Source: Brachionus manjavacas (taxonomy: Eukaryota; Rotifera; Eurotatoria; Ploima; Brachionidae). Taken from it: a stretch of DNA of 64,000 nt. Of this stretch, positions 1 to 64,000 are shown piece by piece; the first letter of the stretch is position 1; the number at the start of each line of letters is the position of its first letter. The notes beneath the pieces are model-generated. The model searched no databases. It had not been told where the DNA came from and saw only the letters and a program-made list of their open reading frames with translations. The position numbers and the translations under genes are program-made. The stretch is from NCBI GenBank assembly GCA_019054805.1, contig JAHQIY010000021.1, positions 434,001-498,000 on the forward strand, in the 5' to 3' direction.

Positions 1-138
1 AATTTACCCCTTTACTATACAGGTATTTACCTAATAGTGCCTTTAACTATAGACTATGCTATAGGTACTTTGTTTTATACTAAAGAACAATACGACGCTA
101 AACCAAAAGGTATACTAGACGTAATAACCGACGAATAA
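1..138 (+). CDS. C-terminal fragment of a hydrophobic hypothetical protein
   Basis: The reading frame is open from the first base and ends at a TAA, giving the last 45 residues of a protein whose start lies outside the window. The visible part has one hydrophobic stretch (YYTGIYLIVPLTIDYAIGTL) followed by a polar tail. The next gene, a small lipoprotein, starts only 8 bases later, so the two are probably co-transcribed. By eye it resembles the hydrophobic half of the small lipoproteins found elsewhere in this window, but no family can be named. Confidence 0.55.
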   Translation, partial: NLPLYYTGIYLIVPLTIDYAIGTLFYTKEQYDAKPKGILDVITDE

Positions 139-146
139 TTTTTAAC

Positions 147-440
147 ATGCTAAAATATATAAAAAAAATATGTGTTGTTTGTGTTTTGCTAGTGTTTTTA
201 ACTTCTTGCGGATTAATTTTAAAAACCAACCAAGCCGGTAAAGAAGCAACACAACAGTTGGATATTCCTATTGTATTGCTAGACTCTACTGGGCTACTAG
301 CTTTAGTATTACCTGGTTTGGTACCAGGGTTTTATGCAACCATAGGGGCAACCCTAGGTGCGGTTATAAGTGTTTCTAGCTTGGGGCTAGATTACTACTA
401 TAACACTTTATTTATTAGTAAAATTCAATTTTCTAAATAA
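147..440 (+). CDS. small predicted lipoprotein
   Basis: This 97-residue protein starts with a lysine-rich head and a hydrophobic core ending in a lipobox (LTSC, Cys about 21), so it should be exported and lipid-anchored. The mature part is a short polar segment followed by a long hydrophobic, Gly/Leu-rich stretch (about 45-80) and a Tyr-rich end. It follows the upstream fragment by 8 bases. The lipobox plus hydrophobic C-terminal half recurs in the protein at 5672-5980. Function is unknown. Confidence 0.6.
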   Translation: MLKYIKKICVVCVLLVFLTSCGLILKTNQAGKEATQQLDIPIVLLDSTGLLALVLPGLVPGFYATIGATLGAVISVSSLGLDYYYNTLFISKIQFSK

Positions 441-442
441 TT

Positions 443-483
443 TTAACCAACACTAAAGGTAACCCTAAGTAAGCCTTGGTTAA
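443..483. terminator. weak bidirectional hairpin between convergent genes
   Basis: An 8-bp inverted repeat (TTAACCAA at 443-450, TTGGTTAA at 476-483) with inner AAGG/CCTT lies between the stops of two converging genes. There is no clear T-run on either strand, so termination is only inferred from position. Confidence 0.3.
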
Positions 484-1622
484 AGCTTACTTATATCGGT
501 TAATATTTGTTGCAATAATATAACTTTTGGTTCTACAGAAGTTATATCTAAAAACTCTAAATTAGCATTGTGCATACCGCCCCCTACTGCCCCTAGGCCG
601 TCTATAGTGGCAATACCTAATGCAGAAACTAAGTTGCCATCGCTACCGCCTGCACTAGTGGTGTAGGTTATAGGCATATTTACCGCATTAGCACTTTTTA
701 ACACTAAATCTTCTAACCACAGGCTTTGTGTAGTATTAGCCAAGGGCGTTTTGTAAGAAACCTGTGTAAACGTAATTTTTACTTTGCTATCTAACGGATT
801 TTGCACCCTATGCATAATAGTGTTTTGCATATTTTTAAAAGTATTATCGTCTAAAAACCTAATTTCTATGTAAGCACAGGCGGTATCTGAGATAACGTTG
901 CTGGCACCTTCGCCCCCTACCGACCCCCCACTAACAGGGTTAACGTTAAAAGTAGTGTTTAAGCTTGCATTATTAAATTGTTGCATAAAGGTTAAAAAAC
1001 TTGCCATCTCCATTATAGCACTTGCCCCATTAGTAGGTACCGATGCATGGGCGGCTATTCCGCTAAATTCTACTTTAAAACGCTGTATACCTTTGCGTTT
1101 GTTAACTAAAGTATTAAGCCCGCCTTCTGGGGGTTCTAGCACTAAAACGCTTTTACTTTTTTTGCAAATTTCTACTATTTTTTCTTCCGAATAAATAGAG
1201 CTAATTTCTTCGTCTGGGTTGTTAATTATTGCTATAGATAAACTATTAAGCACATTAGCAGGCAAGCTTTGTAAAGCATATAAACCAACTAACAAACCAG
1301 ATTTCATATCTATAGCACCTAAGCCGTATGCTTGGTTATTTTTAACCGTTAATAAATGATTATGCACAATATTAGCATTGTACACGGTATCTAAATGCCC
1401 TATTAACACTACATCGTAACTGGTGGCGTTGGGCTTGTTGGTGGCAAACAACATTGGGCCAACTTGGTTACCAACATTTATTAATTTAGTGGTAAAATTA
1501 AGTTGTGTGTAAAAATTTTGCATAATTTTAGCAACCTCCATTACCCCTGCTGGATTATAAGTGCCACAGTTTATATTGGTTAGTTTAGCTAAATCTTGTA
1601 AAAAATTATTTATATTAAACAT
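480..1622 (-). CDS. M20 family metallopeptidase, carboxypeptidase G2-like
   Basis: This 380-residue protein is a probable zinc-dependent exopeptidase or deacylase of the M20 family. Visible metal-site motifs are GHLDTV (His76, Asp78), DMKSG (Asp105), PDEE (Glu138/139), EPPEGG (Glu163) and a C-terminal GGGMHNANLEF with the last histidine ligand. GGSDGN near the C-terminus is typical of the CPG2/ArgE-like branch. There is no signal peptide, so it should act in the cytoplasm. It faces away from rplU and is the only gene in its transcription unit. The substrate cannot be read from sequence. Confidence 0.85.
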   Translation of the reverse strand: MFNINNFLQDLAKLTNINCGTYNPAGVMEVAKIMQNFYTQLNFTTKLINVGNQVGPMLFATNKPNATSYDVVLIGHLDTVYNANIVHNHLLTVKNNQAYGLGAIDMKSGLLVGLYALQSLPANVLNSLSIAIINNPDEEISSIYSEEKIVEICKKSKSVLVLEPPEGGLNTLVNKRKGIQRFKVEFSGIAAHASVPTNGASAIMEMASFLTFMQQFNNASLNTTFNVNPVSGGSVGGEGASNVISDTACAYIEIRFLDDNTFKNMQNTIMHRVQNPLDSKVKITFTQVSYKTPLANTTQSLWLEDLVLKSANAVNMPITYTTSAGGSDGNLVSALGIATIDGLGAVGGGMHNANLEFLDITSVEPKVILLQQILTDISKL

Positions 1623-1654
1623 GGTGCCTCTTTTTTTTTATTTATAAAAAATGC

Positions 1655-1683
1655 TTGATATTATTAATATTATATAGTATAAT
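1655..1683 (+). promoter_or_regulatory. sigma70-type promoter for rplU-rpmA
   Basis: TTGATA (1655-1660) and TATAAT (1678-1683) are separated by exactly 17 bases and lie 75 bases before the rplU start. The position and near-consensus boxes suit a strong ribosomal protein promoter. Confidence 0.75.
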
Positions 1684-1757
1684 AAACAAATGTTTAAGAT
1701 TAATTTAATTGCTTAACCAAATTGTTAAGCAAAACGGTATTTTAAAGGATAAAAAAT

Positions 1758-2066
1758 ATGTTTGCTGTTATTAAATTTGCTGGGGCTCAGCATATAGTTA
1801 AAAAAAATGATATTATAACAGTTAATTCTGTAAATGCAGAAGTAGGCGACGAAATAACTGTTACAGATGTGCTTTCTTTAATTAATGGAGACGACGTTAC
1901 TATTGGTACTCCGTTAGTAGAAAATAAAAAAGTTACTTTAAAACTTTTAAACAACTTTAAAGGCGAAAAAGTAATTGTTTTTAAAAAAAGAAGAAGAAAA
2001 CACTCTAAAAGAAAAAACGGGCACAGACAACACTTAACCAAGTTGCAAGTGGTTGATATAGCCTAA
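1758..2066 (+). CDS. rplU: 50S ribosomal protein L21
   Basis: The 102-residue length matches the bacterial L21 family, and the protein contains the KFAGAQHIVKKNDII-type N-terminus and the basic KKRRRKHSKRKNGHRQH block that contacts 23S rRNA. The start is supported by an AAAGGATA ribosome-binding site just upstream. It forms an operon with rpmA, 30 bases downstream, the standard L21-L27 pair. Confidence 0.96.
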   Translation: MFAVIKFAGAQHIVKKNDIITVNSVNAEVGDEITVTDVLSLINGDDVTIGTPLVENKKVTLKLLNNFKGEKVIVFKKRRRKHSKRKNGHRQHLTKLQVVDIA

Positions 2067-2096
2067 TATTATTAAAACTTATACGGAGAAATTACT

Positions 2097-2348
2097 ATGG
2101 CTCAAAAGAAAGGTGGCGGAAGTACACGAAACGGTAGAGATTCTAATCCTAAGTATTTAGGGGTTAAAAAATACGGAAGCCAAAAAGTTATAACTGGCAA
2201 TATACTTGTGCGTCAACGTGGTACGGTTTTTCATGCTGGTAAAAATGTTGGCATAGGTAAAGACCACACCCTATTTGCATTGGCAGATGGCGTGGTTAAC
2301 TTTACTAAGTTAGGGCACAGAAAAGTTGTTAACGTTGTAAACGCATAA
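2097..2348 (+). CDS. rpmA: 50S ribosomal protein L27
   Basis: This 83-residue protein has the canonical [17 protein letters not shown]-terminus, which reaches the peptidyl-transferase centre, and the VRQRGT and GKDHTLFA motifs. The N-terminus is of the uncleaved type, because the Firmicutes-style prepeptide is absent. A ribosome-binding site (GGAG) precedes the start. A strong hairpin with a T-run follows the stop. Confidence 0.97.
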
Positions 2349-2372
2349 CTTTTACTTAACATAAAATTGCAT

Positions 2373-2415
2373 AAAATAGTGCTAGCAAAATTTTATTGTT
2401 AGCACTATTTTTGTA
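2373..2415 (+). terminator. intrinsic terminator after rpmA
   Basis: A perfect 12-bp stem (AAAATAGTGCTA at 2373-2384 with TAGCACTATTTT at 2400-2411) is followed by T residues. It separates rpmA from obgE. A TATAAT just after it (about 2414-2419) may start obgE transcription again. Confidence 0.8.
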
Positions 2416-2433
2416 TAATACACAGAAGAAATT

Positions 2434-3462
2434 ATGAAATTTTTAGATTCGGTTAAAATATATTTAAAAGCTGGTAACGGCGGTGCAGGCAGTGTTTCTT
2501 TTAGACGAGAAAAGTTTATAGAATACGGTGGCCCCAACGGCGGAAACGGTGGCAAAGGCGGAGACGTATACTTTAAAACCTCTAATTCATTAAATACATT
2601 AATAGACTTTAGATACCAACAACATTTAAGTGCTAAAACCGGACACCACGGCATGGGTAAAAGTAGATCTGGCGAAAACGGCCAAGATTTAGTGGTTACT
2701 GTGCCTGTTGGTACTGTAATTTATTCTGAAGATAAAGAAACCAAATTGTTTGATTTAAACCAAGAAAACATGATGGTAAAAGTGCTAGAAGGCGGAATTG
2801 GAGGCAAGGGTAACGAATTTTTTAAAAGCTCTACCAACCAAGCCCCAAGATTTGCACAACCAGGCCAACCGGGCGAAGAACTATGGGTATGGCTAGAGTT
2901 AGAAATTATTGCAGATGTTGGTATTATAGGTATGCCTAATGCAGGTAAATCTAGTTTAATAAACTCGTTAACTAATACTAAGCACAAAACCGCAAGCTAT
3001 GCTTTTACTACACTACAGCCTAACTTAGGCGTTTTGCAAATTTATAATTCGCAAATTGTGTTTGCAGATATTCCGGGTTTAATAGAAGGTGCTAGCGAAG
3101 GCGTAGGCTTAGGTATAAAATTTTTAAACCACATTAAACGTTGTAACACATTTTTACATATTTTAGATGTTAGCGATACCAACCTAGTAAAAAATTATAA
3201 AACCGTTATAAAAGAAATTAAAGCCTACGACGAATCGTTGCTTAATAAAAACCAAATATTAGTGCTAAATAAAACCGATTTAATAGACGAAAAAACTTTA
3301 AAAAAGCAGTTAACAAAAATACAAAAAGTTACCAGCGATTCGGTTTTTACCACATGTGCCATTACCAAACATGGTTTAGAAGATTTAGTAAAACATATTT
3401 ATAAAATTCAAACCAAACTTAAAGCCAAACCAGTAGAAAAAAAAGATTGGAGCCCTATTTAA
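2434..3462 (+). CDS. obgE: GTPase ObgE/CgtA
   Basis: ObgE is a ribosome-associated GTPase acting in 50S assembly and stress control. The 342-residue protein has the glycine-rich Obg fold in residues 1-158 (GGNGGKGGD, GGIGGKGN), then the G domain with G1 GMPNAGKSS (167-175), G3 DIPG, G4 NKTD and a short tail. There is no long C-terminal extension. The gene follows rpmA, the usual neighbour. The last three codons and stop are the first unit of a 16-bp tandem repeat that continues downstream. Confidence 0.95.
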   Translation: MKFLDSVKIYLKAGNGGAGSVSFRREKFIEYGGPNGGNGGKGGDVYFKTSNSLNTLIDFRYQQHLSAKTGHHGMGKSRSGENGQDLVVTVPVGTVIYSEDKETKLFDLNQENMMVKVLEGGIGGKGNEFFKSSTNQAPRFAQPGQPGEELWVWLELEIIADVGIIGMPNAGKSSLINSLTNTKHKTASYAFTTLQPNLGVLQIYNSQIVFADIPGLIEGASEGVGLGIKFLNHIKRCNTFLHILDVSDTNLVKNYKTVIKEIKAYDESLLNKNQILVLNKTDLIDEKTLKKQLTKIQKVTSDSVFTTCAITKHGLEDLVKHIYKIQTKLKAKPVEKKDWSPI

Positions 3463-3526
3463 GGGAAACCCTATTTAAGGGGAACCCTATTTAAGGGGAA
3501 CCCTACTTAAGGGGAACCCCATTTAA
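3453..3526 (+). repeat. 16-bp tandem repeat, 4.6 copies, at the 3' end of obgE
   Basis: The unit CCCTATTTAAGGGGAA occurs at 3453, 3469, 3485 and 3501 with a partial unit at 3517; copies differ by one or two bases. The first copy encodes the last codons and the TAA of obgE, so each unit carries an in-frame-spaced TAA. The unit has a small internal dyad (CCC/TTAAGGG). It looks like slipped-strand expansion. Confidence 0.9.
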
Positions 3527-3556
3527 CAGCGTTTACGCAAAAATCACTACTGCAAC

Positions 3557-3724
3557 CTAACCTAAATTGTGTAAATGCAGTATATGTAAATTAACATCTA
3601 ACCCACCAGTAGTTACCGCACTGCCCTGCACCACGCTATTGTGTATATTGCGGTTTAAGGCGTTAACGTTGCTAAATACTTTAACGCACCTTGGTATACT
3701 ACAACACAAAAAATTTAAAAAAAC
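3557..3724 (-). pseudogene. possible gene relic, 55 open codons without a start
   Basis: Between the tandem repeat and the next lipoprotein, the minus strand stays open for 55 codons, ending in TAG at 3557-3559, with no ATG. The stretch is visibly richer in G+C than its surroundings, and the encoded peptide (for example VVQGSAVTTGGLDVNLH) looks like real protein rather than random AT-rich sequence. No family is recognised. It may be a decayed 3' end of a lost gene. Confidence 0.3.
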
Positions 3725-3729
3725 TTAAT

Positions 3730-4521
3730 TTAAAAACGAAACTTTAGTATATAACTTTGAGAGTTTTTTTTGTTATAAGTGTTTTGTATAATGCTATATC
3801 TGTAAATATATTCTAAAGTAAACCTTTTACTTAGCTTGGTGCCCACTATAAAAGCTATGGATGGCGTGGTGTAGCTTTTATATTCATCTCCATTATAATA
3901 GTCTACGTCTTGCAAACCAAAACCAACACCAGAGTATACTTTAAAATAATAAGATTTTGTTGCTGTAGGTTGCTTATATCGATTAATAAAATTATATAAC
4001 CACCTATTTTCTATATAGAAGGATGAATTAATATCACTAAAAAAATCAACTCTAAAACCATGCAAGGTATGCCCTATATTTACAGAAGTTGCAATTTTAT
4101 TATTTAAATAATACCCAAACCCAATATCTGGAAACATAGCAACTACGAAATAATAATATTCACCAATATTTGCGCCAACATCAAAAAACCATTTTTTATT
4201 AGGGTCTTCATGGTTTAATTTAGTAGATACGGCTTTTTCTACATTTTGCTTTGTAGGTTGTTGTGTTGTGCTTTTTTCTACGGTTGTTTCTACAGTTTGC
4301 CTTGTAGGTTGTTGTGTATTTTGCCTGTTAAGTTTACCATTGTAGCCATCTACAATAAAACCTACTACACCTGGATAGATAAAAGGAAATAATAAGGCTG
4401 CATTACCAATAATTACCGCACCTGTAAATGGGTCGTCTCTTGTCCATCCAGCAAGTGTACCGCAAGATGCATTAATAGATAATGTAGCTACTAAAACTAA
4501 CGTTACTAATTTTTTTAACAT
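3730..4521 (-). CDS. lipoprotein with C-terminal beta-barrel-like domain
   Basis: The 263-residue protein starts with a signal peptide ending in a lipobox-like NASC (Cys about 20). A hydrophobic segment (about 35-60) follows, then a Thr/Gln/Lys-rich linker carrying a repeated QQPT-x-QxVE motif (about 68-100). The remaining part has alternating aromatic and polar residues ending in YILKFRF, a terminal phenylalanine typical of outer-membrane barrels. The architecture suggests an outer-membrane protein tethered by lipid, but no family is recognised. It is transcribed alone on the minus strand. Confidence 0.6.
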   Translation of the reverse strand: MLKKLVTLVLVATLSINASCGTLAGWTRDDPFTGAVIIGNAALLFPFIYPGVVGFIVDGYNGKLNRQNTQQPTRQTVETTVEKSTTQQPTKQNVEKAVSTKLNHEDPNKKWFFDVGANIGEYYYFVVAMFPDIGFGYYLNNKIATSVNIGHTLHGFRVDFFSDINSSFYIENRWLYNFINRYKQPTATKSYYFKVYSGVGFGLQDVDYYNGDEYKSYTTPSIAFIVGTKLSKRFTLEYIYRYSIIQNTYNKKNSQSYILKFRF

Positions 4522-4593
4522 AAAAACCTTTTGTATATTAATTAAAATTATTAAACAACCACTTAAGATTGATACTTAGCTAGTATAGTTATA

Positions 4594-4674
4594 TTATACA
4601 AACTTAACAACAAGCTTAGTATAAAAACTATCTATGTTGTTAATTACCGCTGTTTTGTTTAATACTACAAACAT
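4594..4674 (-). CDS. candidate 26-residue small ORF with a strong ribosome-binding site
   Basis: On the minus strand AAGGAGAG stands 6 bases before an ATG that opens 26 codons (starting MFVVLNKTAV) to a TAA. A TATAAT-like box lies about 40 bases upstream of the ATG. The Shine-Dalgarno site is better than that of most neighbours. The peptide is slightly amphipathic and unrecognised. It could be a leader peptide for the lipoprotein downstream or a short remnant. Confidence 0.35.
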   Translation of the reverse strand: MFVVLNKTAVINNIDSFYTKLVVKFV

Positions 4675-4753
4675 TTTTGCTCTCCTTTATTTAATGTATC
4701 TTCTTTTATTATACACTGTATTTGTATGTTTTTAGAGTATTTTGTTAAATTTA

Positions 4754-5656
4754 TTAAACATTAGTTATTGCTATAAAAGCAAGCATTAAAGAAAGTGCAA
4801 TAGTACTTACTATAAAAATAAACATTTTAATAATAGTATATTTTAATAAATTAAAAAATAAGTTATATAAAGTAGCTTGTTTTATTTTATTATTTTTGAT
4901 ATTAAAGTTTGCTTTATATTTAATATAATATAACGCAATAAATAAATAAAGCAACATAACACAAATTACTAACAAACTTAAAAATATAATAAAATGCCTT
5001 AAGCTATTTATATATAATATATAAAATAAAACTATGCACAGTAAAGCAATAAAAGGCAACAATAAACGTTTTAACTCTACGTATAGCATTTTTAGTGTGT
5101 AACTATTTTTTTTATTACATTTTTGTATATATTTAATAACAGGTAATATAATAAATAAATAGCTTAGTGTAAAGCATAGTGTTGTTGCATAGCCACCCAT
5201 GCTACCTGCCAATCTCTCTGCTATGCTTAAATCTTTTAAATCCACACAACTTTTAATCTGGCATAAAGTAGAACCAGCAACAACTATATAGTATATAATA
5301 ACAAACAAACCCATATGCAATAATATAAAAACACGCCAAAATATATTTACATAATTAAATGCTATATAAAGCATAGGTAACAATACAACACTATATATTA
5401 TTATTAAATTTAAGTTACTAAAAAACATATAGTTAACTATACTCTCTCTGTTATATAACCCACTTAACAACATATTTACTGTTATTGTTGTTAATAAAAA
5501 AACCATATAAGATAACCATATAGCTTTAATTTTACTAATATTACATACAAACGCAATAAAAGTAATTAAATACAATATAACAAACAACAATACCCAGTTA
5601 ATAAAAACACCAGCCAAAGAACTTACCAAAAAACCCTGAAAAAAACTTACTAACAC
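4754..5656 (-). CDS. polytopic membrane protein of unknown function
   Basis: This 300-residue protein is almost entirely hydrophobic with roughly eight or nine predicted membrane segments and short Lys/Asn-rich loops. The start is GTG, chosen because an AAAGGTG site precedes it and the region is duplicated at the start of the next gene (see the 35-bp repeat). No family signature is visible. Its base composition is even more AT-rich than the surrounding genes. It probably shares a transcript with the lipoprotein gene upstream. Confidence 0.55.
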   Translation of the reverse strand: MLVSFFQGFLVSSLAGVFINWVLLFVILYLITFIAFVCNISKIKAIWLSYMVFLLTTITVNMLLSGLYNRESIVNYMFFSNLNLIIIYSVVLLPMLYIAFNYVNIFWRVFILLHMGLFVIIYYIVVAGSTLCQIKSCVDLKDLSIAERLAGSMGGYATTLCFTLSYLFIILPVIKYIQKCNKKNSYTLKMLYVELKRLLLPFIALLCIVLFYILYINSLRHFIIFLSLLVICVMLLYLFIALYYIKYKANFNIKNNKIKQATLYNLFFNLLKYTIIKMFIFIVSTIALSLMLAFIAITNV

Positions 5657-5673
5657 TGTGCACCTTTATTTTT
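5639..5673. repeat. 35-bp direct repeat over a start region, copy 1
   Basis: This segment is identical to 5963-5997 and spans the ribosome-binding site, the GTG start and the first codons (MLVSFF) of the 4754-5656 membrane protein gene. The two genes are otherwise unrelated, so the shared translation-initiation region was copied or converted. Confidence 0.9.
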
Positions 5674-5980
5674 ATTTGTTACAGTTTATATTTTGCGTAT
5701 TTGCAAAAAAAGGAGTACTTAAAACAGTAACTCCAAGTGCCGAAGAAAATAGCAAAATAGATGAGGAGTTAAACAAAATATTTAATACTAAATATGTAGA
5801 AGCTATTTGCAAAGGAGCAATTATTAAAGTATAAGTAGCTACAGAGCAAAACGAATATTCCATTTGTTGCCCTTTACTATCTTTAAGTAATCCACAAGAA
5901 CACAAAGAAAAAACCATTAAACAGATTAAAAAAGTTTGCAAACACTTAATGTGTTTATACCTAAAAAAACTTACTAACAC
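5672..5980 (-). CDS. small predicted lipoprotein with hydrophobic C-terminal half
   Basis: The 102-residue protein has a long N-terminal region ending in a lipobox (SLCSC, about 26-30), a short polar stretch and two hydrophobic segments. The GTG start carries the same MLVSFF beginning as the next gene. Because the lipoprotein signal really begins around residue 10, the first codons may come only from the copied start region. The stop lies 15 bases before the start of the following gene. Function is unknown. Confidence 0.5.
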   Translation of the reverse strand: MLVSFFRYKHIKCLQTFLICLMVFSLCSCGLLKDSKGQQMEYSFCSVATYTLIIAPLQIASTYLVLNILFNSSSILLFSSALGVTVLSTPFFANTQNINCNK

Positions 5981-5997
5981 TGTGCACCTTTATTTTT
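5963..5997. repeat. 35-bp direct repeat over a start region, copy 2
   Basis: Identical to 5639-5673. It covers the ribosome-binding site, GTG start and first codons of the lipoprotein gene 5672-5980. Confidence 0.9.
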
Positions 5998-6283
5998 TAA
6001 AAAAAACCACGCTTTAAAATTATTCTACCTATTTATTATAGTATAACTAACTTTGCTTATAAAGATTTTATAATTACTATGGCTTGTACCCATATTGTTA
6101 TAGCTTTATTGGTTTTGTTGTAAACAATTACATTAGTATAACGCAAATGCAACTTTATTATTACTGTGTAATTATGTTATTACTAAGCACCAGCAACACA
6201 TAAATAGCAATTTAAGTATACCAAATTAATTAGCTAGCTTTTAAACTAAAAATTACAAACAATAATAGTTTTTAAAAAATACT
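5998..6283. other. AT-rich intergenic region
   Basis: No open frame of useful length was seen on either strand. It should contain the minus-strand promoter of the lipoprotein/membrane protein pair: a TATAAT-like box is visible near 6040 on the reverse strand, with no convincing -35. Confidence 0.5.
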
Positions 6284-6313
6284 AAAAAAGCCCCAAATAA
6301 TTGGAGCTTTTTA
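6284..6313 (-). terminator. terminator after the polyampholyte gene
   Basis: AAAAAGCCCC and GGAGCTTTTT pair over ten positions with one mismatch around an 8-base loop, and T-runs flank both sides. It lies 20 bases past the stop of the 6333-7211 gene and could work in both directions. Confidence 0.7.
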
Positions 6314-6332
6314 CTAATTACTAAAACTTAAG

Positions 6333-7211
6333 TTATTTTTTTCTTCTAAAAAAAGAAAAGAAACCTGGTTTTTTTGCTTTAGATGATTTACCTTTTTTAG
6401 ACTTTTTAGATTTTTTTCTGTCATCTTCGTCTTCGTCTTCATCTTCATCATCAAAATCGTCTTCGTCTTCGTCGTCAAAATCATCTTCGTCTTCGTCATC
6501 GTATTTTTTAGACTTTGCTTTTACTTTAGATTTTTTAGACTTTTTTCTATCGTCTTCGTCTTCATCTTCGTCGTCAAAATCATCTTCGTCTTCATCGTCG
6601 TATTTTTTAGACTTTGCTTTTACTTTAGATTTTTTAGACTTTCTTCTGTCGTCTTCGTCTTCATCTTCGTCGTCAAAATCGTCTTCGTCTTCGTCGTCGT
6701 ATTTTTTAGACTTTGCTTTTACTTTAGATTTTTTAGACTTTCTTGTATCTTCTTCGTCGTCAAATCTTTTAGATTTAACTTTTACTTTTGCAGATCTTCT
6801 ATCTTCAAAATCGTCTTCATCTTCATCGTCAAAATCATCGTCAAATCTTTTAGACTTTGCTTTTACTTTAGCTGATTTTCTATCGTTAAATTCGTCTTCT
6901 CTAATATCGTCAAACTTATCGTCAAATCTAGAGCGTGGATTGTAGCTAGATTTATAGCTATCTCTGTCTTCTTTGCTTTCACCTCTGTAAGATTTTTCTT
7001 TTAAATTTTCTTGAAAAGGTCTGTAAGATGGTCTGGCGTTGTATCTGTCTTGTAGCTCTTCTGCGTCTTGTCTAGAGCGTGCTTGCGGTAAATAATCTCT
7101 ACCTTGTTCTCTACTAGGTCTGTTGTTATAATTATCTTCACCCCTAGTATTGTTTCTGCCCATAGGTGCTCTTCTATTAGAATTACTATTTCTATCCATA
7201 AAAAAACTCAT
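6333..7211 (-). CDS. polyampholyte repeat protein, disordered
   Basis: This 292-residue protein has an Arg/Asn/Ser-rich N-terminal third (about 1-95). From about residue 110 to 275 it alternates Lys-rich blocks (KKSKVKAKSKK) with Asp/Glu-rich blocks (YDDEDEDDFDDEDEDEDD). The last three rounds form near-exact units of about 30 residues. The C-terminus is KKPGFFSFFRRKK. No folded domain, signal peptide or membrane segment is visible, so it is predicted to be a disordered cytoplasmic protein, perhaps nucleic-acid-binding or condensate-forming. It replaces the proB-proA position between obgE and nadD. The start is the first ATG; Met5 is an alternative. Confidence 0.75.
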   Translation of the reverse strand: MSFFMDRNSNSNRRAPMGRNNTRGEDNYNNRPSREQGRDYLPQARSRQDAEELQDRYNARPSYRPFQENLKEKSYRGESKEDRDSYKSSYNPRSRFDDKFDDIREDEFNDRKSAKVKAKSKRFDDDFDDEDEDDFEDRRSAKVKVKSKRFDDEEDTRKSKKSKVKAKSKKYDDEDEDDFDDEDEDEDDRRKSKKSKVKAKSKKYDDEDEDDFDDEDEDEDDRKKSKKSKVKAKSKKYDDEDEDDFDDEDEDDFDDEDEDEDEDDRKKSKKSKKGKSSKAKKPGFFSFFRRKK

Positions 7212-7330
7212 TAGTATTAATTGTTTAATATAGTTTATAGTTGCAATACAATAAAACTACAGCTATGATATAATAAAAACACACTATACGGCTAAAGTCA
7301 ACAAAAAGTTATTAATTTTACTGTAAAAAC

Positions 7331-7969
7331 ATGCAAACACACACTATTAATTTAAATTATTACAGTACAGCCGTATGGTTACGTTATTTTAAAAATAGCA
7401 ATATTGGAATTTTTGGTGGCTCTTTTAATCCGCCACATTTAGGGCATTTACACGTGGCTAAGCACAGTATAGCTAACTGTAATTTACAGTTATTGCTATG
7501 GTTAATTACCCCGCAAAACCCTACTAAACTACATATAAAAAATAATTTACCTATTGCCACTAAAATAAGCTTATGCAAAAAACTTATTTACGGCTATAAT
7601 AATATAAAAATTAGCACATTAGAAGAATCGTTTAGCAATTACTACACCTACAATACTTTAAAAAAACTACACAGCCTTGCCAGCCTAAACAACAACAAAC
7701 TTGTTTGGATTATGGGCGAAGATAGTTGGCAAAACTTTAGTAATTTTTACAATTGGCACAGTTTTTTACAATTTACTAACATTGCAGTTTTTGCCCGTAA
7801 TAATAAATCTTTTGCTTCTTTATGCACAAAATCTACAATGTTGTATTATAATAGTATGGGTAGCAATTTAGTTAACCAAAGTGGCTTAAATAAAGTAATG
7901 TTTTATTTATTGCCAAAAAATACATTATCATCTACTAAAATAAGGAACTCTAATGACTACCTCTTCTAA
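7331..7969 (+). CDS. nadD: nicotinate-nucleotide adenylyltransferase
   Basis: NadD joins nicotinate mononucleotide and ATP to make deamido-NAD. The 212-residue protein carries GGSFNPPHLGHLH (29-41) for nucleotide binding and the C-terminal SSTKIR motif. Residues 1-22 extend ahead of the usual start, but no later ATG would keep the GGSFNPP motif, so this start is kept. The 3' end overlaps rsfS by 17 bases, which indicates coupled translation, as in many alphaproteobacteria. Confidence 0.93.
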   Translation: MQTHTINLNYYSTAVWLRYFKNSNIGIFGGSFNPPHLGHLHVAKHSIANCNLQLLLWLITPQNPTKLHIKNNLPIATKISLCKKLIYGYNNIKISTLEESFSNYYTYNTLKKLHSLASLNNNKLVWIMGEDSWQNFSNFYNWHSFLQFTNIAVFARNNKSFASLCTKSTMLYYNSMGSNLVNQSGLNKVMFYLLPKNTLSSTKIRNSNDYLF

Positions 7970-8333
7970 AACTCTAGAAAAAACCATATTAAAAACCCTA
8001 AAAGATAACAAAGCTTTAAACACCGTATGCATTAAATTGGGTAAAACTAGCAATGTAGCCGATTCTATAATAATTACCACAGGTACATCTACCCGCCATG
8101 TAAACACTTTAAAAGATAAAGTTAGCAGAGAAGCTAAAAATATTGGTGCTAACGTGTTAGGATCTGAAGGCGAAAAAGAAGCCAACTGGATTGTGCTAGA
8201 CCTAGAAAGCATTGTAGTGCACTTTTTTAGACAAGAAGTAAGAGAATACTACAACATAGAAAAAATTTGGGAAATAGACGCAGAAAACCCAACCGCTATG
8301 CCTACAGAAAGTACCGATGAACCTGCAAATTAA
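7953..8333 (+). CDS. rsfS: ribosome silencing factor RsfS
   Basis: RsfS binds L14 and blocks joining of the ribosomal subunits during starvation. The 126-residue protein contains DSIIITTGTSTRHVNTL and the EGEKEANWIVLDL and VVHFF motifs of the family. It overlaps nadD by 17 bases and has an AAGGA site before its ATG. An acidic tail (about 108-126) is slightly longer than usual. Confidence 0.93.
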   Translation: MTTSSKTLEKTILKTLKDNKALNTVCIKLGKTSNVADSIIITTGTSTRHVNTLKDKVSREAKNIGANVLGSEGEKEANWIVLDLESIVVHFFRQEVREYYNIEKIWEIDAENPTAMPTESTDEPAN

Positions 8334-8360
8334 TTAACGTTTATATAATTTTAAATAAAT

Positions 8361-8807
8361 ATGAAAATAAACATAGTGGCTTGCGGTGTAATAAAAAATA
8401 CCAATTTAGAAAATTTAATTTATTATTACACCAAGCAACTTAAACAATTTAGTACAAACATTATACAAATTAATGTTAAAAATTTAAATAATAACCAAGC
8501 AAATGCAAAGTTATTGCAAACTTTACAAGGTTTTAACCATAGCTACAATATTTTGTTAGATGAAAACGGCAAGCAACTAACTAGCCTACAATTTGCCAGC
8601 ACATTGCAAAGTTTAACTACTTATAAAAACATTAACTTTGCTATTGGCCCTAATAATGGTTTTAACCAACAGGCTAAACAATATGCTAATTTGTTGTTGG
8701 GGCTTTCTGCATTTACATTGCCACATAAGTTGGCTAGGCTTATGCTTATAGAACAAATTTACCGAGCCGAAAGCATAATTAACAACCTACCCTACCATAA
8801 ACAATAA
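8361..8807 (+). CDS. rlmH: 23S rRNA pseudouridine1915 N3-methyltransferase RlmH
   Basis: RlmH is a SPOUT methyltransferase acting on helix 69 of 23S rRNA. The 148-residue size is typical, and the C-terminal LPHKLARLMLIEQIYRAE and the final PYHK match the family. The glycine-rich cofactor loop reads AIGPNNGF, where many family members have IGG-x-x-G, so it is somewhat divergent. It follows rsfS by 27 bases. Confidence 0.9.
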   Translation: MKINIVACGVIKNTNLENLIYYYTKQLKQFSTNIIQINVKNLNNNQANAKLLQTLQGFNHSYNILLDENGKQLTSLQFASTLQSLTTYKNINFAIGPNNGFNQQAKQYANLLLGLSAFTLPHKLARLMLIEQIYRAESIINNLPYHKQ

Positions 8808-8923
8808 ACAATATATAATGTATTAAGCCACTTATTAATAAGTAACAAAATTAACTATTATTATGCTATAATTTACATATATAACATTTAACAAGCTTAA
8901 TAAATTAATTATAGAGTTGTATT

Positions 8924-10459
8924 ATGACACAAAAAGTTTTACTTACTATTTTAGATGGCTGGGGATATACCCCTAAAAATGAAAACACCAACGCTATAGA
9001 AGTTGGCAACACTACTTACTGGAAACAACTTGTTAACAATAACCCTAAAGCGTTTTTAACCACATTTGGTATAGATGTTGGCTTGCCAGAAGGGCAAATG
9101 GGGAATTCGGAAGTTGGGCACACCAACATTGGTGCCGGCAGAGTAGTTTACCAAGACCTACCAAAAATTAACAAAGCTATGTCAGAAGATTGTATAAAAG
9201 ATATTGCAGAACTACAAAAATCTATAGCCTTAGCTAAACAAAACAACAGTGATGTGCATATTATGGGCTTGTATTCTAATGGCGGGGTGCATTCTAGCTA
9301 TTTGCACTATCTACATTGTGCCGAAATTTTTGCTAAAAATAACATTAACGTTTATTTACACATTTTTACCGACGGCAGAGATACCCCACCAAGTAGTGCT
9401 ATTAACTTTTTGCCAGAATTAGATAATCTATTGGCTAAATACAATAACATTAAAATAGCCACAATTTGCGGTAGATACTACGCTATGGATAGAGACAACC
9501 GCTGGGAACGTATAGAAAAAGCATACAATTGCATGGTAAATGCCAAGGCAGAATACTCTACAGATAATTTAAAAGATTACTTACAACAAAGCTACAACAA
9601 CAAAATTAACGATGAATTTATAGAACCCGCAGTGTTTAGTAATTACAACGGTATGCAAAACAACGATATTATTTGCATGATAAACTTTAGAAACGACCGT
9701 GCCAGACAAATACTAAACGCCCTACTATTACCAAACTTTAACGGGTTTAACCGCACAAAAACCATTAATTTTGCTTGTGCTGTAGGTATGGTAGAATATT
9801 CGGACGAATTAGCTAAAAATATGCTAACTCTATTTGCTAAAAAAGAACTTAAAAACACTTTAGGCGAATGGATAGCAAAACAAGGTTTAAAACAATTGCG
9901 TGTAGCAGAAACCGAAAAGTATCCGCATGTAACTTTCTTTTTTAATGGTGGGCAAGAAACCCCTTTTACTAACGAAGATAGAATTTTAGTGCCTTCGCCC
10001 AAAGTAGCTACTTACGATTTACAGCCAGAAATGTCGGCTTTTGAAATTACCAACAACGTAATTAACGCTATGCAACAAAATAACCACAACCTAATAGTGG
10101 TAAATTACGCCAACGGCGATATGGTGGGGCATACCGGTAGTTTAAATGCAGCGGCTAAAGCCACAGAAGCGGTAGACAACTGCTTACAAAAATTACATGC
10201 AGAAGTAATTAATAATAATTATATTTGGTTAATTATTGCAGACCACGGCAATTGCGAAGAAATGTGGGATTATGATAATAATGTTGCACACACTCAGCAT
10301 ACCACCAACTTAGTTTACTGTATTTTAACAAATTATAAGTACAATAACAATATTACGTTACAAAACGGTAAATTAGCCGATGTAGCCGTTACTGTACTAG
10401 ATTTGCTAAACCTAGAAAAACCAAAGGAAATGGATGGCTGTAGTTTACTTAAAAAATAA
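8924..10459 (+). CDS. gpmI: 2,3-bisphosphoglycerate-independent phosphoglycerate mutase
   Basis: GpmI interconverts 3- and 2-phosphoglycerate in glycolysis using two metal ions. The 511-residue protein has the N-terminal metal motif LDGWG (Asp11), the phosphoserine site MGNSEVGH (Ser62), the HIFTDGRDTPP motif and C-terminal ADHGN and HTQHT metal ligands. All key residues look intact. The gene sits in the conserved rlmH-gpmI-envC order. Confidence 0.96.
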   Translation: MTQKVLLTILDGWGYTPKNENTNAIEVGNTTYWKQLVNNNPKAFLTTFGIDVGLPEGQMGNSEVGHTNIGAGRVVYQDLPKINKAMSEDCIKDIAELQKSIALAKQNNSDVHIMGLYSNGGVHSSYLHYLHCAEIFAKNNINVYLHIFTDGRDTPPSSAINFLPELDNLLAKYNNIKIATICGRYYAMDRDNRWERIEKAYNCMVNAKAEYSTDNLKDYLQQSYNNKINDEFIEPAVFSNYNGMQNNDIICMINFRNDRARQILNALLLPNFNGFNRTKTINFACAVGMVEYSDELAKNMLTLFAKKELKNTLGEWIAKQGLKQLRVAETEKYPHVTFFFNGGQETPFTNEDRILVPSPKVATYDLQPEMSAFEITNNVINAMQQNNHNLIVVNYANGDMVGHTGSLNAAAKATEAVDNCLQKLHAEVINNNYIWLIIADHGNCEEMWDYDNNVAHTQHTTNLVYCILTNYKYNNNITLQNGKLADVAVTVLDLLNLEKPKEMDGCSLLKK

Positions 10460-10469
10460 AGTTATTAAC

Positions 10470-11477
10470 ATGTATAAAGCTATAATTAAGTTTATAGCTT
10501 TATGTGTTTTGTTTAATATTATTTTTTATAGCTACTGTGTTGCTAGTACGCAAACCGAACTAGTTAGATTATCGGAAATTGTTAGGCAAAACGAAACCGA
10601 ACTAAGCAAATTAAAAGACGAACAAGAAAAACTAGCTCTGCAACAACAACATATTAAACAAAAAATTACAGAATATCAAAAAGCACTTAGCACCACTGTG
10701 GTTTCTGCTTATAAGCTTAATGGGTTGCCTAGTAAGTTATTGGTAAGTAATTCTAACAACAATGCTACTGCGGTGGCGTATTCTTTATTTGCTTATTACC
10801 ATACGTATTTAAAGCAAAAAACTAATTCGTTTAACGAATACATACAACTAGTAAAACAAAACGAAATTACCTTAAACAATTTACAAACAAAAATTAACCG
10901 CATTAACTATGTAGTGGCTAAAAATAAAAAGCAATTACAAACCATGCTTGCTAATAATAACACCAATGTTGCTAATATTAAGCAATCTAACGCTAATTTA
11001 GTTAAACAACAAAACAATATAGCCTATTTAATTAATAAAATTTCTAACAATAATTTATTGCTAAAGCAAGAACAACAAGAAGATAAAAACCTAGAAAAAA
11101 ATTATAAAAATAAGTTTGTGTGGCCTTCTGCTGGTTATATTGAAAGTAATTTTTTAAGCAATAATAACCCAATGTATAAAAACGGCATTACCTTGGTAAC
11201 CCTACCGCAAAGCCAAATTGTTAGCCCTATGCAAGGCGAAGTAGTTTTTATAGACAACGGCAATTATTTAGATTTAAACAACATTATTATTATAAAGCAC
11301 TCGGCTTCTTACTATAGTGTTTTAATAGGCAACTTTAAGCCTTTTGTTATGATTACCCAACTAGTACAAACACACGAACCCATTGCTATTACCAACAATA
11401 AATCTAGCCTACTGTACTTTGAAATGCAATACCAAAACCAACCAATTAACCCCAATAATTGGCTAGTTAAACGTTAA
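10470..11477 (+). CDS. EnvC-like murein hydrolase activator (degenerate M23)
   Basis: The protein starts best at ATG 10470, since the frame upstream lies inside gpmI; this gives 335 residues with a signal peptide (about 1-27). A long coiled coil (about 30-210) rich in Gln, Asn and Lys is followed by a LytM/M23 domain. The domain lacks the zinc-binding His-x3-Asp and His-x-His residues: the first motif reads YKNGITLV and the last reads LLYFEMQ. This matches EnvC, which activates amidases rather than cutting peptidoglycan itself. The position gpmI-envC-ctpA is standard for alphaproteobacteria. Confidence 0.85.
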   Translation: MYKAIIKFIALCVLFNIIFYSYCVASTQTELVRLSEIVRQNETELSKLKDEQEKLALQQQHIKQKITEYQKALSTTVVSAYKLNGLPSKLLVSNSNNNATAVAYSLFAYYHTYLKQKTNSFNEYIQLVKQNEITLNNLQTKINRINYVVAKNKKQLQTMLANNNTNVANIKQSNANLVKQQNNIAYLINKISNNNLLLKQEQQEDKNLEKNYKNKFVWPSAGYIESNFLSNNNPMYKNGITLVTLPQSQIVSPMQGEVVFIDNGNYLDLNNIIIIKHSASYYSVLIGNFKPFVMITQLVQTHEPIAITNNKSSLLYFEMQYQNQPINPNNWLVKR

Positions 11478-11612
11478 TTTTTGCCATTTAAAAAGAATCT
11501 ACAAAAAATTATTAACTTTTAGATTTTAATTTTATAAGTTTAAAAGCTAAGCACTGTATAGCGTTATTTAAAATTAACAATTAATAAATAAATTTTACCG
11601 TATAATTAATTT

Positions 11613-12599
11613 ATGAAAAACAAATTATCTATACAGCTACTAGCCCTACTATGTACGTTATTAGTTGGTTTTACTGCCGGTTTTGTTGTATCTAACCGCT
11701 ATAACGCCACACAATACACGGCATTGCAAAATCCTAATTTACAACAAGCCATTAGCAAGTTTAATAGCTTTATAATAGCTTTAGATAAATACTACTATGT
11801 TAATATAAATCATAACCAAGTAGTAAACACCGCCATACAGTCTGTTTTAAATAGCTTAGATAACTTTAGCACCATTTTACCTATTAGCAATGCTTTAAAC
11901 AACAACACTAAACTAAGCTTAAGCAACAATAAAAATAATAATCCGGTTAGTGCGCTTAATTCGTTTAACAGCAATAACCAAAATAAAAATGTTGTGGTAA
12001 AAACCATTAATAACACTTTATATATTAAAATTAATAGTTTTGTAAAAAACACTAGCAAAGTATTGCAAAATAAAGTATTAACAGTGCTTAACCAAAACCC
12101 TGCTATTAGTGGCGTTATACTAGATTTACAAAATAATCCGGGTGGTTATTTAAACGAAGGCGTAGCCACTGCAGATATTTTTTTAGAATACGGCCTAATA
12201 GCCACAGTGCCCAATTATAAAAGCAACCAAAATTATAACTCTACCTTGGCTAACTATACCGCCACGGCCTTGGTTGTTAATAAACCGTTGTATAGTTTAC
12301 CTATGTATGTATTGGTTAATAATAAAACGGCTTCGGCGGCCGAACTAGTAGCAGGCACCTTACAAAACAATAACCGTGCTATTGTGGTTGGGCAACCAAC
12401 TGTTGGCAAAAATTTAATACAAAGCACTTTTTATTTGCAAAATAATTTTGCTATAAAACTAACCACGGCCAGTTATATACTACCGCCTAGTAAACACTAC
12501 AAAACAAACAACTTTAACGGTATTAAGCCAAATATACTAGTAAAAAATAATATTTTAGATTATACTATTAATATAATACAAAAATCTAAAACAAAATAA
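11613..12599 (+). CDS. ctpA: S41 C-terminal processing protease, apparently without PDZ
   Basis: This 328-residue protein begins with a signal anchor and has the S41 core: DLQNNPGGYLNEGV, the catalytic serine in TASAAE and the general-base lysine in VGKNLIQ. Family members usually carry a PDZ domain of about 90 residues between the DNFS-like motif and the core. Here that stretch is only about 55 residues, mostly Asn/Ser/Leu with no PDZ features. It should therefore be a periplasmic protease lacking the usual substrate gate. It is followed by rppH after 12 bases. Confidence 0.85.
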   Translation: MKNKLSIQLLALLCTLLVGFTAGFVVSNRYNATQYTALQNPNLQQAISKFNSFIIALDKYYYVNINHNQVVNTAIQSVLNSLDNFSTILPISNALNNNTKLSLSNNKNNNPVSALNSFNSNNQNKNVVVKTINNTLYIKINSFVKNTSKVLQNKVLTVLNQNPAISGVILDLQNNPGGYLNEGVATADIFLEYGLIATVPNYKSNQNYNSTLANYTATALVVNKPLYSLPMYVLVNNKTASAAELVAGTLQNNNRAIVVGQPTVGKNLIQSTFYLQNNFAIKLTTASYILPPSKHYKTNNFNGIKPNILVKNNILDYTINIIQKSKTK

Positions 12600-12611
12600 T
12601 CTATTACAAAA

Positions 12612-13097
12612 ATGCAAAAAATTTACAGAAAATCTATTGGTTGCGTGTTGCTAAACAATAATAACAAAGTATTTTTAGCTAAACGAGTAAACGACAATTT
12701 ACCCAGAATGCAAAACCCTTGGCAAATGCCACAAGGTGGTGTAGAACAAGGCGAAACTTTAGAGCAAACTTTGTTTAGAGAGTTAAGAGAAGAAATTGGT
12801 ACTAATAATATAGCAATTTTAGCTAAATCTAATACTGTATATTACGATTTTCCGCCACATGTTGCCGAAAAACTACAAAAACATTTTGGCAGTTACTACT
12901 GCGGGCAAGAACAAGTATGGTTTTATTGCAAATTTTTAGGAGACGATAGCGAATTTAATTTTAAATTAACTAATCATCCAGAATTTACAGAGTTTGAATG
13001 GGTAACGCCAGAAGTTGCCATAGAGCGTGCCGTAGACTTTAAAAAAGACTTATATAAAGAAGTTTTTAACCAAGCTAAATTTTTACAACTGGTATAA
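12612..13097 (+). CDS. rppH: RNA pyrophosphohydrolase
   Basis: RppH removes pyrophosphate from the 5' end of mRNA and so starts decay. The 161-residue protein has a complete Nudix box (GGVEQGETLEQT then RELREEIG) and the family end motifs WVTPEVAIE and FKKDLYKEV. The length is typical. It lies 9 bases before a cation antiporter gene. Confidence 0.93.
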   Translation: MQKIYRKSIGCVLLNNNNKVFLAKRVNDNLPRMQNPWQMPQGGVEQGETLEQTLFRELREEIGTNNIAILAKSNTVYYDFPPHVAEKLQKHFGSYYCGQEQVWFYCKFLGDDSEFNFKLTNHPEFTEFEWVTPEVAIERAVDFKKDLYKEVFNQAKFLQLV

Positions 13098-13105
13098 ATT
13101 ATAGT

Positions 13106-14032
13106 ATGGAATATCTACTAATTGCCGTTGGGGTTGCTTTGTTAACAGTTGGGGCTAACTACTTAGTTAATACCGCTTTAGCTATTGGGGTTAAGCTAAA
13201 AATTAATCCAGCTTTTTTAGGTATGGTGGTTTTAGGCTTTGGTACTTCTTTGCCAGAGCTACAGTCTTCGGTTACTGCGGCCGTAAAAAATTTGCAAGCC
13301 GTGGCAATGGGTAATGTTATAGGTAGTAATATTTTTAATGTATTGTTTGTATTAGGTGTTTGTGCCTTAATTTCTAACTTAACGGTTAAAAAAATTTATA
13401 AAACCGATATAGCCTATTTATTAATTACCAACATTGCATTTGCGGTGTTTTTATTGTACGTAGGTATTAATTTATACACAGGTTTAGTTTTAATTGTTTT
13501 ATTTTTGGCTAGTTTAATTAGTAGTTATAAAGTACACAAAAATAATTACGCACAGTCTATAGAAAACGACTTAAAATCTACCCATATAGTTAAAATACTG
13601 CTATTTGCGGTGGTAGGTTTTTTTGGCCTGTTTTACGGAGCCGAACTACTAATAAACAACAGTATTATAATAGCCAATAAACTAGGGTTAAGCCAACGCA
13701 TAATAGGTATAACTGTAGTTGCTATTGGTACATCTTTACCAGAACTTGCCACTAGCGTAATAGCAAGTTTAAAAAAACAAAACGATATGGCCGTGTATAA
13801 TATTATTGGTAGCAATATTTTTAATATATCTATTATAGCTGGGGTGTCTGGGGTTATTAATCCATTTTATATGGGTAAAATTTTTGAACTAGATATTGCT
13901 TTTTTTGCACTAGCTTTAGTTATACTAACCATAATAGCTTTGCGTTATGCCAATAAAACCGTTGGTAAGCAGTTATCTATAACTATGTTGGTTTATTTTG
14001 TAATTTACAGTACTTTATTATTTTATAAGTAA
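13106..14032 (+). CDS. CaCA family Na+/Ca2+ antiporter, YrbG-like
   Basis: The 308-residue membrane protein consists of two homologous halves of about five membrane segments each. The alpha repeats read GFGTSLPELQSS and AIGTSLPELATS, each followed by GSNIFN, the ion-binding signature of the calcium/cation antiporters. It is complete. It sits between rppH and uvrC with gaps under 10 bases and is likely in their operon. Confidence 0.92.
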   Translation: MEYLLIAVGVALLTVGANYLVNTALAIGVKLKINPAFLGMVVLGFGTSLPELQSSVTAAVKNLQAVAMGNVIGSNIFNVLFVLGVCALISNLTVKKIYKTDIAYLLITNIAFAVFLLYVGINLYTGLVLIVLFLASLISSYKVHKNNYAQSIENDLKSTHIVKILLFAVVGFFGLFYGAELLINNSIIIANKLGLSQRIIGITVVAIGTSLPELATSVIASLKKQNDMAVYNIIGSNIFNISIIAGVSGVINPFYMGKIFELDIAFFALALVILTIIALRYANKTVGKQLSITMLVYFVIYSTLLFYK

Positions 14033-14037
14033 ATATT

Positions 14038-15867
14038 ATGTCTGGTGGCTTAATAATAAAACAAATTTCTGCATTTATTCCTAATTCGGCCGGCATATAC
14101 CAAATGCTAAACGCCAATGGTAAAATTATTTACATTGGTAAAGCCAAGGATTTAAAAAAACGAGTATACAGCTATAGTAGTTCTAACTTAAGCCCTAAAA
14201 CCGCTTTTATGGTTAGCTTGGTGCATAATGTAAAGTGGATAATTACTAATTCGGAAAAAGAGGCTTTAATTTTAGAAGCCGACCTAATAAAAAACATTAA
14301 ACCACAGTTTAATATTTTACTTAAAGACGATAAAAGCCAACCTTTTATTAAATTTTGGCTAGAAGATGAATACCCAAGAATAACAAAATATAGAGGCAAA
14401 AACAAAACACAATCTAAAGATTTGCTAGGGCCTTTTGCATCTAGCAAAGAAGCAGACGAGTTTATAAAAATTTTACAAAAATTATTTTTACTTAGAACCT
14501 GCAGTAACGCTACCTTTAATAACCGAGTATCCCCTTGCATTTTGCACCAAATTAAACGTTGCAGTGCCCCTTGTGTTAATAAAATTTCTACCCAAGACTA
14601 TGCAACCCTTTGCAAGCAAGCCATAAACTTTTTAAAAGGTAACAGCCAGTTGCTTAAACAAACGCTATCTAACCAAATGCACCAAGCTAAAGAAAAACAA
14701 GACTTTGAGTCTGCTATTATTTTTAGAGACAGGTTAATTCAATTAAACAACACGCTGTCTAAGCAATCTATTTTACTAAATAATAGCGAAAACGCAGACT
14801 TTATTGCAATTATACCAGCTGTACAATACAATAAAGAAAGCTACTTTATAAAATTATTTATGTTGCGGGGCGGGCACAACTACGGCTTTGTAGATAAAAT
14901 GCTAGAGTTTAAAGTAGAAACCAGCATAGAAGAAGCTTTAGAATATTTTTTAATGCAATATTATCAAAATATGGCAGATATTCCTAACATTTACACTAAC
15001 GTAAGCATTACTGCTACCCATATAGCAGAGGTACTGCAAGATAAAAGCCAAAAAGCAATTAAAATATTAACGCCCAACAACACGCAAAAAAAAGATTTAA
15101 TGCAAATTGTAATAAATAATGCACACGAATCGCTACAAAAATATTTTGCGGATAACACTAAATGGTTAGAAAAATTTAATAGCCTAAAAGATTTTTTTAA
15201 AATACCCAATAGCATTAATAACATAGAAATTTATGATAATTCGCATTTTTTTGGCGAGCTACCCTTAGGAGTAATGGTTAGCGCCAACATAAGTGGCTTT
15301 AATAAAAACAACTACCGTATTTTTAATGTAAAAGATAATATAAACCCTAGCGATGATTACGCAATTTTAAACGAAGTTTTTACCAGAAGATTTGCTAAAG
15401 ACACTAAACTAGAAAAACCCGATTTAATATTGGTAGACGGCGGTAAAGGCCAGTTTAACATTGCAAAAAATGTATTGCAACAGCACAATATTAATATTCC
15501 GTTAGTAGCTATTGCAAAAGGCGAAGAACGCAACAAAAGCCAAGAAAAATTATTTTTAGATAATCAATTAATTAGTAATAATCAAATACCTATTAATATT
15601 TTACACTTTATTCAACAATTACGTAACGAAGCCCACCGCTTTGCCGTTAAAAGCATAAACCAACGCAAACAAAAATCTTTAAAAGCTTCGGGGTTAGATG
15701 GAATTCCTGCAATAGGAAAAAAACGCAAACAGCTATTGCTTAACCAGTTTGGTAGTATACAAAACATTAGGCAGGCTTCGGTAGAGCAACTAGAAAAAAC
15801 GCCAATGTTTAACAAAGCGTTAGCCACTGGCGTTTATAATTATTTTAACAGCAAAGCTAAAAATTAA
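14038..15867 (+). CDS. uvrC: excinuclease ABC subunit C
   Basis: UvrC makes both incisions in nucleotide excision repair. The 609-residue protein has the N-terminal GIY-YIG nuclease (GIYQML, YIGKAKDLKKRV), a UVR motif (about 205-238) that binds UvrB, the RNase H-like nuclease with YDNSHFFG and LVDGGKGQ aspartates, and C-terminal helix-hairpin-helix DNA-binding motifs (GIPAIGKKRKQ). All domains look intact. It converges on the outer-membrane gene with only 2 bases between stops. Confidence 0.96.
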   Translation: MSGGLIIKQISAFIPNSAGIYQMLNANGKIIYIGKAKDLKKRVYSYSSSNLSPKTAFMVSLVHNVKWIITNSEKEALILEADLIKNIKPQFNILLKDDKSQPFIKFWLEDEYPRITKYRGKNKTQSKDLLGPFASSKEADEFIKILQKLFLLRTCSNATFNNRVSPCILHQIKRCSAPCVNKISTQDYATLCKQAINFLKGNSQLLKQTLSNQMHQAKEKQDFESAIIFRDRLIQLNNTLSKQSILLNNSENADFIAIIPAVQYNKESYFIKLFMLRGGHNYGFVDKMLEFKVETSIEEALEYFLMQYYQNMADIPNIYTNVSITATHIAEVLQDKSQKAIKILTPNNTQKKDLMQIVINNAHESLQKYFADNTKWLEKFNSLKDFFKIPNSINNIEIYDNSHFFGELPLGVMVSANISGFNKNNYRIFNVKDNINPSDDYAILNEVFTRRFAKDTKLEKPDLILVDGGKGQFNIAKNVLQQHNINIPLVAIAKGEERNKSQEKLFLDNQLISNNQIPINILHFIQQLRNEAHRFAVKSINQRKQKSLKASGLDGIPAIGKKRKQLLLNQFGSIQNIRQASVEQLEKTPMFNKALATGVYNYFNSKAKN

Positions 15868-15869
15868 AA

Positions 15870-17315
15870 CTAAAAGGCTAAAATTAAACCTACCCTAACC
15901 GATGCTTGCTCTCTTTTAATATCAAAATTATATTCTTTTAATTCTAAGTTGGTTTGTTTAACGCCGTTAGCCTCGGTTGTAACTACGTTAACGTATTTAG
16001 CTTTAACATTAGAAGCAGAATTAATTACATAATTACCTTCTATTTGTAAAGCTAAGGTTTTATATAACTTTACATTAGCCCCTAAGCCCACTTTAAAGCT
16101 AGTTAAAAACACATCTTGCGAATCGTTTTCTAATTTATAATACTTATCGCCTGTTTTAGATTCTACTGTACTTCTAGTTTGCCCTTTGTAAGAGTAATAA
16201 GTACAATCTAAACTCCCTATAGTTTCAAATTCTCTACCTGGTTTGCCTTGTATTACTGCATCATCAAACACTACATTAAAACGATCACTGGATGTTTCAA
16301 AAAAAGCTTCATCATCAGCCTTAAATTCAGATATGCTAGAAGGGTTTAGTGCAGAATAACAGATGCGTTGTTTAATATAATCCAAACCTTCAGAAGACCC
16401 ATCGTTTTGAAAGTTGTCCAAATATTCCTCTACTAAGTCGCTATTTAAAACTTTATATTTTCCCGCATTTAGTGTGTACTTATCTAATTGCTTTTGCTTA
16501 TCTGCATAAACCGACAACGCTTGCATTTTAATATCTACACTTTGTACGCCTACTTCGGCAGACCCAGTTAAGTATAAATTGTAGCTACGTTCTTGCCAAA
16601 AGTTGTAATGCAAAGCAATAGCGGCGGTGTTCATGGCTTTAGATTTAAGGCTTAAGTTAAACCCCGCAAAATCATTAAATTTAGCTTTTTGTAAGTCTTT
16701 TATTACAAATTCGTTAATTGCGGTGTAAGTGTTACTATCGTAGCCTAACTCTACACCAAAAGAAACTCTATTGCCTTTGTAATAGCCTACTCTGGCACCG
16801 TAGCCACCGCTAGATTCTGAAGAAGATTTGTTTTCATTAAATTGTAAATTGCTATCTGCTTTATTGGTAGATAAATCCATAACCGCTAATGGCTTTATTT
16901 GGCTACTATAAGCATAAGCAACTACTTTGTTGGTTAACAAATTAAATATTTTAGAATTAATTAAACGTTCTTCTTGTCTTTTTTTGTAGTTTTCTAATAC
17001 AGTATTACGCAATTGTTGTTGTTTAATAACGTCTTCGTTAGTAACTACATCTACTGTATTTGCATTTTCGCCCTGATTAATTTGCGTAACCACATTGCCG
17101 TTTTCGTCTATTACATCTACATTTTGCGGTTGTATAGCAGAAATAATTTGCTGGTTAAGTATTTGGCTAAAATTAATTGTTGGCGGTTGCAAAGCTTTGT
17201 TGTAATCTGTTAGTTGCTCTATAAAAGTTTGAGCCTGAACAAAGCTAAAAAAAGAAAATAAAAAAAATAGTGCTACATGTTTTGTAGATTGTTTTAAATT
17301 TTTAAAGTACAGCAT
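15870..17315 (-). CDS. outer-membrane beta-barrel surface protein
   Basis: The 481-residue protein has a signal peptide ending near FSFVQAQ (about residue 29). A Gln/Asn-rich helical N-terminal region (about 30-130) follows, then long alternating amphipathic strands (GYGARVGYY, VSFGVELGY, VGLGANVKLY) ending in RVGLILAF with a terminal Phe. This is the pattern of alphaproteobacterial porin-like surface antigens. A cysteine pair lies in one long loop (about 325-375). It is a single-gene unit divergent from rplY. The exact family is not certain. Confidence 0.75.
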   Translation of the reverse strand: MLYFKNLKQSTKHVALFFLFSFFSFVQAQTFIEQLTDYNKALQPPTINFSQILNQQIISAIQPQNVDVIDENGNVVTQINQGENANTVDVVTNEDVIKQQQLRNTVLENYKKRQEERLINSKIFNLLTNKVVAYAYSSQIKPLAVMDLSTNKADSNLQFNENKSSSESSGGYGARVGYYKGNRVSFGVELGYDSNTYTAINEFVIKDLQKAKFNDFAGFNLSLKSKAMNTAAIALHYNFWQERSYNLYLTGSAEVGVQSVDIKMQALSVYADKQKQLDKYTLNAGKYKVLNSDLVEEYLDNFQNDGSSEGLDYIKQRICYSALNPSSISEFKADDEAFFETSSDRFNVVFDDAVIQGKPGREFETIGSLDCTYYSYKGQTRSTVESKTGDKYYKLENDSQDVFLTSFKVGLGANVKLYKTLALQIEGNYVINSASNVKAKYVNVVTTEANGVKQTNLELKEYNFDIKREQASVRVGLILAF

Positions 17316-17480
17316 TTAACCCATTTTAACATTGTAAGTTGTTGTTTTGTTGTATACATTACTATAATTATAATACAGTTTTAATAAATATAAAACATAT
17401 AAATATAAAATAAAAGTTTTATTATAAATAATAACATATTTATTTACAAATGTGGCAATTAATTTTTACAAAAAAAATCA

Positions 17481-17509
17481 TTGATAATACTGCATATATA
17501 TGCTACTAT
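17481..17509 (+). promoter_or_regulatory. promoter for rplY-pth with a palindromic spacer
   Basis: TTGATA (17481-17486) and TACTAT (17504-17509) are 17 bases apart. The spacer contains the perfect 12-bp palindrome GCATATATATGC (17492-17503), which could be an operator. A leader of about 90 bases follows before the rplY start. Confidence 0.6.
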
Positions 17510-17603
17510 GTATTGTTAAAAAAACAGGTATTTAATTTATACACCCTTGGAGGTAAACTAAATACTTAAAGCATTTATTAAAATTTTTATAAGGATAAAA
17601 CTA

Positions 17604-18191
17604 ATGTCTACATCATTTACATTTACCGCACAAACACGTGCTAAAGTTGGCAAGGGGGCCTCTAGAGCAGAAAGAAGAAACGGTTTAGTGCCTGCAAGCG
17701 TTTATGGAGACTCTAAAGAGCCAGTTTCTGTATTGCTTAACCCTAAAGAAATTAACCAACAACTACATAACCCTACTTTATACAGTAATATTTACAAAGT
17801 AGCTATAAACAACAAAGAAGAAGAAGTTTTAGTTAGAAAATTACAGTTTCATCCTGTAAAAGACCACGTAATTCATGTGGATATGTTAAGAGTTGGTAAA
17901 AACACTGTAACCAGAGTTAATGTGCCTATTAACTTTATTAACCAATCTAAATCCGAAGGTTTAAAATTTGGTGGCTTATTAAACATTGTTACCCATAGCT
18001 TAGAACTTTCTGGTAACCCTAAAAATATTCCTAGCTCTATAGAAATAGACCTAGCAAATACCAGAGTTGGTAGTGTTATTAAAATAGAAGAAGTAAAGCT
18101 ACCAGAAGGTATTAAAACCTATTACCCTAAAGGTTTTGCTATTGTTTCTATTACTGCAACTAAAGAAGAAACTAAAGCAGAACAAAAATAA
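17604..18191 (+). CDS. rplY: 50S ribosomal protein L25/general stress protein Ctc
   Basis: This binds 5S rRNA. The 195-residue length indicates the long TL5/CTC form: an N-terminal L25 domain (about 5-95, with RAERRNGLVPASVYG and the HVDMLRV strand) and a C-terminal beta domain (about 98-185). The start is supported by AAGGATAA 7 bases upstream. It is followed by pth after 27 bases, the normal pairing. Confidence 0.95.
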   Translation: MSTSFTFTAQTRAKVGKGASRAERRNGLVPASVYGDSKEPVSVLLNPKEINQQLHNPTLYSNIYKVAINNKEEEVLVRKLQFHPVKDHVIHVDMLRVGKNTVTRVNVPINFINQSKSEGLKFGGLLNIVTHSLELSGNPKNIPSSIEIDLANTRVGSVIKIEEVKLPEGIKTYYPKGFAIVSITATKEETKAEQK

Positions 18192-18218
18192 TTTATTACA
18201 AACATTATTTAAATTTAA

Positions 18219-18785
18219 ATGCAAACAATTGCACTTGTAGGTTTAGGCAACCCAGATAGTAAATATAAACACACCAAACACAATATTGGTTGGTTAATTA
18301 TACAAGCCTTGGCTAGCCACTTACAAGTGCAGTTTTGCAGTAGGTTTAATTCTAATTTTGCTGTGGCAAAGCTAAATAACTATAATATTTTACTACAGCA
18401 ACCAACTACCTATATGAACAAATCTGGCATTGCAGTAAGTATGTTAAAAAGTTTTTATAAACTTAACAACAATAATATTATTATATTTAGCGACGATTTA
18501 GACTTAGACTTTTTAAAAATAAAACACAAAATTAACAGTGGCCACGGCGGACACAACGGCCTAAAAGATATTATAGCCCACATAGGTAACGATTTTAGCC
18601 GTATAAAAATAGGTATAGGTAGCCCTGCCATTAAAACCGATGTTAGCAACTACGTACTAAGTAATTTTAATAAAACCGAATTAGAGCAAATTAACCACTT
18701 ACAAAACTTAATAATACATAATTTGCCAGCCCTATTAAGCCAAAACTTTGCTTTGTTTACTGGCAATATTAAAGCTAACTTATAG
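18219..18785 (+). CDS. pth: peptidyl-tRNA hydrolase
   Basis: Pth recycles peptidyl-tRNA that drops off ribosomes. The 188-residue protein has LVGLGNPDSKYKHTKHNIG with the catalytic histidine, QPTTYMNKSG, the SDDLDLDF motif and GHGGHNGLKDI. All catalytic and substrate-binding residues are in place. It is co-transcribed with rplY. Confidence 0.96.
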   Translation: MQTIALVGLGNPDSKYKHTKHNIGWLIIQALASHLQVQFCSRFNSNFAVAKLNNYNILLQQPTTYMNKSGIAVSMLKSFYKLNNNNIIIFSDDLDLDFLKIKHKINSGHGGHNGLKDIIAHIGNDFSRIKIGIGSPAIKTDVSNYVLSNFNKTELEQINHLQNLIIHNLPALLSQNFALFTGNIKANL

Positions 18786-18868
18786 CATTTTATACAAACT
18801 TATTAAAAATTAAGGCTAAAACTAGCTAAACTAACAAATTAAACTATAAAATAGGAAAATAAAAAAAC

Positions 18869-19969
18869 ATGACTTTAAATTGTGGAATTGTTGGCTTACC
18901 CAACGTTGGTAAATCTACTTTATTTAATGCATTAACTTCTACGCAAAACGCCCAAGCGGCTAATTATCCATTTTGCACTATAGAGCCCAACCAAGGTATT
19001 GTAGACGTGCCAGATAGCCGTTTGCTACAATTAGCAGCTATAGCTAACTCTAAAACCATTTTACCCGCTAGATTAGAGTTTATAGACATAGCAGGTTTAG
19101 TTAAAGGGGCAAGCAAAGGCGAAGGTTTAGGTAATCAGTTTTTATCTAATATTAGAGAAGTAGACGCTATTATTCATGTGGTTAGATGTTTTGACGACAG
19201 CAACATTATACACGTAGAAGAAACCGTTAACCCCACCAGAGACATTGAAATTATTAATACCGAGCTAATGCTTGCAGATTTAGAATCGCTAGAAAAAAGA
19301 TTGCCTAATTTAGAAAAAAAAGCTAAAACTGGCGATAAAATTAGCAAAGAAATGGTAGAAGTTATTAATATAATTATACCAGTATTAAGTGCAGGCCAAC
19401 TAGCTAATACCATTACTTTTACCCCTGCACAGCAAATTATTGTAAAGCAATTGTTTTTGTTAACCACAAAGCCAGTTTTATACGTTTGCAATGTACCAGA
19501 AACCGATGTAATAAACGGTAACCAGTACTCTGCTAAAGTGCAAGAAATTGCCAAAACCACTAACTCTAATACTGTGTTAATTTGTGCTTCTATAGAGCAA
19601 GAAATTGCCACTTTACCAACCAAAGAAGATAAAACAGAATTTTTAGAAACCCTTGGCTTGCAAGAATCTGGCTTAGATAGAATTATTAAACAAGCTTACA
19701 GTATTTTAAACTTACAAACTTTTTTTACCATAGGGCCAAAAGAAGCACGTGCATGGACTATAACCAAAAATACCACCGCCCCAGACGCCGCGGCGGAGAT
19801 TCATAGCGATATGCAACGTGGCTTTATTGCAGCCGAGGTAATATCTTATAAAGACTACCTAGAATTAAAAGGCGAACAGCAAGCCAAAGAAAAAGGTAAA
19901 TTAAAAATTGAAGGCAAAACCTATATAGTTAACGATGGCGATGTTATTTTATTTAGATTTAATGTTTAG
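18869..19969 (+). CDS. ychF: ribosome-binding ATPase YchF/EngD
   Basis: YchF is an Obg-family P-loop protein that prefers ATP. The 366-residue protein has G1 GLPNVGKST, G3 DIAGLVKGA, a coiled-coil insertion (about 125-160) and a C-terminal TGS domain (about 280-363). Length and order match the family. The gene follows pth after 84 bases, a frequent arrangement. Confidence 0.96.
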   Translation: MTLNCGIVGLPNVGKSTLFNALTSTQNAQAANYPFCTIEPNQGIVDVPDSRLLQLAAIANSKTILPARLEFIDIAGLVKGASKGEGLGNQFLSNIREVDAIIHVVRCFDDSNIIHVEETVNPTRDIEIINTELMLADLESLEKRLPNLEKKAKTGDKISKEMVEVINIIIPVLSAGQLANTITFTPAQQIIVKQLFLLTTKPVLYVCNVPETDVINGNQYSAKVQEIAKTTNSNTVLICASIEQEIATLPTKEDKTEFLETLGLQESGLDRIIKQAYSILNLQTFFTIGPKEARAWTITKNTTAPDAAAEIHSDMQRGFIAAEVISYKDYLELKGEQQAKEKGKLKIEGKTYIVNDGDVILFRFNV

Positions 19970-20056
19970 TAATGCGTAATTTGTAAAAAAAACTTAATAA
20001 AAAGCCTTTGTTTTGTTTCTATTTTAAACTTTTTTTGTAAACTTTTGTTAATAATG

Positions 20057-20086
20057 TTGACTTGAGTTTTTATTTTATACTACAAT
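20057..20086 (+). promoter_or_regulatory. promoter for the NSS transporter
   Basis: TTGACT (20057-20062) and TACAAT (20081-20086) are separated by 18 bases and lie about 75 bases before the start codon. A good AAAGGAGAG ribosome-binding site follows. Confidence 0.55.
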
Positions 20087-20161
20087 ACTTTTTATGCTTA
20101 AAAATTTTGTTAAGCTTAAAATTTATTAATTTATAAAAATAAAAGGAGAGAAACAAAGATT

Positions 20162-21535
20162 ATGTCTAATAATTCTCAAGAGTTTTCTAAGTTAGGTTTT
20201 GTGCTATCTGCAGCAGGTAGTGCAATAGGTTTAGGCAATATATGGAGGCTACCCGCACAAGTAGCCCAATACGGTGGAGGCACCTATTTATTTGTGTATT
20301 TTGCAATTTGTTTAACCTTTGGTTTATCTGTATTGTTAGCAGAGTTTGCTATTGGTAGATATTTTGGTGAAAATTATTTTAACAGATCAAAAGAAGTTTT
20401 AGCAGAAAACAACAAACCTAAAGCTTGGTATGCAGGTTTAGTGTTATCGCACGTTACACCAATTATTATATTAAGTTTTTACTTTGTAGTTTGCGGTTGG
20501 GTTTTATACTACTTTTTTGGTAGTTTATTTGGGCAAGTTAGCTACAACGCTACCGTTGGTACCCCAAGCTATTACGAAGGCGTTTTTGTAGGCCTAATTG
20601 GTAACTTTAAGCTAGTATATGCTTTAGTATTTGTATTTATAGTAGCAACCGCCGCTATTAACTACCGTGGCGTAACTGCAGGTATAGAAAAAGCAAACTT
20701 TTTATTACTACCTTTACTATTTATTATTTTAGTAGTTATGATTATACGTAGCTTAACCCTACCTGGTGCAGGGGCAGGCGTTGCTTATATTTTTTCTATA
20801 GATTTTAGCGTAATAAATAAAGAACTAATTATTGCAGCTTTAAAACAATCGTTTTTTAGTTTATCTATTGGTAGTGGTATTATGATAGCCTTTAGCTCGG
20901 CTTCTGGTAAAACTATGCATCTTAGAAACACCGCAATATATACTGTGGCTTTAGGCGCAGGCGTTGGTTTATTTACATCGTTATTAATTGTACCTGCAGT
21001 GTTTGCTTTTGGTTACGATTTAAACGGTGGCCCAGCCCTTACTTTTATGACACTACCCAACATTTTTGCTAACCTACCTTTTGGTTTTGTATTAGCATCT
21101 TTGTTTTTTTTAGTTATGTTAATGGCCGCTTTAACCTCTACTATTTCGTTATACGAAGTACCTACACAATTATTTAGTAAAGTATTTAATGTATCTAGGC
21201 AAAAAGTAGTGTTGTGGTTAATTGTTTTATTTGTAGTTGTTACATTTATACAAACGGCTTCGTTTTCGTTTTTAAGCAACTTAACCGTAGGTAAGTTAGG
21301 AATTTTTGATTTCTCTGCCAATTTAACCGATTTAATGCTAGTAATATTTGGCTTAGTAAGTTGTATATTTGCAACTTGGTTAGTAGCTGGCAAGTACATT
21401 AAAAACGAGGTTTCTTCTAACGGATTATACAACGTAGAAACCACCAATTATAAATTATGGTACTATTTTACTAAATTTGTTGCCCCTGTAATTTTAACAG
21501 TGTTAATATTTTTAGTAGTACAAAGTTTATTTTAA
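20162..21535 (+). CDS. Na+-dependent amino-acid transporter, NSS/SNF family
   Basis: This 457-residue protein has about eleven membrane segments. The first carries the neurotransmitter:sodium symporter signature (SAAGSAIGLGNIWRLP), and the NSS-typical segments 6 and 8 (FSLSIGSGIMIAFSS, LAALTSTISLYE-like) are visible. It imports an amino acid with sodium; the substrate cannot be told. It stands alone behind its own promoter, consistent with nutrient uptake by an auxotroph. Confidence 0.93.
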   Translation: MSNNSQEFSKLGFVLSAAGSAIGLGNIWRLPAQVAQYGGGTYLFVYFAICLTFGLSVLLAEFAIGRYFGENYFNRSKEVLAENNKPKAWYAGLVLSHVTPIIILSFYFVVCGWVLYYFFGSLFGQVSYNATVGTPSYYEGVFVGLIGNFKLVYALVFVFIVATAAINYRGVTAGIEKANFLLLPLLFIILVVMIIRSLTLPGAGAGVAYIFSIDFSVINKELIIAALKQSFFSLSIGSGIMIAFSSASGKTMHLRNTAIYTVALGAGVGLFTSLLIVPAVFAFGYDLNGGPALTFMTLPNIFANLPFGFVLASLFFLVMLMAALTSTISLYEVPTQLFSKVFNVSRQKVVLWLIVLFVVVTFIQTASFSFLSNLTVGKLGIFDFSANLTDLMLVIFGLVSCIFATWLVAGKYIKNEVSSNGLYNVETTNYKLWYYFTKFVAPVILTVLIFLVVQSLF

Positions 21536-21635
21536 TAAAAACTACTTAAATATATTTATTTAGCTTTATTATTTGTTTAAATATTGTTATAATATATTAG
21601 TATAAAATAATTAATTTTTTATAATAATATAATTT

Positions 21636-22205
21636 ATGAAAACAATAATACAGCATAAAAATTTACCTAATATACTAACCATAAGTAGAATAATGTTAAT
21701 ACCGTTATTTTTACTTATGGTTTGGTATTCTACCCCTGTTTATAGATTTATATTTTTAGCAATATATATTTATGCATCTATTACAGATTTTTTAGACGGC
21801 TACCTTGCACGAGAATATAATCTGCAATCTACTTTTGGCCGCATTATGGACCCCATTGCAGATAAAGCTTTAATTTTAATTTTGTGTATTGTTATTTTAC
21901 TTAAAGATTATAATATGGCTATAATAATTTTTATTCCTGTAATTATATTACTAGCACGTGAACTTATAATATCTGGTATTAGAGAAGGCCTAGCAAGTAG
22001 CAACATAACCATACATGTTAGCAAAATAGGTAAGTATAAAACGGCTATTCAAATGGTTAGCCTAGGTTTTTTAATAGCAGGTGGTACAGAAAATTGGTTT
22101 TTTATTGCTGTTAATGCCATAGGTATAGCTTTACTTTTAGTAGCGGTGGTGTTATCGGTATGGTCTGGCTTGCAGTATATAACCACATTTTATAAAAATA
22201 TTTAA
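21636..22205 (+). CDS. pgsA: CDP-diacylglycerol-glycerol-3-phosphate phosphatidyltransferase
   Basis: PgsA makes phosphatidylglycerol phosphate, the precursor of PG and cardiolipin. The 189-residue protein has the complete CDP-alcohol phosphotransferase motif D-x2-DG-x2-AR-x8-G-x3-D-x3-D in TDFLDGYLAR and FGRIMDPIADK, and about five membrane segments. N-terminal LPNILTISRI is typical of PgsA. The LOG-family gene follows after 23 bases. Confidence 0.93.
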   Translation: MKTIIQHKNLPNILTISRIMLIPLFLLMVWYSTPVYRFIFLAIYIYASITDFLDGYLAREYNLQSTFGRIMDPIADKALILILCIVILLKDYNMAIIIFIPVIILLARELIISGIREGLASSNITIHVSKIGKYKTAIQMVSLGFLIAGGTENWFFIAVNAIGIALLLVAVVLSVWSGLQYITTFYKNI

Positions 22206-22228
22206 AAAAAATAACGGAGAATAATCCA

Positions 22229-23017
22229 ATGAAAAGATGTACAGAACATGATATAGAGTTTTTATCTAGTGCAGAAGGCAGGCCAGCACGCATTATGCTA
22301 GAATTTTTAGAAGCCAAAGATAGACTAGAAAAAAATAAAATTTTTAATACCATTGTAATGTTTGGCTCTGCACGTATTTTAACCCCACAAGTAGCCCAAC
22401 AAAAACTACAACAAGCACAAGCAACCAACAATACTGCAGAAATTACTAAAGCACAAAACGCTTTAGAAGCTAGCAAATACTATACCATAACCAGCACTTT
22501 AGCTAATAAATTTGCTAATCATTTTAAAAATTTGCCCCCAGAAAATAAATTTTATGTTTGTTCTGGCGGAGGCCCCGGTATTATGGAGGCCGCCAACAAA
22601 GGCGCCTTTGATGCTAACGAAAAAACCATTGGCTTTAATATTGTATTACCGTTTGAACAACACGCAAACCCTTACTTACAAAAAGAGTTAACTTTTGATT
22701 TTACCTACTTTTTTTTAAGAAAATTTTGGTTTTCTTACTTAGCTAAAGCTTTTGTGGTTTTTCCGGGTGGTTTTGGCACTATGGACGAACTGTTTGAAGT
22801 TATTACCTTAATTCAAACCGGTAAAATGAAAAAACATGTACCAATAGTGTTATTTGGTAAAGAGTTTTTTGAAAGCTTTTTAAACATACAACTACTAGAA
22901 AAATACGGCTTAATTTCTACAGACGATAAAAATATGTTTTTATTAACAGACGATGTAGATGAAGCTTTTAATTATGTTGTAGAAAGAATAAAAGATCATA
23001 ACCATTTAGATATTTAA
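22229..23017 (+). CDS. LOG family protein (Rossmann fold, TIGR00730-like)
   Basis: The 262-residue protein carries GGGPGIMEAANKG and the signature PGGFGTMDE of the LOG family, which includes cytokinin-activating nucleoside 5'-monophosphate phosphoribohydrolases. It is longer than the minimal LOG, with a Gln-rich insertion near 55-80. The bacterial role is probably a nucleotide N-glycosidase, but the substrate is unknown. Its TAA overlaps the ATG of the response regulator by one base. Confidence 0.88.
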   Translation: MKRCTEHDIEFLSSAEGRPARIMLEFLEAKDRLEKNKIFNTIVMFGSARILTPQVAQQKLQQAQATNNTAEITKAQNALEASKYYTITSTLANKFANHFKNLPPENKFYVCSGGGPGIMEAANKGAFDANEKTIGFNIVLPFEQHANPYLQKELTFDFTYFFLRKFWFSYLAKAFVVFPGGFGTMDELFEVITLIQTGKMKKHVPIVLFGKEFFESFLNIQLLEKYGLISTDDKNMFLLTDDVDEAFNYVVERIKDHNHLDI

Positions 23018-23676
23018 TGGCAATTAATGCTTTAATTATAGATGACGACGAAAAACTTTGCTTGTTGTTATCTAAAAATTTATATAAAAATAATATTAAT
23101 AATGTATACTGTACTAGTACTGCACAAGCTAAAGAAATTATAAACTTTTTTAGTTTTAATATTATTTTAATAGATTACTTAATGCCAAACGAAGACGGTT
23201 TGCAGTTTATTACTTGGCTTAGCAATAATAACTGTAATTTACCTGTTATTATGCTTACCGCTGTAAATAACGATGATATAAAAATTAATGCTTTAAAATT
23301 AGGAGCCTTTGATTACCTAACAAAACCTTTTAATGTAACCGAATTAATTTTAAAAATTAATAAACTAGCACTATACTATAAAAAAGAACCCAATAACGCT
23401 TTAGTATATAAAGATTTATCTTTGGCTAATAATGTTTTAAGTAGCAATAATAATTCGGTTATGTTATCAGACACCGAAAACATTATTTTGCAAACTTTAA
23501 TTAACAATAAAGACAGTATAATTTCTAAAGAAGAACTAATGCAGGTGGCAAATTTATATAACGATAACAACCTGTTTGTAACCATAATGCGTTTACGTAA
23601 TAAAATGATTACACTAAATAATAAATTAGACTATATTAAAACCATACGCTCTAAAGGATTTATAATAAAAAAATAA
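23017..23676 (+). CDS. OmpR-type response regulator
   Basis: The 219-residue protein has a receiver domain (DDDEKL acid pocket, phospho-Asp in IDYLMPNEDG, Lys in YLTKPF) and a C-terminal winged-helix DNA-binding domain ending in YIKTIRSKGFIIKK. It is translationally coupled to the LOG gene (TAATG overlap) and lies 8 bases before its partner kinase. It should be a transcription factor controlled by that kinase; targets are not visible. Confidence 0.92.
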   Translation: MAINALIIDDDEKLCLLLSKNLYKNNINNVYCTSTAQAKEIINFFSFNIILIDYLMPNEDGLQFITWLSNNNCNLPVIMLTAVNNDDIKINALKLGAFDYLTKPFNVTELILKINKLALYYKKEPNNALVYKDLSLANNVLSSNNNSVMLSDTENIILQTLINNKDSIISKEELMQVANLYNDNNLFVTIMRLRNKMITLNNKLDYIKTIRSKGFIIKK

Positions 23677-23684
23677 GGATAACA

Positions 23685-25064
23685 ATGAGTTTTTTTAACA
23701 CTATTTTTAAATTTTTATACAAACAATACAAATTTTTAACTTTGTTTTTATATAAATTAGCTCCAAAAACTTTTTTGCTACGTATTGTGCTATTGCTTAC
23801 CATTAGTTTTACTATTTTAATTGCCACCGCTATTATTTGGTTTTACGATCAACAATGGCGCCAAATAAGAACCGCCCTAAACAGCTACTTAGTTAAAGAT
23901 ATTAGCTTAGCCGTAACCACGGCTTCTAAATACAATAATACTACAGATATGCAACAGGCTTTAAGTAAATTATCTGGGCAAATTTTTGTAGTACCTAAAG
24001 TTATAGACAATGTAGAGTATAAAACCATTAATGTTAAACAGTTAAGTAAAGAAAACTCTAAATTTTATAACGATTTAATAGATGTACTACCAAAAAACTT
24101 AGTATTTGTTGCTAACAATAGTGCTAACAACAGTTTAGTTAATTTATTAATTAATGTTAATAATACCCATTGGTTGCAGTTTAACCTTACTAGCGAGCTA
24201 TTTTATTTATCTTCTTTTAGTTTAGTGGTATATGTATTGCTTGGTTTGTGTGCCGTGTTAGTATTTATTATGCTACAATTTTTTAGATTACAAGTACGCC
24301 CACTAAAACAACTAGCTGTGGCATCTAAAAAACTAGGCAACGGGCAACCTGTACCCTATTTAAAGCCCTACGGTGCAAAAGAAATAAAAGAAGCAACCAT
24401 TGCCTTTAACACCATGAAAGAACAACTACAAAAATTTGTAGAGCAACGTACTTTAATGTTGGGGGCAATTTCGCACGATTTATTTACCGCCCTAACCCGC
24501 ATAAACTTATTGGTAGAACTACAAACTAAAGAAGACTACAGCGAAATTAAAGAAGAAGTATTAATTATGCAACAAATGATACAATCTTACTTAGATTTTG
24601 CTAACGGCACCAACTTAACCAAAGAAGTTAGCCACATAAACATAAAAAAACTTATAGAAGATGTAACCAATAAATACGACAACCAAATTAATATTTCTAT
24701 ACAAAACAATATTAGCTATGGTTGTACTATTAGTGCTAACCAACAACAAATTGTTAGAGTATTTGATAACCTAATAACAAACGCCATTAAATACGCCAAC
24801 AAAGTAAAAATTACAGTTAGCAACTATGGTAATAGCTCTGTACAAATAGATGTAGAAGACAACGGTGCTGGTATTCCGGCAGATAAGTACGATAAAGTAT
24901 TTTTACCTTTTTATAAACTTAACCAAGCCCGCACGCCAGAAAAAAGTAGTGTTGGATTAGGTTTATACATTGTAAAAGATATAATACTAAACCACGGCGG
25001 TAATATAGAAATTGGGCAATCTAGCCTAGGTGGCGTAAAAATATCTATTTATTTGGTTAAGTAA
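23685..25064 (+). CDS. EnvZ-like sensor histidine kinase
   Basis: The 459-residue protein has membrane segments at about 32-54 and 178-200 bracketing a periplasmic domain of about 120 residues, then HAMP, HisKA and HATPase domains. The phospho-acceptor is His264 in SHDLFTALTRI. EnvZ-type kinases usually read HDLRTPLTRI, so the Arg and Pro are replaced. The N box (DNLITNAIKYA), G1 (VEDNGAGIP) and G2 (GLGLYIVK) are intact. The start has AAGGATAA upstream. Confidence 0.92.
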   Translation: MSFFNTIFKFLYKQYKFLTLFLYKLAPKTFLLRIVLLLTISFTILIATAIIWFYDQQWRQIRTALNSYLVKDISLAVTTASKYNNTTDMQQALSKLSGQIFVVPKVIDNVEYKTINVKQLSKENSKFYNDLIDVLPKNLVFVANNSANNSLVNLLINVNNTHWLQFNLTSELFYLSSFSLVVYVLLGLCAVLVFIMLQFFRLQVRPLKQLAVASKKLGNGQPVPYLKPYGAKEIKEATIAFNTMKEQLQKFVEQRTLMLGAISHDLFTALTRINLLVELQTKEDYSEIKEEVLIMQQMIQSYLDFANGTNLTKEVSHINIKKLIEDVTNKYDNQINISIQNNISYGCTISANQQQIVRVFDNLITNAIKYANKVKITVSNYGNSSVQIDVEDNGAGIPADKYDKVFLPFYKLNQARTPEKSSVGLGLYIVKDIILNHGGNIEIGQSSLGGVKISIYLVK

Positions 25065-25125
25065 TTTTTTATTAAACCGTACTAAACAAATATAAGCAGG
25101 TTGTACCAACAATATTTAACCCATA

Positions 25126-25169
25126 GCAACCTAAATATATATACATATAATTGTAGTAATTTAGGTTGC
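25126..25169. terminator. hairpin between convergent kinase and prs genes
   Basis: GCAACCTAAAT (25126-25136) pairs perfectly with ATTTAGGTTGC (25159-25169) around a 22-base loop. It lies between the stops of convergent genes. No T-run follows on either strand, so factor-dependent or weak termination is more likely. Confidence 0.45.
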
Positions 25170-25196
25170 AGTGCAATGCTATTTAATTTAATTTAA

Positions 25197-26135
25197 TTAA
25201 GTTAAAAATAACGAACTTAAAGAGCTTTCGGTATAAATACGCTTAATGCTTTCTGCTAATAAGTTAGATGCACTTAAAACTGTTAACTTAGGATGTTGTA
25301 ACATATCTACTTCGGCGTGGTAAATGGTATCTGTACACATAAATTCGTTTATATGGCTGTTAGCAATGCGTTGCAAAGCATCTTTAGAAAAAACTCCGTG
25401 GGTAGTAAAAGCTTTTATAGTTAAAGCACCACGTTTTTTTAACGCTGTAGCGGCGTTACACAAAGTGCCCGCACTGTCTGCAATATCATCTATTAAAATA
25501 CAATGTTTGTTATTAACATCGCCCACTACATTCATAACTTCGCTAACCCCTGCTTTTTCACGGCGTTTATCTATTATTGCTAAATCGCAACCTAAGTTTT
25601 TAGCAAAACTTCTTGCCCTAACCACACCACCAACATCGGGCGAAACCACCACAGTATTAGTAATATCTACTGTGGGCTTAATATGGTTTAAAAATATAAT
25701 GTTGCTATATAAATTATCTACCGGAATATCAAAAAAACCTTGAATTTGCGAGGCATGTAAATCTAAAGTTAAAATTCTATCTGCCCCTGCGGTTGTTAGC
25801 AAATTTGCCACTAATTTAGCAGAAATAGGGGCTCTGGGGCTTTGTTTTCTATCTTGTCTGGCATAACCAAAATACGGAATAACCGCCGTTATGCGTTTGG
25901 CAGAACCTCGTTTAAGGGCATCTATACAAATAAGTAGCTCCATTAGGTTGTCGTTAGTGGGTTTAGATGTAGACTGTATAACAAAAATATCTTCGCCCCT
26001 TACGCTTTCTTTAATTTCTACATTTACTTCACCATCGGCAAACTTAGATATGCTGGCTTCGGCTAAATTAGTGTGCAGATTTTGAGCAATTAACTTAGAT
26101 AGTGGTAAATTACTGTTGCCGGCTATAATTTTCAT
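25197..26135 (-). CDS. prs: ribose-phosphate pyrophosphokinase
   Basis: Prs makes PRPP from ribose 5-phosphate and ATP for nucleotide, NAD and His/Trp synthesis. The 312-residue protein has the [11 protein letters not shown]-terminus, the ATP loop [16 protein letters not shown], the [13 protein letters not shown] region and the PRPP loop [12 protein letters not shown]. The family residues look intact. It lies 26 bases upstream of the pgeF stop and is probably the distal gene of the lgt-midA-pgeF run. Confidence 0.96.
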
Positions 26136-26161
26136 AATTAATATACTCCTATTGTTTTGTG

Positions 26162-26986
26162 TTATTGTGTTAGCATTATTCCAGAAAATTGTAAGCCTTT
26201 AGTTGCTTGTTGCCTATGGGTGGCTTGGCGGTGGCTAAAAAAATGGCTAGGCGATGTATAAGTACTTAAATTTAAATTACTTATTGCTTTAACATTATTT
26301 TGTTGTAATAAATATATTGCTAATTGCTGTAAATTACAATGTAAGTTGCCATTAAAGTTTACAAAAAACTGTTTATAATTTTGGTTATAATTTATAAATT
26401 GGTTATAAAAATTTTTATCTACTGCGTAATTATATACGTCTATACTGGGGCCAATGCTAGCAATAATATTACTATTAACCGCCCCTAGCTTTAGCATTGC
26501 TTGTATGGTTGGCGTAATTGCATTTTGTAATAAGCCCTGCCAACCTGCATGCACCACGCCTATTACTTTATTAATGTTATCTGCTAATAAAATTGGTAAA
26601 CAATCTGCAGTAACTACCCCTATAGCCACATTAGGGGTATTAGTAACAATTGCATCTGCTATAATGTTTTTACTGTTGTTTATATTAGTATTGTGGTTTG
26701 CCACTAGCACATTGCAACCATGTTGTTGCCTAGCTGTAATTAATTTGTTGCTACTAACATTAAAATAATTGGCTATTATGTTACGGTTTTGCCACACATT
26801 TTGCAGATTATCTGTACCAAACAAACTAACATTTAAACTAGCAAAATTACCCACACTAACGCCACCTTGTCTACCAAAAAAACAGTGCTTAATGTTTAAC
26901 AAATTAACTAGTAAATTACAGTAATACATTTTATGCTCGTACTTAGTATTAATTAAATTATAACAAAATTTATTATAAATTAACAT
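26162..26986 (-). CDS. pgeF: peptidoglycan editing factor PgeF/YfiH (purine nucleoside phosphorylase-like)
   Basis: The 274-residue protein has the family residues in [22 protein letters not shown] (Cys) and [10 protein letters not shown] (His), which bind zinc or copper and define DUF152/laccase-domain proteins. Members act on purine nucleosides and edit muropeptide errors. The ATG follows the midA TAG with no gap, which supports this start, although Met20 would give a family-typical N-terminus. Confidence 0.88.
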
Positions 26987-28099
26987 CTATATTTTTAAAT
27001 TATTAAAAACGGCCAGTGCTTTAAACTTGTTGCCCATATCGTTATCTATTAATTTACCGGCACCTTTAACCACACTACTGTTGTTTATAGTGCTTAAGTA
27101 TTGCTGTATACCTAAAGCGTGTAAAAATTCTTTTTGTGTAATAGTATTAATTCGGTTAACGCCAACATTATCTGCTATGGTTTGCAAAGCATTAAAGTTA
27201 ACGCTGTAGGTAATATCTGCAAGCCCTACTAAACTAATAATTTGCTCTAAATTTAGTAAATTGTGCTTGTAATATCCCCTAACGGCAGAAGAATAAGTAT
27301 TTTGTACAAAACCGTAATCTATAAACAAAGCTAACCCACTATTTTGTTTTATTAATTGGCAAATATACGCAAAGTATTTATTTGCAACAGTTTGTGCAAT
27401 ATAAACACTATTGTTGCTTATATTAAGCGGAAGTTGTGTAATAATTTTATTGTAACCTAAAGCAGGCTTACTGTAAAAACTACTAAATGCACTATTGTTA
27501 TTGCTAGTGGTTGGGTTGTAATTAGGGTTATTGGTAATATATAACTGTTGCCAAGCGTTGTTGGTTAGCATAAATTGCTGAAAAGGCAAGGCGTCTAAAA
27601 ACTCGTTAGCTATTAGCAAAATGGGTAAATTACTATTAAGTTGCGTTATGCTGTTAATAGTGGTAAAGCTTTTTATTAGGCCTGTATAATTTTTTAGATT
27701 TTGCTGTTGAATTTTTTGTAAAACTGGGTTAATTTCTACAATTACTAAGTTTAAAGCTTTAATAAAATTAGTATTATTGCGGTTAACGTGTAAAATATCT
27801 TGCAACAAAAGGCCACTGCCCGCCCCTAGTTCTAGCAATATAAAGTTACTGGGTTGTTTTAATTGTAGCCATAAATTATAATACCAAGCCCCTATTAAAT
27901 AACCAAAAACACTAGATATTTGCGAAGATGTGTAAAAATCTGCCTGTTTAGCAAACGGATTAACATTACTATAATAACCATACTTACTGCTTAGGGCTAA
28001 CTGCATAAATTTAGCAAAGCTAACGTTGTTATTTGCGGTTTTAGCAATAAAATTACTTATATAAGTAGTGGCTAAATTATTTAGTTGGCTTGCTTGCAT
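26987..28099 (-). CDS. MidA/NDUFAF7-like SAM-dependent methyltransferase
   Basis: The 370-residue protein has the Rossmann motif LLELGAGSGLLLQDIL and the family motifs ANEFLDALPFQQF and FIDYG. Mitochondrial members methylate a complex I subunit arginine. The N-terminal region (FMQLALSSKYGYYS) matches the bacterial COG1565 proteins. It overlaps lgt by 23 bases and abuts pgeF, an arrangement conserved in alphaproteobacteria. A long Asn/Ser-rich insertion (about 190-215) is unusual. Confidence 0.88.
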   Translation of the reverse strand: MQASQLNNLATTYISNFIAKTANNNVSFAKFMQLALSSKYGYYSNVNPFAKQADFYTSSQISSVFGYLIGAWYYNLWLQLKQPSNFILLELGAGSGLLLQDILHVNRNNTNFIKALNLVIVEINPVLQKIQQQNLKNYTGLIKSFTTINSITQLNSNLPILLIANEFLDALPFQQFMLTNNAWQQLYITNNPNYNPTTSNNNSAFSSFYSKPALGYNKIITQLPLNISNNSVYIAQTVANKYFAYICQLIKQNSGLALFIDYGFVQNTYSSAVRGYYKHNLLNLEQIISLVGLADITYSVNFNALQTIADNVGVNRINTITQKEFLHALGIQQYLSTINNSSVVKGAGKLIDNDMGNKFKALAVFNNLKI

Positions 28100-28889
28100 A
28101 GTTTGTTTTGTTGTAAGATTTTTTAGTATAAATTAAAATTGCCACGCCTAAAATTACCATAGGAACAGATAAAACCTGCCCCATAGAAATTGTATTAAAA
28201 AAGTAGATTTCGCCCTCTCTAAAAAACTCTACAAAAATTCTAAATACGCCGTATAACGTAATGGCGGTGCCTGTTGCTAAGCCAGTATACTTATATTTTT
28301 TAAAACCATATAAGGCTAAAATTACTAAAAATATAGTTAGGCCTTCTAGGGTGGCTTCGTACAATTGGCTAGGGTGCCTTGCAAACTCTACATTAGGAAA
28401 CTTAACCGCCCATGCTACTGTGGTTGGTTTGCCGTAAAGTTCGGCGTTAATAAAGTTAGATATTCTGCCAAAAAACAAACCTATAGGCGTAACTAATGCC
28501 ATTAAATCTATTACGGTAAAAATTTTAATATTATTTTTTTTGCTTAATAAATAAATAGCAGTTAAAACCCCTATTAATGCACCATGAAAAGACATTCCGC
28601 CTTCCCATATAGCAAATATTTTTAATGGATTAAAAGCGTAATAAGTAAAATTATAAAATATTACATAACCTAGCCTACCGCCTAACAATACGCCAATAAT
28701 AACGTATGTTAGTAGATCATCTATAAACTTATTAGCAATGTTACTAGGAATTTGCTGAGTTTTTTTATTTACATATTTTATAATAAAAAAACCTAAAATA
28801 GCAGACAACGCATAAGCCAAACCGTAGTATCTAATTTCTACTGGCCCAATGGCAAAAGCTACAGGGCTAATATTAGGAAAGTTTATCAT
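28077..28889 (-). CDS. lgt: prolipoprotein diacylglyceryl transferase
   Basis: Lgt adds diacylglycerol to the lipobox cysteine of prolipoproteins at the inner membrane, which suits the several lipoproteins in this window. The 270-residue protein has about seven membrane segments and the Lgt signature GRISNFINAELYG, plus MSFHGALIG and RHPSQLYEA. It overlaps the methyltransferase gene by 23 bases. Confidence 0.95.
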   Translation of the reverse strand: MINFPNISPVAFAIGPVEIRYYGLAYALSAILGFFIIKYVNKKTQQIPSNIANKFIDDLLTYVIIGVLLGGRLGYVIFYNFTYYAFNPLKIFAIWEGGMSFHGALIGVLTAIYLLSKKNNIKIFTVIDLMALVTPIGLFFGRISNFINAELYGKPTTVAWAVKFPNVEFARHPSQLYEATLEGLTIFLVILALYGFKKYKYTGLATGTAITLYGVFRIFVEFFREGEIYFFNTISMGQVLSVPMVILGVAILIYTKKSYNKTNYASKPTK

Positions 28890-28977
28890 TTTTTAGTAAT
28901 ACCCAATTGTTTTATTATGTTGCTTAAAGTATATTATAAAATAACGTTTAAAATTATACAAGCCAATATAAATACGC

Positions 28978-29601
28978 TTAAGCTGTGTAGTGTAAAATAT
29001 TGTTTTGTAGTTCTTCTATACCAATTTTTTTTGTGGTACTGGTGGCAATATAACCGCCAAAGCACGCTGGATTTTTAGCAATGTTATTGTTAAAAATTGC
29101 AGTATTTTGAGCTATTTGCTCTGCTGTGGCTTTATCGTGCTTAGTAAACACTATTTGGTATAATTTGCCGTAATAATCTAAAAACTCCATTACATCGTAG
29201 TCTATTTGTTTAAAGCCCACTTTACTGTCTATTAATAAATAGATTTTACGCAAATTTAAACTTTTAGTAATGTATTGTTCGGTAGTTTTTGCCCATTTAT
29301 ATGCACTGGTTTTAGAAACTTTAGCATAACCATAACCTGGTAAATCTACAAGGTGCAAATAAGTATTGGTGTTGGTAGAATCTTGTAGGGCAAAAAAATT
29401 AATTTCTTGGGTTCTGCCGGGGGTGTTAGATACTCTGGCAAGTTTGCGTTTGCTGGTAACTGCATTAATTATAGAAGATTTACCAACGTTAGAGCGTCCC
29501 CAAAAACATACTTCGCCAATTTCTTGAGTTGGTAATTTGTTAATATTTACCAACCCAAAGCTAAAATTACAGTTATGTTTTAGGTTTGCAATTGTAAGCA
29601 T
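28978..29601 (-). CDS. engB: ribosome biogenesis GTPase EngB/YsxC
   Basis: The 207-residue protein has G1 GRSNVGKSSI, G3 DLPGYGYAK and G4 TKHDK, with the lysine-rich switch region typical of YihA/YsxC GTPases that help 50S assembly. Its ATG follows the yidC TAA with no gap, so the two are translationally coupled. Confidence 0.95.
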   Translation of the reverse strand: MLTIANLKHNCNFSFGLVNINKLPTQEIGEVCFWGRSNVGKSSIINAVTSKRKLARVSNTPGRTQEINFFALQDSTNTNTYLHLVDLPGYGYAKVSKTSAYKWAKTTEQYITKSLNLRKIYLLIDSKVGFKQIDYDVMEFLDYYGKLYQIVFTKHDKATAEQIAQNTAIFNNNIAKNPACFGGYIATSTTKKIGIEELQNNILHYTA

Positions 29602-31341
29602 TTAGTTTTTCTTAAGTTTTTTAGCTACTAATTTGCTTATAACAAACTGCTGAAGTATAGAAATAATATTGCTCCATGTCCAATAAATAACTAAGCCTGC
29701 CGGAAAATTAGCCATAACAAAAACCAACATTAACGGCATATAATCCATTACTTTTTGCTGAATGGGGTCTGCAGGTCTGGTAGAAGCAAAACGCTGTTGT
29801 ACAAACATGGTTACACCCATTAAAATTGGCCACGCACCTATAATTAAAAAGCTTGGCGGGTTAAAAGGTAGCAAGCCAAATAGGTTAAATATGCTGGTTG
29901 GGTCTTTTGCAGATAAATCTTGTATCCAACCATAAAACGGCGTGTGTCTTAGTTCTATACTTACAAAAATAGTTTTATAAATAGAAAAGAAAATAGGTAT
30001 TTGTAGCAATACCGGTATACAACCAGATAGCGGGTTAACTTTTTCTTTTTTGTATAACGCCATTAGTTCTTTGTTGTATTGTGCAGTATTGCCGGCGTGT
30101 AATTCTTTTAATTGTTTCATTTTTGGTTGTAGTTCTTTCATTTTAGCTAAAGATACATAAGACCTATAACCAATAGGAAAAATAGCCAACCTAATTAATA
30201 CCGTAAACAATAAAATAGCTATACCAAAGCTACCAATGGTGTGGTAAATAAACAATAAAAAGCTAATCATAGGTTTAGTAAAAAAGAAAAACCAACCAAA
30301 GTCTATGGCGTCTTCTAGGTTGGTAATACCTAATTTTTTATCGTAACTTTTTAATAAATTATATTCTTTGGGTCCTACAAAAACATTAACTTTAAAAGAA
30401 GCATTACCGCCAGCCACTACTTGGCTTGCTTGGCCTTTAATATCTACCTGATAATTTACAGTTTCGGTAGCATCGTTAAAGCTAATAAATCTTTTATTGT
30501 AATTACCTTTTTGGTTAACAATTATACTGGTTAGCCAGTATTTATCGGTAAATCCTACAAAACCAGAATCTGTACTGCTAAAATTATGGGTAGAAGTATC
30601 GGTTACATCTTTGTAATCTACACGCTCTAACGTATTATTTACGTAACCTAAAAAGCCTTCGTGCGAAATAAATAGGTCTTCTACATTTGGCTTATTGTGC
30701 CTTAAAATTAAAGCATAAGGAGACAACATAACACTACCGTTGTTAGATAATACTTCATCGGTTACTGTAAATAAATAGTTATCATCTAAAGCTATGGTTT
30801 TTTTAAAAATTAAGCCTTGGTTATTGTTCCAAGTTAATACCACCGAATCGTTTGCGGTTAAGGTTTGTTTGTTGGCTTGCCATAGCGTATTAGAGTCTGG
30901 CAAAGTGGCCTCGCCTATCCAACCAGACATAAAATAATAAGCTTTAGGTTTATTGCGGTTATCAAACACTACTACGTTGCTACTATTTTTACTTAAATCT
31001 ACTTTATAGTTTTTTAGCTCTACGTGGTCTATAACGCCACCTTGTAAATCTATGGTGCCTTTAATGGTATTGGTGTTAATTTTTACTTCAAAACGCTTGG
31101 TTGCAGGTTGTGTTGCAACAGCTGGGTTAATAGTAGATGTTTTATTAACAGCAGAAACTTGTGCGTTGTTAAGTTGATTTTGTTGTTGGGCAAGCTTAGC
31201 TTGTTGCTCTATTTTTTGTTGATTCTCTAAGGCTTTTTGCTGTCTAGTTTCACGTAAAAATAAATAATCCCAACCAAATATTATTATTATTGCTAATACT
31301 GTTACTATCCAAAATTTTTTATCAAACATATTATTAGACAT
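29602..31341 (-). CDS. yidC: membrane protein insertase YidC
   Basis: YidC inserts and folds inner-membrane proteins. The 579-residue protein has an N-terminal anchor, a Gln-rich linker (about 35-60), a large periplasmic P1 domain (about 70-340) and the five-helix core (GWFFFFTKPM onward) with the conserved arginine in VLIRLAIFPIGYRS. It ends in a short basic tail (KLVAKKLKKN). Gene order rpmH-rnpA-yidD-yidC-engB is classical. Confidence 0.96.
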   Translation of the reverse strand: MSNNMFDKKFWIVTVLAIIIIFGWDYLFLRETRQQKALENQQKIEQQAKLAQQQNQLNNAQVSAVNKTSTINPAVATQPATKRFEVKINTNTIKGTIDLQGGVIDHVELKNYKVDLSKNSSNVVVFDNRNKPKAYYFMSGWIGEATLPDSNTLWQANKQTLTANDSVVLTWNNNQGLIFKKTIALDDNYLFTVTDEVLSNNGSVMLSPYALILRHNKPNVEDLFISHEGFLGYVNNTLERVDYKDVTDTSTHNFSSTDSGFVGFTDKYWLTSIIVNQKGNYNKRFISFNDATETVNYQVDIKGQASQVVAGGNASFKVNVFVGPKEYNLLKSYDKKLGITNLEDAIDFGWFFFFTKPMISFLLFIYHTIGSFGIAILLFTVLIRLAIFPIGYRSYVSLAKMKELQPKMKQLKELHAGNTAQYNKELMALYKKEKVNPLSGCIPVLLQIPIFFSIYKTIFVSIELRHTPFYGWIQDLSAKDPTSIFNLFGLLPFNPPSFLIIGAWPILMGVTMFVQQRFASTRPADPIQQKVMDYMPLMLVFVMANFPAGLVIYWTWSNIISILQQFVISKLVAKKLKKN

Positions 31342-31368
31342 AAACCTTAGTATCCTTTTATTTTTTTG

Positions 31369-31638
31369 CTATTTATCTTTAACTGCATCTATACCAACAC
31401 CGCCCCAAGGATTGCACTTTAGCAACCTTACTAAAGAATAATAGCCACCTTTAATAATTCCAAATTTTTTTATACTTAAATAACAATATACCGAACACGT
31501 AGGCGTGTATCTGCAACTAGCACTTAAATACGGAGAAATTGCATACTGATATATTTTAATTAAAGCTAAAAACAACCACATTAACGGTATTTGCACAATA
31601 TACAGTAATTTTAACAATATATTATATAATTTTTTCAT
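31369..31638 (-). CDS. yidD: membrane protein insertion efficiency factor YidD
   Basis: The 89-residue protein has the family core SASCRYTPTCSVY and KCNPWGGVGIDAV, with an N-terminal amphipathic helix. It overlaps rnpA by 17 bases and precedes yidC, the standard position. Confidence 0.94.
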   Translation of the reverse strand: MKKLYNILLKLLYIVQIPLMWLFLALIKIYQYAISPYLSASCRYTPTCSVYCYLSIKKFGIIKGGYYSLVRLLKCNPWGGVGIDAVKDK

Positions 31639-31951
31639 TAGTTGCTTTTAGTATTTGATTATACAAATTGCTATACAAAACCGTGTTACAACCATTGCGA
31701 GCAATAAAGCAGATATCGTAACCAAATTTGTTAGCAAACACTAATCTACCAATTTGTTTTAATCTGCGTTTAGCTTTGTTTCTAGCAACGGCTTTACCAA
31801 CTTTTTTGCTAGATATAACCCCTAATCTGCTGTTTTGGCTATTGTTATTACAACAAAAAACAATTACAACGCTTTTGCATACAATTTTTTTACCGTGCTT
31901 TAATAAATAAGCGTAATCTTTAGAAGATGTAATTTTTTTTACCATAAACAT
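31622..31951 (-). CDS. rnpA: ribonuclease P protein component
   Basis: RnpA binds the catalytic RNase P RNA. The 109-residue protein has the signature VARNKAKRRLKQI and GVISSKKVGKAV. Two ATGs (codons 1 and 3) are possible starts. It lies between rpmH and yidD and overlaps yidD. Confidence 0.94.
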   Translation of the reverse strand: MFMVKKITSSKDYAYLLKHGKKIVCKSVVIVFCCNNNSQNSRLGVISSKKVGKAVARNKAKRRLKQIGRLVFANKFGYDICFIARNGCNTVLYSNLYNQILKATNEKII

Positions 31952-31979
31952 GTATAAAGTACTTTTTGCTTATAAAAAA

Positions 31980-32114
31980 TTAAGCAGAAAGTTTTTTTCT
32001 ACCCTTGGCTCTGCGTAAAGCTATAATTAATCTACCACCTTTTGTGGCCATTCTTGCTCTAAAACCGTGTCTTCTTTTTCTTATTAACTTACTTGGCTGA
32101 TACGTTCTTTTCAC
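31980..32114 (-). CDS. rpmH: 50S ribosomal protein L34
   Basis: A 44-codon frame starting at GTG 32112-32114 and ending in TAA at 31980-31982 encodes a highly basic peptide beginning [20 protein letters not shown], the unmistakable L34 sequence, with [19 protein letters not shown] at the end. A GGAG site lies 9 bases before the GTG. It heads the rnpA-yidD-yidC-engB cluster. Confidence 0.96.
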
Positions 32115-32209
32115 TGTTATACTCCAATAATATATAAACTATTTTGTAATTTTAAAATAATAACTATTTAGCTATACAATTTGCTAAACTAAATAATAGT
32201 AGTGTTGAT

Positions 32210-32238
32210 ATTATAGTACTAAATGCACAAAAAGTCAA
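32210..32238 (-). promoter_or_regulatory. strong promoter of the rpmH operon
   Basis: Read on the minus strand, TTGACT (32238-32233) and TATAAT (32215-32210) are exactly 17 bases apart and point at rpmH about 95 bases downstream. It is one of the best promoters in the window. Confidence 0.8.
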
Positions 32239-32243
32239 AGCAA

Positions 32244-32594
32244 TTAATTTGCGTATACGTTAATGGTATAATCTTTAGCAACGTTGTTAAAATAAATATT
32301 AACTGTAATTTTAGCTAAGCTATTTAAAGCATAAATTTGGGTTTTTAAGTCATCTATTTGCTTAGTGGCGTTGCTTATAGCGTTGCTATTACCATAACCT
32401 ACCGTTGCTTGTATTAAAAAATTAGTATAAGGTGCATTAGCTTTAATGTTTAATTTTTGCGTATTGTTAACTTTAACTAAAGTGTACTGCAAGTTGTTGT
32501 ATAATATTTTTTTTGCAACATTTTGTTTAAAGGCGTAATAATTAGTACACGAAGCCAGTAGTAAAACCGCTAAAAAAAGTAAAATTTTATGCAC
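32244..32594 (-). CDS. small predicted lipoprotein
   Basis: The 116-residue protein has a short hydrophobic signal with lipobox LLASC (Cys 16). The mature part (about 100 residues) is rich in Asn and Thr and looks like a small mixed alpha/beta domain, with one internal helix (about 78-95) and a final beta strand. No family is recognised. Its stop lies just upstream of the rpmH promoter, so that promoter is embedded at its 3' end. Confidence 0.6.
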   Translation of the reverse strand: MHKILLFLAVLLLASCTNYYAFKQNVAKKILYNNLQYTLVKVNNTQKLNIKANAPYTNFLIQATVGYGNSNAISNATKQIDDLKTQIYALNSLAKITVNIYFNNVAKDYTINVYAN

Positions 32595-32728
32595 AATAAT
32601 AACTTTATATTAATTTTTAATATGTAATTTGCAAAAAATATTATATAATATTTTTATATTTTAAATATATTATAGTATAAACAATTAAATTTGCCAACAA
32701 AGTTAGTTAGTTGTTTTAATTTATAAAC

Positions 32729-32805
32729 GCACTCGTAGCTCAACTGGATAGAGTATCTGACTACGAATCAGAGGGTTAGGAGTTCAAGTCTTCTCGAGTG
32801 CGCCA
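32729..32805 (+). tRNA. tRNA-Arg (anticodon ACG)
   Basis: The 77-base sequence folds as a cloverleaf: acceptor GCACTCG with CGAGTGC, anticodon stem TCTGA/TCAGA around CTACGAA (anticodon ACG), T-stem AGGAG/CTTCT, and an encoded CCA end. The A34 should become inosine to read CGN codons. Confidence 0.95.
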
Positions 32806-32924
32806 TTAAATTTACAGCAAATAATTTAACTACTTAAAATTTATTTGTGTTATTATTTATTAAATTAAGCTATAATTATGCTTGCAAGTATTTTATTTAT
32901 AAAACAAAAATATATAAAAACATC

Positions 32925-35222
32925 ATGAGAAATAAAAACTCTAAAAACGAATTTGAAGAACTAGAAAACCTAGATGAAGAGCTTACACAAGAACACGAAG
33001 CAGAAGAACTAGAAGAACTAGAGGATATAGAACAAGGGCATAAAAACAACAAGCAAGCCAAACGTAAGTCTGATTACGTTTATAGGCCGTTTATAGGTAA
33101 AAAAGGTTATCCTAGCCCAAAAACACGTGAAAAAACCAGAGAAAAAATAGAAAAAGTTGCTAATAAACATTTAAGAAAATTACCTTATAGCGATTTTACC
33201 CCAATAGATACTTACAACAAAAGTATAATTCCGCCTAAAAACAAAAAAATGTTTAGTAAGTTAGTTAATAAAGAATACTCCGATAAACGAGTGTTCCCTA
33301 TGCCTTACAAAATATTAATTATGCTTATTTTTATTGTTTTAACTGTAGGTACTGGCTTAGGTTATTACTATAATTCATCTAACCCGTTAACTAGGTTGGT
33401 GGCGGCTGTTAAAAAAGATTACTCTATTAATATAATAGATAAAAACAACATTAAAGTGTTTGGTTTAATTAGTAAGTCTTTGGTTGGTTATACTTCTACA
33501 AAAGATGGAATTGTTAAAGAAGACGTGCCTAATGTACTAGTGGATAGCGTTATAGCTTTACACGGTATTTTAGATGAAAAAAAAGCATTTAAACCCGCAG
33601 TTGTTAGCCAAGTTGGGCAAGAGTTTTTAAAAAATGAAACCTTTGGTTTTATAAAAAACGCTACCTACAGCCAAGATAGCAAAACCGTTAGTGTTGAGTG
33701 TATCGGAAACTTAAGCGACGAAGAGAAGTTTTTTAATCCAAAATGCCGATTCTCTACTTATAATTTTTTAATAGAATATTTACTACCTAATTATGTTTCA
33801 TCAGACTACTCTACTTTTGATTTAACCATAAATAGACTAGTGCATTTATCTAACAAACTAACCAACAGATTGTTAGGCGAATGGGTAGCTAAAAATCTAA
33901 CATTTGATGACTTTTTAGAAATATACTTTAACCGCCTATACTATGGTAACAGTATAATTAATTTGCAGTTTGCATCGCAAGTATTATTTAAAAAGAATAA
34001 CATTCAAGATTTAACCCTTGCAGAAAGCATAGTGTTAATTAAGCAAATTTACGATAACAACAAAAATATTTACTCTGATGTAAAAATTACATCTAAAGAT
34101 ATTTTAGACAGATTGTTAAAAAGCAAAACCATAACGCAAACTACTTACGATACCGAGCTAGCTAGCTTAGAATCCATAGAAGTAAGCTCTATTATGAACG
34201 CCTACATAATGAACCTAGATGGTTTAATAGAACTAGGCTATAAAGAATCGCTTAACAGACAAAAATCTGATGTTTATACAACATACGATGGCCCGTTAAT
34301 TAACGCTACCGTAAAAACAATTGTAAACACTTTGGCAGATACTAATATACCTAATGCATCTTTACTTATAACTAAAAACAATCAAATTGTTTCTGGCTAT
34401 ACAGTTTCTTATACACCAATAATAGACGAAAAAGGTAATAAAGATCTACTACCGTTGTTTTATAAAGAATACCCAACTATTCCGCTTTATCAATCTTTAA
34501 AGCCGTTTGTGTATAGCTCTATAAAAAATGCTAATATAGATGTACCTACGTTGTTATTAGATAAAAAGTATCAAAATTTAATTTTTAGTTACCGTTTAGC
34601 AAGAAAAAGCTATAACCGTACAGATTATAAAGGCAACACAACATTATCTGCAGAAACACTGCAAGTGTTAAATTCTGGTAATTTAGATTTAATACCTAAC
34701 GATTTAAAAGCATTGTTTTCTAGGCAATTAGCCGATAGCGAGTACGATTTAATAAATTTTGTATCTAAAAATATTTATAGCGATACGTTTAATAAGTTTT
34801 TTCCTAATAGTAAAACCGAAATTGATGCAAATTCTATAGCTAACGGTTTATTTACTTTAAATTTGTACGATTCGCACTTAGGGTTTGAAGCATTGTTTAA
34901 AAATGGCGAAGTTATTAACCCTTATTACTTAGTAGCCGTTAACGATAAACGTATAGAAAGTAATACTTCTGTAGTTTCTAATGTAGACAACCAACTGCAA
35001 GAAACCTTAAAACTAGTGTTTTTTGATAAATATACCGACCGTGATAACGTAGTTTACTTTGTGGCAGACTATAACATGGTTTTTGCATACATAGAGCCCG
35101 CAGGTTACGCTATTAGTATATGGTTAGGCGATATTAACGACCCCGCTAAGCGTAATAATTATGTAGCAACTTTAAATAAACTTGTTAAAGAAGTGGTTGC
35201 TTTGGTGCCGGTAGATAAATAA
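32925..35222 (+). CDS. class A penicillin-binding protein homologue lacking catalytic signatures
   Basis: The best start is ATG 32925 (765 residues). A Glu/Lys-rich cytoplasmic head precedes one membrane anchor (about 129-149). A glycosyltransferase-51-like segment keeps FDDFLEIYFNRLYYGNS and LTLAESIVLIKQI, but the EDxxFxxHxG motif with the catalytic Glu is not found. The transpeptidase-like part keeps VYTTYDGPLINA and SLKPFVYSSI. However, the SxxK position reads QSLK, no SxN motif is seen, and the KTG region reads DKYTDRDN. It looks like an intact but inactive PBP1A relative. Confidence 0.75.
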   Translation: MRNKNSKNEFEELENLDEELTQEHEAEELEELEDIEQGHKNNKQAKRKSDYVYRPFIGKKGYPSPKTREKTREKIEKVANKHLRKLPYSDFTPIDTYNKSIIPPKNKKMFSKLVNKEYSDKRVFPMPYKILIMLIFIVLTVGTGLGYYYNSSNPLTRLVAAVKKDYSINIIDKNNIKVFGLISKSLVGYTSTKDGIVKEDVPNVLVDSVIALHGILDEKKAFKPAVVSQVGQEFLKNETFGFIKNATYSQDSKTVSVECIGNLSDEEKFFNPKCRFSTYNFLIEYLLPNYVSSDYSTFDLTINRLVHLSNKLTNRLLGEWVAKNLTFDDFLEIYFNRLYYGNSIINLQFASQVLFKKNNIQDLTLAESIVLIKQIYDNNKNIYSDVKITSKDILDRLLKSKTITQTTYDTELASLESIEVSSIMNAYIMNLDGLIELGYKESLNRQKSDVYTTYDGPLINATVKTIVNTLADTNIPNASLLITKNNQIVSGYTVSYTPIIDEKGNKDLLPLFYKEYPTIPLYQSLKPFVYSSIKNANIDVPTLLLDKKYQNLIFSYRLARKSYNRTDYKGNTTLSAETLQVLNSGNLDLIPNDLKALFSRQLADSEYDLINFVSKNIYSDTFNKFFPNSKTEIDANSIANGLFTLNLYDSHLGFEALFKNGEVINPYYLVAVNDKRIESNTSVVSNVDNQLQETLKLVFFDKYTDRDNVVYFVADYNMVFAYIEPAGYAISIWLGDINDPAKRNNYVATLNKLVKEVVALVPVDK

Positions 35223-35249
35223 TAAATAAAAAAAGAGCAATGGTTTAAT

Positions 35250-35957
35250 ATGCAAAACACTGTAAATAGTAGCTTATCGGTTATTTTAATATTTGGGTGG
35301 TTGTTAAAAAAACTACCAATAGTTTTTGTGCAAAAGTTTTTAACCTATGCTATTGGTTCTATGCATAAAAAGCACCCTAAAGTGTTTGCCAAATTAACCG
35401 ATGATAACCTAACCTTTACCATAGATGTAATAGATTTACCCTTTAATTTTTATCTGGATCCTTCTAAGCCCACTTTAATGGCTTATTATAAAAATCAAGA
35501 ACCTACCAGTAGTGCAAAAATAAAAGGCAAGTTAGTAGATTTACTTATGTTGTTTGAAGGCGAAAAAGACGGCGATGCTATGTTTTTTTCTAAAGAATTG
35601 GTTATAGAAGGCTCTACTGCGGCTATAGTACATTTACGTAACACTATAGACGGCGAGGATATGAATATAGTAGAAGACTTAGCTGGCGAAAAAGAAGGCT
35701 TAAAGGCTATAATTAAGCTTGCTCTTAAAACAGCGGTAACTAGCCATAATACTATTCAGCAGGTATTAGATAACATAACCAGTGCGGTTAATTACAACCC
35801 TAATCAAAATCATAAAGCTACGCAAGATAAACTAGACGATATTTACGAAGAAATAGATAATTTTAAGCAGTTTATTTACGAATATAAAAAACAGCAAATT
35901 AGAAGAAAGTCTGATTATCAACAAAAATCACAAGAACAACAACCCGAAGACCAATAA
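35250..35957 (+). CDS. ubiT: UbiT-like SCP2-domain protein
   Basis: UbiT is the lipid-binding accessory factor of oxygen-independent ubiquinone synthesis. The 235-residue protein has an SCP2 fold (about 40-125) with the diagnostic KGKLVDLLML, DGDAMFFSKELVIEG and HLRNTIDG motifs. A Lys/Gln-rich tail (about 180-235) extends beyond the usual end. Its TAA overlaps the ATG of ubiU by one base, which strongly supports the role. Confidence 0.85.
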   Translation: MQNTVNSSLSVILIFGWLLKKLPIVFVQKFLTYAIGSMHKKHPKVFAKLTDDNLTFTIDVIDLPFNFYLDPSKPTLMAYYKNQEPTSSAKIKGKLVDLLMLFEGEKDGDAMFFSKELVIEGSTAAIVHLRNTIDGEDMNIVEDLAGEKEGLKAIIKLALKTAVTSHNTIQQVLDNITSAVNYNPNQNHKATQDKLDDIYEEIDNFKQFIYEYKKQQIRRKSDYQQKSQEQQPEDQ

Positions 35958-36970
35958 TGGAGAATACCATGGATACAGTAAGCGAAAAAAGATTAGAGTT
36001 GCTTTGCCCCGCAGGAACCCTAGGTGCATTAAAAACTGCAGTATTAGCCGGAGCCGACAGCATATATTGTGGTTTTAAAAACGAAACTAACGCCCGTAAT
36101 TTTCCGGGGTTAAACTTTACTAAAGAAGAACTAAAAGAAGGTGTTGAGTTTGCTAAGCAACACGGCACAAAAGTTTTAGTAGCAATTAATACCTACCCTA
36201 CTGCAGGTAAAACCGAAATTTGGCACCAAGCGGTAGACGATGCGGCCGAATGTGGTGCCTATGCGGTTATTGTGGCAGATATTGGCTTGTTAGAGTATGC
36301 GTATAAAAATCAACCTAATTTGCGTAGGCATTTATCGGTACAGGCAACAGCTAGTAGTATAGAAGCTATTAATTATTTTGTAGATACCTACAAAGTAAGC
36401 CGTGTGGTATTGCCAAGGGTTTTAACCTTAAAGCAAATTAAAGAGTATAAAGAAAAAACCAACGTAGAGTTAGAAGTATTTGTATACGGTGGCTTGTGTG
36501 TAATGGCAGAAGGTAAGTGTTCGTTGTCTTCGTATGTTACAGGGCAATCGCCTAACAAAAATGGGGTTTGTTCGCCTGCAGAATTTGTAGAGTACGAAGA
36601 CAAAGGCAACAAGCTACTTAGCAAACTAAACGGTAGCGTTATTAACAAATTTAGTAAAAGCGAGTCTCCGGGGTATCCTACTATTTGTAAAGGTAGATTT
36701 GAAGCCGAGGGAGATTTATCTTACTTGTTTGAAGAACCAAGCAGTTTAAGTATTACCAATATGTTGCCAGATTTATTAGAAATTGGCGTAACTGCTTTAA
36801 AAATAGAAGGCAGACAGCGTGGTAAATCTTACGTAGAAAATGTTATTAAAACTTTTAGGGGTGCTATAGATAGAGTGCATAAAAACCAAGCTTACGATAC
36901 TGCGGCCTTGGCGGCTTTATCTGAAGGTAATAGCAATACCCAAGGTGCTTACAATAAAAAGTGGATGTAG
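35957..36970 (+). CDS. ubiU: UbiU, U32-family [4Fe-4S] hydroxylase subunit
   Basis: UbiU works with UbiV to hydroxylate the ubiquinone ring without O2. The 337-residue protein has ELLCPAGTLGALKTAV at the N-terminus and four conserved cysteines in YGGLCVMAEGKCSLS, NGVCSPAEF and PTICKGRF, as expected for the iron-sulfur site. ADSIYCGF and LKIEGRQRGK are also family motifs. It is coupled to ubiT (TAATG); ubiV lies about 8 kb away across the glycan island. Confidence 0.92.
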   Translation: MENTMDTVSEKRLELLCPAGTLGALKTAVLAGADSIYCGFKNETNARNFPGLNFTKEELKEGVEFAKQHGTKVLVAINTYPTAGKTEIWHQAVDDAAECGAYAVIVADIGLLEYAYKNQPNLRRHLSVQATASSIEAINYFVDTYKVSRVVLPRVLTLKQIKEYKEKTNVELEVFVYGGLCVMAEGKCSLSSYVTGQSPNKNGVCSPAEFVEYEDKGNKLLSKLNGSVINKFSKSESPGYPTICKGRFEAEGDLSYLFEEPSSLSITNMLPDLLEIGVTALKIEGRQRGKSYVENVIKTFRGAIDRVHKNQAYDTAALAALSEGNSNTQGAYNKKWM

Positions 36971-37017
36971 TTGTTGTAACGCTTTAATAAATAATAGCAA
37001 TAATTAATAAATATAAT

Positions 37018-37064
37018 AATAAAGGTTAGTACGTATTTTTATAAATACTATTAACCTTTATTTT
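37018..37064 (+). terminator. strong terminator after ubiU
   Basis: AATAAAGGTTA (37018-37028) pairs perfectly with TAACCTTTATT (37052-37062), and the stem continues inward through GTATTT/AAATAC with one mismatch to a TTAT loop. T-rich sequence follows. Confidence 0.75.
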
Positions 37065-37091
37065 ATTGTAAATTACAAAGGAGTAAATAAA

Positions 37092-38027
37092 ATGAAAATA
37101 GAATATACAACGCAAGCACAAACTATAGCTAAATACTTACAAAACAATGCAAATAAAGAATTTACCGCCAGAGAATTAGCAGAATGGTTGGTGGAAACCT
37201 ACCCAGAAATAGAGGCCAAGCGCAATAATCCAAACCGAGATTTATCTGGCAATAAATTAACAATCCAAATAGCAAGAGAGTTTAATCGTATGCCTGTTAT
37301 AGAGAAGTTAATAAAAAATTACGATATTTCTATAACCACAGAAAGACCAAGAAAATTTTATTATAAATTAACAGAACCAGAAAAAAAGCAAACAGACGCA
37401 GAAAGTAAAGCAGAAAAAGATTTATATCCGTTATTGTCTAAGTTTATAATATTAAAAGGTAATGATGTGTACACCAAACGCATTAATGAACAAAAATCAA
37501 ATAAATCTAATGGTAAGGGTTATAATAAATGGTTACACCCAGATATTGTTGGTATGCAACCTTTGTTTACAAATATAGAAAACGACGAAGTAAAAAAATG
37601 TATAAGTAACTACAGTATGCAAAATAAATTTAGTTTATGGTCGTTTGAAGTAAAAAAAGATTTAAATCAAAGCAACTTAAGAGAAAGTTTTTTTCAAACC
37701 GTTAGTAATTCTTCTTGGGCTAATAATGCCTATTTAGTTACGGGATCTAAACTTACACACAATATTATGGGCGACTTACGTATATTATGCAATTTACACG
37801 GTATTGGCGTAATTGAATTAAATACCGAAGATTATGTTGAAAGTGAAATTGTTATTGAATGCAAAAGCAAAAAAACTGTAGATTGGAACTCTATAAATAG
37901 ACTAGCAGAAGAAAATCCAGATTTTAAAAAATATGTTGAGTTAATAAATAACTATTGCCATAATAACGAAATTATTGAGCAACCTAAGGGTAAGGGTTGG
38001 GACGAATACCCTCTAGAAGAAGATTAA
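37092..38027 (+). CDS. HrgA/COG2958-like protein, HTH plus PD-(D/E)XK-like nuclease
   Basis: The 311-residue protein begins with a winged-helix-like segment (about 5-100; TAREL AEWLV type helices). A domain resembling HrgA of Helicobacter follows, with HPDIVGM and SLWSFEVKKDL; the Asp and the E-x-K would form a PD-(D/E)XK site. Related genes often accompany restriction-modification systems, but no methyltransferase is nearby. A GGAG ribosome-binding site precedes the ATG. It ends inside the coaX relic (convergent, stops overlapping). The role is probably DNA defence; this is inference. Confidence 0.65.
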   Translation: MKIEYTTQAQTIAKYLQNNANKEFTARELAEWLVETYPEIEAKRNNPNRDLSGNKLTIQIAREFNRMPVIEKLIKNYDISITTERPRKFYYKLTEPEKKQTDAESKAEKDLYPLLSKFIILKGNDVYTKRINEQKSNKSNGKGYNKWLHPDIVGMQPLFTNIENDEVKKCISNYSMQNKFSLWSFEVKKDLNQSNLRESFFQTVSNSSWANNAYLVTGSKLTHNIMGDLRILCNLHGIGVIELNTEDYVESEIVIECKSKKTVDWNSINRLAEENPDFKKYVELINNYCHNNEIIEQPKGKGWDEYPLEED

Positions 38028-38211
38028 AGAGCCCCATGCAAGTGCCACATAGCTAAAAAAATTATGTTTTGGTTTAGCTGTACTGTTGCTGGTTGCAGTT
38101 GGTTATTATATAAGTGTAATTTAGGTAAGTGTTGGTGTATTAACGGGCTTAGCCCTCCGGTTATAATTACTTGCTGTATATTGGGCGTTTGCTGTAGTGC
38201 TTGTTGTAATA
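38024..38211 (-). pseudogene. 3' relic of coaX
   Basis: This reverse-strand stretch is the last 60 or so codons of coaX, ending HLHGAL then TAA, where the intact gene ends HLHGAG then TAG. It has no start and stops matching coaX at 38211. It differs from the intact copy at 4 of 181 positions. The relic marks one junction of the glycan island and is too short to be functional. Confidence 0.9.
38031..38211 (-). repeat. 181-bp direct repeat flanking the glycan island, left copy
   Basis: It aligns without gaps to 44303-44483 with 4 mismatches (about 98% identity). Both copies are in the same orientation and consist of coaX 3' coding sequence. Confidence 0.95.
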
Positions 38212-38237
38212 TAAAAAATATTACTTATGCAAGGTAA

Positions 38238-38290
38238 CAACATTAATAGCTTGTATTATTATAACTTATAATTACAAGCTATTAATGTTG
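38238..38290 (-). terminator. 18-bp perfect inverted repeat at the left end of the island
   Basis: CAACATTAATAGCTTGTA (38238-38255) pairs perfectly with TACAAGCTATTAATGTTG (38273-38290) across a 17-base loop. It covers the stop of the WavE-like gene and would end that reverse transcript, though the T-run is weak. It stands 27 bases from the coaX repeat. Confidence 0.6.
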
Positions 38291-39337
38291 CAATTTGATA
38301 TTTTGAAGTTTTGCTTTCAATTTTTTTACAGTAGATTTTACTAAAAAAAAGGGCATAAAGGCTAGAAAAATAAGCAAAATTTTTATTATTAACTTTAATA
38401 TTAATTTGTGAATCTTTTTTTTTCTAAAAAGCCTTATTATGTTAGTAAGAATTCTTATACGTTTTAAACCAAATAAAAGTTTAGATAATAAAATATAATA
38501 AATATCTTTTATAGTAATTAAGGTGCTATTTATTTCATGCTCCATAAAACAGGAAGATTTTTCTTTTATAGCATTCCAAACCACATAATTTTCATAATAA
38601 GGCAAAATAATAGAATTTACAGATAAAAAAGGGTTTCTAGTTTTTATCCACCTATAGTCAATATTCCAAGAATTTACAACTATACAAAAATGCTTTATTG
38701 CAGAAATTGAGTCTTGATTCGTCTCTTTTATCTTCCATTCATTTTTTATAATAAAATTTCTAAACAAATACGATTCTGGAGTAATTGTAAGGGATGTTTT
38801 AAATTTTTCTTTGTGCTGTTGTATTTCATTAAATATATGTATATCTTCGGTTTCTTCCATTTCTTCGCAAGCATAGTAATCCGCAAGCACTTTTTTACTT
38901 CCGCATAAAAACATATCAGAAGGATGGTATAGTCTATCTTTTCTTGTGTAACAATTTGTTGTTAATATTTTATTTATGCTGTATAAGTTGTATTTGTTTA
39001 TATATTTTATTACCTTTAAAAAAGATATAGACTGATCATTTCTTAGCTTTATTACTATTTGGTCTTCGTTTATATAATCAAGAGCACTTTTAACAGATAT
39101 TATTTGCCTATTTATATTACAAAAACCAGGGTTTAACGTATCTTTTACCAAAACAAATGTAGCGTGTTTAATAAATTTATACTTCTCTACTTCTTTTTTA
39201 TATAACTCATAATCTGTAACATAGCAAGCTATTATTATTGGTATGCTGTACTTTAATGCAGATAAATTTTTATTAATTAACAGTAAGTTGTGGCCGCCTA
39301 AAGGACCATGTATTAAAAGTGTAATATTATTCTTCAT
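38282..39337 (-). CDS. WavE-like lipopolysaccharide synthesis protein
   Basis: The 351-residue protein resembles the WavE family of LPS/capsule glycosyltransferases. Visible features are IHGPLGG at the N-terminus, IKLRNDQSI (an R-x-D-type motif), HPSDMFLCG and TPESYLFRNF. The C-terminal part (about 290-351) is basic and hydrophobic, likely peripheral to the membrane. It overlaps the upstream GT4 gene by 11 bases, so the two are translationally coupled. The sugar transferred is unknown. Confidence 0.75.
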   Translation of the reverse strand: MKNNITLLIHGPLGGHNLLLINKNLSALKYSIPIIIACYVTDYELYKKEVEKYKFIKHATFVLVKDTLNPGFCNINRQIISVKSALDYINEDQIVIKLRNDQSISFLKVIKYINKYNLYSINKILTTNCYTRKDRLYHPSDMFLCGSKKVLADYYACEEMEETEDIHIFNEIQQHKEKFKTSLTITPESYLFRNFIIKNEWKIKETNQDSISAIKHFCIVVNSWNIDYRWIKTRNPFLSVNSIILPYYENYVVWNAIKEKSSCFMEHEINSTLITIKDIYYILLSKLLFGLKRIRILTNIIRLFRKKKIHKLILKLIIKILLIFLAFMPFFLVKSTVKKLKAKLQNIKLQH

Positions 39338-40526
39338 ACAGCAATCCTTGTAAAAATTTATCTTTTTTTTTCAATTTAAACCTAGGTAGTATAGAAACAT
39401 TAGGATCTATTAGCCTTGTAAGGCAATCTTTTTGCCTTTTAGCTTCAAGCAATCTTTCATCTTTAGTTAATGAATAAAAATATATTAAACTATTTAATAA
39501 AGAACCTTCTACAAACGGATCAAACAACATATTGTTGTTTTTAATATAATCGGAACAACCCGTGTACTTAGATGCAATTATAGGTACACCTAATAAACAA
39601 GCTTCTATCATAGCTAACGGTTGGTTTTCAAAAGTTGATGACATAACAGTTACATCTGTAATTTGTAAAAGAGCTTGTTTCTGATCTGCATTAAAAAAAT
39701 CAAATATTTTGATATCTTTTTGTTTGTTTTTAGGTATATTCTCTAATACTATAGTTTTATATGTTTTATTGATGCTATAAAGCAAATCAGATCCAGCCAT
39801 AAACAACTTAGAGTTAGAATTTGTTTTATTAAAAGCTAAAAAAGCATGTAAAAGACTAAGTTGCTTTTTCCGTCCCTCAAATCTAGAAATTAAAGAAATA
39901 TTGAAACTATCATTATATTTATCTAAATTAACAAATTCAGACATATCTTTTTTATTTATTTCTTCTGTGTAAGGGTTAGGAAAAACAAAAAAGTTTTTGT
40001 TTTTTATATTATACCTTTTTTTTACATAATTCATTAAAAATACCGACGGAGAAAACACATAATCAGAGTTCTCTATTTGTAACTTCTCTTCATACACAGA
40101 ATATTTTACAGAATCAGGAGCTTTATCAATAGATCTCTCATTACCCCACTCAACACACTCTTGGGTTCCTGTATGTAAATTGGTAACAAAAATCCAATTT
40201 GGTGAAATATTAAAAGATAAATCTAAACCTAAAGCAGAATAATCTGCACACTCAATATAAAAAGGATTAACCTTATAAGCAATCTCTGTAACTCTTTGTC
40301 TAGCTTTTGCAATATTAGATGGGTTTAACTTATGTATAGTTAATTTATTATCTTCTAGCAATGTACTTGTTTTATTATAGGCAAAGGTAGCTACATGCAC
40401 TTTATAATCAGTATTATTAAGCAAATAGCTAACTATTTGCTGTAAATAAACGGCAATGCCACCACACCCTTTAAAGTAACCAAACTCGTGGGCTACAAAT
40501 AATATTGCTTTATTTGTTGTATTCAT
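39327..40526 (-). CDS. GT4 family glycosyltransferase
   Basis: The 399-residue protein has two Rossmann-like halves. N-terminal GYFKGCGGIAVYLQQI is the acceptor-side glycine loop. C-terminal ISRFEGRKKQLSLL, FMAGSD and the donor site ENQPLAMIEACLLGVPIIAS are typical of GT4 enzymes such as WaaG-like transferases. It overlaps both neighbours (11 and 17 bases), which indicates one operon for surface-glycan assembly. Confidence 0.85.
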   Translation of the reverse strand: MNTTNKAILFVAHEFGYFKGCGGIAVYLQQIVSYLLNNTDYKVHVATFAYNKTSTLLEDNKLTIHKLNPSNIAKARQRVTEIAYKVNPFYIECADYSALGLDLSFNISPNWIFVTNLHTGTQECVEWGNERSIDKAPDSVKYSVYEEKLQIENSDYVFSPSVFLMNYVKKRYNIKNKNFFVFPNPYTEEINKKDMSEFVNLDKYNDSFNISLISRFEGRKKQLSLLHAFLAFNKTNSNSKLFMAGSDLLYSINKTYKTIVLENIPKNKQKDIKIFDFFNADQKQALLQITDVTVMSSTFENQPLAMIEACLLGVPIIASKYTGCSDYIKNNNMLFDPFVEGSLLNSLIYFYSLTKDERLLEAKRQKDCLTRLIDPNVSILPRFKLKKKDKFLQGLLYEE

Positions 40527-41715
40527 ATTTAAAAACTCTATTTACTGGCTCTTCTATTTTATAATATGTTTCGTTATCTATATCTGTACCATCTTGATTA
40601 ATATAATCTAATAAACCTAATGTTTTAAAAAATGCTATAAAATTATCATACTTAGCTGGGTAGTTTTTGTTAAAAGTTGAATAATCTAAGTTATAAAACA
40701 TAGAAAAAGGATCAGGAAATCCTTTTTTTGATGTTTTATTTGGTATCTCAAAAAACTCAGACATCTCTCTAGTTCTAGAATCAAAGGAATCAACAAGAGC
40801 AGGGACGCCTGCTAGTATTGATAAAATATTGCCATGAATTCTGCAACCAAAAGAAAAATGATAATTATTTTGCTTTATATCATTATACCAATTTAAAAAA
40901 TCAGGGTACAATTTTACCCTTTTCTCCACGTGCATCTTCATAAAAAACTCACTCCTATCTCCTAAATACTGAGCCTCCTTCCAAGTTAGATCGTTTGGTT
41001 TATAAAGCAATCTATAAAATTCGTCTTGGCAAACAAAGATACTGTTTTTATATTTATCAAAATATTTTCTAAACCCTACATCGTTCCAAACTCTAAACCC
41101 ATTAAAAACAACCGTAAAGTTTCCCTCATCTACCTCTTTTTTCTTAACGCTTAAGTGTCTTCCTTTTACATACAACGAAGGACATCCTGTAGCTACTATA
41201 TGATTATCTTTAAAACCTAACTTTTGCAAAACATCTAAGGAAAAATGCCCTCTTAAACCCAAACCTCCACCGGTGTTTAATATTGCAGAAACATAGTCCG
41301 TAACAATATTACTAGCTTCTTTTGTTAAAAATTCAACCTTAAAATCAGAATTTTGCGCTCCTATGCCAATATCATAAACTGGTATTCTTAGCTTTTTAAT
41401 AACATTCAATCTATTCTGTAAATCACTAGCTCCAAATGAATTATTTATCACGTTTGCAGAGCTAATAATAATGCACTTATAAGTTTCATTAATTCTATCA
41501 ATCTCTTGATTAAATTCAACCTTACTTAAAACCTTAAAGAATTGAATAAGGGGTATATTATAAACTTCGTAAAAATCTTTCTTTAAAAAAGATTCTACCG
41601 AATACTCAAAAACCGCATTACCTGAATTACTACCTACACTATCCATAAAGCTATTATCTAGGGGGTGTACAACCTTGTGCTTTGGTTTTAAATTAACCAA
41701 CAATACCTTCTTCAT
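40510..41715 (-). CDS. polysaccharide pyruvyl transferase family protein
   Basis: The 401-residue protein matches the family fold: an N-terminal NFGN-like region (SVGSNSGNAVFEY), IGIGAQNSDF, LRGHFSLDVLQKLG and the strong signature FSFGCRIHGNILSILAGVPALV. Members add ketal pyruvate to sugars or act as GT-B transferases. It is first in the reverse operon and begins close to the central divergent promoter region. Confidence 0.82.
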   Translation of the reverse strand: MKKVLLVNLKPKHKVVHPLDNSFMDSVGSNSGNAVFEYSVESFLKKDFYEVYNIPLIQFFKVLSKVEFNQEIDRINETYKCIIISSANVINNSFGASDLQNRLNVIKKLRIPVYDIGIGAQNSDFKVEFLTKEASNIVTDYVSAILNTGGGLGLRGHFSLDVLQKLGFKDNHIVATGCPSLYVKGRHLSVKKKEVDEGNFTVVFNGFRVWNDVGFRKYFDKYKNSIFVCQDEFYRLLYKPNDLTWKEAQYLGDRSEFFMKMHVEKRVKLYPDFLNWYNDIKQNNYHFSFGCRIHGNILSILAGVPALVDSFDSRTREMSEFFEIPNKTSKKGFPDPFSMFYNLDYSTFNKNYPAKYDNFIAFFKTLGLLDYINQDGTDIDNETYYKIEEPVNRVFKYEYNK

Positions 41716-41778
41716 TTTACAACCATTATCAATAAATTAAATTTTTCTAGCATTACAACTTTTACAACAACCGCTTAG

Positions 41779-41792
41779 TTGTTAATTAACAA
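41779..41792. promoter_or_regulatory. 14-bp perfect palindrome in the divergent promoter region
   Basis: TTGTTAATTAACAA reads the same on both strands and lies midway between the two divergent operons of the island. It could be an operator, but AT-rich palindromes also arise by chance. Confidence 0.3.
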
Positions 41793-41842
41793 TTAATTTT
41801 ACACAAAAACAATAGCATATAAAAACTATTAATGCAATAAAA

Positions 41843-41880
41843 ACATAATTATTGCAAAACTGCAGTAATTATGTTATAAT
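41843..41880 (+). promoter_or_regulatory. promoter inside an inverted repeat, upstream of the cassette
   Basis: TTGCAA (41852-41857) and TATAAT (41875-41880) are 17 bases apart. They overlap a 14-bp inverted repeat (ACATAATTATTGCA with TGCAGTAATTATGT, 4-base loop, one wobble). The -35 box and spacer lie within the dyad, so binding of a dimeric regulator or cruciform formation would block the promoter. Confidence 0.65.
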
Positions 41881-41926
41881 AACAAAATAAGTTAGATTAA
41901 AGCAATAACTATATAAAGGAACAATA

Positions 41927-42679
41927 ATGCTAAATATTATTATACCAATGGCTGGCTTAGGAAGTAGATTTGTAAAAGAAAACTATAAGGTTATAAAGCC
42001 AATGATACCAGTTTTAGGCTTTCCTATGATACAAGTTGTGGTAAATAATTTAACACCAAGTCGCCCTCATAAATTTATCTTTATATGTCAAAACAAACAC
42101 ATAACAGAATATTCTCTAAAAGATAAACTTCCTATTTACGCACCTAATTGTGAAATTATAGGAACAGACGGGTTAACAGAGGGGCAGTTATGCTCTGTTT
42201 TAACATCTAGAGATTTGATTAATAACGATAACCCTATAATGATGGCAAATTCAGATCAATACATAGATACAAATATAGATGATTATTTAAACGAAATAGA
42301 TAGCAGGAAGTTAGATGGAATGATTATGACTATGCATTCGCAAGACCCTAAGTGGTCTTACGCTAAACTAGATAGCGATGAACATGTTGTTGAAACTGCT
42401 GAAAAGAAAGTAATATCTAGCCAAGCAACTGTAGGTATATATAACTTTACTAAAGGGTCTGAATTTGTTAAATATGCAGATCAATTAATTAAAGATAATA
42501 TTAGGGTGAACAATGAATTTTATACTTGCCCTGTTTACAATTACGCAATAAAAGATGGTTTAAAGGTTGGAGTATACAGTATAGGTGAAGAGTACAACGG
42601 TTTATATGGTCTTGGTATTCCTAAAGATTTAGAGTTGTTTGTTAATCACCCCGTATCTAAAAAAATTATGAGCAAATAA
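41927..42679 (+). CDS. sugar/polyol-phosphate nucleotidyltransferase
   Basis: The 250-residue protein starts MLNIIIPMAGLGSRF, the nucleotide-binding G-x-G-x-R loop, and continues KPMIPVLGFPMIQVVV with the catalytic lysine. MMANSDQYIDT carries the metal-binding aspartate region. It should activate a phosphorylated sugar or small alcohol with CTP or another NTP. An AAAGGA site precedes the ATG. It begins a four-gene cassette with gaps of 2 bases or overlaps. Confidence 0.85.
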   Translation: MLNIIIPMAGLGSRFVKENYKVIKPMIPVLGFPMIQVVVNNLTPSRPHKFIFICQNKHITEYSLKDKLPIYAPNCEIIGTDGLTEGQLCSVLTSRDLINNDNPIMMANSDQYIDTNIDDYLNEIDSRKLDGMIMTMHSQDPKWSYAKLDSDEHVVETAEKKVISSQATVGIYNFTKGSEFVKYADQLIKDNIRVNNEFYTCPVYNYAIKDGLKVGVYSIGEEYNGLYGLGIPKDLELFVNHPVSKKIMSK

Positions 42680-42681
42680 AA

Positions 42682-43335
42682 ATGTTAATTTTATCTCATA
42701 GGGGTTTGTGGCTTAAAGATAATGAAAAAAATTCGTTAGATGCTTTTTATAAATCTTTTAACTTAAATTTAGGTATAGAGCTAGACGTTAGGGACTGCAA
42801 TGGAGAAGTTGTTGTTTCTCATGACATGTCTGTTATTAGCAAAAACAATATTTTATTTGAAGATGTATTAAAATTAAGCAATATTAATAATAATTTGTTG
42901 GCTATTAATATTAAAGCAGACGGATTGTACGATAAATTAGATTTTTTACTTAAAAAATACAATCACACTAATTATTTTGTTTTTGACATGTCAATTCCAG
43001 AAATGTATAAATATATAAAAAAAGAACTTAAAACTTTTACCCATATTAGTGATATTTGCCACCAACCTATATTAATAAAAGAATCTAACGGTATTTGGTT
43101 AGATTCTTTTATTTCAGACTGGTTCAATAATAAGTTAATAGACGATATGCTAAACTTACATCCAGATAAAAAAATTTGCATCGTTTCTTCTGAGCTACAC
43201 AAAAGAGATTATATGAAGCAGTGGGGGTTAATTAAACAAACTAACAATATAAACTCTAATCGTCTTATTTTATGTACAGATTTACCAACACAAGCTATGA
43301 GGTTTTTTTATGACAATAAAAGCTATACTATTTGA
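42682..43335 (+). CDS. glycerophosphodiester phosphodiesterase-like protein
   Basis: The 217-residue protein has the GDPD start LILSHRGLW with the catalytic His-Arg, then GIELDVRDCNGEVVVSHD with the metal-binding Glu-x-Asp and His. It is shorter than typical GDPDs (about 240-250). It ends in TGA, the only such stop I saw among all genes of this window, and overlaps the next gene by 26 bases. In this context it may release or transfer a phosphodiester-linked group of a glycan. Confidence 0.8.
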   Translation: MLILSHRGLWLKDNEKNSLDAFYKSFNLNLGIELDVRDCNGEVVVSHDMSVISKNNILFEDVLKLSNINNNLLAINIKADGLYDKLDFLLKKYNHTNYFVFDMSIPEMYKYIKKELKTFTHISDICHQPILIKESNGIWLDSFISDWFNNKLIDDMLNLHPDKKICIVSSELHKRDYMKQWGLIKQTNNINSNRLILCTDLPTQAMRFFYDNKSYTI

Positions 43336-43945
43336 TATGGATGGTGTTTTAATTGATGCTAAAGAATGGCACTATGAGTCTCTTAATAAATCTTTATCTT
43401 TTTTTAACTTTGCAACCATATCTAGAGAAGACCATGAAGGAAAGCTAGACGGCTTGCCTACATTAAAAAAGCTAGAATTTTTGTATAATGCTTACGGATC
43501 CCCTACTCCAAGCGATTATAATAAAGTTGAACAATTAAAGCAACAATATACTATGGAAATAGCAAAGCAATCTTGTAATCCTATTCCACTACAACAAGAA
43601 ACGCTATCTAACCTAAAAAGCGAAAGATATAAAATGGCTTGTTGCTCTAATTCAATTAAAGAAAGCGTAGATCTATTTTTAAATTTAGCCGATATACATA
43701 AGTATTTTGAATTCTTTTTATCTAATCAAGATGTTTCAAAAGCAAAACCTGATCCTGAAATATACCTTTTGGCTATGAAAAAATTAAATGTTTTACCGTC
43801 AGAGGTTGTTATTTGTGAAGATAATTTTAATGGGATATGTGCAGCCAAAGCTTCTGGTGCTCATGTTTTAGAAATAAAAACAACAAAAGATGTAAATTAC
43901 AATAATATATCTAATTTTATAAAGGAAGTAAATGGTAAAAGTTAG
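43310..43945 (+). CDS. HAD superfamily phosphatase
   Basis: The 211-residue protein has DMDGVLIDAKEWH (catalytic Asp pair), CCSNSIKE (motif II), SKAKPDPEIY (motif III Lys) and VICEDNFNG (motif IV), with a small helical cap (about 15-80). These are the features of HAD subfamily IA phosphatases. It should dephosphorylate a sugar or small metabolite for the cassette. It overlaps both neighbours. Confidence 0.88.
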   Translation: MTIKAILFDMDGVLIDAKEWHYESLNKSLSFFNFATISREDHEGKLDGLPTLKKLEFLYNAYGSPTPSDYNKVEQLKQQYTMEIAKQSCNPIPLQQETLSNLKSERYKMACCSNSIKESVDLFLNLADIHKYFEFFLSNQDVSKAKPDPEIYLLAMKKLNVLPSEVVICEDNFNGICAAKASGAHVLEIKTTKDVNYNNISNFIKEVNGKS

Positions 43946-44255
43946 TAATTTAAAAGATATGACAAAAGGCTGGTTAATAGGTGATTTCTATCCTTCTTTA
44001 TTTAAAACTGATTTGTTTGAGGTTGCAGTAAAACATTACAAAAAAGGCGACTCTGAAGATCAACATATGCATAAAATAGCTACAGAATATACCGTTATAG
44101 TTTCTGGTGAAGTATTAATGAATGGAATAAAGTATGATGCTGATTCTATTATTGAAATAAAACCAGAAGAGGTTACAAATTTTATTGCCCTTGAAGATAC
44201 AACCACTGTTGTTGTTAAAATTCCTTGTGTAATAGGTGACAAATTTATAGTATAG
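43932..44255 (+). CDS. cupin-fold protein
   Basis: The 107-residue protein is a small single cupin: HYKKGDSEDQHMHKIATEY gives the first motif (His residues and Glu), and the second motif, around TTTVVVKIP, is weak. Such proteins bind a metal and act as sugar epimerase or isomerase, or as sensors. It overlaps the HAD gene by 14 bases and is the last gene of the island, ending about 50 bases before the coaX repeat. Confidence 0.72.
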   Translation: MVKVSNLKDMTKGWLIGDFYPSLFKTDLFEVAVKHYKKGDSEDQHMHKIATEYTVIVSGEVLMNGIKYDADSIIEIKPEEVTNFIALEDTTTVVVKIPCVIGDKFIV

Positions 44256-44295
44256 CAAATATTGCTTACATATAAAATCTGAATTATAAATACAT

Positions 44296-45111
44296 CTACC
44301 CCGCCCCATGCAAGTGCCACATAGCTAAAAAAATTATGTTTTGGTTTAGCTGTACTGTTGCTGGTTGCAGTTGGTTGTTATATAAGTGTAGTTTAGGTAA
44401 GTGTTGGTGTATTAACGGGCTTAGCCCTCCGGTTATAATTACTTGCTGTATATTTGGCCTTTGCTGTAGTGCTTGTTGTAATAAATTATGCACTAAACCA
44501 ACATAACCAAAAAAGGTTCCGCCGTGTATTGCCTGCTGTGTAGTGTTGCCTAATACACTATCTACTGCCTGTGGGCTTAGCTGGGGTAGTAAATCTGTTT
44601 GTTTATGCAACGCATTATACATAGTTTGCAAACCTGTAGTAATGGCTACTCCGCTTAATAAACCAGTATGCGTGGTGTGTTGTAATACCGTTGCGGTGCC
44701 ACAATCTAATATTAAACTATTTTGTTGCAATACCCTAATACTGTAAAAACTTTTTAATAAAATATCTAGCCCAACTTGGCTTAAAGGCGTTTGCTTAGTG
44801 CTTACATACGGTGCAAAATTATTACTATGTAAAAAATAGTAATTTAAATTTAATTGCTGTAATGCTTGCTGTAATAAAATATTTTTACTAGGCACCACAC
44901 TACAAACAATAACTACTATGTTTGTAGATTGTACTTGTGTGTTTTGTAAAAAATCTGTAAAAAAACTAATTAAGGCGTTTTGCAAATTATTTACATTAAT
45001 CTGCTTATAATTAATGTAATTTTTGTGTAAAATTTTAGTAGATTTATTACTAAACAATACTGCTTTTAAGGTGGAGTTTCCTAAGTCTGTTGCTATAAAA
45101 TGTGTTGGCAT
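44296..45111 (-). CDS. coaX: type III pantothenate kinase
   Basis: CoaX phosphorylates pantothenate in the first step of CoA synthesis. The 271-residue protein has the N-terminal ATDLGNSTLK phosphate loop, ILDCGTATVLQ and GVAITTGLQTM. The family GADR-type motif reads QVGLDILL, so it is divergent, but the ASKHA layout is clear. Gln and Leu content is high. Its last 60 codons are duplicated at 38024-38211 on the other side of the island. It is transcribed away from ubiV. Confidence 0.82.
   Translation of the reverse strand: MPTHFIATDLGNSTLKAVLFSNKSTKILHKNYINYKQINVNNLQNALISFFTDFLQNTQVQSTNIVVIVCSVVPSKNILLQQALQQLNLNYYFLHSNNFAPYVSTKQTPLSQVGLDILLKSFYSIRVLQQNSLILDCGTATVLQHTTHTGLLSGVAITTGLQTMYNALHKQTDLLPQLSPQAVDSVLGNTTQQAIHGGTFFGYVGLVHNLLQQALQQRPNIQQVIITGGLSPLIHQHLPKLHLYNNQLQPATVQLNQNIIFLAMWHLHGAG
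44303..44483 (-). repeat. 181-bp direct repeat flanking the glycan island, right copy
   Basis: This is the copy within intact coaX; see 38031-38211. Differences are two A/G changes near the middle and two changes near the 5' end of the coaX sense. Confidence 0.95.
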
Positions 45112-45240
45112 AATATTACTTTATTTACTATAATAATAAGTATAGCATACAATTAAATTGTATAAAGTTAACAAAAACTATGTTAATATATTACTAATAT
45201 ACTATATTTTAAATTAACAATAAAAAAGGTTGTTTTAAAT

Positions 45241-46158
45241 ATGCAAACAAATAATTACAAAATTACCCTTGGCCCGTGTCTATTTAACTGGAAAGTAAAC
45301 GATTGGAGAGACTTTTATTTTAAAATGGCAGATAACCCCAACATAGACGAAGTTTACATAGGCGAGGTAGTTTGCATTAAGCGGTTTCCTTTTTTTGAAG
45401 TTGCCTTTAAAGAAGTTATAGAACGCTTAAAAGCTAGCGGTAAAACCGTTAATTTATCTTCTTTTTCTTTATTATTAAGCAAATTAGAAGTAAACTCTAA
45501 CAAAAAAATGCTACAAATGTTTGAAGACCTACCAATGGAGGCCAACGATGTTGGTATACTACCACTGCTACACAACAAACCGCACATTGTAGGCCCTACC
45601 ATTAACGTTTATAACGAATACACCGCAAAAACTTTAGCAGATAAAGGGGCTTACCGAATCTGTTTTCCGTACGAAATAGAAAAAAGTGCATTAGAAGTAA
45701 TTAGTAAAGCAATTCCAAACACACAAAAAGAAGTTTTTGCTTTTGGTAGAATGCCGTTAGCTATTGCCGCCAGATGCTACCATGCTAGAATTCATAACAC
45801 CACTAAAGAAGATTGTAGATACGTTTGCGAAAAAGACTACAACGCCAAACCAATACAAACTACCACCGGCGAAGACTTTTTAGCAGTAAACGGCACACAA
45901 ACAATGTCTTTTAGTTTTAACAATTTAATTGTAGAAGCACAACAATTACTTGATATTGGTATTAATATTTTTAGAATATCGCCACATTACATGGATATGA
46001 ATAGCGTTATTAATTTGTTTAAAGCCGTGCTAGATAAAAAAATGGATGGTAACGAAGCCTTAGCTAAAATGCAACCCTTACTGCCTAGCGGTAGTAAATT
46101 TGCCAACGGCTTTTTTTATGGTGGTGCCGGCAGAGATATGATGCGCAGTACAGAGTAA
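45241..46158 (+). CDS. ubiV: UbiV, U32-family [4Fe-4S] hydroxylase subunit
   Basis: UbiV pairs with UbiU for O2-independent ring hydroxylation in ubiquinone synthesis. The 305-residue protein starts with a TLGPCLFNW-type N-terminus (cysteine 1), and AARCYHARI with KEDCRYVCEKDY supplies three further cysteines of the iron-sulfur site. FRISPHYMDM is another family motif. Its natural partners ubiT-ubiU lie about 8 kb upstream, separated by the HrgA-like gene, the island and coaX. Confidence 0.9.
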   Translation: MQTNNYKITLGPCLFNWKVNDWRDFYFKMADNPNIDEVYIGEVVCIKRFPFFEVAFKEVIERLKASGKTVNLSSFSLLLSKLEVNSNKKMLQMFEDLPMEANDVGILPLLHNKPHIVGPTINVYNEYTAKTLADKGAYRICFPYEIEKSALEVISKAIPNTQKEVFAFGRMPLAIAARCYHARIHNTTKEDCRYVCEKDYNAKPIQTTTGEDFLAVNGTQTMSFSFNNLIVEAQQLLDIGINIFRISPHYMDMNSVINLFKAVLDKKMDGNEALAKMQPLLPSGSKFANGFFYGGAGRDMMRSTE

Positions 46159-46181
46159 CCCTTTGTTAATATAGCATAATA

Positions 46182-46772
46182 ATGAATACAACAGACCTAG
46201 AAAGCTTAAAAACCAGTATATTTTATTTACATATTGCAGAACTTAAAGCAATTGCACATAGTTTAAATATTGCTTGCATTGGAGACAAAACTTTTATTGC
46301 AAATAATATTGTTGCGTTTTTAAGCACAGGTAAGCAAATAGCGGTAGTTAAAATACCTGCAATAAGCAAGGCTAAGCCAAACACTACTTATCCTATACAC
46401 AAAGATGCTTTAATGTTAAAGGGCGATTTTAAAAATACCGGCAAACATAAAGATTTTTTAAAACAACTAATAGGTAACAACTACAAAACTAAGGTAGCAG
46501 GTATAGATTGGCTAAACCAACGCTGGTTACAGGGTAATCCACCTACTTATGCCCAATTTGCCGAATTTTATAAAACCATTGCCAACCAACCTTTACAAGA
46601 AAAAGCTAGCTTGCGTTTAAATAATTTTACTAAAAATTATGCTAAACAAAACCCTAAAGCATCTATGCAAGAAATTACACAAAAATGGGAAGAACTTAGG
46701 CTACACCACAAACAAATTACATTAAGTTTGGTTAATAAATACAAACACACCGTGCAAAACTTATTGTTTTAA
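46182..46772 (+). CDS. SAP-like domain protein of unknown function
   Basis: The 196-residue protein has an N-terminal helix-turn-helix stretch (about 5-50; LHIAELKAIAHSLNI, GDKTFIANNI) resembling the SAP DNA/RNA-binding motif. A second part (about 85-190) has several helices including TYAQFAEFYKT and a basic, Asn/Lys-rich region. It resembles small proteins combining SAP and DUF6434-like parts, but this is by eye. It follows ubiV by 23 bases and converges on the helicase gene. Confidence 0.5.
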   Translation: MNTTDLESLKTSIFYLHIAELKAIAHSLNIACIGDKTFIANNIVAFLSTGKQIAVVKIPAISKAKPNTTYPIHKDALMLKGDFKNTGKHKDFLKQLIGNNYKTKVAGIDWLNQRWLQGNPPTYAQFAEFYKTIANQPLQEKASLRLNNFTKNYAKQNPKASMQEITQKWEELRLHHKQITLSLVNKYKHTVQNLLF

Positions 46773-46809
46773 AATAAGCTTTGCGTTGGTATGTGTTACA
46801 ACAAAAGAA

Positions 46810-48354
46810 TTAAAATTTACGCTTAAAACTATTATTAGCGTTATTGCTACGTTTAGGTTTGCTAAAGCCAGAACTATTGCGGTTTGCATTAGGTTTTGCA
46901 TTGGGTTTTGCACTACTGGTAGCATTAGATTTTGCGTTATTAGTAGCATTAGATTTTGCAACCGGCTTAAATGCATTTGCACTGCTTTTGGTAGCTGGTT
47001 TTTTACTAAAGCCAGATTTAACAAAATTAGCTATAGATTTACCAAACTTACTTTTTTTAACAAAGCCGGTGTTGTTAAAATCTACATCGTTAGCAACTAA
47101 ACTTTCTTGATTTTGCAACGGATTAAACTGCTTTTTACCGCTACGTGCCGTATTGCTTTTGCTGGTTTGCGTTGAATTGTAAGATTTAGCATTACCATTT
47201 TTACCTGCACTATTGCTAAATTTACTAGCTTTAGGTTTTTTTGGTTTAGCAGATTTATTAGCTTTTGGGTTTTCGTTAGGGTTTAATAAGTAATAAATAG
47301 CTTTCCATTTATCTTTTTCTTGGTTAGAAACAAAAGAAACCGCTTCGCCACTTTGCCCTGCTCTGCCGGTTCTACCTATACGGTGAATGTAATCTTCTGG
47401 GCATTGGGGTAAATCGTAATTAATTACGTGTTGCACATGCGGAATATCCAACCCTCTGGCGGCAATATCTGTGGCTATTAATACGTTAAATTTTTTGGCT
47501 CTAAAGTCTGCAGTTATCTTTTCACGCTTATTGTGGCGTAAGTCTCCGTGTAAAGCATCGCTTTTAAAATCTAAAGTTTTAAGTTTTTTAGCCATGCGTT
47601 CTGCGTTGTATTTAGTTTTTACAAATACTATAACGCTTCCTTCTCTAGAATTTAACTGTACTAATAATTGGTTATGCTTGTCGGCTTCGGCAATGTTAAT
47701 AATTTCTTGCTTAATTTTTTCTACCGGAGTAGAAGAATCGCCAATAAAGATTTTTTCTGGGTTGTTCATATAATTAGCAGATAAATCTACAATATTTTGC
47801 GGAAAAGTTGCAGAAAACAATAAAGTTTGTTTGCCTTGCGGAATATGTTTAATAATTTCGTTAATTTGAATAGAAAAACCCATATCTAGCATACGGTCGG
47901 TTTCATCTAACACTAAAAACTTAACTGCACTTAAATTTAGGCTGTTACGTTTTAAATGGTCGTTAATTCTACCAGGGGTGCCAACAATAATGTTTGGTTT
48001 TCTTTGTAAATCGTTAAGTTGCTTGCCTATGCTTTCGCCACCAATTAACAAAGCCACTTTACAAGGGCTACCTTTACTTAGTAAAGATGTAAAGGTTTTT
48101 AGTACTTGGGTTGCTAGCTCTCTAGTTGGTGTAATAATAATAGCGGTTTGCTTAGGGTTGTTGTGCAAAGCAGAAACAATAGGTATAGCAAAAGCACCAG
48201 TTTTGCCTGTGCCGGTTTTAGAAGACACTAAAAGGTCTTTACCGTTTAAAACTAACGGAATAGCCTGTTGTTGCACTTGGGTTGGGTTGGTAAAATTTAA
48301 ATTGTTTAAAGCCGTTAAAACGGTTGGGTGTAAGTTAAAAGAGTTAAATGTCAT
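46810..48354 (-). CDS. DEAD-box RNA helicase, RhlE-like
   Basis: The 514-residue ATP-dependent RNA helicase has all core motifs: Q motif (PTQVQQQAIP), I (SKTGTGKT), Ia (PTRELATQV), II (VLDETDRMLDMGF, so DETD instead of DEAD), III (SATFP), V (ATDIAARGLD) and VI (HRIGRTGRAG). From about residue 370 a Lys/Ser/Asn-rich tail with degenerate NAKSNAT-type repeats likely binds RNA. It probably helps ribosome assembly or mRNA decay at low temperature. Confidence 0.92.
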   Translation of the reverse strand: MTFNSFNLHPTVLTALNNLNFTNPTQVQQQAIPLVLNGKDLLVSSKTGTGKTGAFAIPIVSALHNNPKQTAIIITPTRELATQVLKTFTSLLSKGSPCKVALLIGGESIGKQLNDLQRKPNIIVGTPGRINDHLKRNSLNLSAVKFLVLDETDRMLDMGFSIQINEIIKHIPQGKQTLLFSATFPQNIVDLSANYMNNPEKIFIGDSSTPVEKIKQEIINIAEADKHNQLLVQLNSREGSVIVFVKTKYNAERMAKKLKTLDFKSDALHGDLRHNKREKITADFRAKKFNVLIATDIAARGLDIPHVQHVINYDLPQCPEDYIHRIGRTGRAGQSGEAVSFVSNQEKDKWKAIYYLLNPNENPKANKSAKPKKPKASKFSNSAGKNGNAKSYNSTQTSKSNTARSGKKQFNPLQNQESLVANDVDFNNTGFVKKSKFGKSIANFVKSGFSKKPATKSSANAFKPVAKSNATNNAKSNATSSAKPNAKPNANRNSSGFSKPKRSNNANNSFKRKF

Positions 48355-48770
48355 ATAAAAAAATAAACCTGTATAAATTAAAAATTAAGAGACTTCCTAC
48401 AAACAAAAGTATGTTGTGGTTTTTATTGCAACTCTTAATAAAACGTTGTATAGGATTGGTATTTTCTATGAACTGTTATAAAATTAGAACGGCAAAAGTA
48501 AATGCTCTTTAAATACAGTATATACGCTTTTTAACATTTTGCAAGCTATTTAACACTTTTACAGCATTTAATAACCTTTGTTTTTTTGTGGGTTTACTAA
48601 AAATAAAAATATGATATGATATATAAATAATATTATATAATTAGTGTAAAATGCATTAGGCAAAATTATTTTACTAAATATGTTGCATTGCAAATACTTA
48701 ACTACAATTATTAAATACTGCTTTAAAAGATACTAAAGCTTATTACAATGGCTTTAGCAAAACAAAAATT
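48355..48770. other. intergenic region between the helicase and tRNA-Ser
   Basis: No coding frame longer than about 15 codons with a ribosome-binding site was seen. It holds the reverse promoter and leader of the helicase gene and the forward promoter of tRNA-Ser. A 7-bp perfect hairpin (CTAAAGC/GCTTTAG, about 48734-48758) lies just before the tRNA. Confidence 0.5.
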
Positions 48771-48860
48771 GGAGAGATGGCCGAGTGGCTTAAGGCACAC
48801 GCTTGGAAAGCGTGCATAGGGTTAAACCTATCGGGGGTTCGAATCCCCCTTTCTCCGCCA
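48771..48860 (+). tRNA. tRNA-Ser (anticodon GGA)
   Basis: The 90-base sequence has acceptor GGAGAGA pairing with the 3' TTTCTCC arm, anticodon stem CACGC/GCGTG with loop TTGGAAA (anticodon GGA), the long variable arm typical of serine tRNAs, the GTTCGAATC T-loop and an encoded CCA. Confidence 0.96.
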
Positions 48861-48937
48861 ATTTTTTAATAATTTGCCTGTAGATTAAAGCTTTTTTTAT
48901 ATAAATTTTAATTTGCCTAACACATTGTAAAACAACA

Positions 48938-49333
48938 TTACTGCTGTTTATTTTTAGCCAACACAACGCCACTTACAAAAAGCATTAACCACGCCAATAG
49001 CAACGTTGCACCGCCTATTGGGGCTATTATTGCATCTTGCGTTGGGGTTTGCCTTAGCCATACAGATACATAAATACTAAAACTAAACATTACTGTGCCT
49101 AAAACAAATAAATAGCCACTAATATTTAACAATTTACTGCGGGCTAATTTGCTACAACTTATTATAGCCAAACCTATTGCCACTATTAACAACGCATATA
49201 GCTGATTATACTTTATTGCTGTAGTTAACGCGGTTAGTTGTTTAGCGTTTAAATATGGGTTTAGGTTGTGTCTAGCGTAGGCACCTATTGCTACACTTAT
49301 AAAACCTAATGCAGAACCAAATATAAATAACAT
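48938..49333 (-). CDS. DUF423 family membrane protein
   Basis: The 131-residue protein has four membrane segments and the family pattern: IFGSALGFISVAIGAYARHNL at the start, TAIKYNQLYALLIV, FSFSIYVSVW and APIGGATLLLAWLML. Function is unknown in all bacteria. It is the distal gene of a reverse run of small genes. Confidence 0.88.
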   Translation of the reverse strand: MLFIFGSALGFISVAIGAYARHNLNPYLNAKQLTALTTAIKYNQLYALLIVAIGLAIISCSKLARSKLLNISGYLFVLGTVMFSFSIYVSVWLRQTPTQDAIIAPIGGATLLLAWLMLFVSGVVLAKNKQQ

Positions 49334-49366
49334 TTTCTTATCCTGTGTTTATTAAAATTAATTAAC

Positions 49367-49747
49367 TTATAAATTGTTGCTTTGTGCCACTTGGCAGTGT
49401 TGCAACTTGGCAAATCTAATTGCCGCAAATTTTTTGTATGTGTACTTTGCTACACTATACACCAAAGGCAACTTAACCAACCTAGCTAAAATACGCCATT
49501 TTAAGCCTAAATTTTGCCAAATTATAGCAAAAGCATCTACCCCTGTATAAATAGTGCCGTTAGCATTTACCACGTGCAAGCTTTTTAGTACAGTAGTTAA
49601 TTTTAAGTTATACGGCTGTAAAGCATTTTTATTGCTGTTATCCATTATATTTACCCAATTAAATACATTAGGTTTAGCTATTTTTATATAATGATTAATC
49701 TCTTTATTGCATAAGCCACAAGCGCCATCGTACAATACTGTTATCAT
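49367..49747 (-). CDS. DCC family thiol-disulfide oxidoreductase-like protein (DUF393)
   Basis: The 126-residue protein begins with VLYDGACGLCNKEI, the D-x-x-C-x-x-C signature of DCC proteins, and contains the family AFAIIWQNLG and RLVKLPLVYSVAKYTYKKFAAIR segments. It is complete. The role is probably redox-related. Confidence 0.88.
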   Translation of the reverse strand: MITVLYDGACGLCNKEINHYIKIAKPNVFNWVNIMDNSNKNALQPYNLKLTTVLKSLHVVNANGTIYTGVDAFAIIWQNLGLKWRILARLVKLPLVYSVAKYTYKKFAAIRFAKLQHCQVAQSNNL

Positions 49748-49777
49748 TTTAATTTTCCGGTTATTAGATGTGTATTA

Positions 49778-50401
49778 TTATTTGTGCCACAACGCTAATT
49801 TTACCCCAAAGGCTATTAGCACTACGCCTAAGGTGTTATCTATATATTTATTAAACTTTAAAAAGAAATTTTTAACATATTTATTAACAAAGCAAACTGC
49901 CACAAAGCTAAACCAACCTGCAGATACTGTAAACATCCATATGGCGTATAGTAATTTTGTGCTTAGGGCGGTATCTTGCTTAACTACCAGTGCAAAAATA
50001 CTTATTATAAAAAATGTAGCTTTAGGATTTAACAAATTAGTAACAAAGCCTAGGCGTATATTACTAAAAACACTGTTATATTGCACATTAGTGGTATTAA
50101 TTTGCTTGGCTAAATTACTACCATTAGAACGCACCGCTTTAACCCCTAAATAAATTAAATAAAAAGCCCCGCAATACTTTATGGCGTTAAACAACATTAC
50201 AGAATTAGCTATAATTACAGATAACCCCAAAATACAATACCCAACATGCACCATTAACCCTATAGATATACCTATTGCCGTAGCTATTGCTTGTTTGTAA
50301 TTATGCAACAAACTTTGCCTTACGGTTATTATAAAATCTGGCCCTGGGCTAACCAATCCTAAAAAAAATACTATGGTTAGACTTATAAATTCTTGTGTCA
50401 T
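49778..50401 (-). CDS. LysE/RhtB family exporter
   Basis: The 207-residue membrane protein has about six segments and the family signature FLGLVSPGPDFIITVRQSL near the N-terminus, with LLNPKATFF in the middle. Members export amino acids or small amines. It lies 30 bases from the SDR gene upstream. Confidence 0.92.
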   Translation of the reverse strand: MTQEFISLTIVFFLGLVSPGPDFIITVRQSLLHNYKQAIATAIGISIGLMVHVGYCILGLSVIIANSVMLFNAIKYCGAFYLIYLGVKAVRSNGSNLAKQINTTNVQYNSVFSNIRLGFVTNLLNPKATFFIISIFALVVKQDTALSTKLLYAIWMFTVSAGWFSFVAVCFVNKYVKNFFLKFNKYIDNTLGVVLIAFGVKLALWHK

Positions 50402-50431
50402 TTTAATTAATATCCTAAAATTTTAATTATG

Positions 50432-51316
50432 TTATTTTAAATTTTTTTGTAAACTTTTAACTATATTAGTATATTTAAAAGTAAAGCCGGCTTGCTTTAA
50501 ATTGTTTGGTTTTGCTTTAACACTGCTTAGTAAAAGTTCGGCGCCCATTTGCCCAAACATTAGTTTAACCAAAAATTTAGGCAAATAAAAATATACTTTG
50601 CGGTTTAACTGCCTTGCACTTAAATGCATTAAATTGTGCAAACTAACCGAACCCGCACTAACATTATATACTCCACTTAAATTATGCGTAGCTATAAAGT
50701 TTATGGCGTTGCAAACATCGGTAATATCTACCCAACTTACGTGTTGCTTGCCTTTACCAAAAATTACCCCTAAGCGGTTTTTTATGGCAAATTTTATTGG
50801 TGGTAAAAAACCTTTATTACCTAAAACTACGCCTAGCCTAATAATAGCAAGCTTAGTAGATATTGCTGGGTTTTTGTTAATTTGTTGAGCAGTTTTTTCC
50901 CACAGGCTACATAAATAGCTAGAAAAACTACTGTAGCTAATTGCAGTTACTGGGTTTTCTGCAATACTATTATTTAAGTATACCCCAACAGCAGATGCAC
51001 TTATTAACAAGCTAGGTTTAACCTTGGCGTTATTAATATAGTTAACCACTTGTTGCGTTGTGGATATTCTGCTACTAATTAATTGCTTTTTTATAAAACT
51101 AAACCAATAAGTATTTAAAGATTTACCCGCTAAATTAACAATAACCGTAAAATTTATGTGGCAATTTTGCAAAGTTGTTAAATAATGCACCCCTGCAACT
51201 TGTTTTTTAGGGTTAAGTTTTCTGGTTAAAATATAAACACTATAGTTTTGTTGTAAAAATAATTTTACTAAGTTGCTACCTATAAAGCCTGTGCCACCGG
51301 TTATAAGAATTTTCAT
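50432..51316 (-). CDS. TIGR01777-type NAD-dependent epimerase/SDR
   Basis: The 294-residue protein begins ILITGGTGFIGSNLVKLFL, the dinucleotide-binding motif, and has VNLAGKSLN, ISASAVGVY and a C-terminal DUF1731-like end (GAELLLSSVKAKPNNLKQAGFTF). This is the YfcH/SulA-homologue group, whose substrate is unknown. It is complete. Confidence 0.9.
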   Translation of the reverse strand: MKILITGGTGFIGSNLVKLFLQQNYSVYILTRKLNPKKQVAGVHYLTTLQNCHINFTVIVNLAGKSLNTYWFSFIKKQLISSRISTTQQVVNYINNAKVKPSLLISASAVGVYLNNSIAENPVTAISYSSFSSYLCSLWEKTAQQINKNPAISTKLAIIRLGVVLGNKGFLPPIKFAIKNRLGVIFGKGKQHVSWVDITDVCNAINFIATHNLSGVYNVSAGSVSLHNLMHLSARQLNRKVYFYLPKFLVKLMFGQMGAELLLSSVKAKPNNLKQAGFTFKYTNIVKSLQKNLK

Positions 51317-51330
51317 TTTTTACATTTAAG

Positions 51331-51837
51331 TTATTGTGTGTGTTTTGTGTAGTGTAAATCGGTAATATCAAAACCAAACTCTTCTACTTTTTTTACTAGT
51401 TCATTTTGTTTTTGTGTAGAAATTTGTGGCGTACGAGCCAAAACCCACACATAGTCTAAATTACCAGAATCCACTATTGCATATTGGTAATCATTATCTA
51501 CATAAAGCACCCTGTAACCAATAGAAAAAACCCAAAACACTGTTACTTTAAAGTCTGCAATATTGTTAGTTTGCTTAAATTTTGCTATGGTTTTTAGTTC
51601 GTTAGCTTTGCCTTCTTTATAGCAATAGTTTAGTACATCCATACCTTTAGCGTTGGGGGTATAAGTGGCGGTTACGTTGGTGCAGTTGCGTTCGTAATAA
51701 TTGTTGGTTCTAATAATTTCGTACCATTGGCCGGCGTATTTATTAACATTAAAATTACTAACGGGTTTGTTAACAATTGTATTAGCAAAAGTTAAAGATA
51801 GTGTAACACAAAACAAAATAATGATTTTTTTTAGCAT
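51331..51837 (-). CDS. bacterial lipocalin (Blc-like)
   Basis: The 168-residue protein has a signal peptide (about 1-18; no lipobox Cys is visible, unlike E. coli Blc) and the lipocalin start VNKYAGQWYEIIRT. The middle motif YQYAIVDSGNLDYVWVLAR and the end motif are family-typical. It binds hydrophobic ligands in the periplasm. It is separated by 14 bases from the SDR gene downstream. Confidence 0.9.
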   Translation of the reverse strand: MLKKIIILFCVTLSLTFANTIVNKPVSNFNVNKYAGQWYEIIRTNNYYERNCTNVTATYTPNAKGMDVLNYCYKEGKANELKTIAKFKQTNNIADFKVTVFWVFSIGYRVLYVDNDYQYAIVDSGNLDYVWVLARTPQISTQKQNELVKKVEEFGFDITDLHYTKHTQ

Positions 51838-51945
51838 ATAATTACCTTAATTTTAGTTATTAATTATTATTGTACGCAAACAAGATAACACACTTATAGC
51901 TAAGCTATAGCCACTTACAATTATAACAAAACTTTACACTAAAAT

Positions 51946-53292
51946 CTACATTAGAGTATCCTTATATTTTTGCTGAGCTATTTTTGCGGTTTCGGTGCTA
52001 TCTACTATAGGGCTTATGTTGTAATTAGCGGGTAGCCATTTGTTTATGTATTCTTGGGTGGCATCGAACTTATTTTGTTGTAGTTGCGGGTTAAAGATTC
52101 TAAAATACGGAGCAGAATCTAAACCACTACCAAAAACCCACTGCCAAGAAAACGCATTTACCACACTATCGGCATCTACTAATGTATTAAAAAACCATTG
52201 TTCGCCTAAACGCCAATTAATGTGCAGATTTTTTATTAAAAAGCTAGCGGTTATCATGCGTACTCGGTTATGCATATAGCCCGTTTGGTAAAGTTGTTGC
52301 ATACCGGCATCTACAATTGCCACGCCAGTTTGTGCGGTTTGCCATTTTTTTAAAAATACTGGGTTGTCTTCCCATTTAAAATTAGAGTATAGTGGCTTAA
52401 TTTCTTGTGTAAATAAATTGTTATAGTTTTTGTAGCTGTAGTAGGCAAATTCTCGCCATAGTAACTCTAATACAAACTGATTACTTAAATTATTAGCTAT
52501 GGTGTAATTATTGGCTAGTATAAAGGCGGTTCTAATACTTAATAACCCTGTATTTAAATAGGCAGATATATTAGCGGTGCCGTTTAACGCCATATAATTA
52601 CGGTTGGTGGCGTAATGTTGTAAATTATTATTAACAAAATTGGTGTAGTTTTGTAGTATTGTTTCTGGGTTAAAGCTATAATGTTTAGCTATTTGTTGGT
52701 GCCAATTACCTTGATTAACCGGCAATAAATTAAGCTGGCTAAAACACAATGCATTATTATCGGTTAAGGCGTTTATACTGCTAACAGTTTTAGCCTGTAC
52801 TACAGTGTTAGCATAATTAAGTGCACTTTTGGCGTAATGGCTAAATACTTTAAAATGTTCGCCTGCATTGTTAAGTATATTTGGTTGCTGTATAAATAGT
52901 AGTTTATCGTTAATTTGGGTAAAGGTTATATTGGTAAGATTTTCTGTTAAATGCTTAAAAACGTTATTATTGTAAGTATTGCTATAAATTACATTGCTAC
53001 AATTAAATTTACTGGCTAAAGTTTGTACTATATTGGTATATTGTGCAATATTATTAGCAATATAGCAGTTTAGCTTAGCGTTAAATTTTTTTAAGTTATT
53101 AGTAAAGTGTTGCAAAACATTATACAAAAACACATTATATGCCTGCGGAATAGTATTATTAGCATAATTATTATACTGAATATACACTAAAACTACTTGG
53201 CTGTAATTACTACAAGCATGGTGTAAAGTTAAATTATCGTACAATCTAAAATTATTATTTAAAATTACTATAGCCGTAGAATTATTTTGCAT
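51946..53292 (-). CDS. phrB: deoxyribodipyrimidine photolyase (class I CPD)
   Basis: PhrB repairs UV cyclobutane dimers with blue light. The 448-residue protein has the N-terminal antenna domain and the C-terminal FAD domain with LLWREFAYYSY, MHNRVRMITASFLIKN, DADSVVNAFSWQWVFGSG and PYFRIFNP. All major FAD and DNA contacts seem present. A light-repair enzyme argues against a strictly dark intracellular life. Confidence 0.94.
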   Translation of the reverse strand: MQNNSTAIVILNNNFRLYDNLTLHHACSNYSQVVLVYIQYNNYANNTIPQAYNVFLYNVLQHFTNNLKKFNAKLNCYIANNIAQYTNIVQTLASKFNCSNVIYSNTYNNNVFKHLTENLTNITFTQINDKLLFIQQPNILNNAGEHFKVFSHYAKSALNYANTVVQAKTVSSINALTDNNALCFSQLNLLPVNQGNWHQQIAKHYSFNPETILQNYTNFVNNNLQHYATNRNYMALNGTANISAYLNTGLLSIRTAFILANNYTIANNLSNQFVLELLWREFAYYSYKNYNNLFTQEIKPLYSNFKWEDNPVFLKKWQTAQTGVAIVDAGMQQLYQTGYMHNRVRMITASFLIKNLHINWRLGEQWFFNTLVDADSVVNAFSWQWVFGSGLDSAPYFRIFNPQLQQNKFDATQEYINKWLPANYNISPIVDSTETAKIAQQKYKDTLM

Positions 53293-53386
53293 TGTAAAAA
53301 CCCTATTAAAACAACGTTTATTAGTAATAATAGCACATTTTAATAAAAACTATAATAATTAAAAACAGCCAATACAAAACTATAAA

Positions 53387-53415
53387 TTGCATTTTGTAAG
53401 TAAAAATAGTATAAC
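53387..53415 (+). promoter_or_regulatory. promoter of the small secreted membrane protein gene
   Basis: TTGCAT (53387-53392) and TATAAC (53410-53415) are 17 bases apart, about 45 bases before the ATG at 53461. Confidence 0.6.
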
Positions 53416-53460
53416 CATAATATAATATTTATTACTAATTTAATATAAAAGGCAAAACCA

Positions 53461-53634
53461 ATGAAAAATTTTATTTTTACACTACTAATATTACTAAGCA
53501 GTGCAAGTATAATTTACGCAGAACACCCTAGTGCTCATCCGTTAAGATTTGCTATTCCGCTAAGCATTTTGGGGCTTATTGTTGTGGCTATAGTTTACAT
53601 ATTAATAAAGCTAAACAAAAAAAAGAATAAATAA
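53461..53634 (+). CDS. 57-residue exported single-span membrane protein
   Basis: A complete small gene: ATG with an AAAGG site 9 bases upstream, 57 codons and TAA, followed by a strong terminator. The peptide has a signal-like N-terminus (MKNFIFTLLILLSSAS, cut after IIYA), a short His/Pro-rich segment (EHPSAHPL), one membrane span (about 30-49) and a Lys-rich end. It forms its own unit just upstream of the pilin operon. No family is recognised. Confidence 0.7.
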   Translation: MKNFIFTLLILLSSASIIYAEHPSAHPLRFAIPLSILGLIVVAIVYILIKLNKKKNK

Positions 53635-53671
53635 AAACAAACATTTTAATACACCAATATACCTAACAACT

Positions 53672-53717
53672 AACCCTGCTATTTATATAACCAAGCCAAT
53701 AATAGCAGGGTTTTTTT
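53672..53717 (+). terminator. strong intrinsic terminator
   Basis: AACCCTGCTATT (53672-53683) pairs perfectly with AATAGCAGGGTT (53701-53712), followed by seven T residues. It ends the small membrane protein transcript. Confidence 0.9.
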
Positions 53718-54007
53718 ATACAAAATATTATGCATTTATACACTAAATGCAACCACTAAGCGAATCGCAAAACTACAAAGCGTTAATAAATAGTTAACAT
53801 TTTACCTATTGTTTTGTTAATAAGGCTTACTACTTAAAAGCCTTGCAAAACAAAGGATTTTTAACCATTAAAAAAATTAAACAAGCATGCTATAAAAACT
53901 TTTAGTTGCATTTTTTTTAAAAAAGTATACTATAAAGATATATATTTTAAAACAACAAAAGAAAAAAATATATAATTTTTATTAATTTTAAATAAGGATA
54001 GTTTACA
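53718..54007 (+). promoter_or_regulatory. long upstream region of the pilin operon
   Basis: About 290 bases with no coding frame. TTGCAT (53906-53911) and a GTATACTATAAAG stretch (53925-53937) could form the promoter, though spacing to TATACT (14) or TATAAA (19) is not ideal. AAGTATACT resembles the -10 regions upstream of two other pilin genes. AAGGATAG serves as ribosome-binding site. Confidence 0.45.
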
Positions 54008-54490
54008 ATGAAAAAAAGTTTAATTTTATTTGCCGCAGGTTTATTAGCAACTGCTGGCGTGGCTAATGCAGCAACCTTTACTGCTAATGCTAGTGCTAAT
54101 TTAATAACCGGTTTAAGCCTTAACGAAGATACTGCTTTAAACTTTGGTAAAATTTCTATTGCTTCTGCAGAAAGTGTTATTACGTTAACTAATGCTGGGG
54201 TATCTGTAACTTCTGGCGATGCTACACACCATGGCGAAAGTGCAATGGGTGCTTTTACATTAGTTGGAGATGGCAACCATGATTTAGGTGCGGTAACTGT
54301 AGCTGCTAGTGGTACACTAACCGATGGTACTAATACATTAAATGCTACTTATGCTTTAGACGGCACTGCCCCTACTGTTTTAGACGGTGCAGGTGAAGCT
54401 ACTTTTAACGTAATTGGTACTTTAACCATACCTGCTGGTGCTACTGCTGGTGCTTACGCTGGTACTTACGAAATAACTTACAGCTATTAA
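54008..54490 (+). CDS. DUF4402-type pilin subunit, likely major
   Basis: The 160-residue protein has a signal peptide (cut near VANA, residue 21). A hydrophobic, alternating N-terminal segment (TFTANASANLITGLSL) suits the donor strand of chaperone-usher subunits. A one-domain Ig-like body (NFGKI, GAFTLVGDG, TLTIPAGATAGAYAGTY) ends in ITYSY. It contains no cysteine. It is first in the operon and is followed by a terminator-like hairpin, so it is probably the most abundant subunit. The Ala/Gly-rich composition also suits a structural subunit. Confidence 0.85.
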   Translation: MKKSLILFAAGLLATAGVANAATFTANASANLITGLSLNEDTALNFGKISIASAESVITLTNAGVSVTSGDATHHGESAMGAFTLVGDGNHDLGAVTVAASGTLTDGTNTLNATYALDGTAPTVLDGAGEATFNVIGTLTIPAGATAGAYAGTYEITYSY

Positions 54491-54526
54491 TATAAGCTAT
54501 AAAGTAAATTTATAAAGTATAAAATT

Positions 54527-54577
54527 AGGTGGTTTGTATAAAATTGTAATAATTTAAACACAAATCACCTTTTTTTA
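54527..54577 (+). terminator. intercistronic terminator-like hairpin, copy 1
   Basis: AGGTGGTTTGT (54527-54537) pairs with ACAAATCACCT (54560-54570; one G-T wobble) and is followed by seven T residues. It lies only about 20 bases before the ribosome-binding site of the next pilin gene and is nearly repeated at 55139-55188. Confidence 0.8.
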
Positions 54578-54597
54578 TAAAATAAGGATAGTTTACA

Positions 54598-55101
54598 ATG
54601 AAACAAAAGATAATTTTATTTACCGCAGGCTTGTTAGCCACTGCAGGTATAATTAATGCAGAAACAACCAACGGTACTGCAGGTGCTAACATAATAGTAG
54701 ATTTAACTATAGAAGAAAGGTATATATTAAGCTTTGGTAGAATTATACCAGGCACACAAGAAAGTGTTGTTCGCTTTTCTCCAATTCATGCTGGCCTAGA
54801 AGTATTATCTGGCGATGCTACAATACCTAGCGATTCTACATTAAATAATGGCTATAACCTAGGTGGTTTTACTTTAACCGGAGAACCAAACCAATCTTTA
54901 AGTACAGTAAGTGTTTCTAGTACTGGTACATTAACCGATGGTACTAATACACTAAATATTGCTTATACTGGGCGTTCTATACCTACAGCGTTAAACCAAT
55001 TTGGTAAAGCAACTTTTGCCGTAGGTGCTTCGTTAACCATACCCGCCAATGCTACTGCTGGTGCTTATACTGGCACTTACGAAGTAAGTTACAGCTATTA
55101 A
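54598..55101 (+). CDS. DUF4402-type pilin subunit
   Basis: The 167-residue protein has a signal peptide ending near IINA and a donor-like segment (TNGTAGANIIVDLTI). Its Ig-like body carries the same landmarks as its neighbours (SFGRIIPG, GGFTLTGEPN, LTIPANATAGAYTGTY) and ends in VSYSY. Signal and 5' region closely match the first and third genes, which indicates recent duplication. No cysteine. It is likely a minor or alternative subunit. Confidence 0.83.
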   Translation: MKQKIILFTAGLLATAGIINAETTNGTAGANIIVDLTIEERYILSFGRIIPGTQESVVRFSPIHAGLEVLSGDATIPSDSTLNNGYNLGGFTLTGEPNQSLSTVSVSSTGTLTDGTNTLNIAYTGRSIPTALNQFGKATFAVGASLTIPANATAGAYTGTYEVSYSY

Positions 55102-55138
55102 TATATGCTATAAGTTTACATTTATAAAGTAAAAAACT

Positions 55139-55188
55139 AGGTGGTTTGTATAAAATGGTAATAATTTAACCACAAATCACCTTTTTTT
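55139..55188 (+). terminator. intercistronic terminator-like hairpin, copy 2
   Basis: The same stem as copy 1 (AGGTGGTTTGT with ACAAATCACCT) and T-run. The flanking sequence up to the ribosome-binding site AAGGATAG and start codon is nearly identical to copy 1, so gene and spacer were duplicated together. Confidence 0.8.
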
Positions 55189-55209
55189 ATAAAATAAGGA
55201 TAGTTTACA

Positions 55210-55695
55210 ATGAAAAAAAATATAATTTTATTTATTACTGGTTTGTTAGTAACTGCCAGTATAACTGGGGCGGCCAACACCAACGGTACATCTGGGGCAA
55301 CCTTATCTGCAGAGTTAACCATAGAAGAAACAACTTCTTTAAGTTTTGGTAAAGTAGAAAAAGGAACAACAGACAGTGTTATTAGCCTAAATGCTGATGG
55401 TAGTGCAACAGTTAGTTCTGGTGATTTTTTGCATCATGGTGGGCATTCTAAAGGTATTTTTAAGTTAATGGGAGATGCTAACCGTACAGTAAGCACTATA
55501 ACTGTAGATACAAATGGAACATTAACAGATGGATCTAATACTTTAAGCGCAACCTATTCTATAGATGGATTGCCCCCAACTACACTAGATAGTACAGGAG
55601 AGTTAGTTTTTAGTGTAATTGGTACTATAAGTGTACCTGCTTCTACGCTTAATAGCAAATATACAGGTACCTATAACATTACTTATAGCTATTAA
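55210..55695 (+). CDS. DUF4402-type pilin subunit
   Basis: The 161-residue protein has a signal peptide (about 1-20), donor-like segment NGTSGATLSAELTI, and body motifs LSFGKVEKGT, GIFKLMGDAN and ISVPASTLNSKYTGTY, ending in ITYSY. A SVISLNADGSATVSSGD stretch matches the fourth paralogue. No cysteine. It is followed after 21 bases by the next pilin gene without a hairpin, so those two share a transcript. Confidence 0.83.
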   Translation: MKKNIILFITGLLVTASITGAANTNGTSGATLSAELTIEETTSLSFGKVEKGTTDSVISLNADGSATVSSGDFLHHGGHSKGIFKLMGDANRTVSTITVDTNGTLTDGSNTLSATYSIDGLPPTTLDSTGELVFSVIGTISVPASTLNSKYTGTYNITYSY

Positions 55696-55716
55696 CAAAA
55701 TAAGGATAATTTAACA

Positions 55717-56223
55717 ATGAAAAATTTTATAACTTTGCTACTATTAAGTACATTATCTAGTATTAGCTTTATTAATGCTAATACTATTACAGGATCTAAC
55801 AAAGAAATTTACCCAGAAATTAAAATGGGTTTGTATAATGTAATATCTGTAACCGAAAATACTGCTTTAAATTTTGGTAAAATACTTACTGGATCTACAG
55901 AAAGCGTGGTATCTTTAGCAGCAGATGGTACTGCTAACGTAACATCTGGCAATGCGGTACACCAAGGCCAGCAAGCTATTGGTGCGTTTACTTTAACCGG
56001 AGACGCCAACCAACCATTTAGTAACTTAAGAGTTGTAGCCACAGGTACTTTAACCAATGGCACTACTACATTAAACACAACGTACTCTATACAAGGCACT
56101 CCACCAACTACATTAGATGCAACGGGAAACGCTACTTTTAATGTTATAGGTACCCTTACTATACCTGCTAACACCCAAGGCGGTAATTATACAGGCACTT
56201 ATGATATTACTTTTTATTACTAA
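55717..56223 (+). CDS. DUF4402-type pilin subunit
   Basis: The 168-residue protein has a signal peptide ending near INANT, a longer pre-domain segment (about 22-44) and body motifs NFGKILTGSTESVVSL, GAFTLTGDAN and LTIPANTQGGNYTGTY, with the end IT-FYY replacing ITYSY. An AAGGATAA site precedes it. Body identity to the first pilin is high. No cysteine. Confidence 0.83.
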   Translation: MKNFITLLLLSTLSSISFINANTITGSNKEIYPEIKMGLYNVISVTENTALNFGKILTGSTESVVSLAADGTANVTSGNAVHQGQQAIGAFTLTGDANQPFSNLRVVATGTLTNGTTTLNTTYSIQGTPPTTLDATGNATFNVIGTLTIPANTQGGNYTGTYDITFYY

Positions 56224-56250
56224 AAATAAAATAAATTAGGATGTTTTAAA

Positions 56251-56739
56251 ATGAAAAATTTTATAATTTTAAAAATTGTTACTGTAATTACATTATTAAA
56301 TATAGCAACAATAAACGCAGAAACAAAAACTGCAAATGCAGATATTGAAGTTTTTAACACGCTTAAAGTAACACAAAGTAGACCAATATTGTTTGGTACT
56401 ATAACTCCGGGTAGTGTTGAAAGCAAGGCTGTAACCAACCCAGACCCAGGAAGCTTTGGTACATCTTTAGAATACGGCGATGCTATAGTTATAAGTCAAG
56501 GCTTTGGAGGGGCTGTTATATTTGAAGGAGACCCTGGTATATTAATTACAGTTTCTTCGCCCAATAGCGCCACCATAACTAATGGAATAGATACATTAAA
56601 CGTAAGTATAGATGGAGACACTAGCGTAACCACAAAAATTGGATATGCTTTTGCTTATTTTAATGCTTCGGTTATAATACCAGCTAATGCATCGTTAGGT
56701 GCTTATTACGGTACTTTTTTGGTAAATTACTCTTACTAA
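56251..56739 (+). CDS. divergent DUF4402-type pilin subunit
   Basis: The 162-residue protein has a signal peptide ending near INAET. Landmarks are weaker but present: LFGTITPGSVES, an interrupted GGAVIFEGDPG strand and VIIPANASLGAYYGTF, ending in VNYSY. No cysteine. It closes the first operon and is followed by a strong terminator. It may be a minor subunit or terminator of the pilus. Confidence 0.75.
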   Translation: MKNFIILKIVTVITLLNIATINAETKTANADIEVFNTLKVTQSRPILFGTITPGSVESKAVTNPDPGSFGTSLEYGDAIVISQGFGGAVIFEGDPGILITVSSPNSATITNGIDTLNVSIDGDTSVTTKIGYAFAYFNASVIIPANASLGAYYGTFLVNYSY

Positions 56740-56759
56740 ATTAAGCAACTAAACCATTA

Positions 56760-56799
56760 AAACAAGGTAAATTATTAAATTAGTTTACCTTGTTTTTTT
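56760..56799 (+). terminator. strong intrinsic terminator of the first pilin operon
   Basis: AAACAAGGTAAA (56760-56771) pairs perfectly with TTTACCTTGTTT (56784-56795), followed by a T-run, about 20 bases after the fifth pilin stop. Confidence 0.88.
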
Positions 56800-56978
56800 A
56801 AACTAAACTAACTAATTAAACCCATAGCGAATCTATTTTTTGTGTTTTTAAACAATATAACAACCAAAAAATTTATAAACCAACTATCTTTGCATTTTAA
56901 ATACATTATTGCAAAACAACATAAATCTACAAAAAACACTTTTTAATAGCTTAACAAAAATTTATTTTAAACTTACAG
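56800..56978. other. AT-rich intergenic region between pilin operons
   Basis: No coding frame is supported here. The stretch joins the terminator of the first pilin operon to the promoter of the second. Confidence 0.5.
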
Positions 56979-57007
56979 TTGATTTTGATTAACAAAGTAT
57001 GTATACT
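56979..57007 (+). promoter_or_regulatory. promoter of the second pilin unit
   Basis: TTGATT (56979-56984) and TATACT (57002-57007) are 17 bases apart. The -10 lies inside AAGTATGTATACT (56995-57007), which recurs exactly at 58951-58963 before the two-domain subunit gene. Confidence 0.65.
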
Positions 57008-57045
57008 TAAAAGTAATATTTAAAAATTAATTTTATTGTTGGCCA

Positions 57046-57528
57046 ATGCAAAAAATTATTATATTGTTATGCTTATTTTTATATAGTTTTAGCTTTATTT
57101 ATAGCACACAACAAACAGAAAACTTAAACTCATCTGCAACAATTATTGCCCCGCTTACTATAACCCAAGAATCAGAACAAAGCTTTGGTAACATTATGGC
57201 TGGGTCTACCGATACCGTATTTAATTTAAACCATAGCAAAACCACTGTAACCGCAGGCAACGGGCAGTATATTAGCGGTATGACAATGGGTAAGTATAAA
57301 GTTACAGGGCAACCTAATACAACTGTTTACCTAAGTGTAGACCCTACTGGCACACTAACCTACAACGGCAACACTTTAAATGTAACCTACGCATGGAATC
57401 AAAACTATAGATTTATAGATGCAGACGGTAGCATAATTATAAGCGAACTAAGCTCTACCCTAACTGTACCCGCTAACTCGCCATCTGGCAACTACACCGG
57501 CAACTTTAATATAACCGTTAATTACTAG
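57046..57528 (+). CDS. DUF4402-type pilin subunit
   Basis: The 160-residue protein has a signal peptide (about 1-21), donor-like segment LNSSATIIAPLTI, and body motifs SFGNIMAGSTDTVFNL, GKYKVTGQPN and LTVPANSPSGNYTGNF, ending in ITVNY. No cysteine. It follows its own promoter rather than the first operon, so it can be expressed separately. Confidence 0.8.
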   Translation: MQKIIILLCLFLYSFSFIYSTQQTENLNSSATIIAPLTITQESEQSFGNIMAGSTDTVFNLNHSKTTVTAGNGQYISGMTMGKYKVTGQPNTTVYLSVDPTGTLTYNGNTLNVTYAWNQNYRFIDADGSIIISELSSTLTVPANSPSGNYTGNFNITVNY

Positions 57529-57624
57529 TTTTTTTACATATAAAAAAATTATAACTTTACTTAATGTTAACTTTAAGGTTAAAATATAGTTAATTTTTAT
57601 ATATTAAAAGTGGTAAAAAAAACA

Positions 57625-58107
57625 ATGAAAATAAAACTATTTAACATAATAGCACTAGTATTTGCTATGCTTTTAAGCACTATTAATGCAGAAAGCGTAA
57701 ACTTAGATGCATCTATAACCATAAAAACCAACCTAACTTTGCAAGAAGAACAACCTTTAAATTTTGGCGTTGTTATAAAGCCCAACCAAGCAATAATGGT
57801 TAAGTTAACCGAAGACAATTTGTTAAAAGATGATTCTGGCGAGATTATGGCAAACGCTAATGCAACCGCAGGGCGTTACAAATTAATTGGCAAGCCCAAC
57901 GCCAATATAACCGTTAATGTAGATACTGTAGGTACACTAGCAGGTGATACAGCCGTATTAAACGCTACTTACAGCATAAGCAACCCACCTAATACGCTAA
58001 GTGCTACTGGCGAAGCAGATATTATAGTTATAGGCTCGGTAAGTATTACTAATAACATAACTACAGGTGTTTATAGCGGTACATTTAAACTTACATATAG
58101 CTACTAG
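57625..58107 (+). CDS. DUF4402-type pilin subunit
   Basis: The start is set at ATG 57625 rather than the in-frame GTG 57610, because only the former gives a clean signal peptide (MKIKLFNIIALVFAML, cut near INAES). The 160-residue protein has NFGVVIKPNQAIMVKL, GRYKLIGKPN and the end VYSGTFKLTYSY. The usual PANA-type loop reads SITNNITTG. No cysteine. Confidence 0.78.
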   Translation: MKIKLFNIIALVFAMLLSTINAESVNLDASITIKTNLTLQEEQPLNFGVVIKPNQAIMVKLTEDNLLKDDSGEIMANANATAGRYKLIGKPNANITVNVDTVGTLAGDTAVLNATYSISNPPNTLSATGEADIIVIGSVSITNNITTGVYSGTFKLTYSY

Positions 58108-58124
58108 TTTAAATAAACTTTTGG

Positions 58125-58153
58125 TTGCATTTTTTGATGTTTATTGTTATAAT
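58125..58153 (+). promoter_or_regulatory. promoter of the eighth pilin paralogue
   Basis: TTGCAT (58125-58130) and TATAAT (58148-58153) are 17 bases apart, 34 bases before the ATG at 58188. The GTTGCATTTTTT around the -35 also occurs before the first pilin gene. Confidence 0.65.
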
Positions 58154-58187
58154 TGCTTATAATTAAAAATTTTAAATAAACAAAATA

Positions 58188-58670
58188 ATGAAAAAAATAC
58201 TAGCTATTTGCTTGCTATTAAGTATTTTTAATGTTTGCATAGCTACAGAAAACCAAAAAACGTATTCTGGATATGCTACTTTAGTAAAACAACTGGGTAT
58301 TAAAGAAATTAAAGCAATTAATTTTAATAATGCAGAGTTTAAGCAATACTCTGTAGTGGATGTATTAGATTTTTTAAATAATTTTACTGTAAAAAATCTA
58401 CAAAACTACCCGCCAAGTAATAGCATACAAATAGGTATTTACACAGTAAAGGGTAATGCCGGCACTAATATTGCGATTTCTTCTTCTACTTATGGATTTA
58501 TAAAAAGCAACAACAACAGCATTACAGTTATTTATGGCCTAGTTAACGATATAAAAAATATAAACTATACAGGCAGTGTAAATATAATAATATTTGCTAG
58601 CTTAAACTTGCAATCTGCCCCTTTAACGGGATACTACAGTGGTACTTACAACATAACTTACAGCTATTAA
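58188..58670 (+). CDS. highly divergent pilin-like subunit
   Basis: The 160-residue protein keeps a signal peptide (cut near CIATE) and the pilin end YYSGTYNITYSY, but the body has diverged: a polar Asn/Lys-rich insertion replaces the usual GSTESVV strand, and NFNNAEF replaces the NFGKI motif. Length and both ends still fit the family. It has its own promoter. It may be a specialised minor subunit. Confidence 0.68.
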   Translation: MKKILAICLLLSIFNVCIATENQKTYSGYATLVKQLGIKEIKAINFNNAEFKQYSVVDVLDFLNNFTVKNLQNYPPSNSIQIGIYTVKGNAGTNIAISSSTYGFIKSNNNSITVIYGLVNDIKNINYTGSVNIIIFASLNLQSAPLTGYYSGTYNITYSY

Positions 58671-59053
58671 TTATACAACTTAACTTAAACATACTTTAAC
58701 AAAAACCACAAAAAACAAAGGTTAAGGACATCTATTTAAAAGCGAAAAAGCGAAAAAATAAAAACAACGTATGTTGTAAAAAAACACACTATGCTTGTTT
58801 AAAATATGTTGTTTTTAAAGCTTAAAAAGAATCTATTTTACTATTAAACTGTGTATAAAATATTTTACTAATAGTTTATAATTATTTTTTTATTTAGCAA
58901 AAACATTGCAAAACCTAGTTGTTAATAAAATATATAAAAAAAAAACTAAAAAGTATGTATACTGTAGGTTGCAAAAGTGTTAATATATAAAATATAAAAA
59001 GAAACATATTTAAAATATATAATTAAATATGTTTGTAGTAAAAAATTTAGTAA
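58671..59053. other. upstream region of the tip-chaperone-usher genes
   Basis: About 380 bases without a supported gene. It contains AAGTATGTATACT (58951-58963), shared with the promoter at 56995, and short A/T tracts. No -35 box at the right distance was seen, so an activator may be needed. Confidence 0.45.
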
Positions 59054-59923
59054 ATGAAAAAAAATATTATAATAAAGTTTTTGTTTTTTCTTGTTTTAAC
59101 CACTTTTGTCTTAGCGAAAGACTATACGTTAAATATAACAGAAGAATTATCTTTTGGCAATGCTGAATGTGGTCTTTCGTGCTTTTTAAGTGATAAAACC
59201 CCTACAGTTACAGCTACGGTGCAAATTGTAAATAATTCTGCTAGCAACACACAGTTGTATATGCAATTACCAACTTCTATAGAATTAACCTCTACAAATA
59301 ACCTTACAAAAGCGGTACTTAACAATATACAAGTGCAAAATATGGTTTTTGCCAACGGTTTATACACCATACCCATAGGCACAACCCAAGTTACCATAAC
59401 TGGCACATTAACTTATAACTCTACATCTAATTATTCTGGCTTGTTTGAAGGCACAATAGTAGCAGAGCTAAACGATGCTTCTACTACAATAGATACCACT
59501 AATATACGTGTTAGCATGCAAATGCAACAAACTAAATTATTTACCGAAACTCAACCTTTAAGTTTTGGCACGGTTATTCCTAGTAAAGAGAGTATTTGTA
59601 GTGTTACCATTAACCCTAATGGTTCTTATACACAAAACGGATGCGAACAAGTAAGTGGTAACATTACCCAAGGCGTTATTACCACTTATACCGATATAGT
59701 GGCTAATACTTTTACACTTACTTTTCCTAGCAGTGTAAACTTAGTTAATACAAACGATAACTCTTATTTAACATTAAATAATTTTACTTATACTCAAATT
59801 GGCAGTGCTGTTAGTAGCCAAAGCATAGAAATTAACGTAGGGGCCACACTTACTATAAATGCAACCAGCAATAATTATTCTGGCGATTATAGTGGTAGTA
59901 TTCCTATTACCATAAATTATTAA
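59054..59923 (+). CDS. two-domain pilus subunit, probable tip adhesin
   Basis: The 289-residue protein has a signal peptide (about 1-21) and two pilin-like domains: the first (about 22-150) starts directly at NITEELSFG, the second (about 155-289) has PLSFGTVIPS and ends SGDYSGSIPITINY. The donor-strand-like segment seen in the one-domain paralogues is missing at the N-terminus. Four cysteines (two in GNAECGLSCF, one each in ESICSV and NGCEQV) occur, while the single-domain pilins have none after the signal. It precedes the chaperone and usher genes. Tip position is inference. Confidence 0.72.
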   Translation: MKKNIIIKFLFFLVLTTFVLAKDYTLNITEELSFGNAECGLSCFLSDKTPTVTATVQIVNNSASNTQLYMQLPTSIELTSTNNLTKAVLNNIQVQNMVFANGLYTIPIGTTQVTITGTLTYNSTSNYSGLFEGTIVAELNDASTTIDTTNIRVSMQMQQTKLFTETQPLSFGTVIPSKESICSVTINPNGSYTQNGCEQVSGNITQGVITTYTDIVANTFTLTFPSSVNLVNTNDNSYLTLNNFTYTQIGSAVSSQSIEINVGATLTINATSNNYSGDYSGSIPITINY

Positions 59924-59943
59924 TTATAAAAAACGAGGAAACA

Positions 59944-60747
59944 ATGAAAAAATATATTATTTTGTTTGTACTACTAAGCTTTAGCATTATTAACGCCCGC
60001 TTAAGTATAGATAAAAGCTTTATTTTGCTAGACAACGCTAAGCGTAACGATACTTTACAAATTTTTAATTCTTCTAACGATACTAAGTACTATAAAATAG
60101 AATTTATTCATCAAAAACAAACAGAAAGTGGCGGTTATAAAAAAATAGCTAAAAAAGATAGCAAAAATAACGCCGACGAAATACTAATAATTTCGCCTAA
60201 ACGCATTATTATTCAACCTAAGTCTTCGCAAACGGTTAGGTTTCAGCGTAAAAACTTAAACAATTTAAATAATGGCGATTATATTTCTTTTGTGCTTATA
60301 CAAGAACTAGAAGACCCCAACAAAACTGCTGTAAACGTTGATTCTAATGTTAAAAAAAGCAAAGAACTTTCTATAAGCATTACCCCACTTTTTGGTGTAA
60401 GCTTTCCTGTAATAATTAGAAAAGGCGAAACTACTTTTAACTTAAATGTACTTAGCCTAAACCCTGCTATTGTAAACAATAAGCCTGCATTAAGCCTATA
60501 TGTAGAACACAAGGGTATTCATAGTTCTAGAGGTAGCTTTAAACTAACCTACAACGGTAAACTAATTGCCATTGCTAGCGATGTTAATATATTTGCTAAT
60601 ACGCCACAGCGTCAGGTATCTTTAGCTATTGCAGATGAAAATGTATACGCAGAAGCAAAGCAAAGCAACAGTTTTATAAAACTAGAGTATATTGACAGCA
60701 TAGATGAAAAATTTAACTTTACTAAAAATATTTCTATAACAAAATAA
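59944..60747 (+). CDS. periplasmic pilus chaperone, PapD-like
   Basis: The 267-residue protein has a signal peptide (about 1-18) and the two-domain Ig layout of pilus chaperones: an N-terminal domain with the edge strand (SSQTVRFQRK after SPKRIIIQP) and a C-terminal domain (about 145-267). The usual FGL/FGS loop is not obvious. It should fold pilins and deliver them to the usher. It lies 20 bases after the tip gene and 24 before the usher gene. Confidence 0.83.
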   Translation: MKKYIILFVLLSFSIINARLSIDKSFILLDNAKRNDTLQIFNSSNDTKYYKIEFIHQKQTESGGYKKIAKKDSKNNADEILIISPKRIIIQPKSSQTVRFQRKNLNNLNNGDYISFVLIQELEDPNKTAVNVDSNVKKSKELSISITPLFGVSFPVIIRKGETTFNLNVLSLNPAIVNNKPALSLYVEHKGIHSSRGSFKLTYNGKLIAIASDVNIFANTPQRQVSLAIADENVYAEAKQSNSFIKLEYIDSIDEKFNFTKNISITK

Positions 60748-60771
60748 CAAATGTGCCTAGGCTAGCTAAAT

Positions 60772-63489
60772 ATGTATAAAAAAGCTATAAATAAGCTAAT
60801 TTTTATAATATTACTATATTTTTTTAGTACAGCTAGCCTATTAGCCAATGTAAGCAGTTATAAATTTGCTTTTAGTAGCAACCAAAATAATTTAGAAGAA
60901 ACTTTGTTTTCTATTAATATTAACAAGTTAGGTTCTAAAGATACCGTTTTAGGGTATATTAACTATAGTAATAACCAAGTATTTTTACCGTTACAAGAAG
61001 TATTTTTTTTGCTAGGCTTTACCGCTTACTTGGTTAAAGATAACGATGACTTTAATATAGAAGGCACATACTTTAACTATAAATTTAATATTAATTTAAA
61101 TAACGATTACATAAAAACCAACACCACTAAAGCCAATAATAATATTCCGTTTAATGCCTTTATTATTAATAATAGTAACGAAGTTTTTATTAATACCGAT
61201 TATTTAGCCAATAATTTTAGCCTGTTATTAGAAATTAACCGTGCAGATTTATCTATAGTATTTAAAGCACTAAATAATAAATTTGCCGATGAAATACTTG
61301 CAGAAGCAGAAAAAAAACGCCAAGCTTTAAACTCTAACTCTTCTGCAAAAAATTACAAAGTACCAATAACCTATGCTAATCGCCCTACTTTTTGGGTTAA
61401 CACGCTAGGGGTAAAATATACTATAGATTACACTAAAAACACTTACAACAACCAACACAGTTACAACAATAATGTATCTTTAATTACTGGTGGTTTGTTA
61501 TTTGGGTTTGATAGCACCATTAACGCTACCTACAGAGCTAACAGCAATAAATATACATCTAAATCTAGCTATATTAATTTTAGCAGACCGTTTACCAATA
61601 AGTATATTAAATATATTTCGTTAGTAGATACTACTACTTTAGCTATTAATGGGGTTTCTAAAGCACAACTACAGCAAGGCTTTTATGCTTCTAGCCTAGA
61701 CGACTACGGCATTAATGCAGATAAAACCATTACCATTGCCGGAGCCCTACAACCAGACGAAGAAGTAGAATTATACAAAAATAATGTGCTAATAGATTAC
61801 GCTAAAAACACCAACGGAAGCTATAATTTTACCATTACTAACGTAGCTTTAGGGGTAAATAACTTTAAGCTAGTTTTTTACGATAAATTTGGCAATACCA
61901 GAGAAGAAACTAAAACATACGTAATAAACAACGAAACTTTAAATAAAAATAGTTTTTCTAGTAAATTTTCGGTTACTACTGCCCGTAAAGATTTACTAGT
62001 TAATGAAAATAAAAATAAACGCAACAACAATACTAATAATAAAAAGTATATTAACGCCAATGCACAAATTAGTTATGGTTTAGGTGGTAATTTAAATGTT
62101 ACATCGTTTTATGCATTACAACAAAACCCTAGTTATAATAGTAATATAGCTAGTAAATCTAATAACTATGCACAGCAACATATTGTTGGTTTAAGCTCTA
62201 ATTTTTATTTACTGGGGGCTTCGTTAGTAAATTCTGTATATTATAATACTAATAATACACAAACGGGGTTTAATAGCAATGTGTATACATCTTTTTTAAA
62301 GGGCAGTTTATATGGCGGTATAAATTACTATGGCAACACGCAAACGCAAGAATCTTACCAAGGCAGTAATTACAATAAATATAAAATTACCGCCAGATAC
62401 AACAATAGCATTAAATTTATTAACTTGCCTTTTTCTTTTAATTATACATCTAACAAGCTAAACGGCTCTAATAATTATATTAATAGCACGTATCAAGGTA
62501 GAGTTTCTAAATCTTTAATACGCTATATTTTTACATCGTTTAGTGTTAAACACAACCACGCACAAAGTAATACTTATTCTAGCAACTATACTACCGCAAT
62601 TATAGGTAACAATTACAATTACAAAGGTAAAATAAACTACAACAACAAGCTTAATTTTAGCCTAAACCAAGCTACTAAGTTACAAAGTATAGAAAATTCG
62701 TTATCTTATAAAATTAACAACAACCACAATGCTAAATTTACGTTTAATTCTACTTTGGTTGGTAGTAAAAAATATACACATACTGCAGGGGTTGGCTATA
62801 GTGGTAAGTATAGATTTGGTTTGTTTGGGGTTAGTGCATCTGGCAGTAATAGCACTTTTAGCGCTTCTTTTAGTTATTCTGCTGCTATTATTTACCACAG
62901 TAAACGCCATAAAATATTTATAAGCCCTAATATTAATAGTAGCAGGCAAGCTAAAATTATTGCTTTTACTTACATAGATAACAACGCCAATAATAAATAC
63001 GATAAAAATATAGATACCAACCTTAACAACGCAGGTTTAGTAGTAAATGGCTCTAATGTTAATAATAATTACAATGCTCATTATTCTATAATAGAAAACA
63101 GCAGGCCGTATTCTAGCAATAAAATTTATTTATCAGAAGAAGCATTAGACGATATTACACTAACGCCATATTACCAAACTAGCCCCGTGTTAGCAATACC
63201 CAATGCAACTAATTTTATAGATGTTCCTGCTAAGCAATCTGGCAATATTTACGGAGTACTTTACAATGTAGATAAATCTGTAGTAGCATACTACAAAATA
63301 CAATTAACCGATAGCAACAACAAAGTAATAGCAACCGCATTTACCAATAAAAATGGTCAGTTTTCTATAGAAACTATTCCGTATGGTAATTACATTATTA
63401 CCACTACCACTAAAAATGGTACAAAATTAAGCACAAATAACTTTAATGTAGCAGATTTTGAAATAAACGAAGACTTTTATTTAAAATAG
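60772..63489 (+). CDS. outer-membrane pilus usher
   Basis: The 905-residue protein has a signal peptide (about 1-26), an N-terminal periplasmic domain (about 30-180) and a Lys/Asn linker. A large barrel follows, rich in Tyr/Asn/Ser strands, with a plug-like insertion (DYGINADKTITIAGAL, GSYNFTITNVALG). C-terminal periplasmic domains end in a carboxypeptidase-regulatory-like Ig fold (IQLTDSNNKV, GQFSIETIPYGNY). The layout matches the alternative/archaic usher type more than FimD. It should export all subunits of this locus. Confidence 0.85.
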   Translation: MYKKAINKLIFIILLYFFSTASLLANVSSYKFAFSSNQNNLEETLFSININKLGSKDTVLGYINYSNNQVFLPLQEVFFLLGFTAYLVKDNDDFNIEGTYFNYKFNINLNNDYIKTNTTKANNNIPFNAFIINNSNEVFINTDYLANNFSLLLEINRADLSIVFKALNNKFADEILAEAEKKRQALNSNSSAKNYKVPITYANRPTFWVNTLGVKYTIDYTKNTYNNQHSYNNNVSLITGGLLFGFDSTINATYRANSNKYTSKSSYINFSRPFTNKYIKYISLVDTTTLAINGVSKAQLQQGFYASSLDDYGINADKTITIAGALQPDEEVELYKNNVLIDYAKNTNGSYNFTITNVALGVNNFKLVFYDKFGNTREETKTYVINNETLNKNSFSSKFSVTTARKDLLVNENKNKRNNNTNNKKYINANAQISYGLGGNLNVTSFYALQQNPSYNSNIASKSNNYAQQHIVGLSSNFYLLGASLVNSVYYNTNNTQTGFNSNVYTSFLKGSLYGGINYYGNTQTQESYQGSNYNKYKITARYNNSIKFINLPFSFNYTSNKLNGSNNYINSTYQGRVSKSLIRYIFTSFSVKHNHAQSNTYSSNYTTAIIGNNYNYKGKINYNNKLNFSLNQATKLQSIENSLSYKINNNHNAKFTFNSTLVGSKKYTHTAGVGYSGKYRFGLFGVSASGSNSTFSASFSYSAAIIYHSKRHKIFISPNINSSRQAKIIAFTYIDNNANNKYDKNIDTNLNNAGLVVNGSNVNNNYNAHYSIIENSRPYSSNKIYLSEEALDDITLTPYYQTSPVLAIPNATNFIDVPAKQSGNIYGVLYNVDKSVVAYYKIQLTDSNNKVIATAFTNKNGQFSIETIPYGNYIITTTTKNGTKLSTNNFNVADFEINEDFYLK

Positions 63490-63613
63490 CATTATGCAAT
63501 ATTAAACCACAATATTTACTTACATATAGCGTATAAATATAAGTGCATTTTATAATACACACTAAGGCGTAAACTAACTTACCCTATGCTAAAATTAAAA
63601 CTAATATATAAAA
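63490..63613. other. intergenic region after the usher
   Basis: The usher and the reverse-strand gene converge here. No terminator-like hairpin with a T-run was recognised. Confidence 0.4.
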
Positions 63614-64000
63614 CTAATATAAATTAGCAAAAAATAGTTTGGTATTTGCTAAAATTTTGGTTTGTATGTAGTTAAAAGGTAAATTAGCGTAATCATTTAC
63701 ATTACTAGAAGACAAATAAGTAATAGGAACATCAACAGTTTTTATAACATTATTAATGTTAGTGGTTATACGCACATTGGTTTGTAAGTTATAATAACTG
63801 CTAGATAATTTAGCAACATTAACACTTTCTATTGCAATAGTAAGCGTATTATTAGCGGTTTTGCTTACTTCCATTTGGTTGTTATTAGCAAGCGTTTGTA
63901 AAAAACTAAGTATAGTATTAGTGTTAATATTAGTAGCATTGTTAATAATTAAACGTACAGGTACTCTATTACTAAGTTTTTTTTGTAAATAAACTTCTAA
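63614..64000 (-). CDS. C-terminal part of an unrecognised protein
   Basis: The reverse frame is open from the window edge to a TAG at 63614-63616, giving the last 128 residues; the ATG at 63872 is probably internal. The sequence has an alpha/beta pattern rich in Asn, Thr and Val (for example VPVRLIINNATN, TIAIESVNVAKL). No signal or motif is visible. It converges on the usher gene, so a link to the pilus cannot be read from position alone. Confidence 0.55.
   Translation of the reverse strand, partial: LEVYLQKKLSNRVPVRLIINNATNINTNTILSFLQTLANNNQMEVSKTANNTLTIAIESVNVAKLSSSYYNLQTNVRITTNINNVIKTVDVPITYLSSSNVNDYANLPFNYIQTKILANTKLFFANLY

Follow-up and report, generated by a model that had tools for sequence, protein, structure and literature searches.

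A composite insertion with a duplicated coaX 3′-end between ubiU and ubiV in an alphaproteobacterial symbiont contig of the Brachionus manjavacas assembly

Introduction

How did the 3′-end of a housekeeping gene come to stand on both sides of a group of sugar genes, and how did all of these come to separate two genes that stand side by side in related genomes? The question was raised by a stretch of 64,000 nucleotides of the 114-Mb Brachionus manjavacas assembly, here called the window (contig JAHQIY010000021.1, positions 434,001 to 498,000). It lies on a bacterial contig of 1.22 Mb (1,221 kb; C21), the source of which is the small, AT-rich and reduced genome of an alphaproteobacterial symbiont that is probably host-bound. 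An earlier note on the window had proposed that the sugar genes entered a coaX already present there by a single crossover and that they could form an on/off switch.

Results

A search of the assembly for bacterial 16S, in which five of 348 candidates were scored, placed the best one on another contig (C45), next to what we take to be a yrdA-like gene, and none on C21, so the symbiont has no 16S placement. Scanning genome contigs with UbiU for close kin returned 36 loci, the best at ~53% and none close. The family genomes used for comparison were distant from the window (33-39% CoaX identity), and many events may therefore lie between them. In a five-gene tree that asked whether the window groups with the family genome G388, the within-family nodes had support of 40, 47 and 63, too low to give an answer.

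Analysis of gene order revealed that ubiV directly follows ubiU in three of the four family genomes examined and that the two genes are adjacent in 35 of 36 loci outside the family; in G388, the fourth family genome, they are also apart. A coaX match was found in three family genomes, and in all of them the gene is flanked by birA and rnj; the rnj on the window's contig is preceded by a thyX-type gene with no coaX there. Since ubiU and ubiV are joined in kin and kin coaX lies between birA and rnj, it is well supported that coaX is a newcomer at this site; the same orders show that the hrgA-like gene and coaX also belong to the derived block. With flanking genes that are adjacent in relatives, the segment is an insertion, as the earlier note had it, and takes the form of an 8.27-kb composite (hrgA, coaX relic, sugar genes, coaX) that splits ubiU from ubiV. 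That note's view of coaX as the ancestral target disagrees with kin that join ubiU to ubiV, and the uninterrupted hrgA-coaX-ubiV order that it predicted was seen in no genome examined. The features are as follows.

35957-36970, forward strand: ubiU, left flank (NCBIfam UbiU E 9.5e-149, above cut-off)
36971-45240, no strand: derived 8.27-kb block between ubiU and ubiV
37092-38027, forward strand: hrgA-like gene (25 plasmid records match, several annotated HrgA protein)
38031-38211, reverse strand: coaX 3′-end relic, left repeat copy (181 bp, 4 mismatches, frame open to the stop)
38238-38290, no strand: 18-bp perfect inverted repeat beside the relic's broken end (-26.5 kcal/mol, z -7.0)
38282-39337, reverse strand: ORF for a 351-aa protein, no Pfam family
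39327-40526, reverse strand: GT4-type glycosyltransferase (Glycos_transf_1 E 2.4e-16)
40510-41715, reverse strand: polysaccharide pyruvyl-transferase (PS_pyruv_trans E 9.1e-13)
41927-42679, forward strand: sugar nucleotidyltransferase (NTP_transferase E 5.5e-10; phrog_3980 E 6.4e-60)
42682-43335, forward strand: GDPD-like protein (PDB 1o1z E 0.00026, 49 residues; phrog_35688 E 1.7e-37)
43310-43945, forward strand: HAD-type phosphatase (HAD_2 E 1.5e-34)
43932-44255, forward strand: 107-aa protein, presumably cupin-like (phrog_24762, unknown function, E 1.2e-37)
44296-45111, reverse strand: coaX, whole (271 aa; Pan_kinase E 1.9e-31, residues 6-212; PDB 3djc E 1.8e-15)
44303-44483, reverse strand: right repeat copy, inside intact coaX (repeat search and mismatch count)
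45241-46158, forward strand: ubiV, right flank (57-65% identical to ubiV of four family genomes)

A repeat search between positions 36000 and 46500 revealed one direct-repeat family, the two copies of which (38031-38211 and 44303-44483) were 181 nt long, 98% identical and gap-free, with 6272 nt from start to start. A script counted four mismatches (38105/44377, 38119/44391, 38183/44455 and 38187/44459). This confirmed the earlier description of a gap-free 181-bp coaX repeat with four mismatches around seven sugar-type genes; the start given for it, 38024, lies 7 bp outside the repeat. In a BLAST comparison covering 122 kb of the 1,221-kb contig (at least 75% identity, low-complexity filter on), the pair had an E-value of 4.7e-84. 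The other pairs of at least 60 bp in these 122 kb numbered two, both of them tandem or array repeats, and the E-value and this survey together ruled out a chance repeat. The same 122 kb held no duplicated gene end besides that of coaX. Searches of the 114-Mb assembly with the repeat DNA and with the CoaX protein returned the same two places only, and a 34-base coaX pattern had 0 matches in viral contigs. An assembly error was judged unlikely because the copies differ at four places and sit in a 1.22-Mb contig.

The right copy belongs to a full-length ORF with a Pan_kinase domain, which identifies it as a type III pantothenate kinase (CoaX). The G-x-D-R motif of solved CoaX members (GADR in 3djc and 2h3g) was absent; the window and three family members have G-x-D-I. 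The left copy corresponds to the last ~60 codons of coaX; its frame stays open from around codon 211 up to the end, where the copy reads HLHGAL before the stop and coaX reads HLHGAG. A whole coaX on one side and a relic of ~60 codons on the other had also been reported earlier. The relic's stop overlaps that of hrgA on the opposite strand, so that the two are tail to tail, and its homology to coaX stops at 38211; no recipient allele was found with which to compare the joints. Three of the four differences between the copies are synonymous, which fits two working alleles (P 0.04 if all were neutral, a value that assumes that no difference arose in the working coaX copy and is drawn from few differences). 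The inverted repeat, 27 bp from the relic's broken end, has a longer stem than any other in the 122 kb.

All seven sugar genes had a GC content below the reference mean, five of them by more than one sd, and hrgA and coaX were within one sd of it. Codon use of the NTP-transferase gene was ordinary (26 of 68 size-matched ORFs were as far or farther). The same measure flagged a pilin-type gene that is probably resident (1/35) and is therefore not specific for foreign DNA. The probable role of the sugar genes, judged from their families, is surface-glycan modification. The 351-aa protein had no match in Pfam, NCBIfam or PADLOC, none in phages or plasmids by tblastn, and one PHROG at E 0.055; the hrgA-like gene had no Pfam family over cut-off. 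The PDB match of the GDPD-like protein, 1o1z, is a glycerophosphodiester phosphodiesterase.

Cyanophage sugar-gene cassettes (OR003938, MT408532) share a related NTP-transferase with the block. In OR003938, HAD matches lie near it, and in MT408532 it is adjoined by a relative of the 107-aa protein. The cassettes differ from the block in that identity is 36-47% and tblastn against phages returned nothing for the GDPD-like protein, although it does match a PHROG profile. No phage genes were recognised in the block, and in viral contigs 15 stretches matched the NTP-transferase pattern, none of which encodes a relative. In profile scans of the main ORFs, none of the ten proteins encoded from ubiU to coaX matched an integrase or a transposase, and no tRNA lay inside the block (the nearest are at 32729 and 48771), in agreement with what had been noted before. 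A composite transposon and a tRNA-targeted island were rejected, as no transposase matched in these scans and there is no tRNA there.

Discussion

The explanation that we favour, by no great measure, is that the block arose in at least two steps, through nested recombination in which each of the two alleles already had coaX at this site. There is good support for the relocation of coaX; the exchange of alleles and the route it took are what we infer. coaX would have come from a nuoN-birA-coaX-rnj order, as kin and the missing coaX at the contig's rnj suggest. The hrgA-like gene and the coaX relic, now tail to tail, would have been brought together, and the AT-rich sugar genes would have ended up with the relic on one side and coaX on the other. 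The simplest account of the 181-bp duplication would then be that it is the scar of recombination between two coaX-bearing alleles at this place, anchored by homology (in coaX or ubiU) on one side or both and joined without homology at 38211/38212. This may have happened when a circle that carried the sugar genes and a coaX 3′-end came in by a single crossover, or when a linear hrgA-coaX fragment recombined by homology at its ubiU side and was joined illegitimately at its other end. The single-crossover entry proposed earlier thus fits, as one of at least two fitting routes. No allele without the sugar genes or without hrgA was found among the genomes examined, so the succession of these events is not directly visible.

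The relic keeps its frame to the stop that overlaps the hrgA stop, which supports exchange between two alleles, as do the hrgA relatives in the 25 plasmid records and the recA gene at C21:930488. That coaX is the one duplicated gene end in 122 kb speaks against it.

For the T6SS immunity arrays of Vibrio cholerae, the model is homology-facilitated illegitimate recombination that leaves orphan 3′ genes (PMC5361080). Both systems have new genes beside a retained piece of an older allele and no recombinase, and a one-sided homology anchor would be common to both; in contrast to the arrays, here a housekeeping gene is duplicated yet whole, the locus is new to the site and no recipient allele was found.

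As a special case of nested allele recombination, it is possible, if tentative, that a circle with the sugar genes and the coaX 3′-end entered coaX by one homologous crossover when hrgA-coaX was already present. The repeat is in direct order, with whole coaX on one side and a relic with its own stop adjoining hrgA on the other; the sugar genes are AT-rich, hrgA and coaX are not, and RecA is encoded. However, the circle must already have joined a coaX 3′-end to the sugar genes, and no such allele, plasmid or circle was found. Entry by such a circle and one-sided (homology-facilitated illegitimate) recombination of a linear fragment cannot be told apart.

Somewhat more doubtful is a duplication within the genome, in which the 181-bp coaX piece was copied or left behind during rearrangement, with no donor allele involved. 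Breaks did occur here, as coaX has moved relative to kin, and the perfect inverted repeat stands close to the relic's broken end. The synonymous differences, however, count against it, as do the lack of another such duplicate in 122 kb and the relic's stop, which falls within two codons of the break beside hrgA where a random paste needs none.

Integrative islands are known that insert into a gene's 3′-end and rebuild the gene. The block resembles them in having a whole gene at one end, a displaced 3′-end in direct repeat (181 bp of coaX) at the other and cargo between, but differs in its long repeat, in the lack of an integrase among the ten proteins and in a site that is not ancestral for coaX, which the three family genomes with a coaX match have elsewhere. 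It is accordingly improbable that the block is an island that once had an integrase, attached at the coaX 3′-end and has since lost that integrase.

Least probable of all is a working on/off switch, in which the population would lose and regain the sugar genes as RecA recombines the two repeats. Repeats of 181 bp at 98% and an encoded RecA make it conceivable; however, no junction, circle or second allele was seen and no regulatory feature tied to switching was found, and this part of the earlier note gained no support. Loss of the sugar genes through RecA is possible and would leave a whole coaX.

The locus looks like an ordinary recombination scar, a case of genome plasticity that is mildly interesting in a reduced symbiont. 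Literature listings on hrgA together with repeats, on partly duplicated islands and on switching by RecA contained nothing relevant. A small symbiont here acquires sugar and defence-type genes and reshuffles them by apparently ordinary recombination, and the insertion breaks a widely conserved quinone gene pair (ubiU-ubiV). If the sugar genes are removable in populations, they would offer a symbiont a simple way to vary its surface.

A long shot is that DNA has repeatedly inserted behind ubiU in the symbiont family, a restriction-linked gene first and cargo afterwards, and that RecA can excise the sugar cargo through the coaX repeat, which would give strains in one host different surface glycans. 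The restriction-linked gene is hrgA here and an Eco57I-type gene in G388.

The direct repeat and the two copies of coaX

The region between ubiU and ubiV was organised as follows:

35957-36970, forward: ubiU
36971-45240: block of 8.27 kb holding hrgA, a coaX relic, seven sugar genes and coaX
38031-38211: left copy of the direct repeat, in the relic
Leftward from 41716-41926: pyruvyl-transferase, GT4 (gt4), 351-aa protein (gt351)
Rightward from 41716-41926: NTP-transferase (ntp), GDPD-like protein, HAD, 107-aa protein
44296-45111, reverse: coaX
44303-44483: right copy of the direct repeat
45241-46158, forward: ubiV

The earlier note had reported a direct repeat of coaX sequence, with the whole gene on one side and a relic on the other, and this was confirmed. 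The two 181-bp copies had four mismatches and no gap (E 4.7e-84 when 122 kb of the contig, C21, were compared), and the repeat is not of chance origin. Only these two copies were found in a DNA search of the assembly, with which a CoaX protein search agreed. The right copy sat within an intact open reading frame of 271 aa that encoded a Pan_kinase domain (E 1.9e-31) and matched solved type III pantothenate kinases. The relic lacked the first ~210 codons of coaX; its frame was open as far as ...HLHGAL and a stop, which overlapped the stop of hrgA on the opposite strand. Three of the differences between the copies were synonymous and one was R/T at codon 218 (P 0.04 for at least three of four synonymous if all differences are neutral). 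This hints that each copy had a history as a functional coaX allele before the two came together; the hint is weak because a functional gene would likewise be expected to gain mostly synonymous changes.

C21 and its bacterial relatives

The assembly comprised 114 Mb in 61 contigs, a size that indicates a eukaryotic assembly which also contains bacteria. C21 measured 1,221,242 bp, of which the window covers 434001-498000. The ObgE protein of the window scored highest in the alphaproteobacterium when three genomes (alpha, beta and gamma classes) were compared. Against 385 alphaproteobacterial genomes, 194 passed E 1e-105, and the best was G097 (59%). The family of G097 was represented by four genomes (G097, G388, G389 and G207), whose UbiU proteins were 68-73% identical to that of the window. 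G207 was a single contig of 1,340,442 bp, two stretches of which had 28 and 30% GC. Published descriptions give the complete genome of Ca. Hepatincola of Armadillidium vulgare as 1.34 Mbp with 29.53% GC (PMC9992710) and the Hepatincolaceae as extracellular gut bacteria of ecdysozoans, of about 1.3 Mb and 30% GC, reported to be capable of homologous recombination (PMC11724238). We infer that C21 comes from a Hepatincolaceae-type symbiont. A search of the Hepatincola and Hepatincolaceae literature in one open library found no paper on this locus, which does not prove absence in print. Additionally, a bacterial 16S gene was present on another contig, C45 (stretch L039), adjoining a yrdA-like gene; this suggests a second bacterium in the assembly, perhaps a gammaproteobacterium.

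Gene order in the relatives

All four family genomes had the order engB-yidC-pbp-ubiT-ubiU in common with the window. ubiV directly followed ubiU in G097, G389 and G207, overlapping it in G097 and G207. In G388, the gene after ubiU encoded a protein of 1255 aa in which an Eco57I methylase domain was recognised (L063, 9900-13798), and ubiV was on a different contig behind a gene that we take to be of DEAD-box type; a similar gene lay one gene past ubiV in the window (46810-48354). Outside the family, ubiU was followed by ubiV at 35 of 36 loci, which were not independent because 29 of the 36 came from Vibrio or Vibrionaceae; the remaining locus held a distant U32 protein (29%) from an Opitutus bin. 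From these gene orders we conclude that the ubiU-ubiV adjacency is ancestral and that 36971-45240 is derived. ubiU and ubiV were split in two of the five genomes (that of C21, at 36970-38027 of the window, and G388), and a restriction-type gene adjoined ubiU in both.

In G097, G388 and G207, coaX was found behind nuoN- and birA-type genes and ahead of rnj, as we presume these neighbours to be; G389 gave no coaX match at E 1e-10. Two tandem, nearly identical 333-aa genes, presumably glycosyltransferase-like, lay soon after rnj in G207 (L057, 12881-14976). The rnj of C21 (C21:540729-542348), about 61 kb from coaX, came after a thyX-type gene instead of birA-coaX, and searching the window, L044, L045 and L071 with BirA of G388 and of G097 gave no match. 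The window CoaX was 33-39% identical to those of G097, G388 and G207 and shared G-x-D-I with these three family members (L055, L056 and L057); the solved type III kinases 3djc and 2h3g have GADR at this position. On the gene order of the kin, the CoaX identity and the common G-x-D-I, coaX looks like a gene native to the family that has been relocated. The earlier proposal of an insertion into coaX was half right: the block is derived relative to the kin, but the ancestral site and history were not as proposed, coaX lying elsewhere in these genomes.

Sugar genes and composition

The 351-aa protein was assigned to no family in profile searches and had no match among phages and plasmids, and the GDPD-like protein matched PDB 1o1z (E 0.00026). 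Matches to the NTP-transferase (up to 47%) occurred in 19 phage records, 18 of them from Synechococcus phages, and matches to the 107-aa protein in three, in one of which it lay beside the NTP-transferase. Phage cassettes with such genes do not prove a phage source. The four family genomes were searched for the pyruvyl-transferase and hrgA, and both matched in G207 only (38% and 41%, respectively). No other sugar genes were recognised within 9 kb of the G207 pyruvyl-transferase, and its hrgA was at another place. HrgA relatives were present in 25 plasmid records, the best (41%) on a Ca. Megaera polyxenophila plasmid.

The reference for GC content was a set of 100 raw ORFs of at least 150 aa in 122 kb of C21, with a mean of 0.327 (sd 0.031). 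All seven sugar genes fell below this mean, and five of them differed from it by over one sd, which neither hrgA (0.299) nor coaX (0.339) did. Codon use placed gt4 (3/58), the pyruvyl-transferase (2/58) and HAD (2/57) among the most extreme 3-5% of ORFs of matching size. It was less deviant for gt351 (7/60), the GDPD-like gene (8/59) and the 107-aa gene (2/12), and ordinary for ntp (26/68). This measure is not specific, because a probably resident pilin-type gene also stood out (1/35).

Probable origin of the block and possible removal of the sugar genes

Most likely, coaX left its old neighbours and ended up between ubiU and ubiV, where hrgA and the sugar genes joined it. The best account of the 181-bp scar is that two alleles with coaX at this site recombined, with a non-homologous joint at 38211/38212. 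Two routes carry about equal weight: either a circle entered by single crossover, or a linear piece of hrgA-coaX DNA recombined with ubiU as its anchor. The linear route resembles the model proposed for V. cholerae orphan immunity genes in a paper that describes such events as quite rare in experiments (PMC5361080). An 18-bp perfect inverted repeat (38238-38290) was located 27 bp past the broken end of the relic. It was the longest in 122 kb of C21 (stems of at least 13, loops of 3-40), and had no T-run; when up to two mismatches were allowed, its arm occurred nowhere else in the window. The repeat may represent a terminator that lacks a T-run, or else a fragile site.

As RecA is encoded, the geometry of the repeat makes loss of the sugar genes possible: if the two copies recombined, 6,272 bp would be excised and coaX would stay whole. 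The on/off glycan switch envisaged in the earlier note is speculation, as is any regulation of such loss.

Other features nearby

Eight or nine small secreted-type proteins were encoded in a row within 54008-63489, followed by genes that we take to be chaperone-like and usher-like; the region looks like a chaperone-usher fimbria. Tardigradibacter is described as being without flagella or pili (PMC11724238). At 6333-7211 lay a gene for a low-complexity protein in which Lys-rich and Asp/Glu-rich stretches recur.
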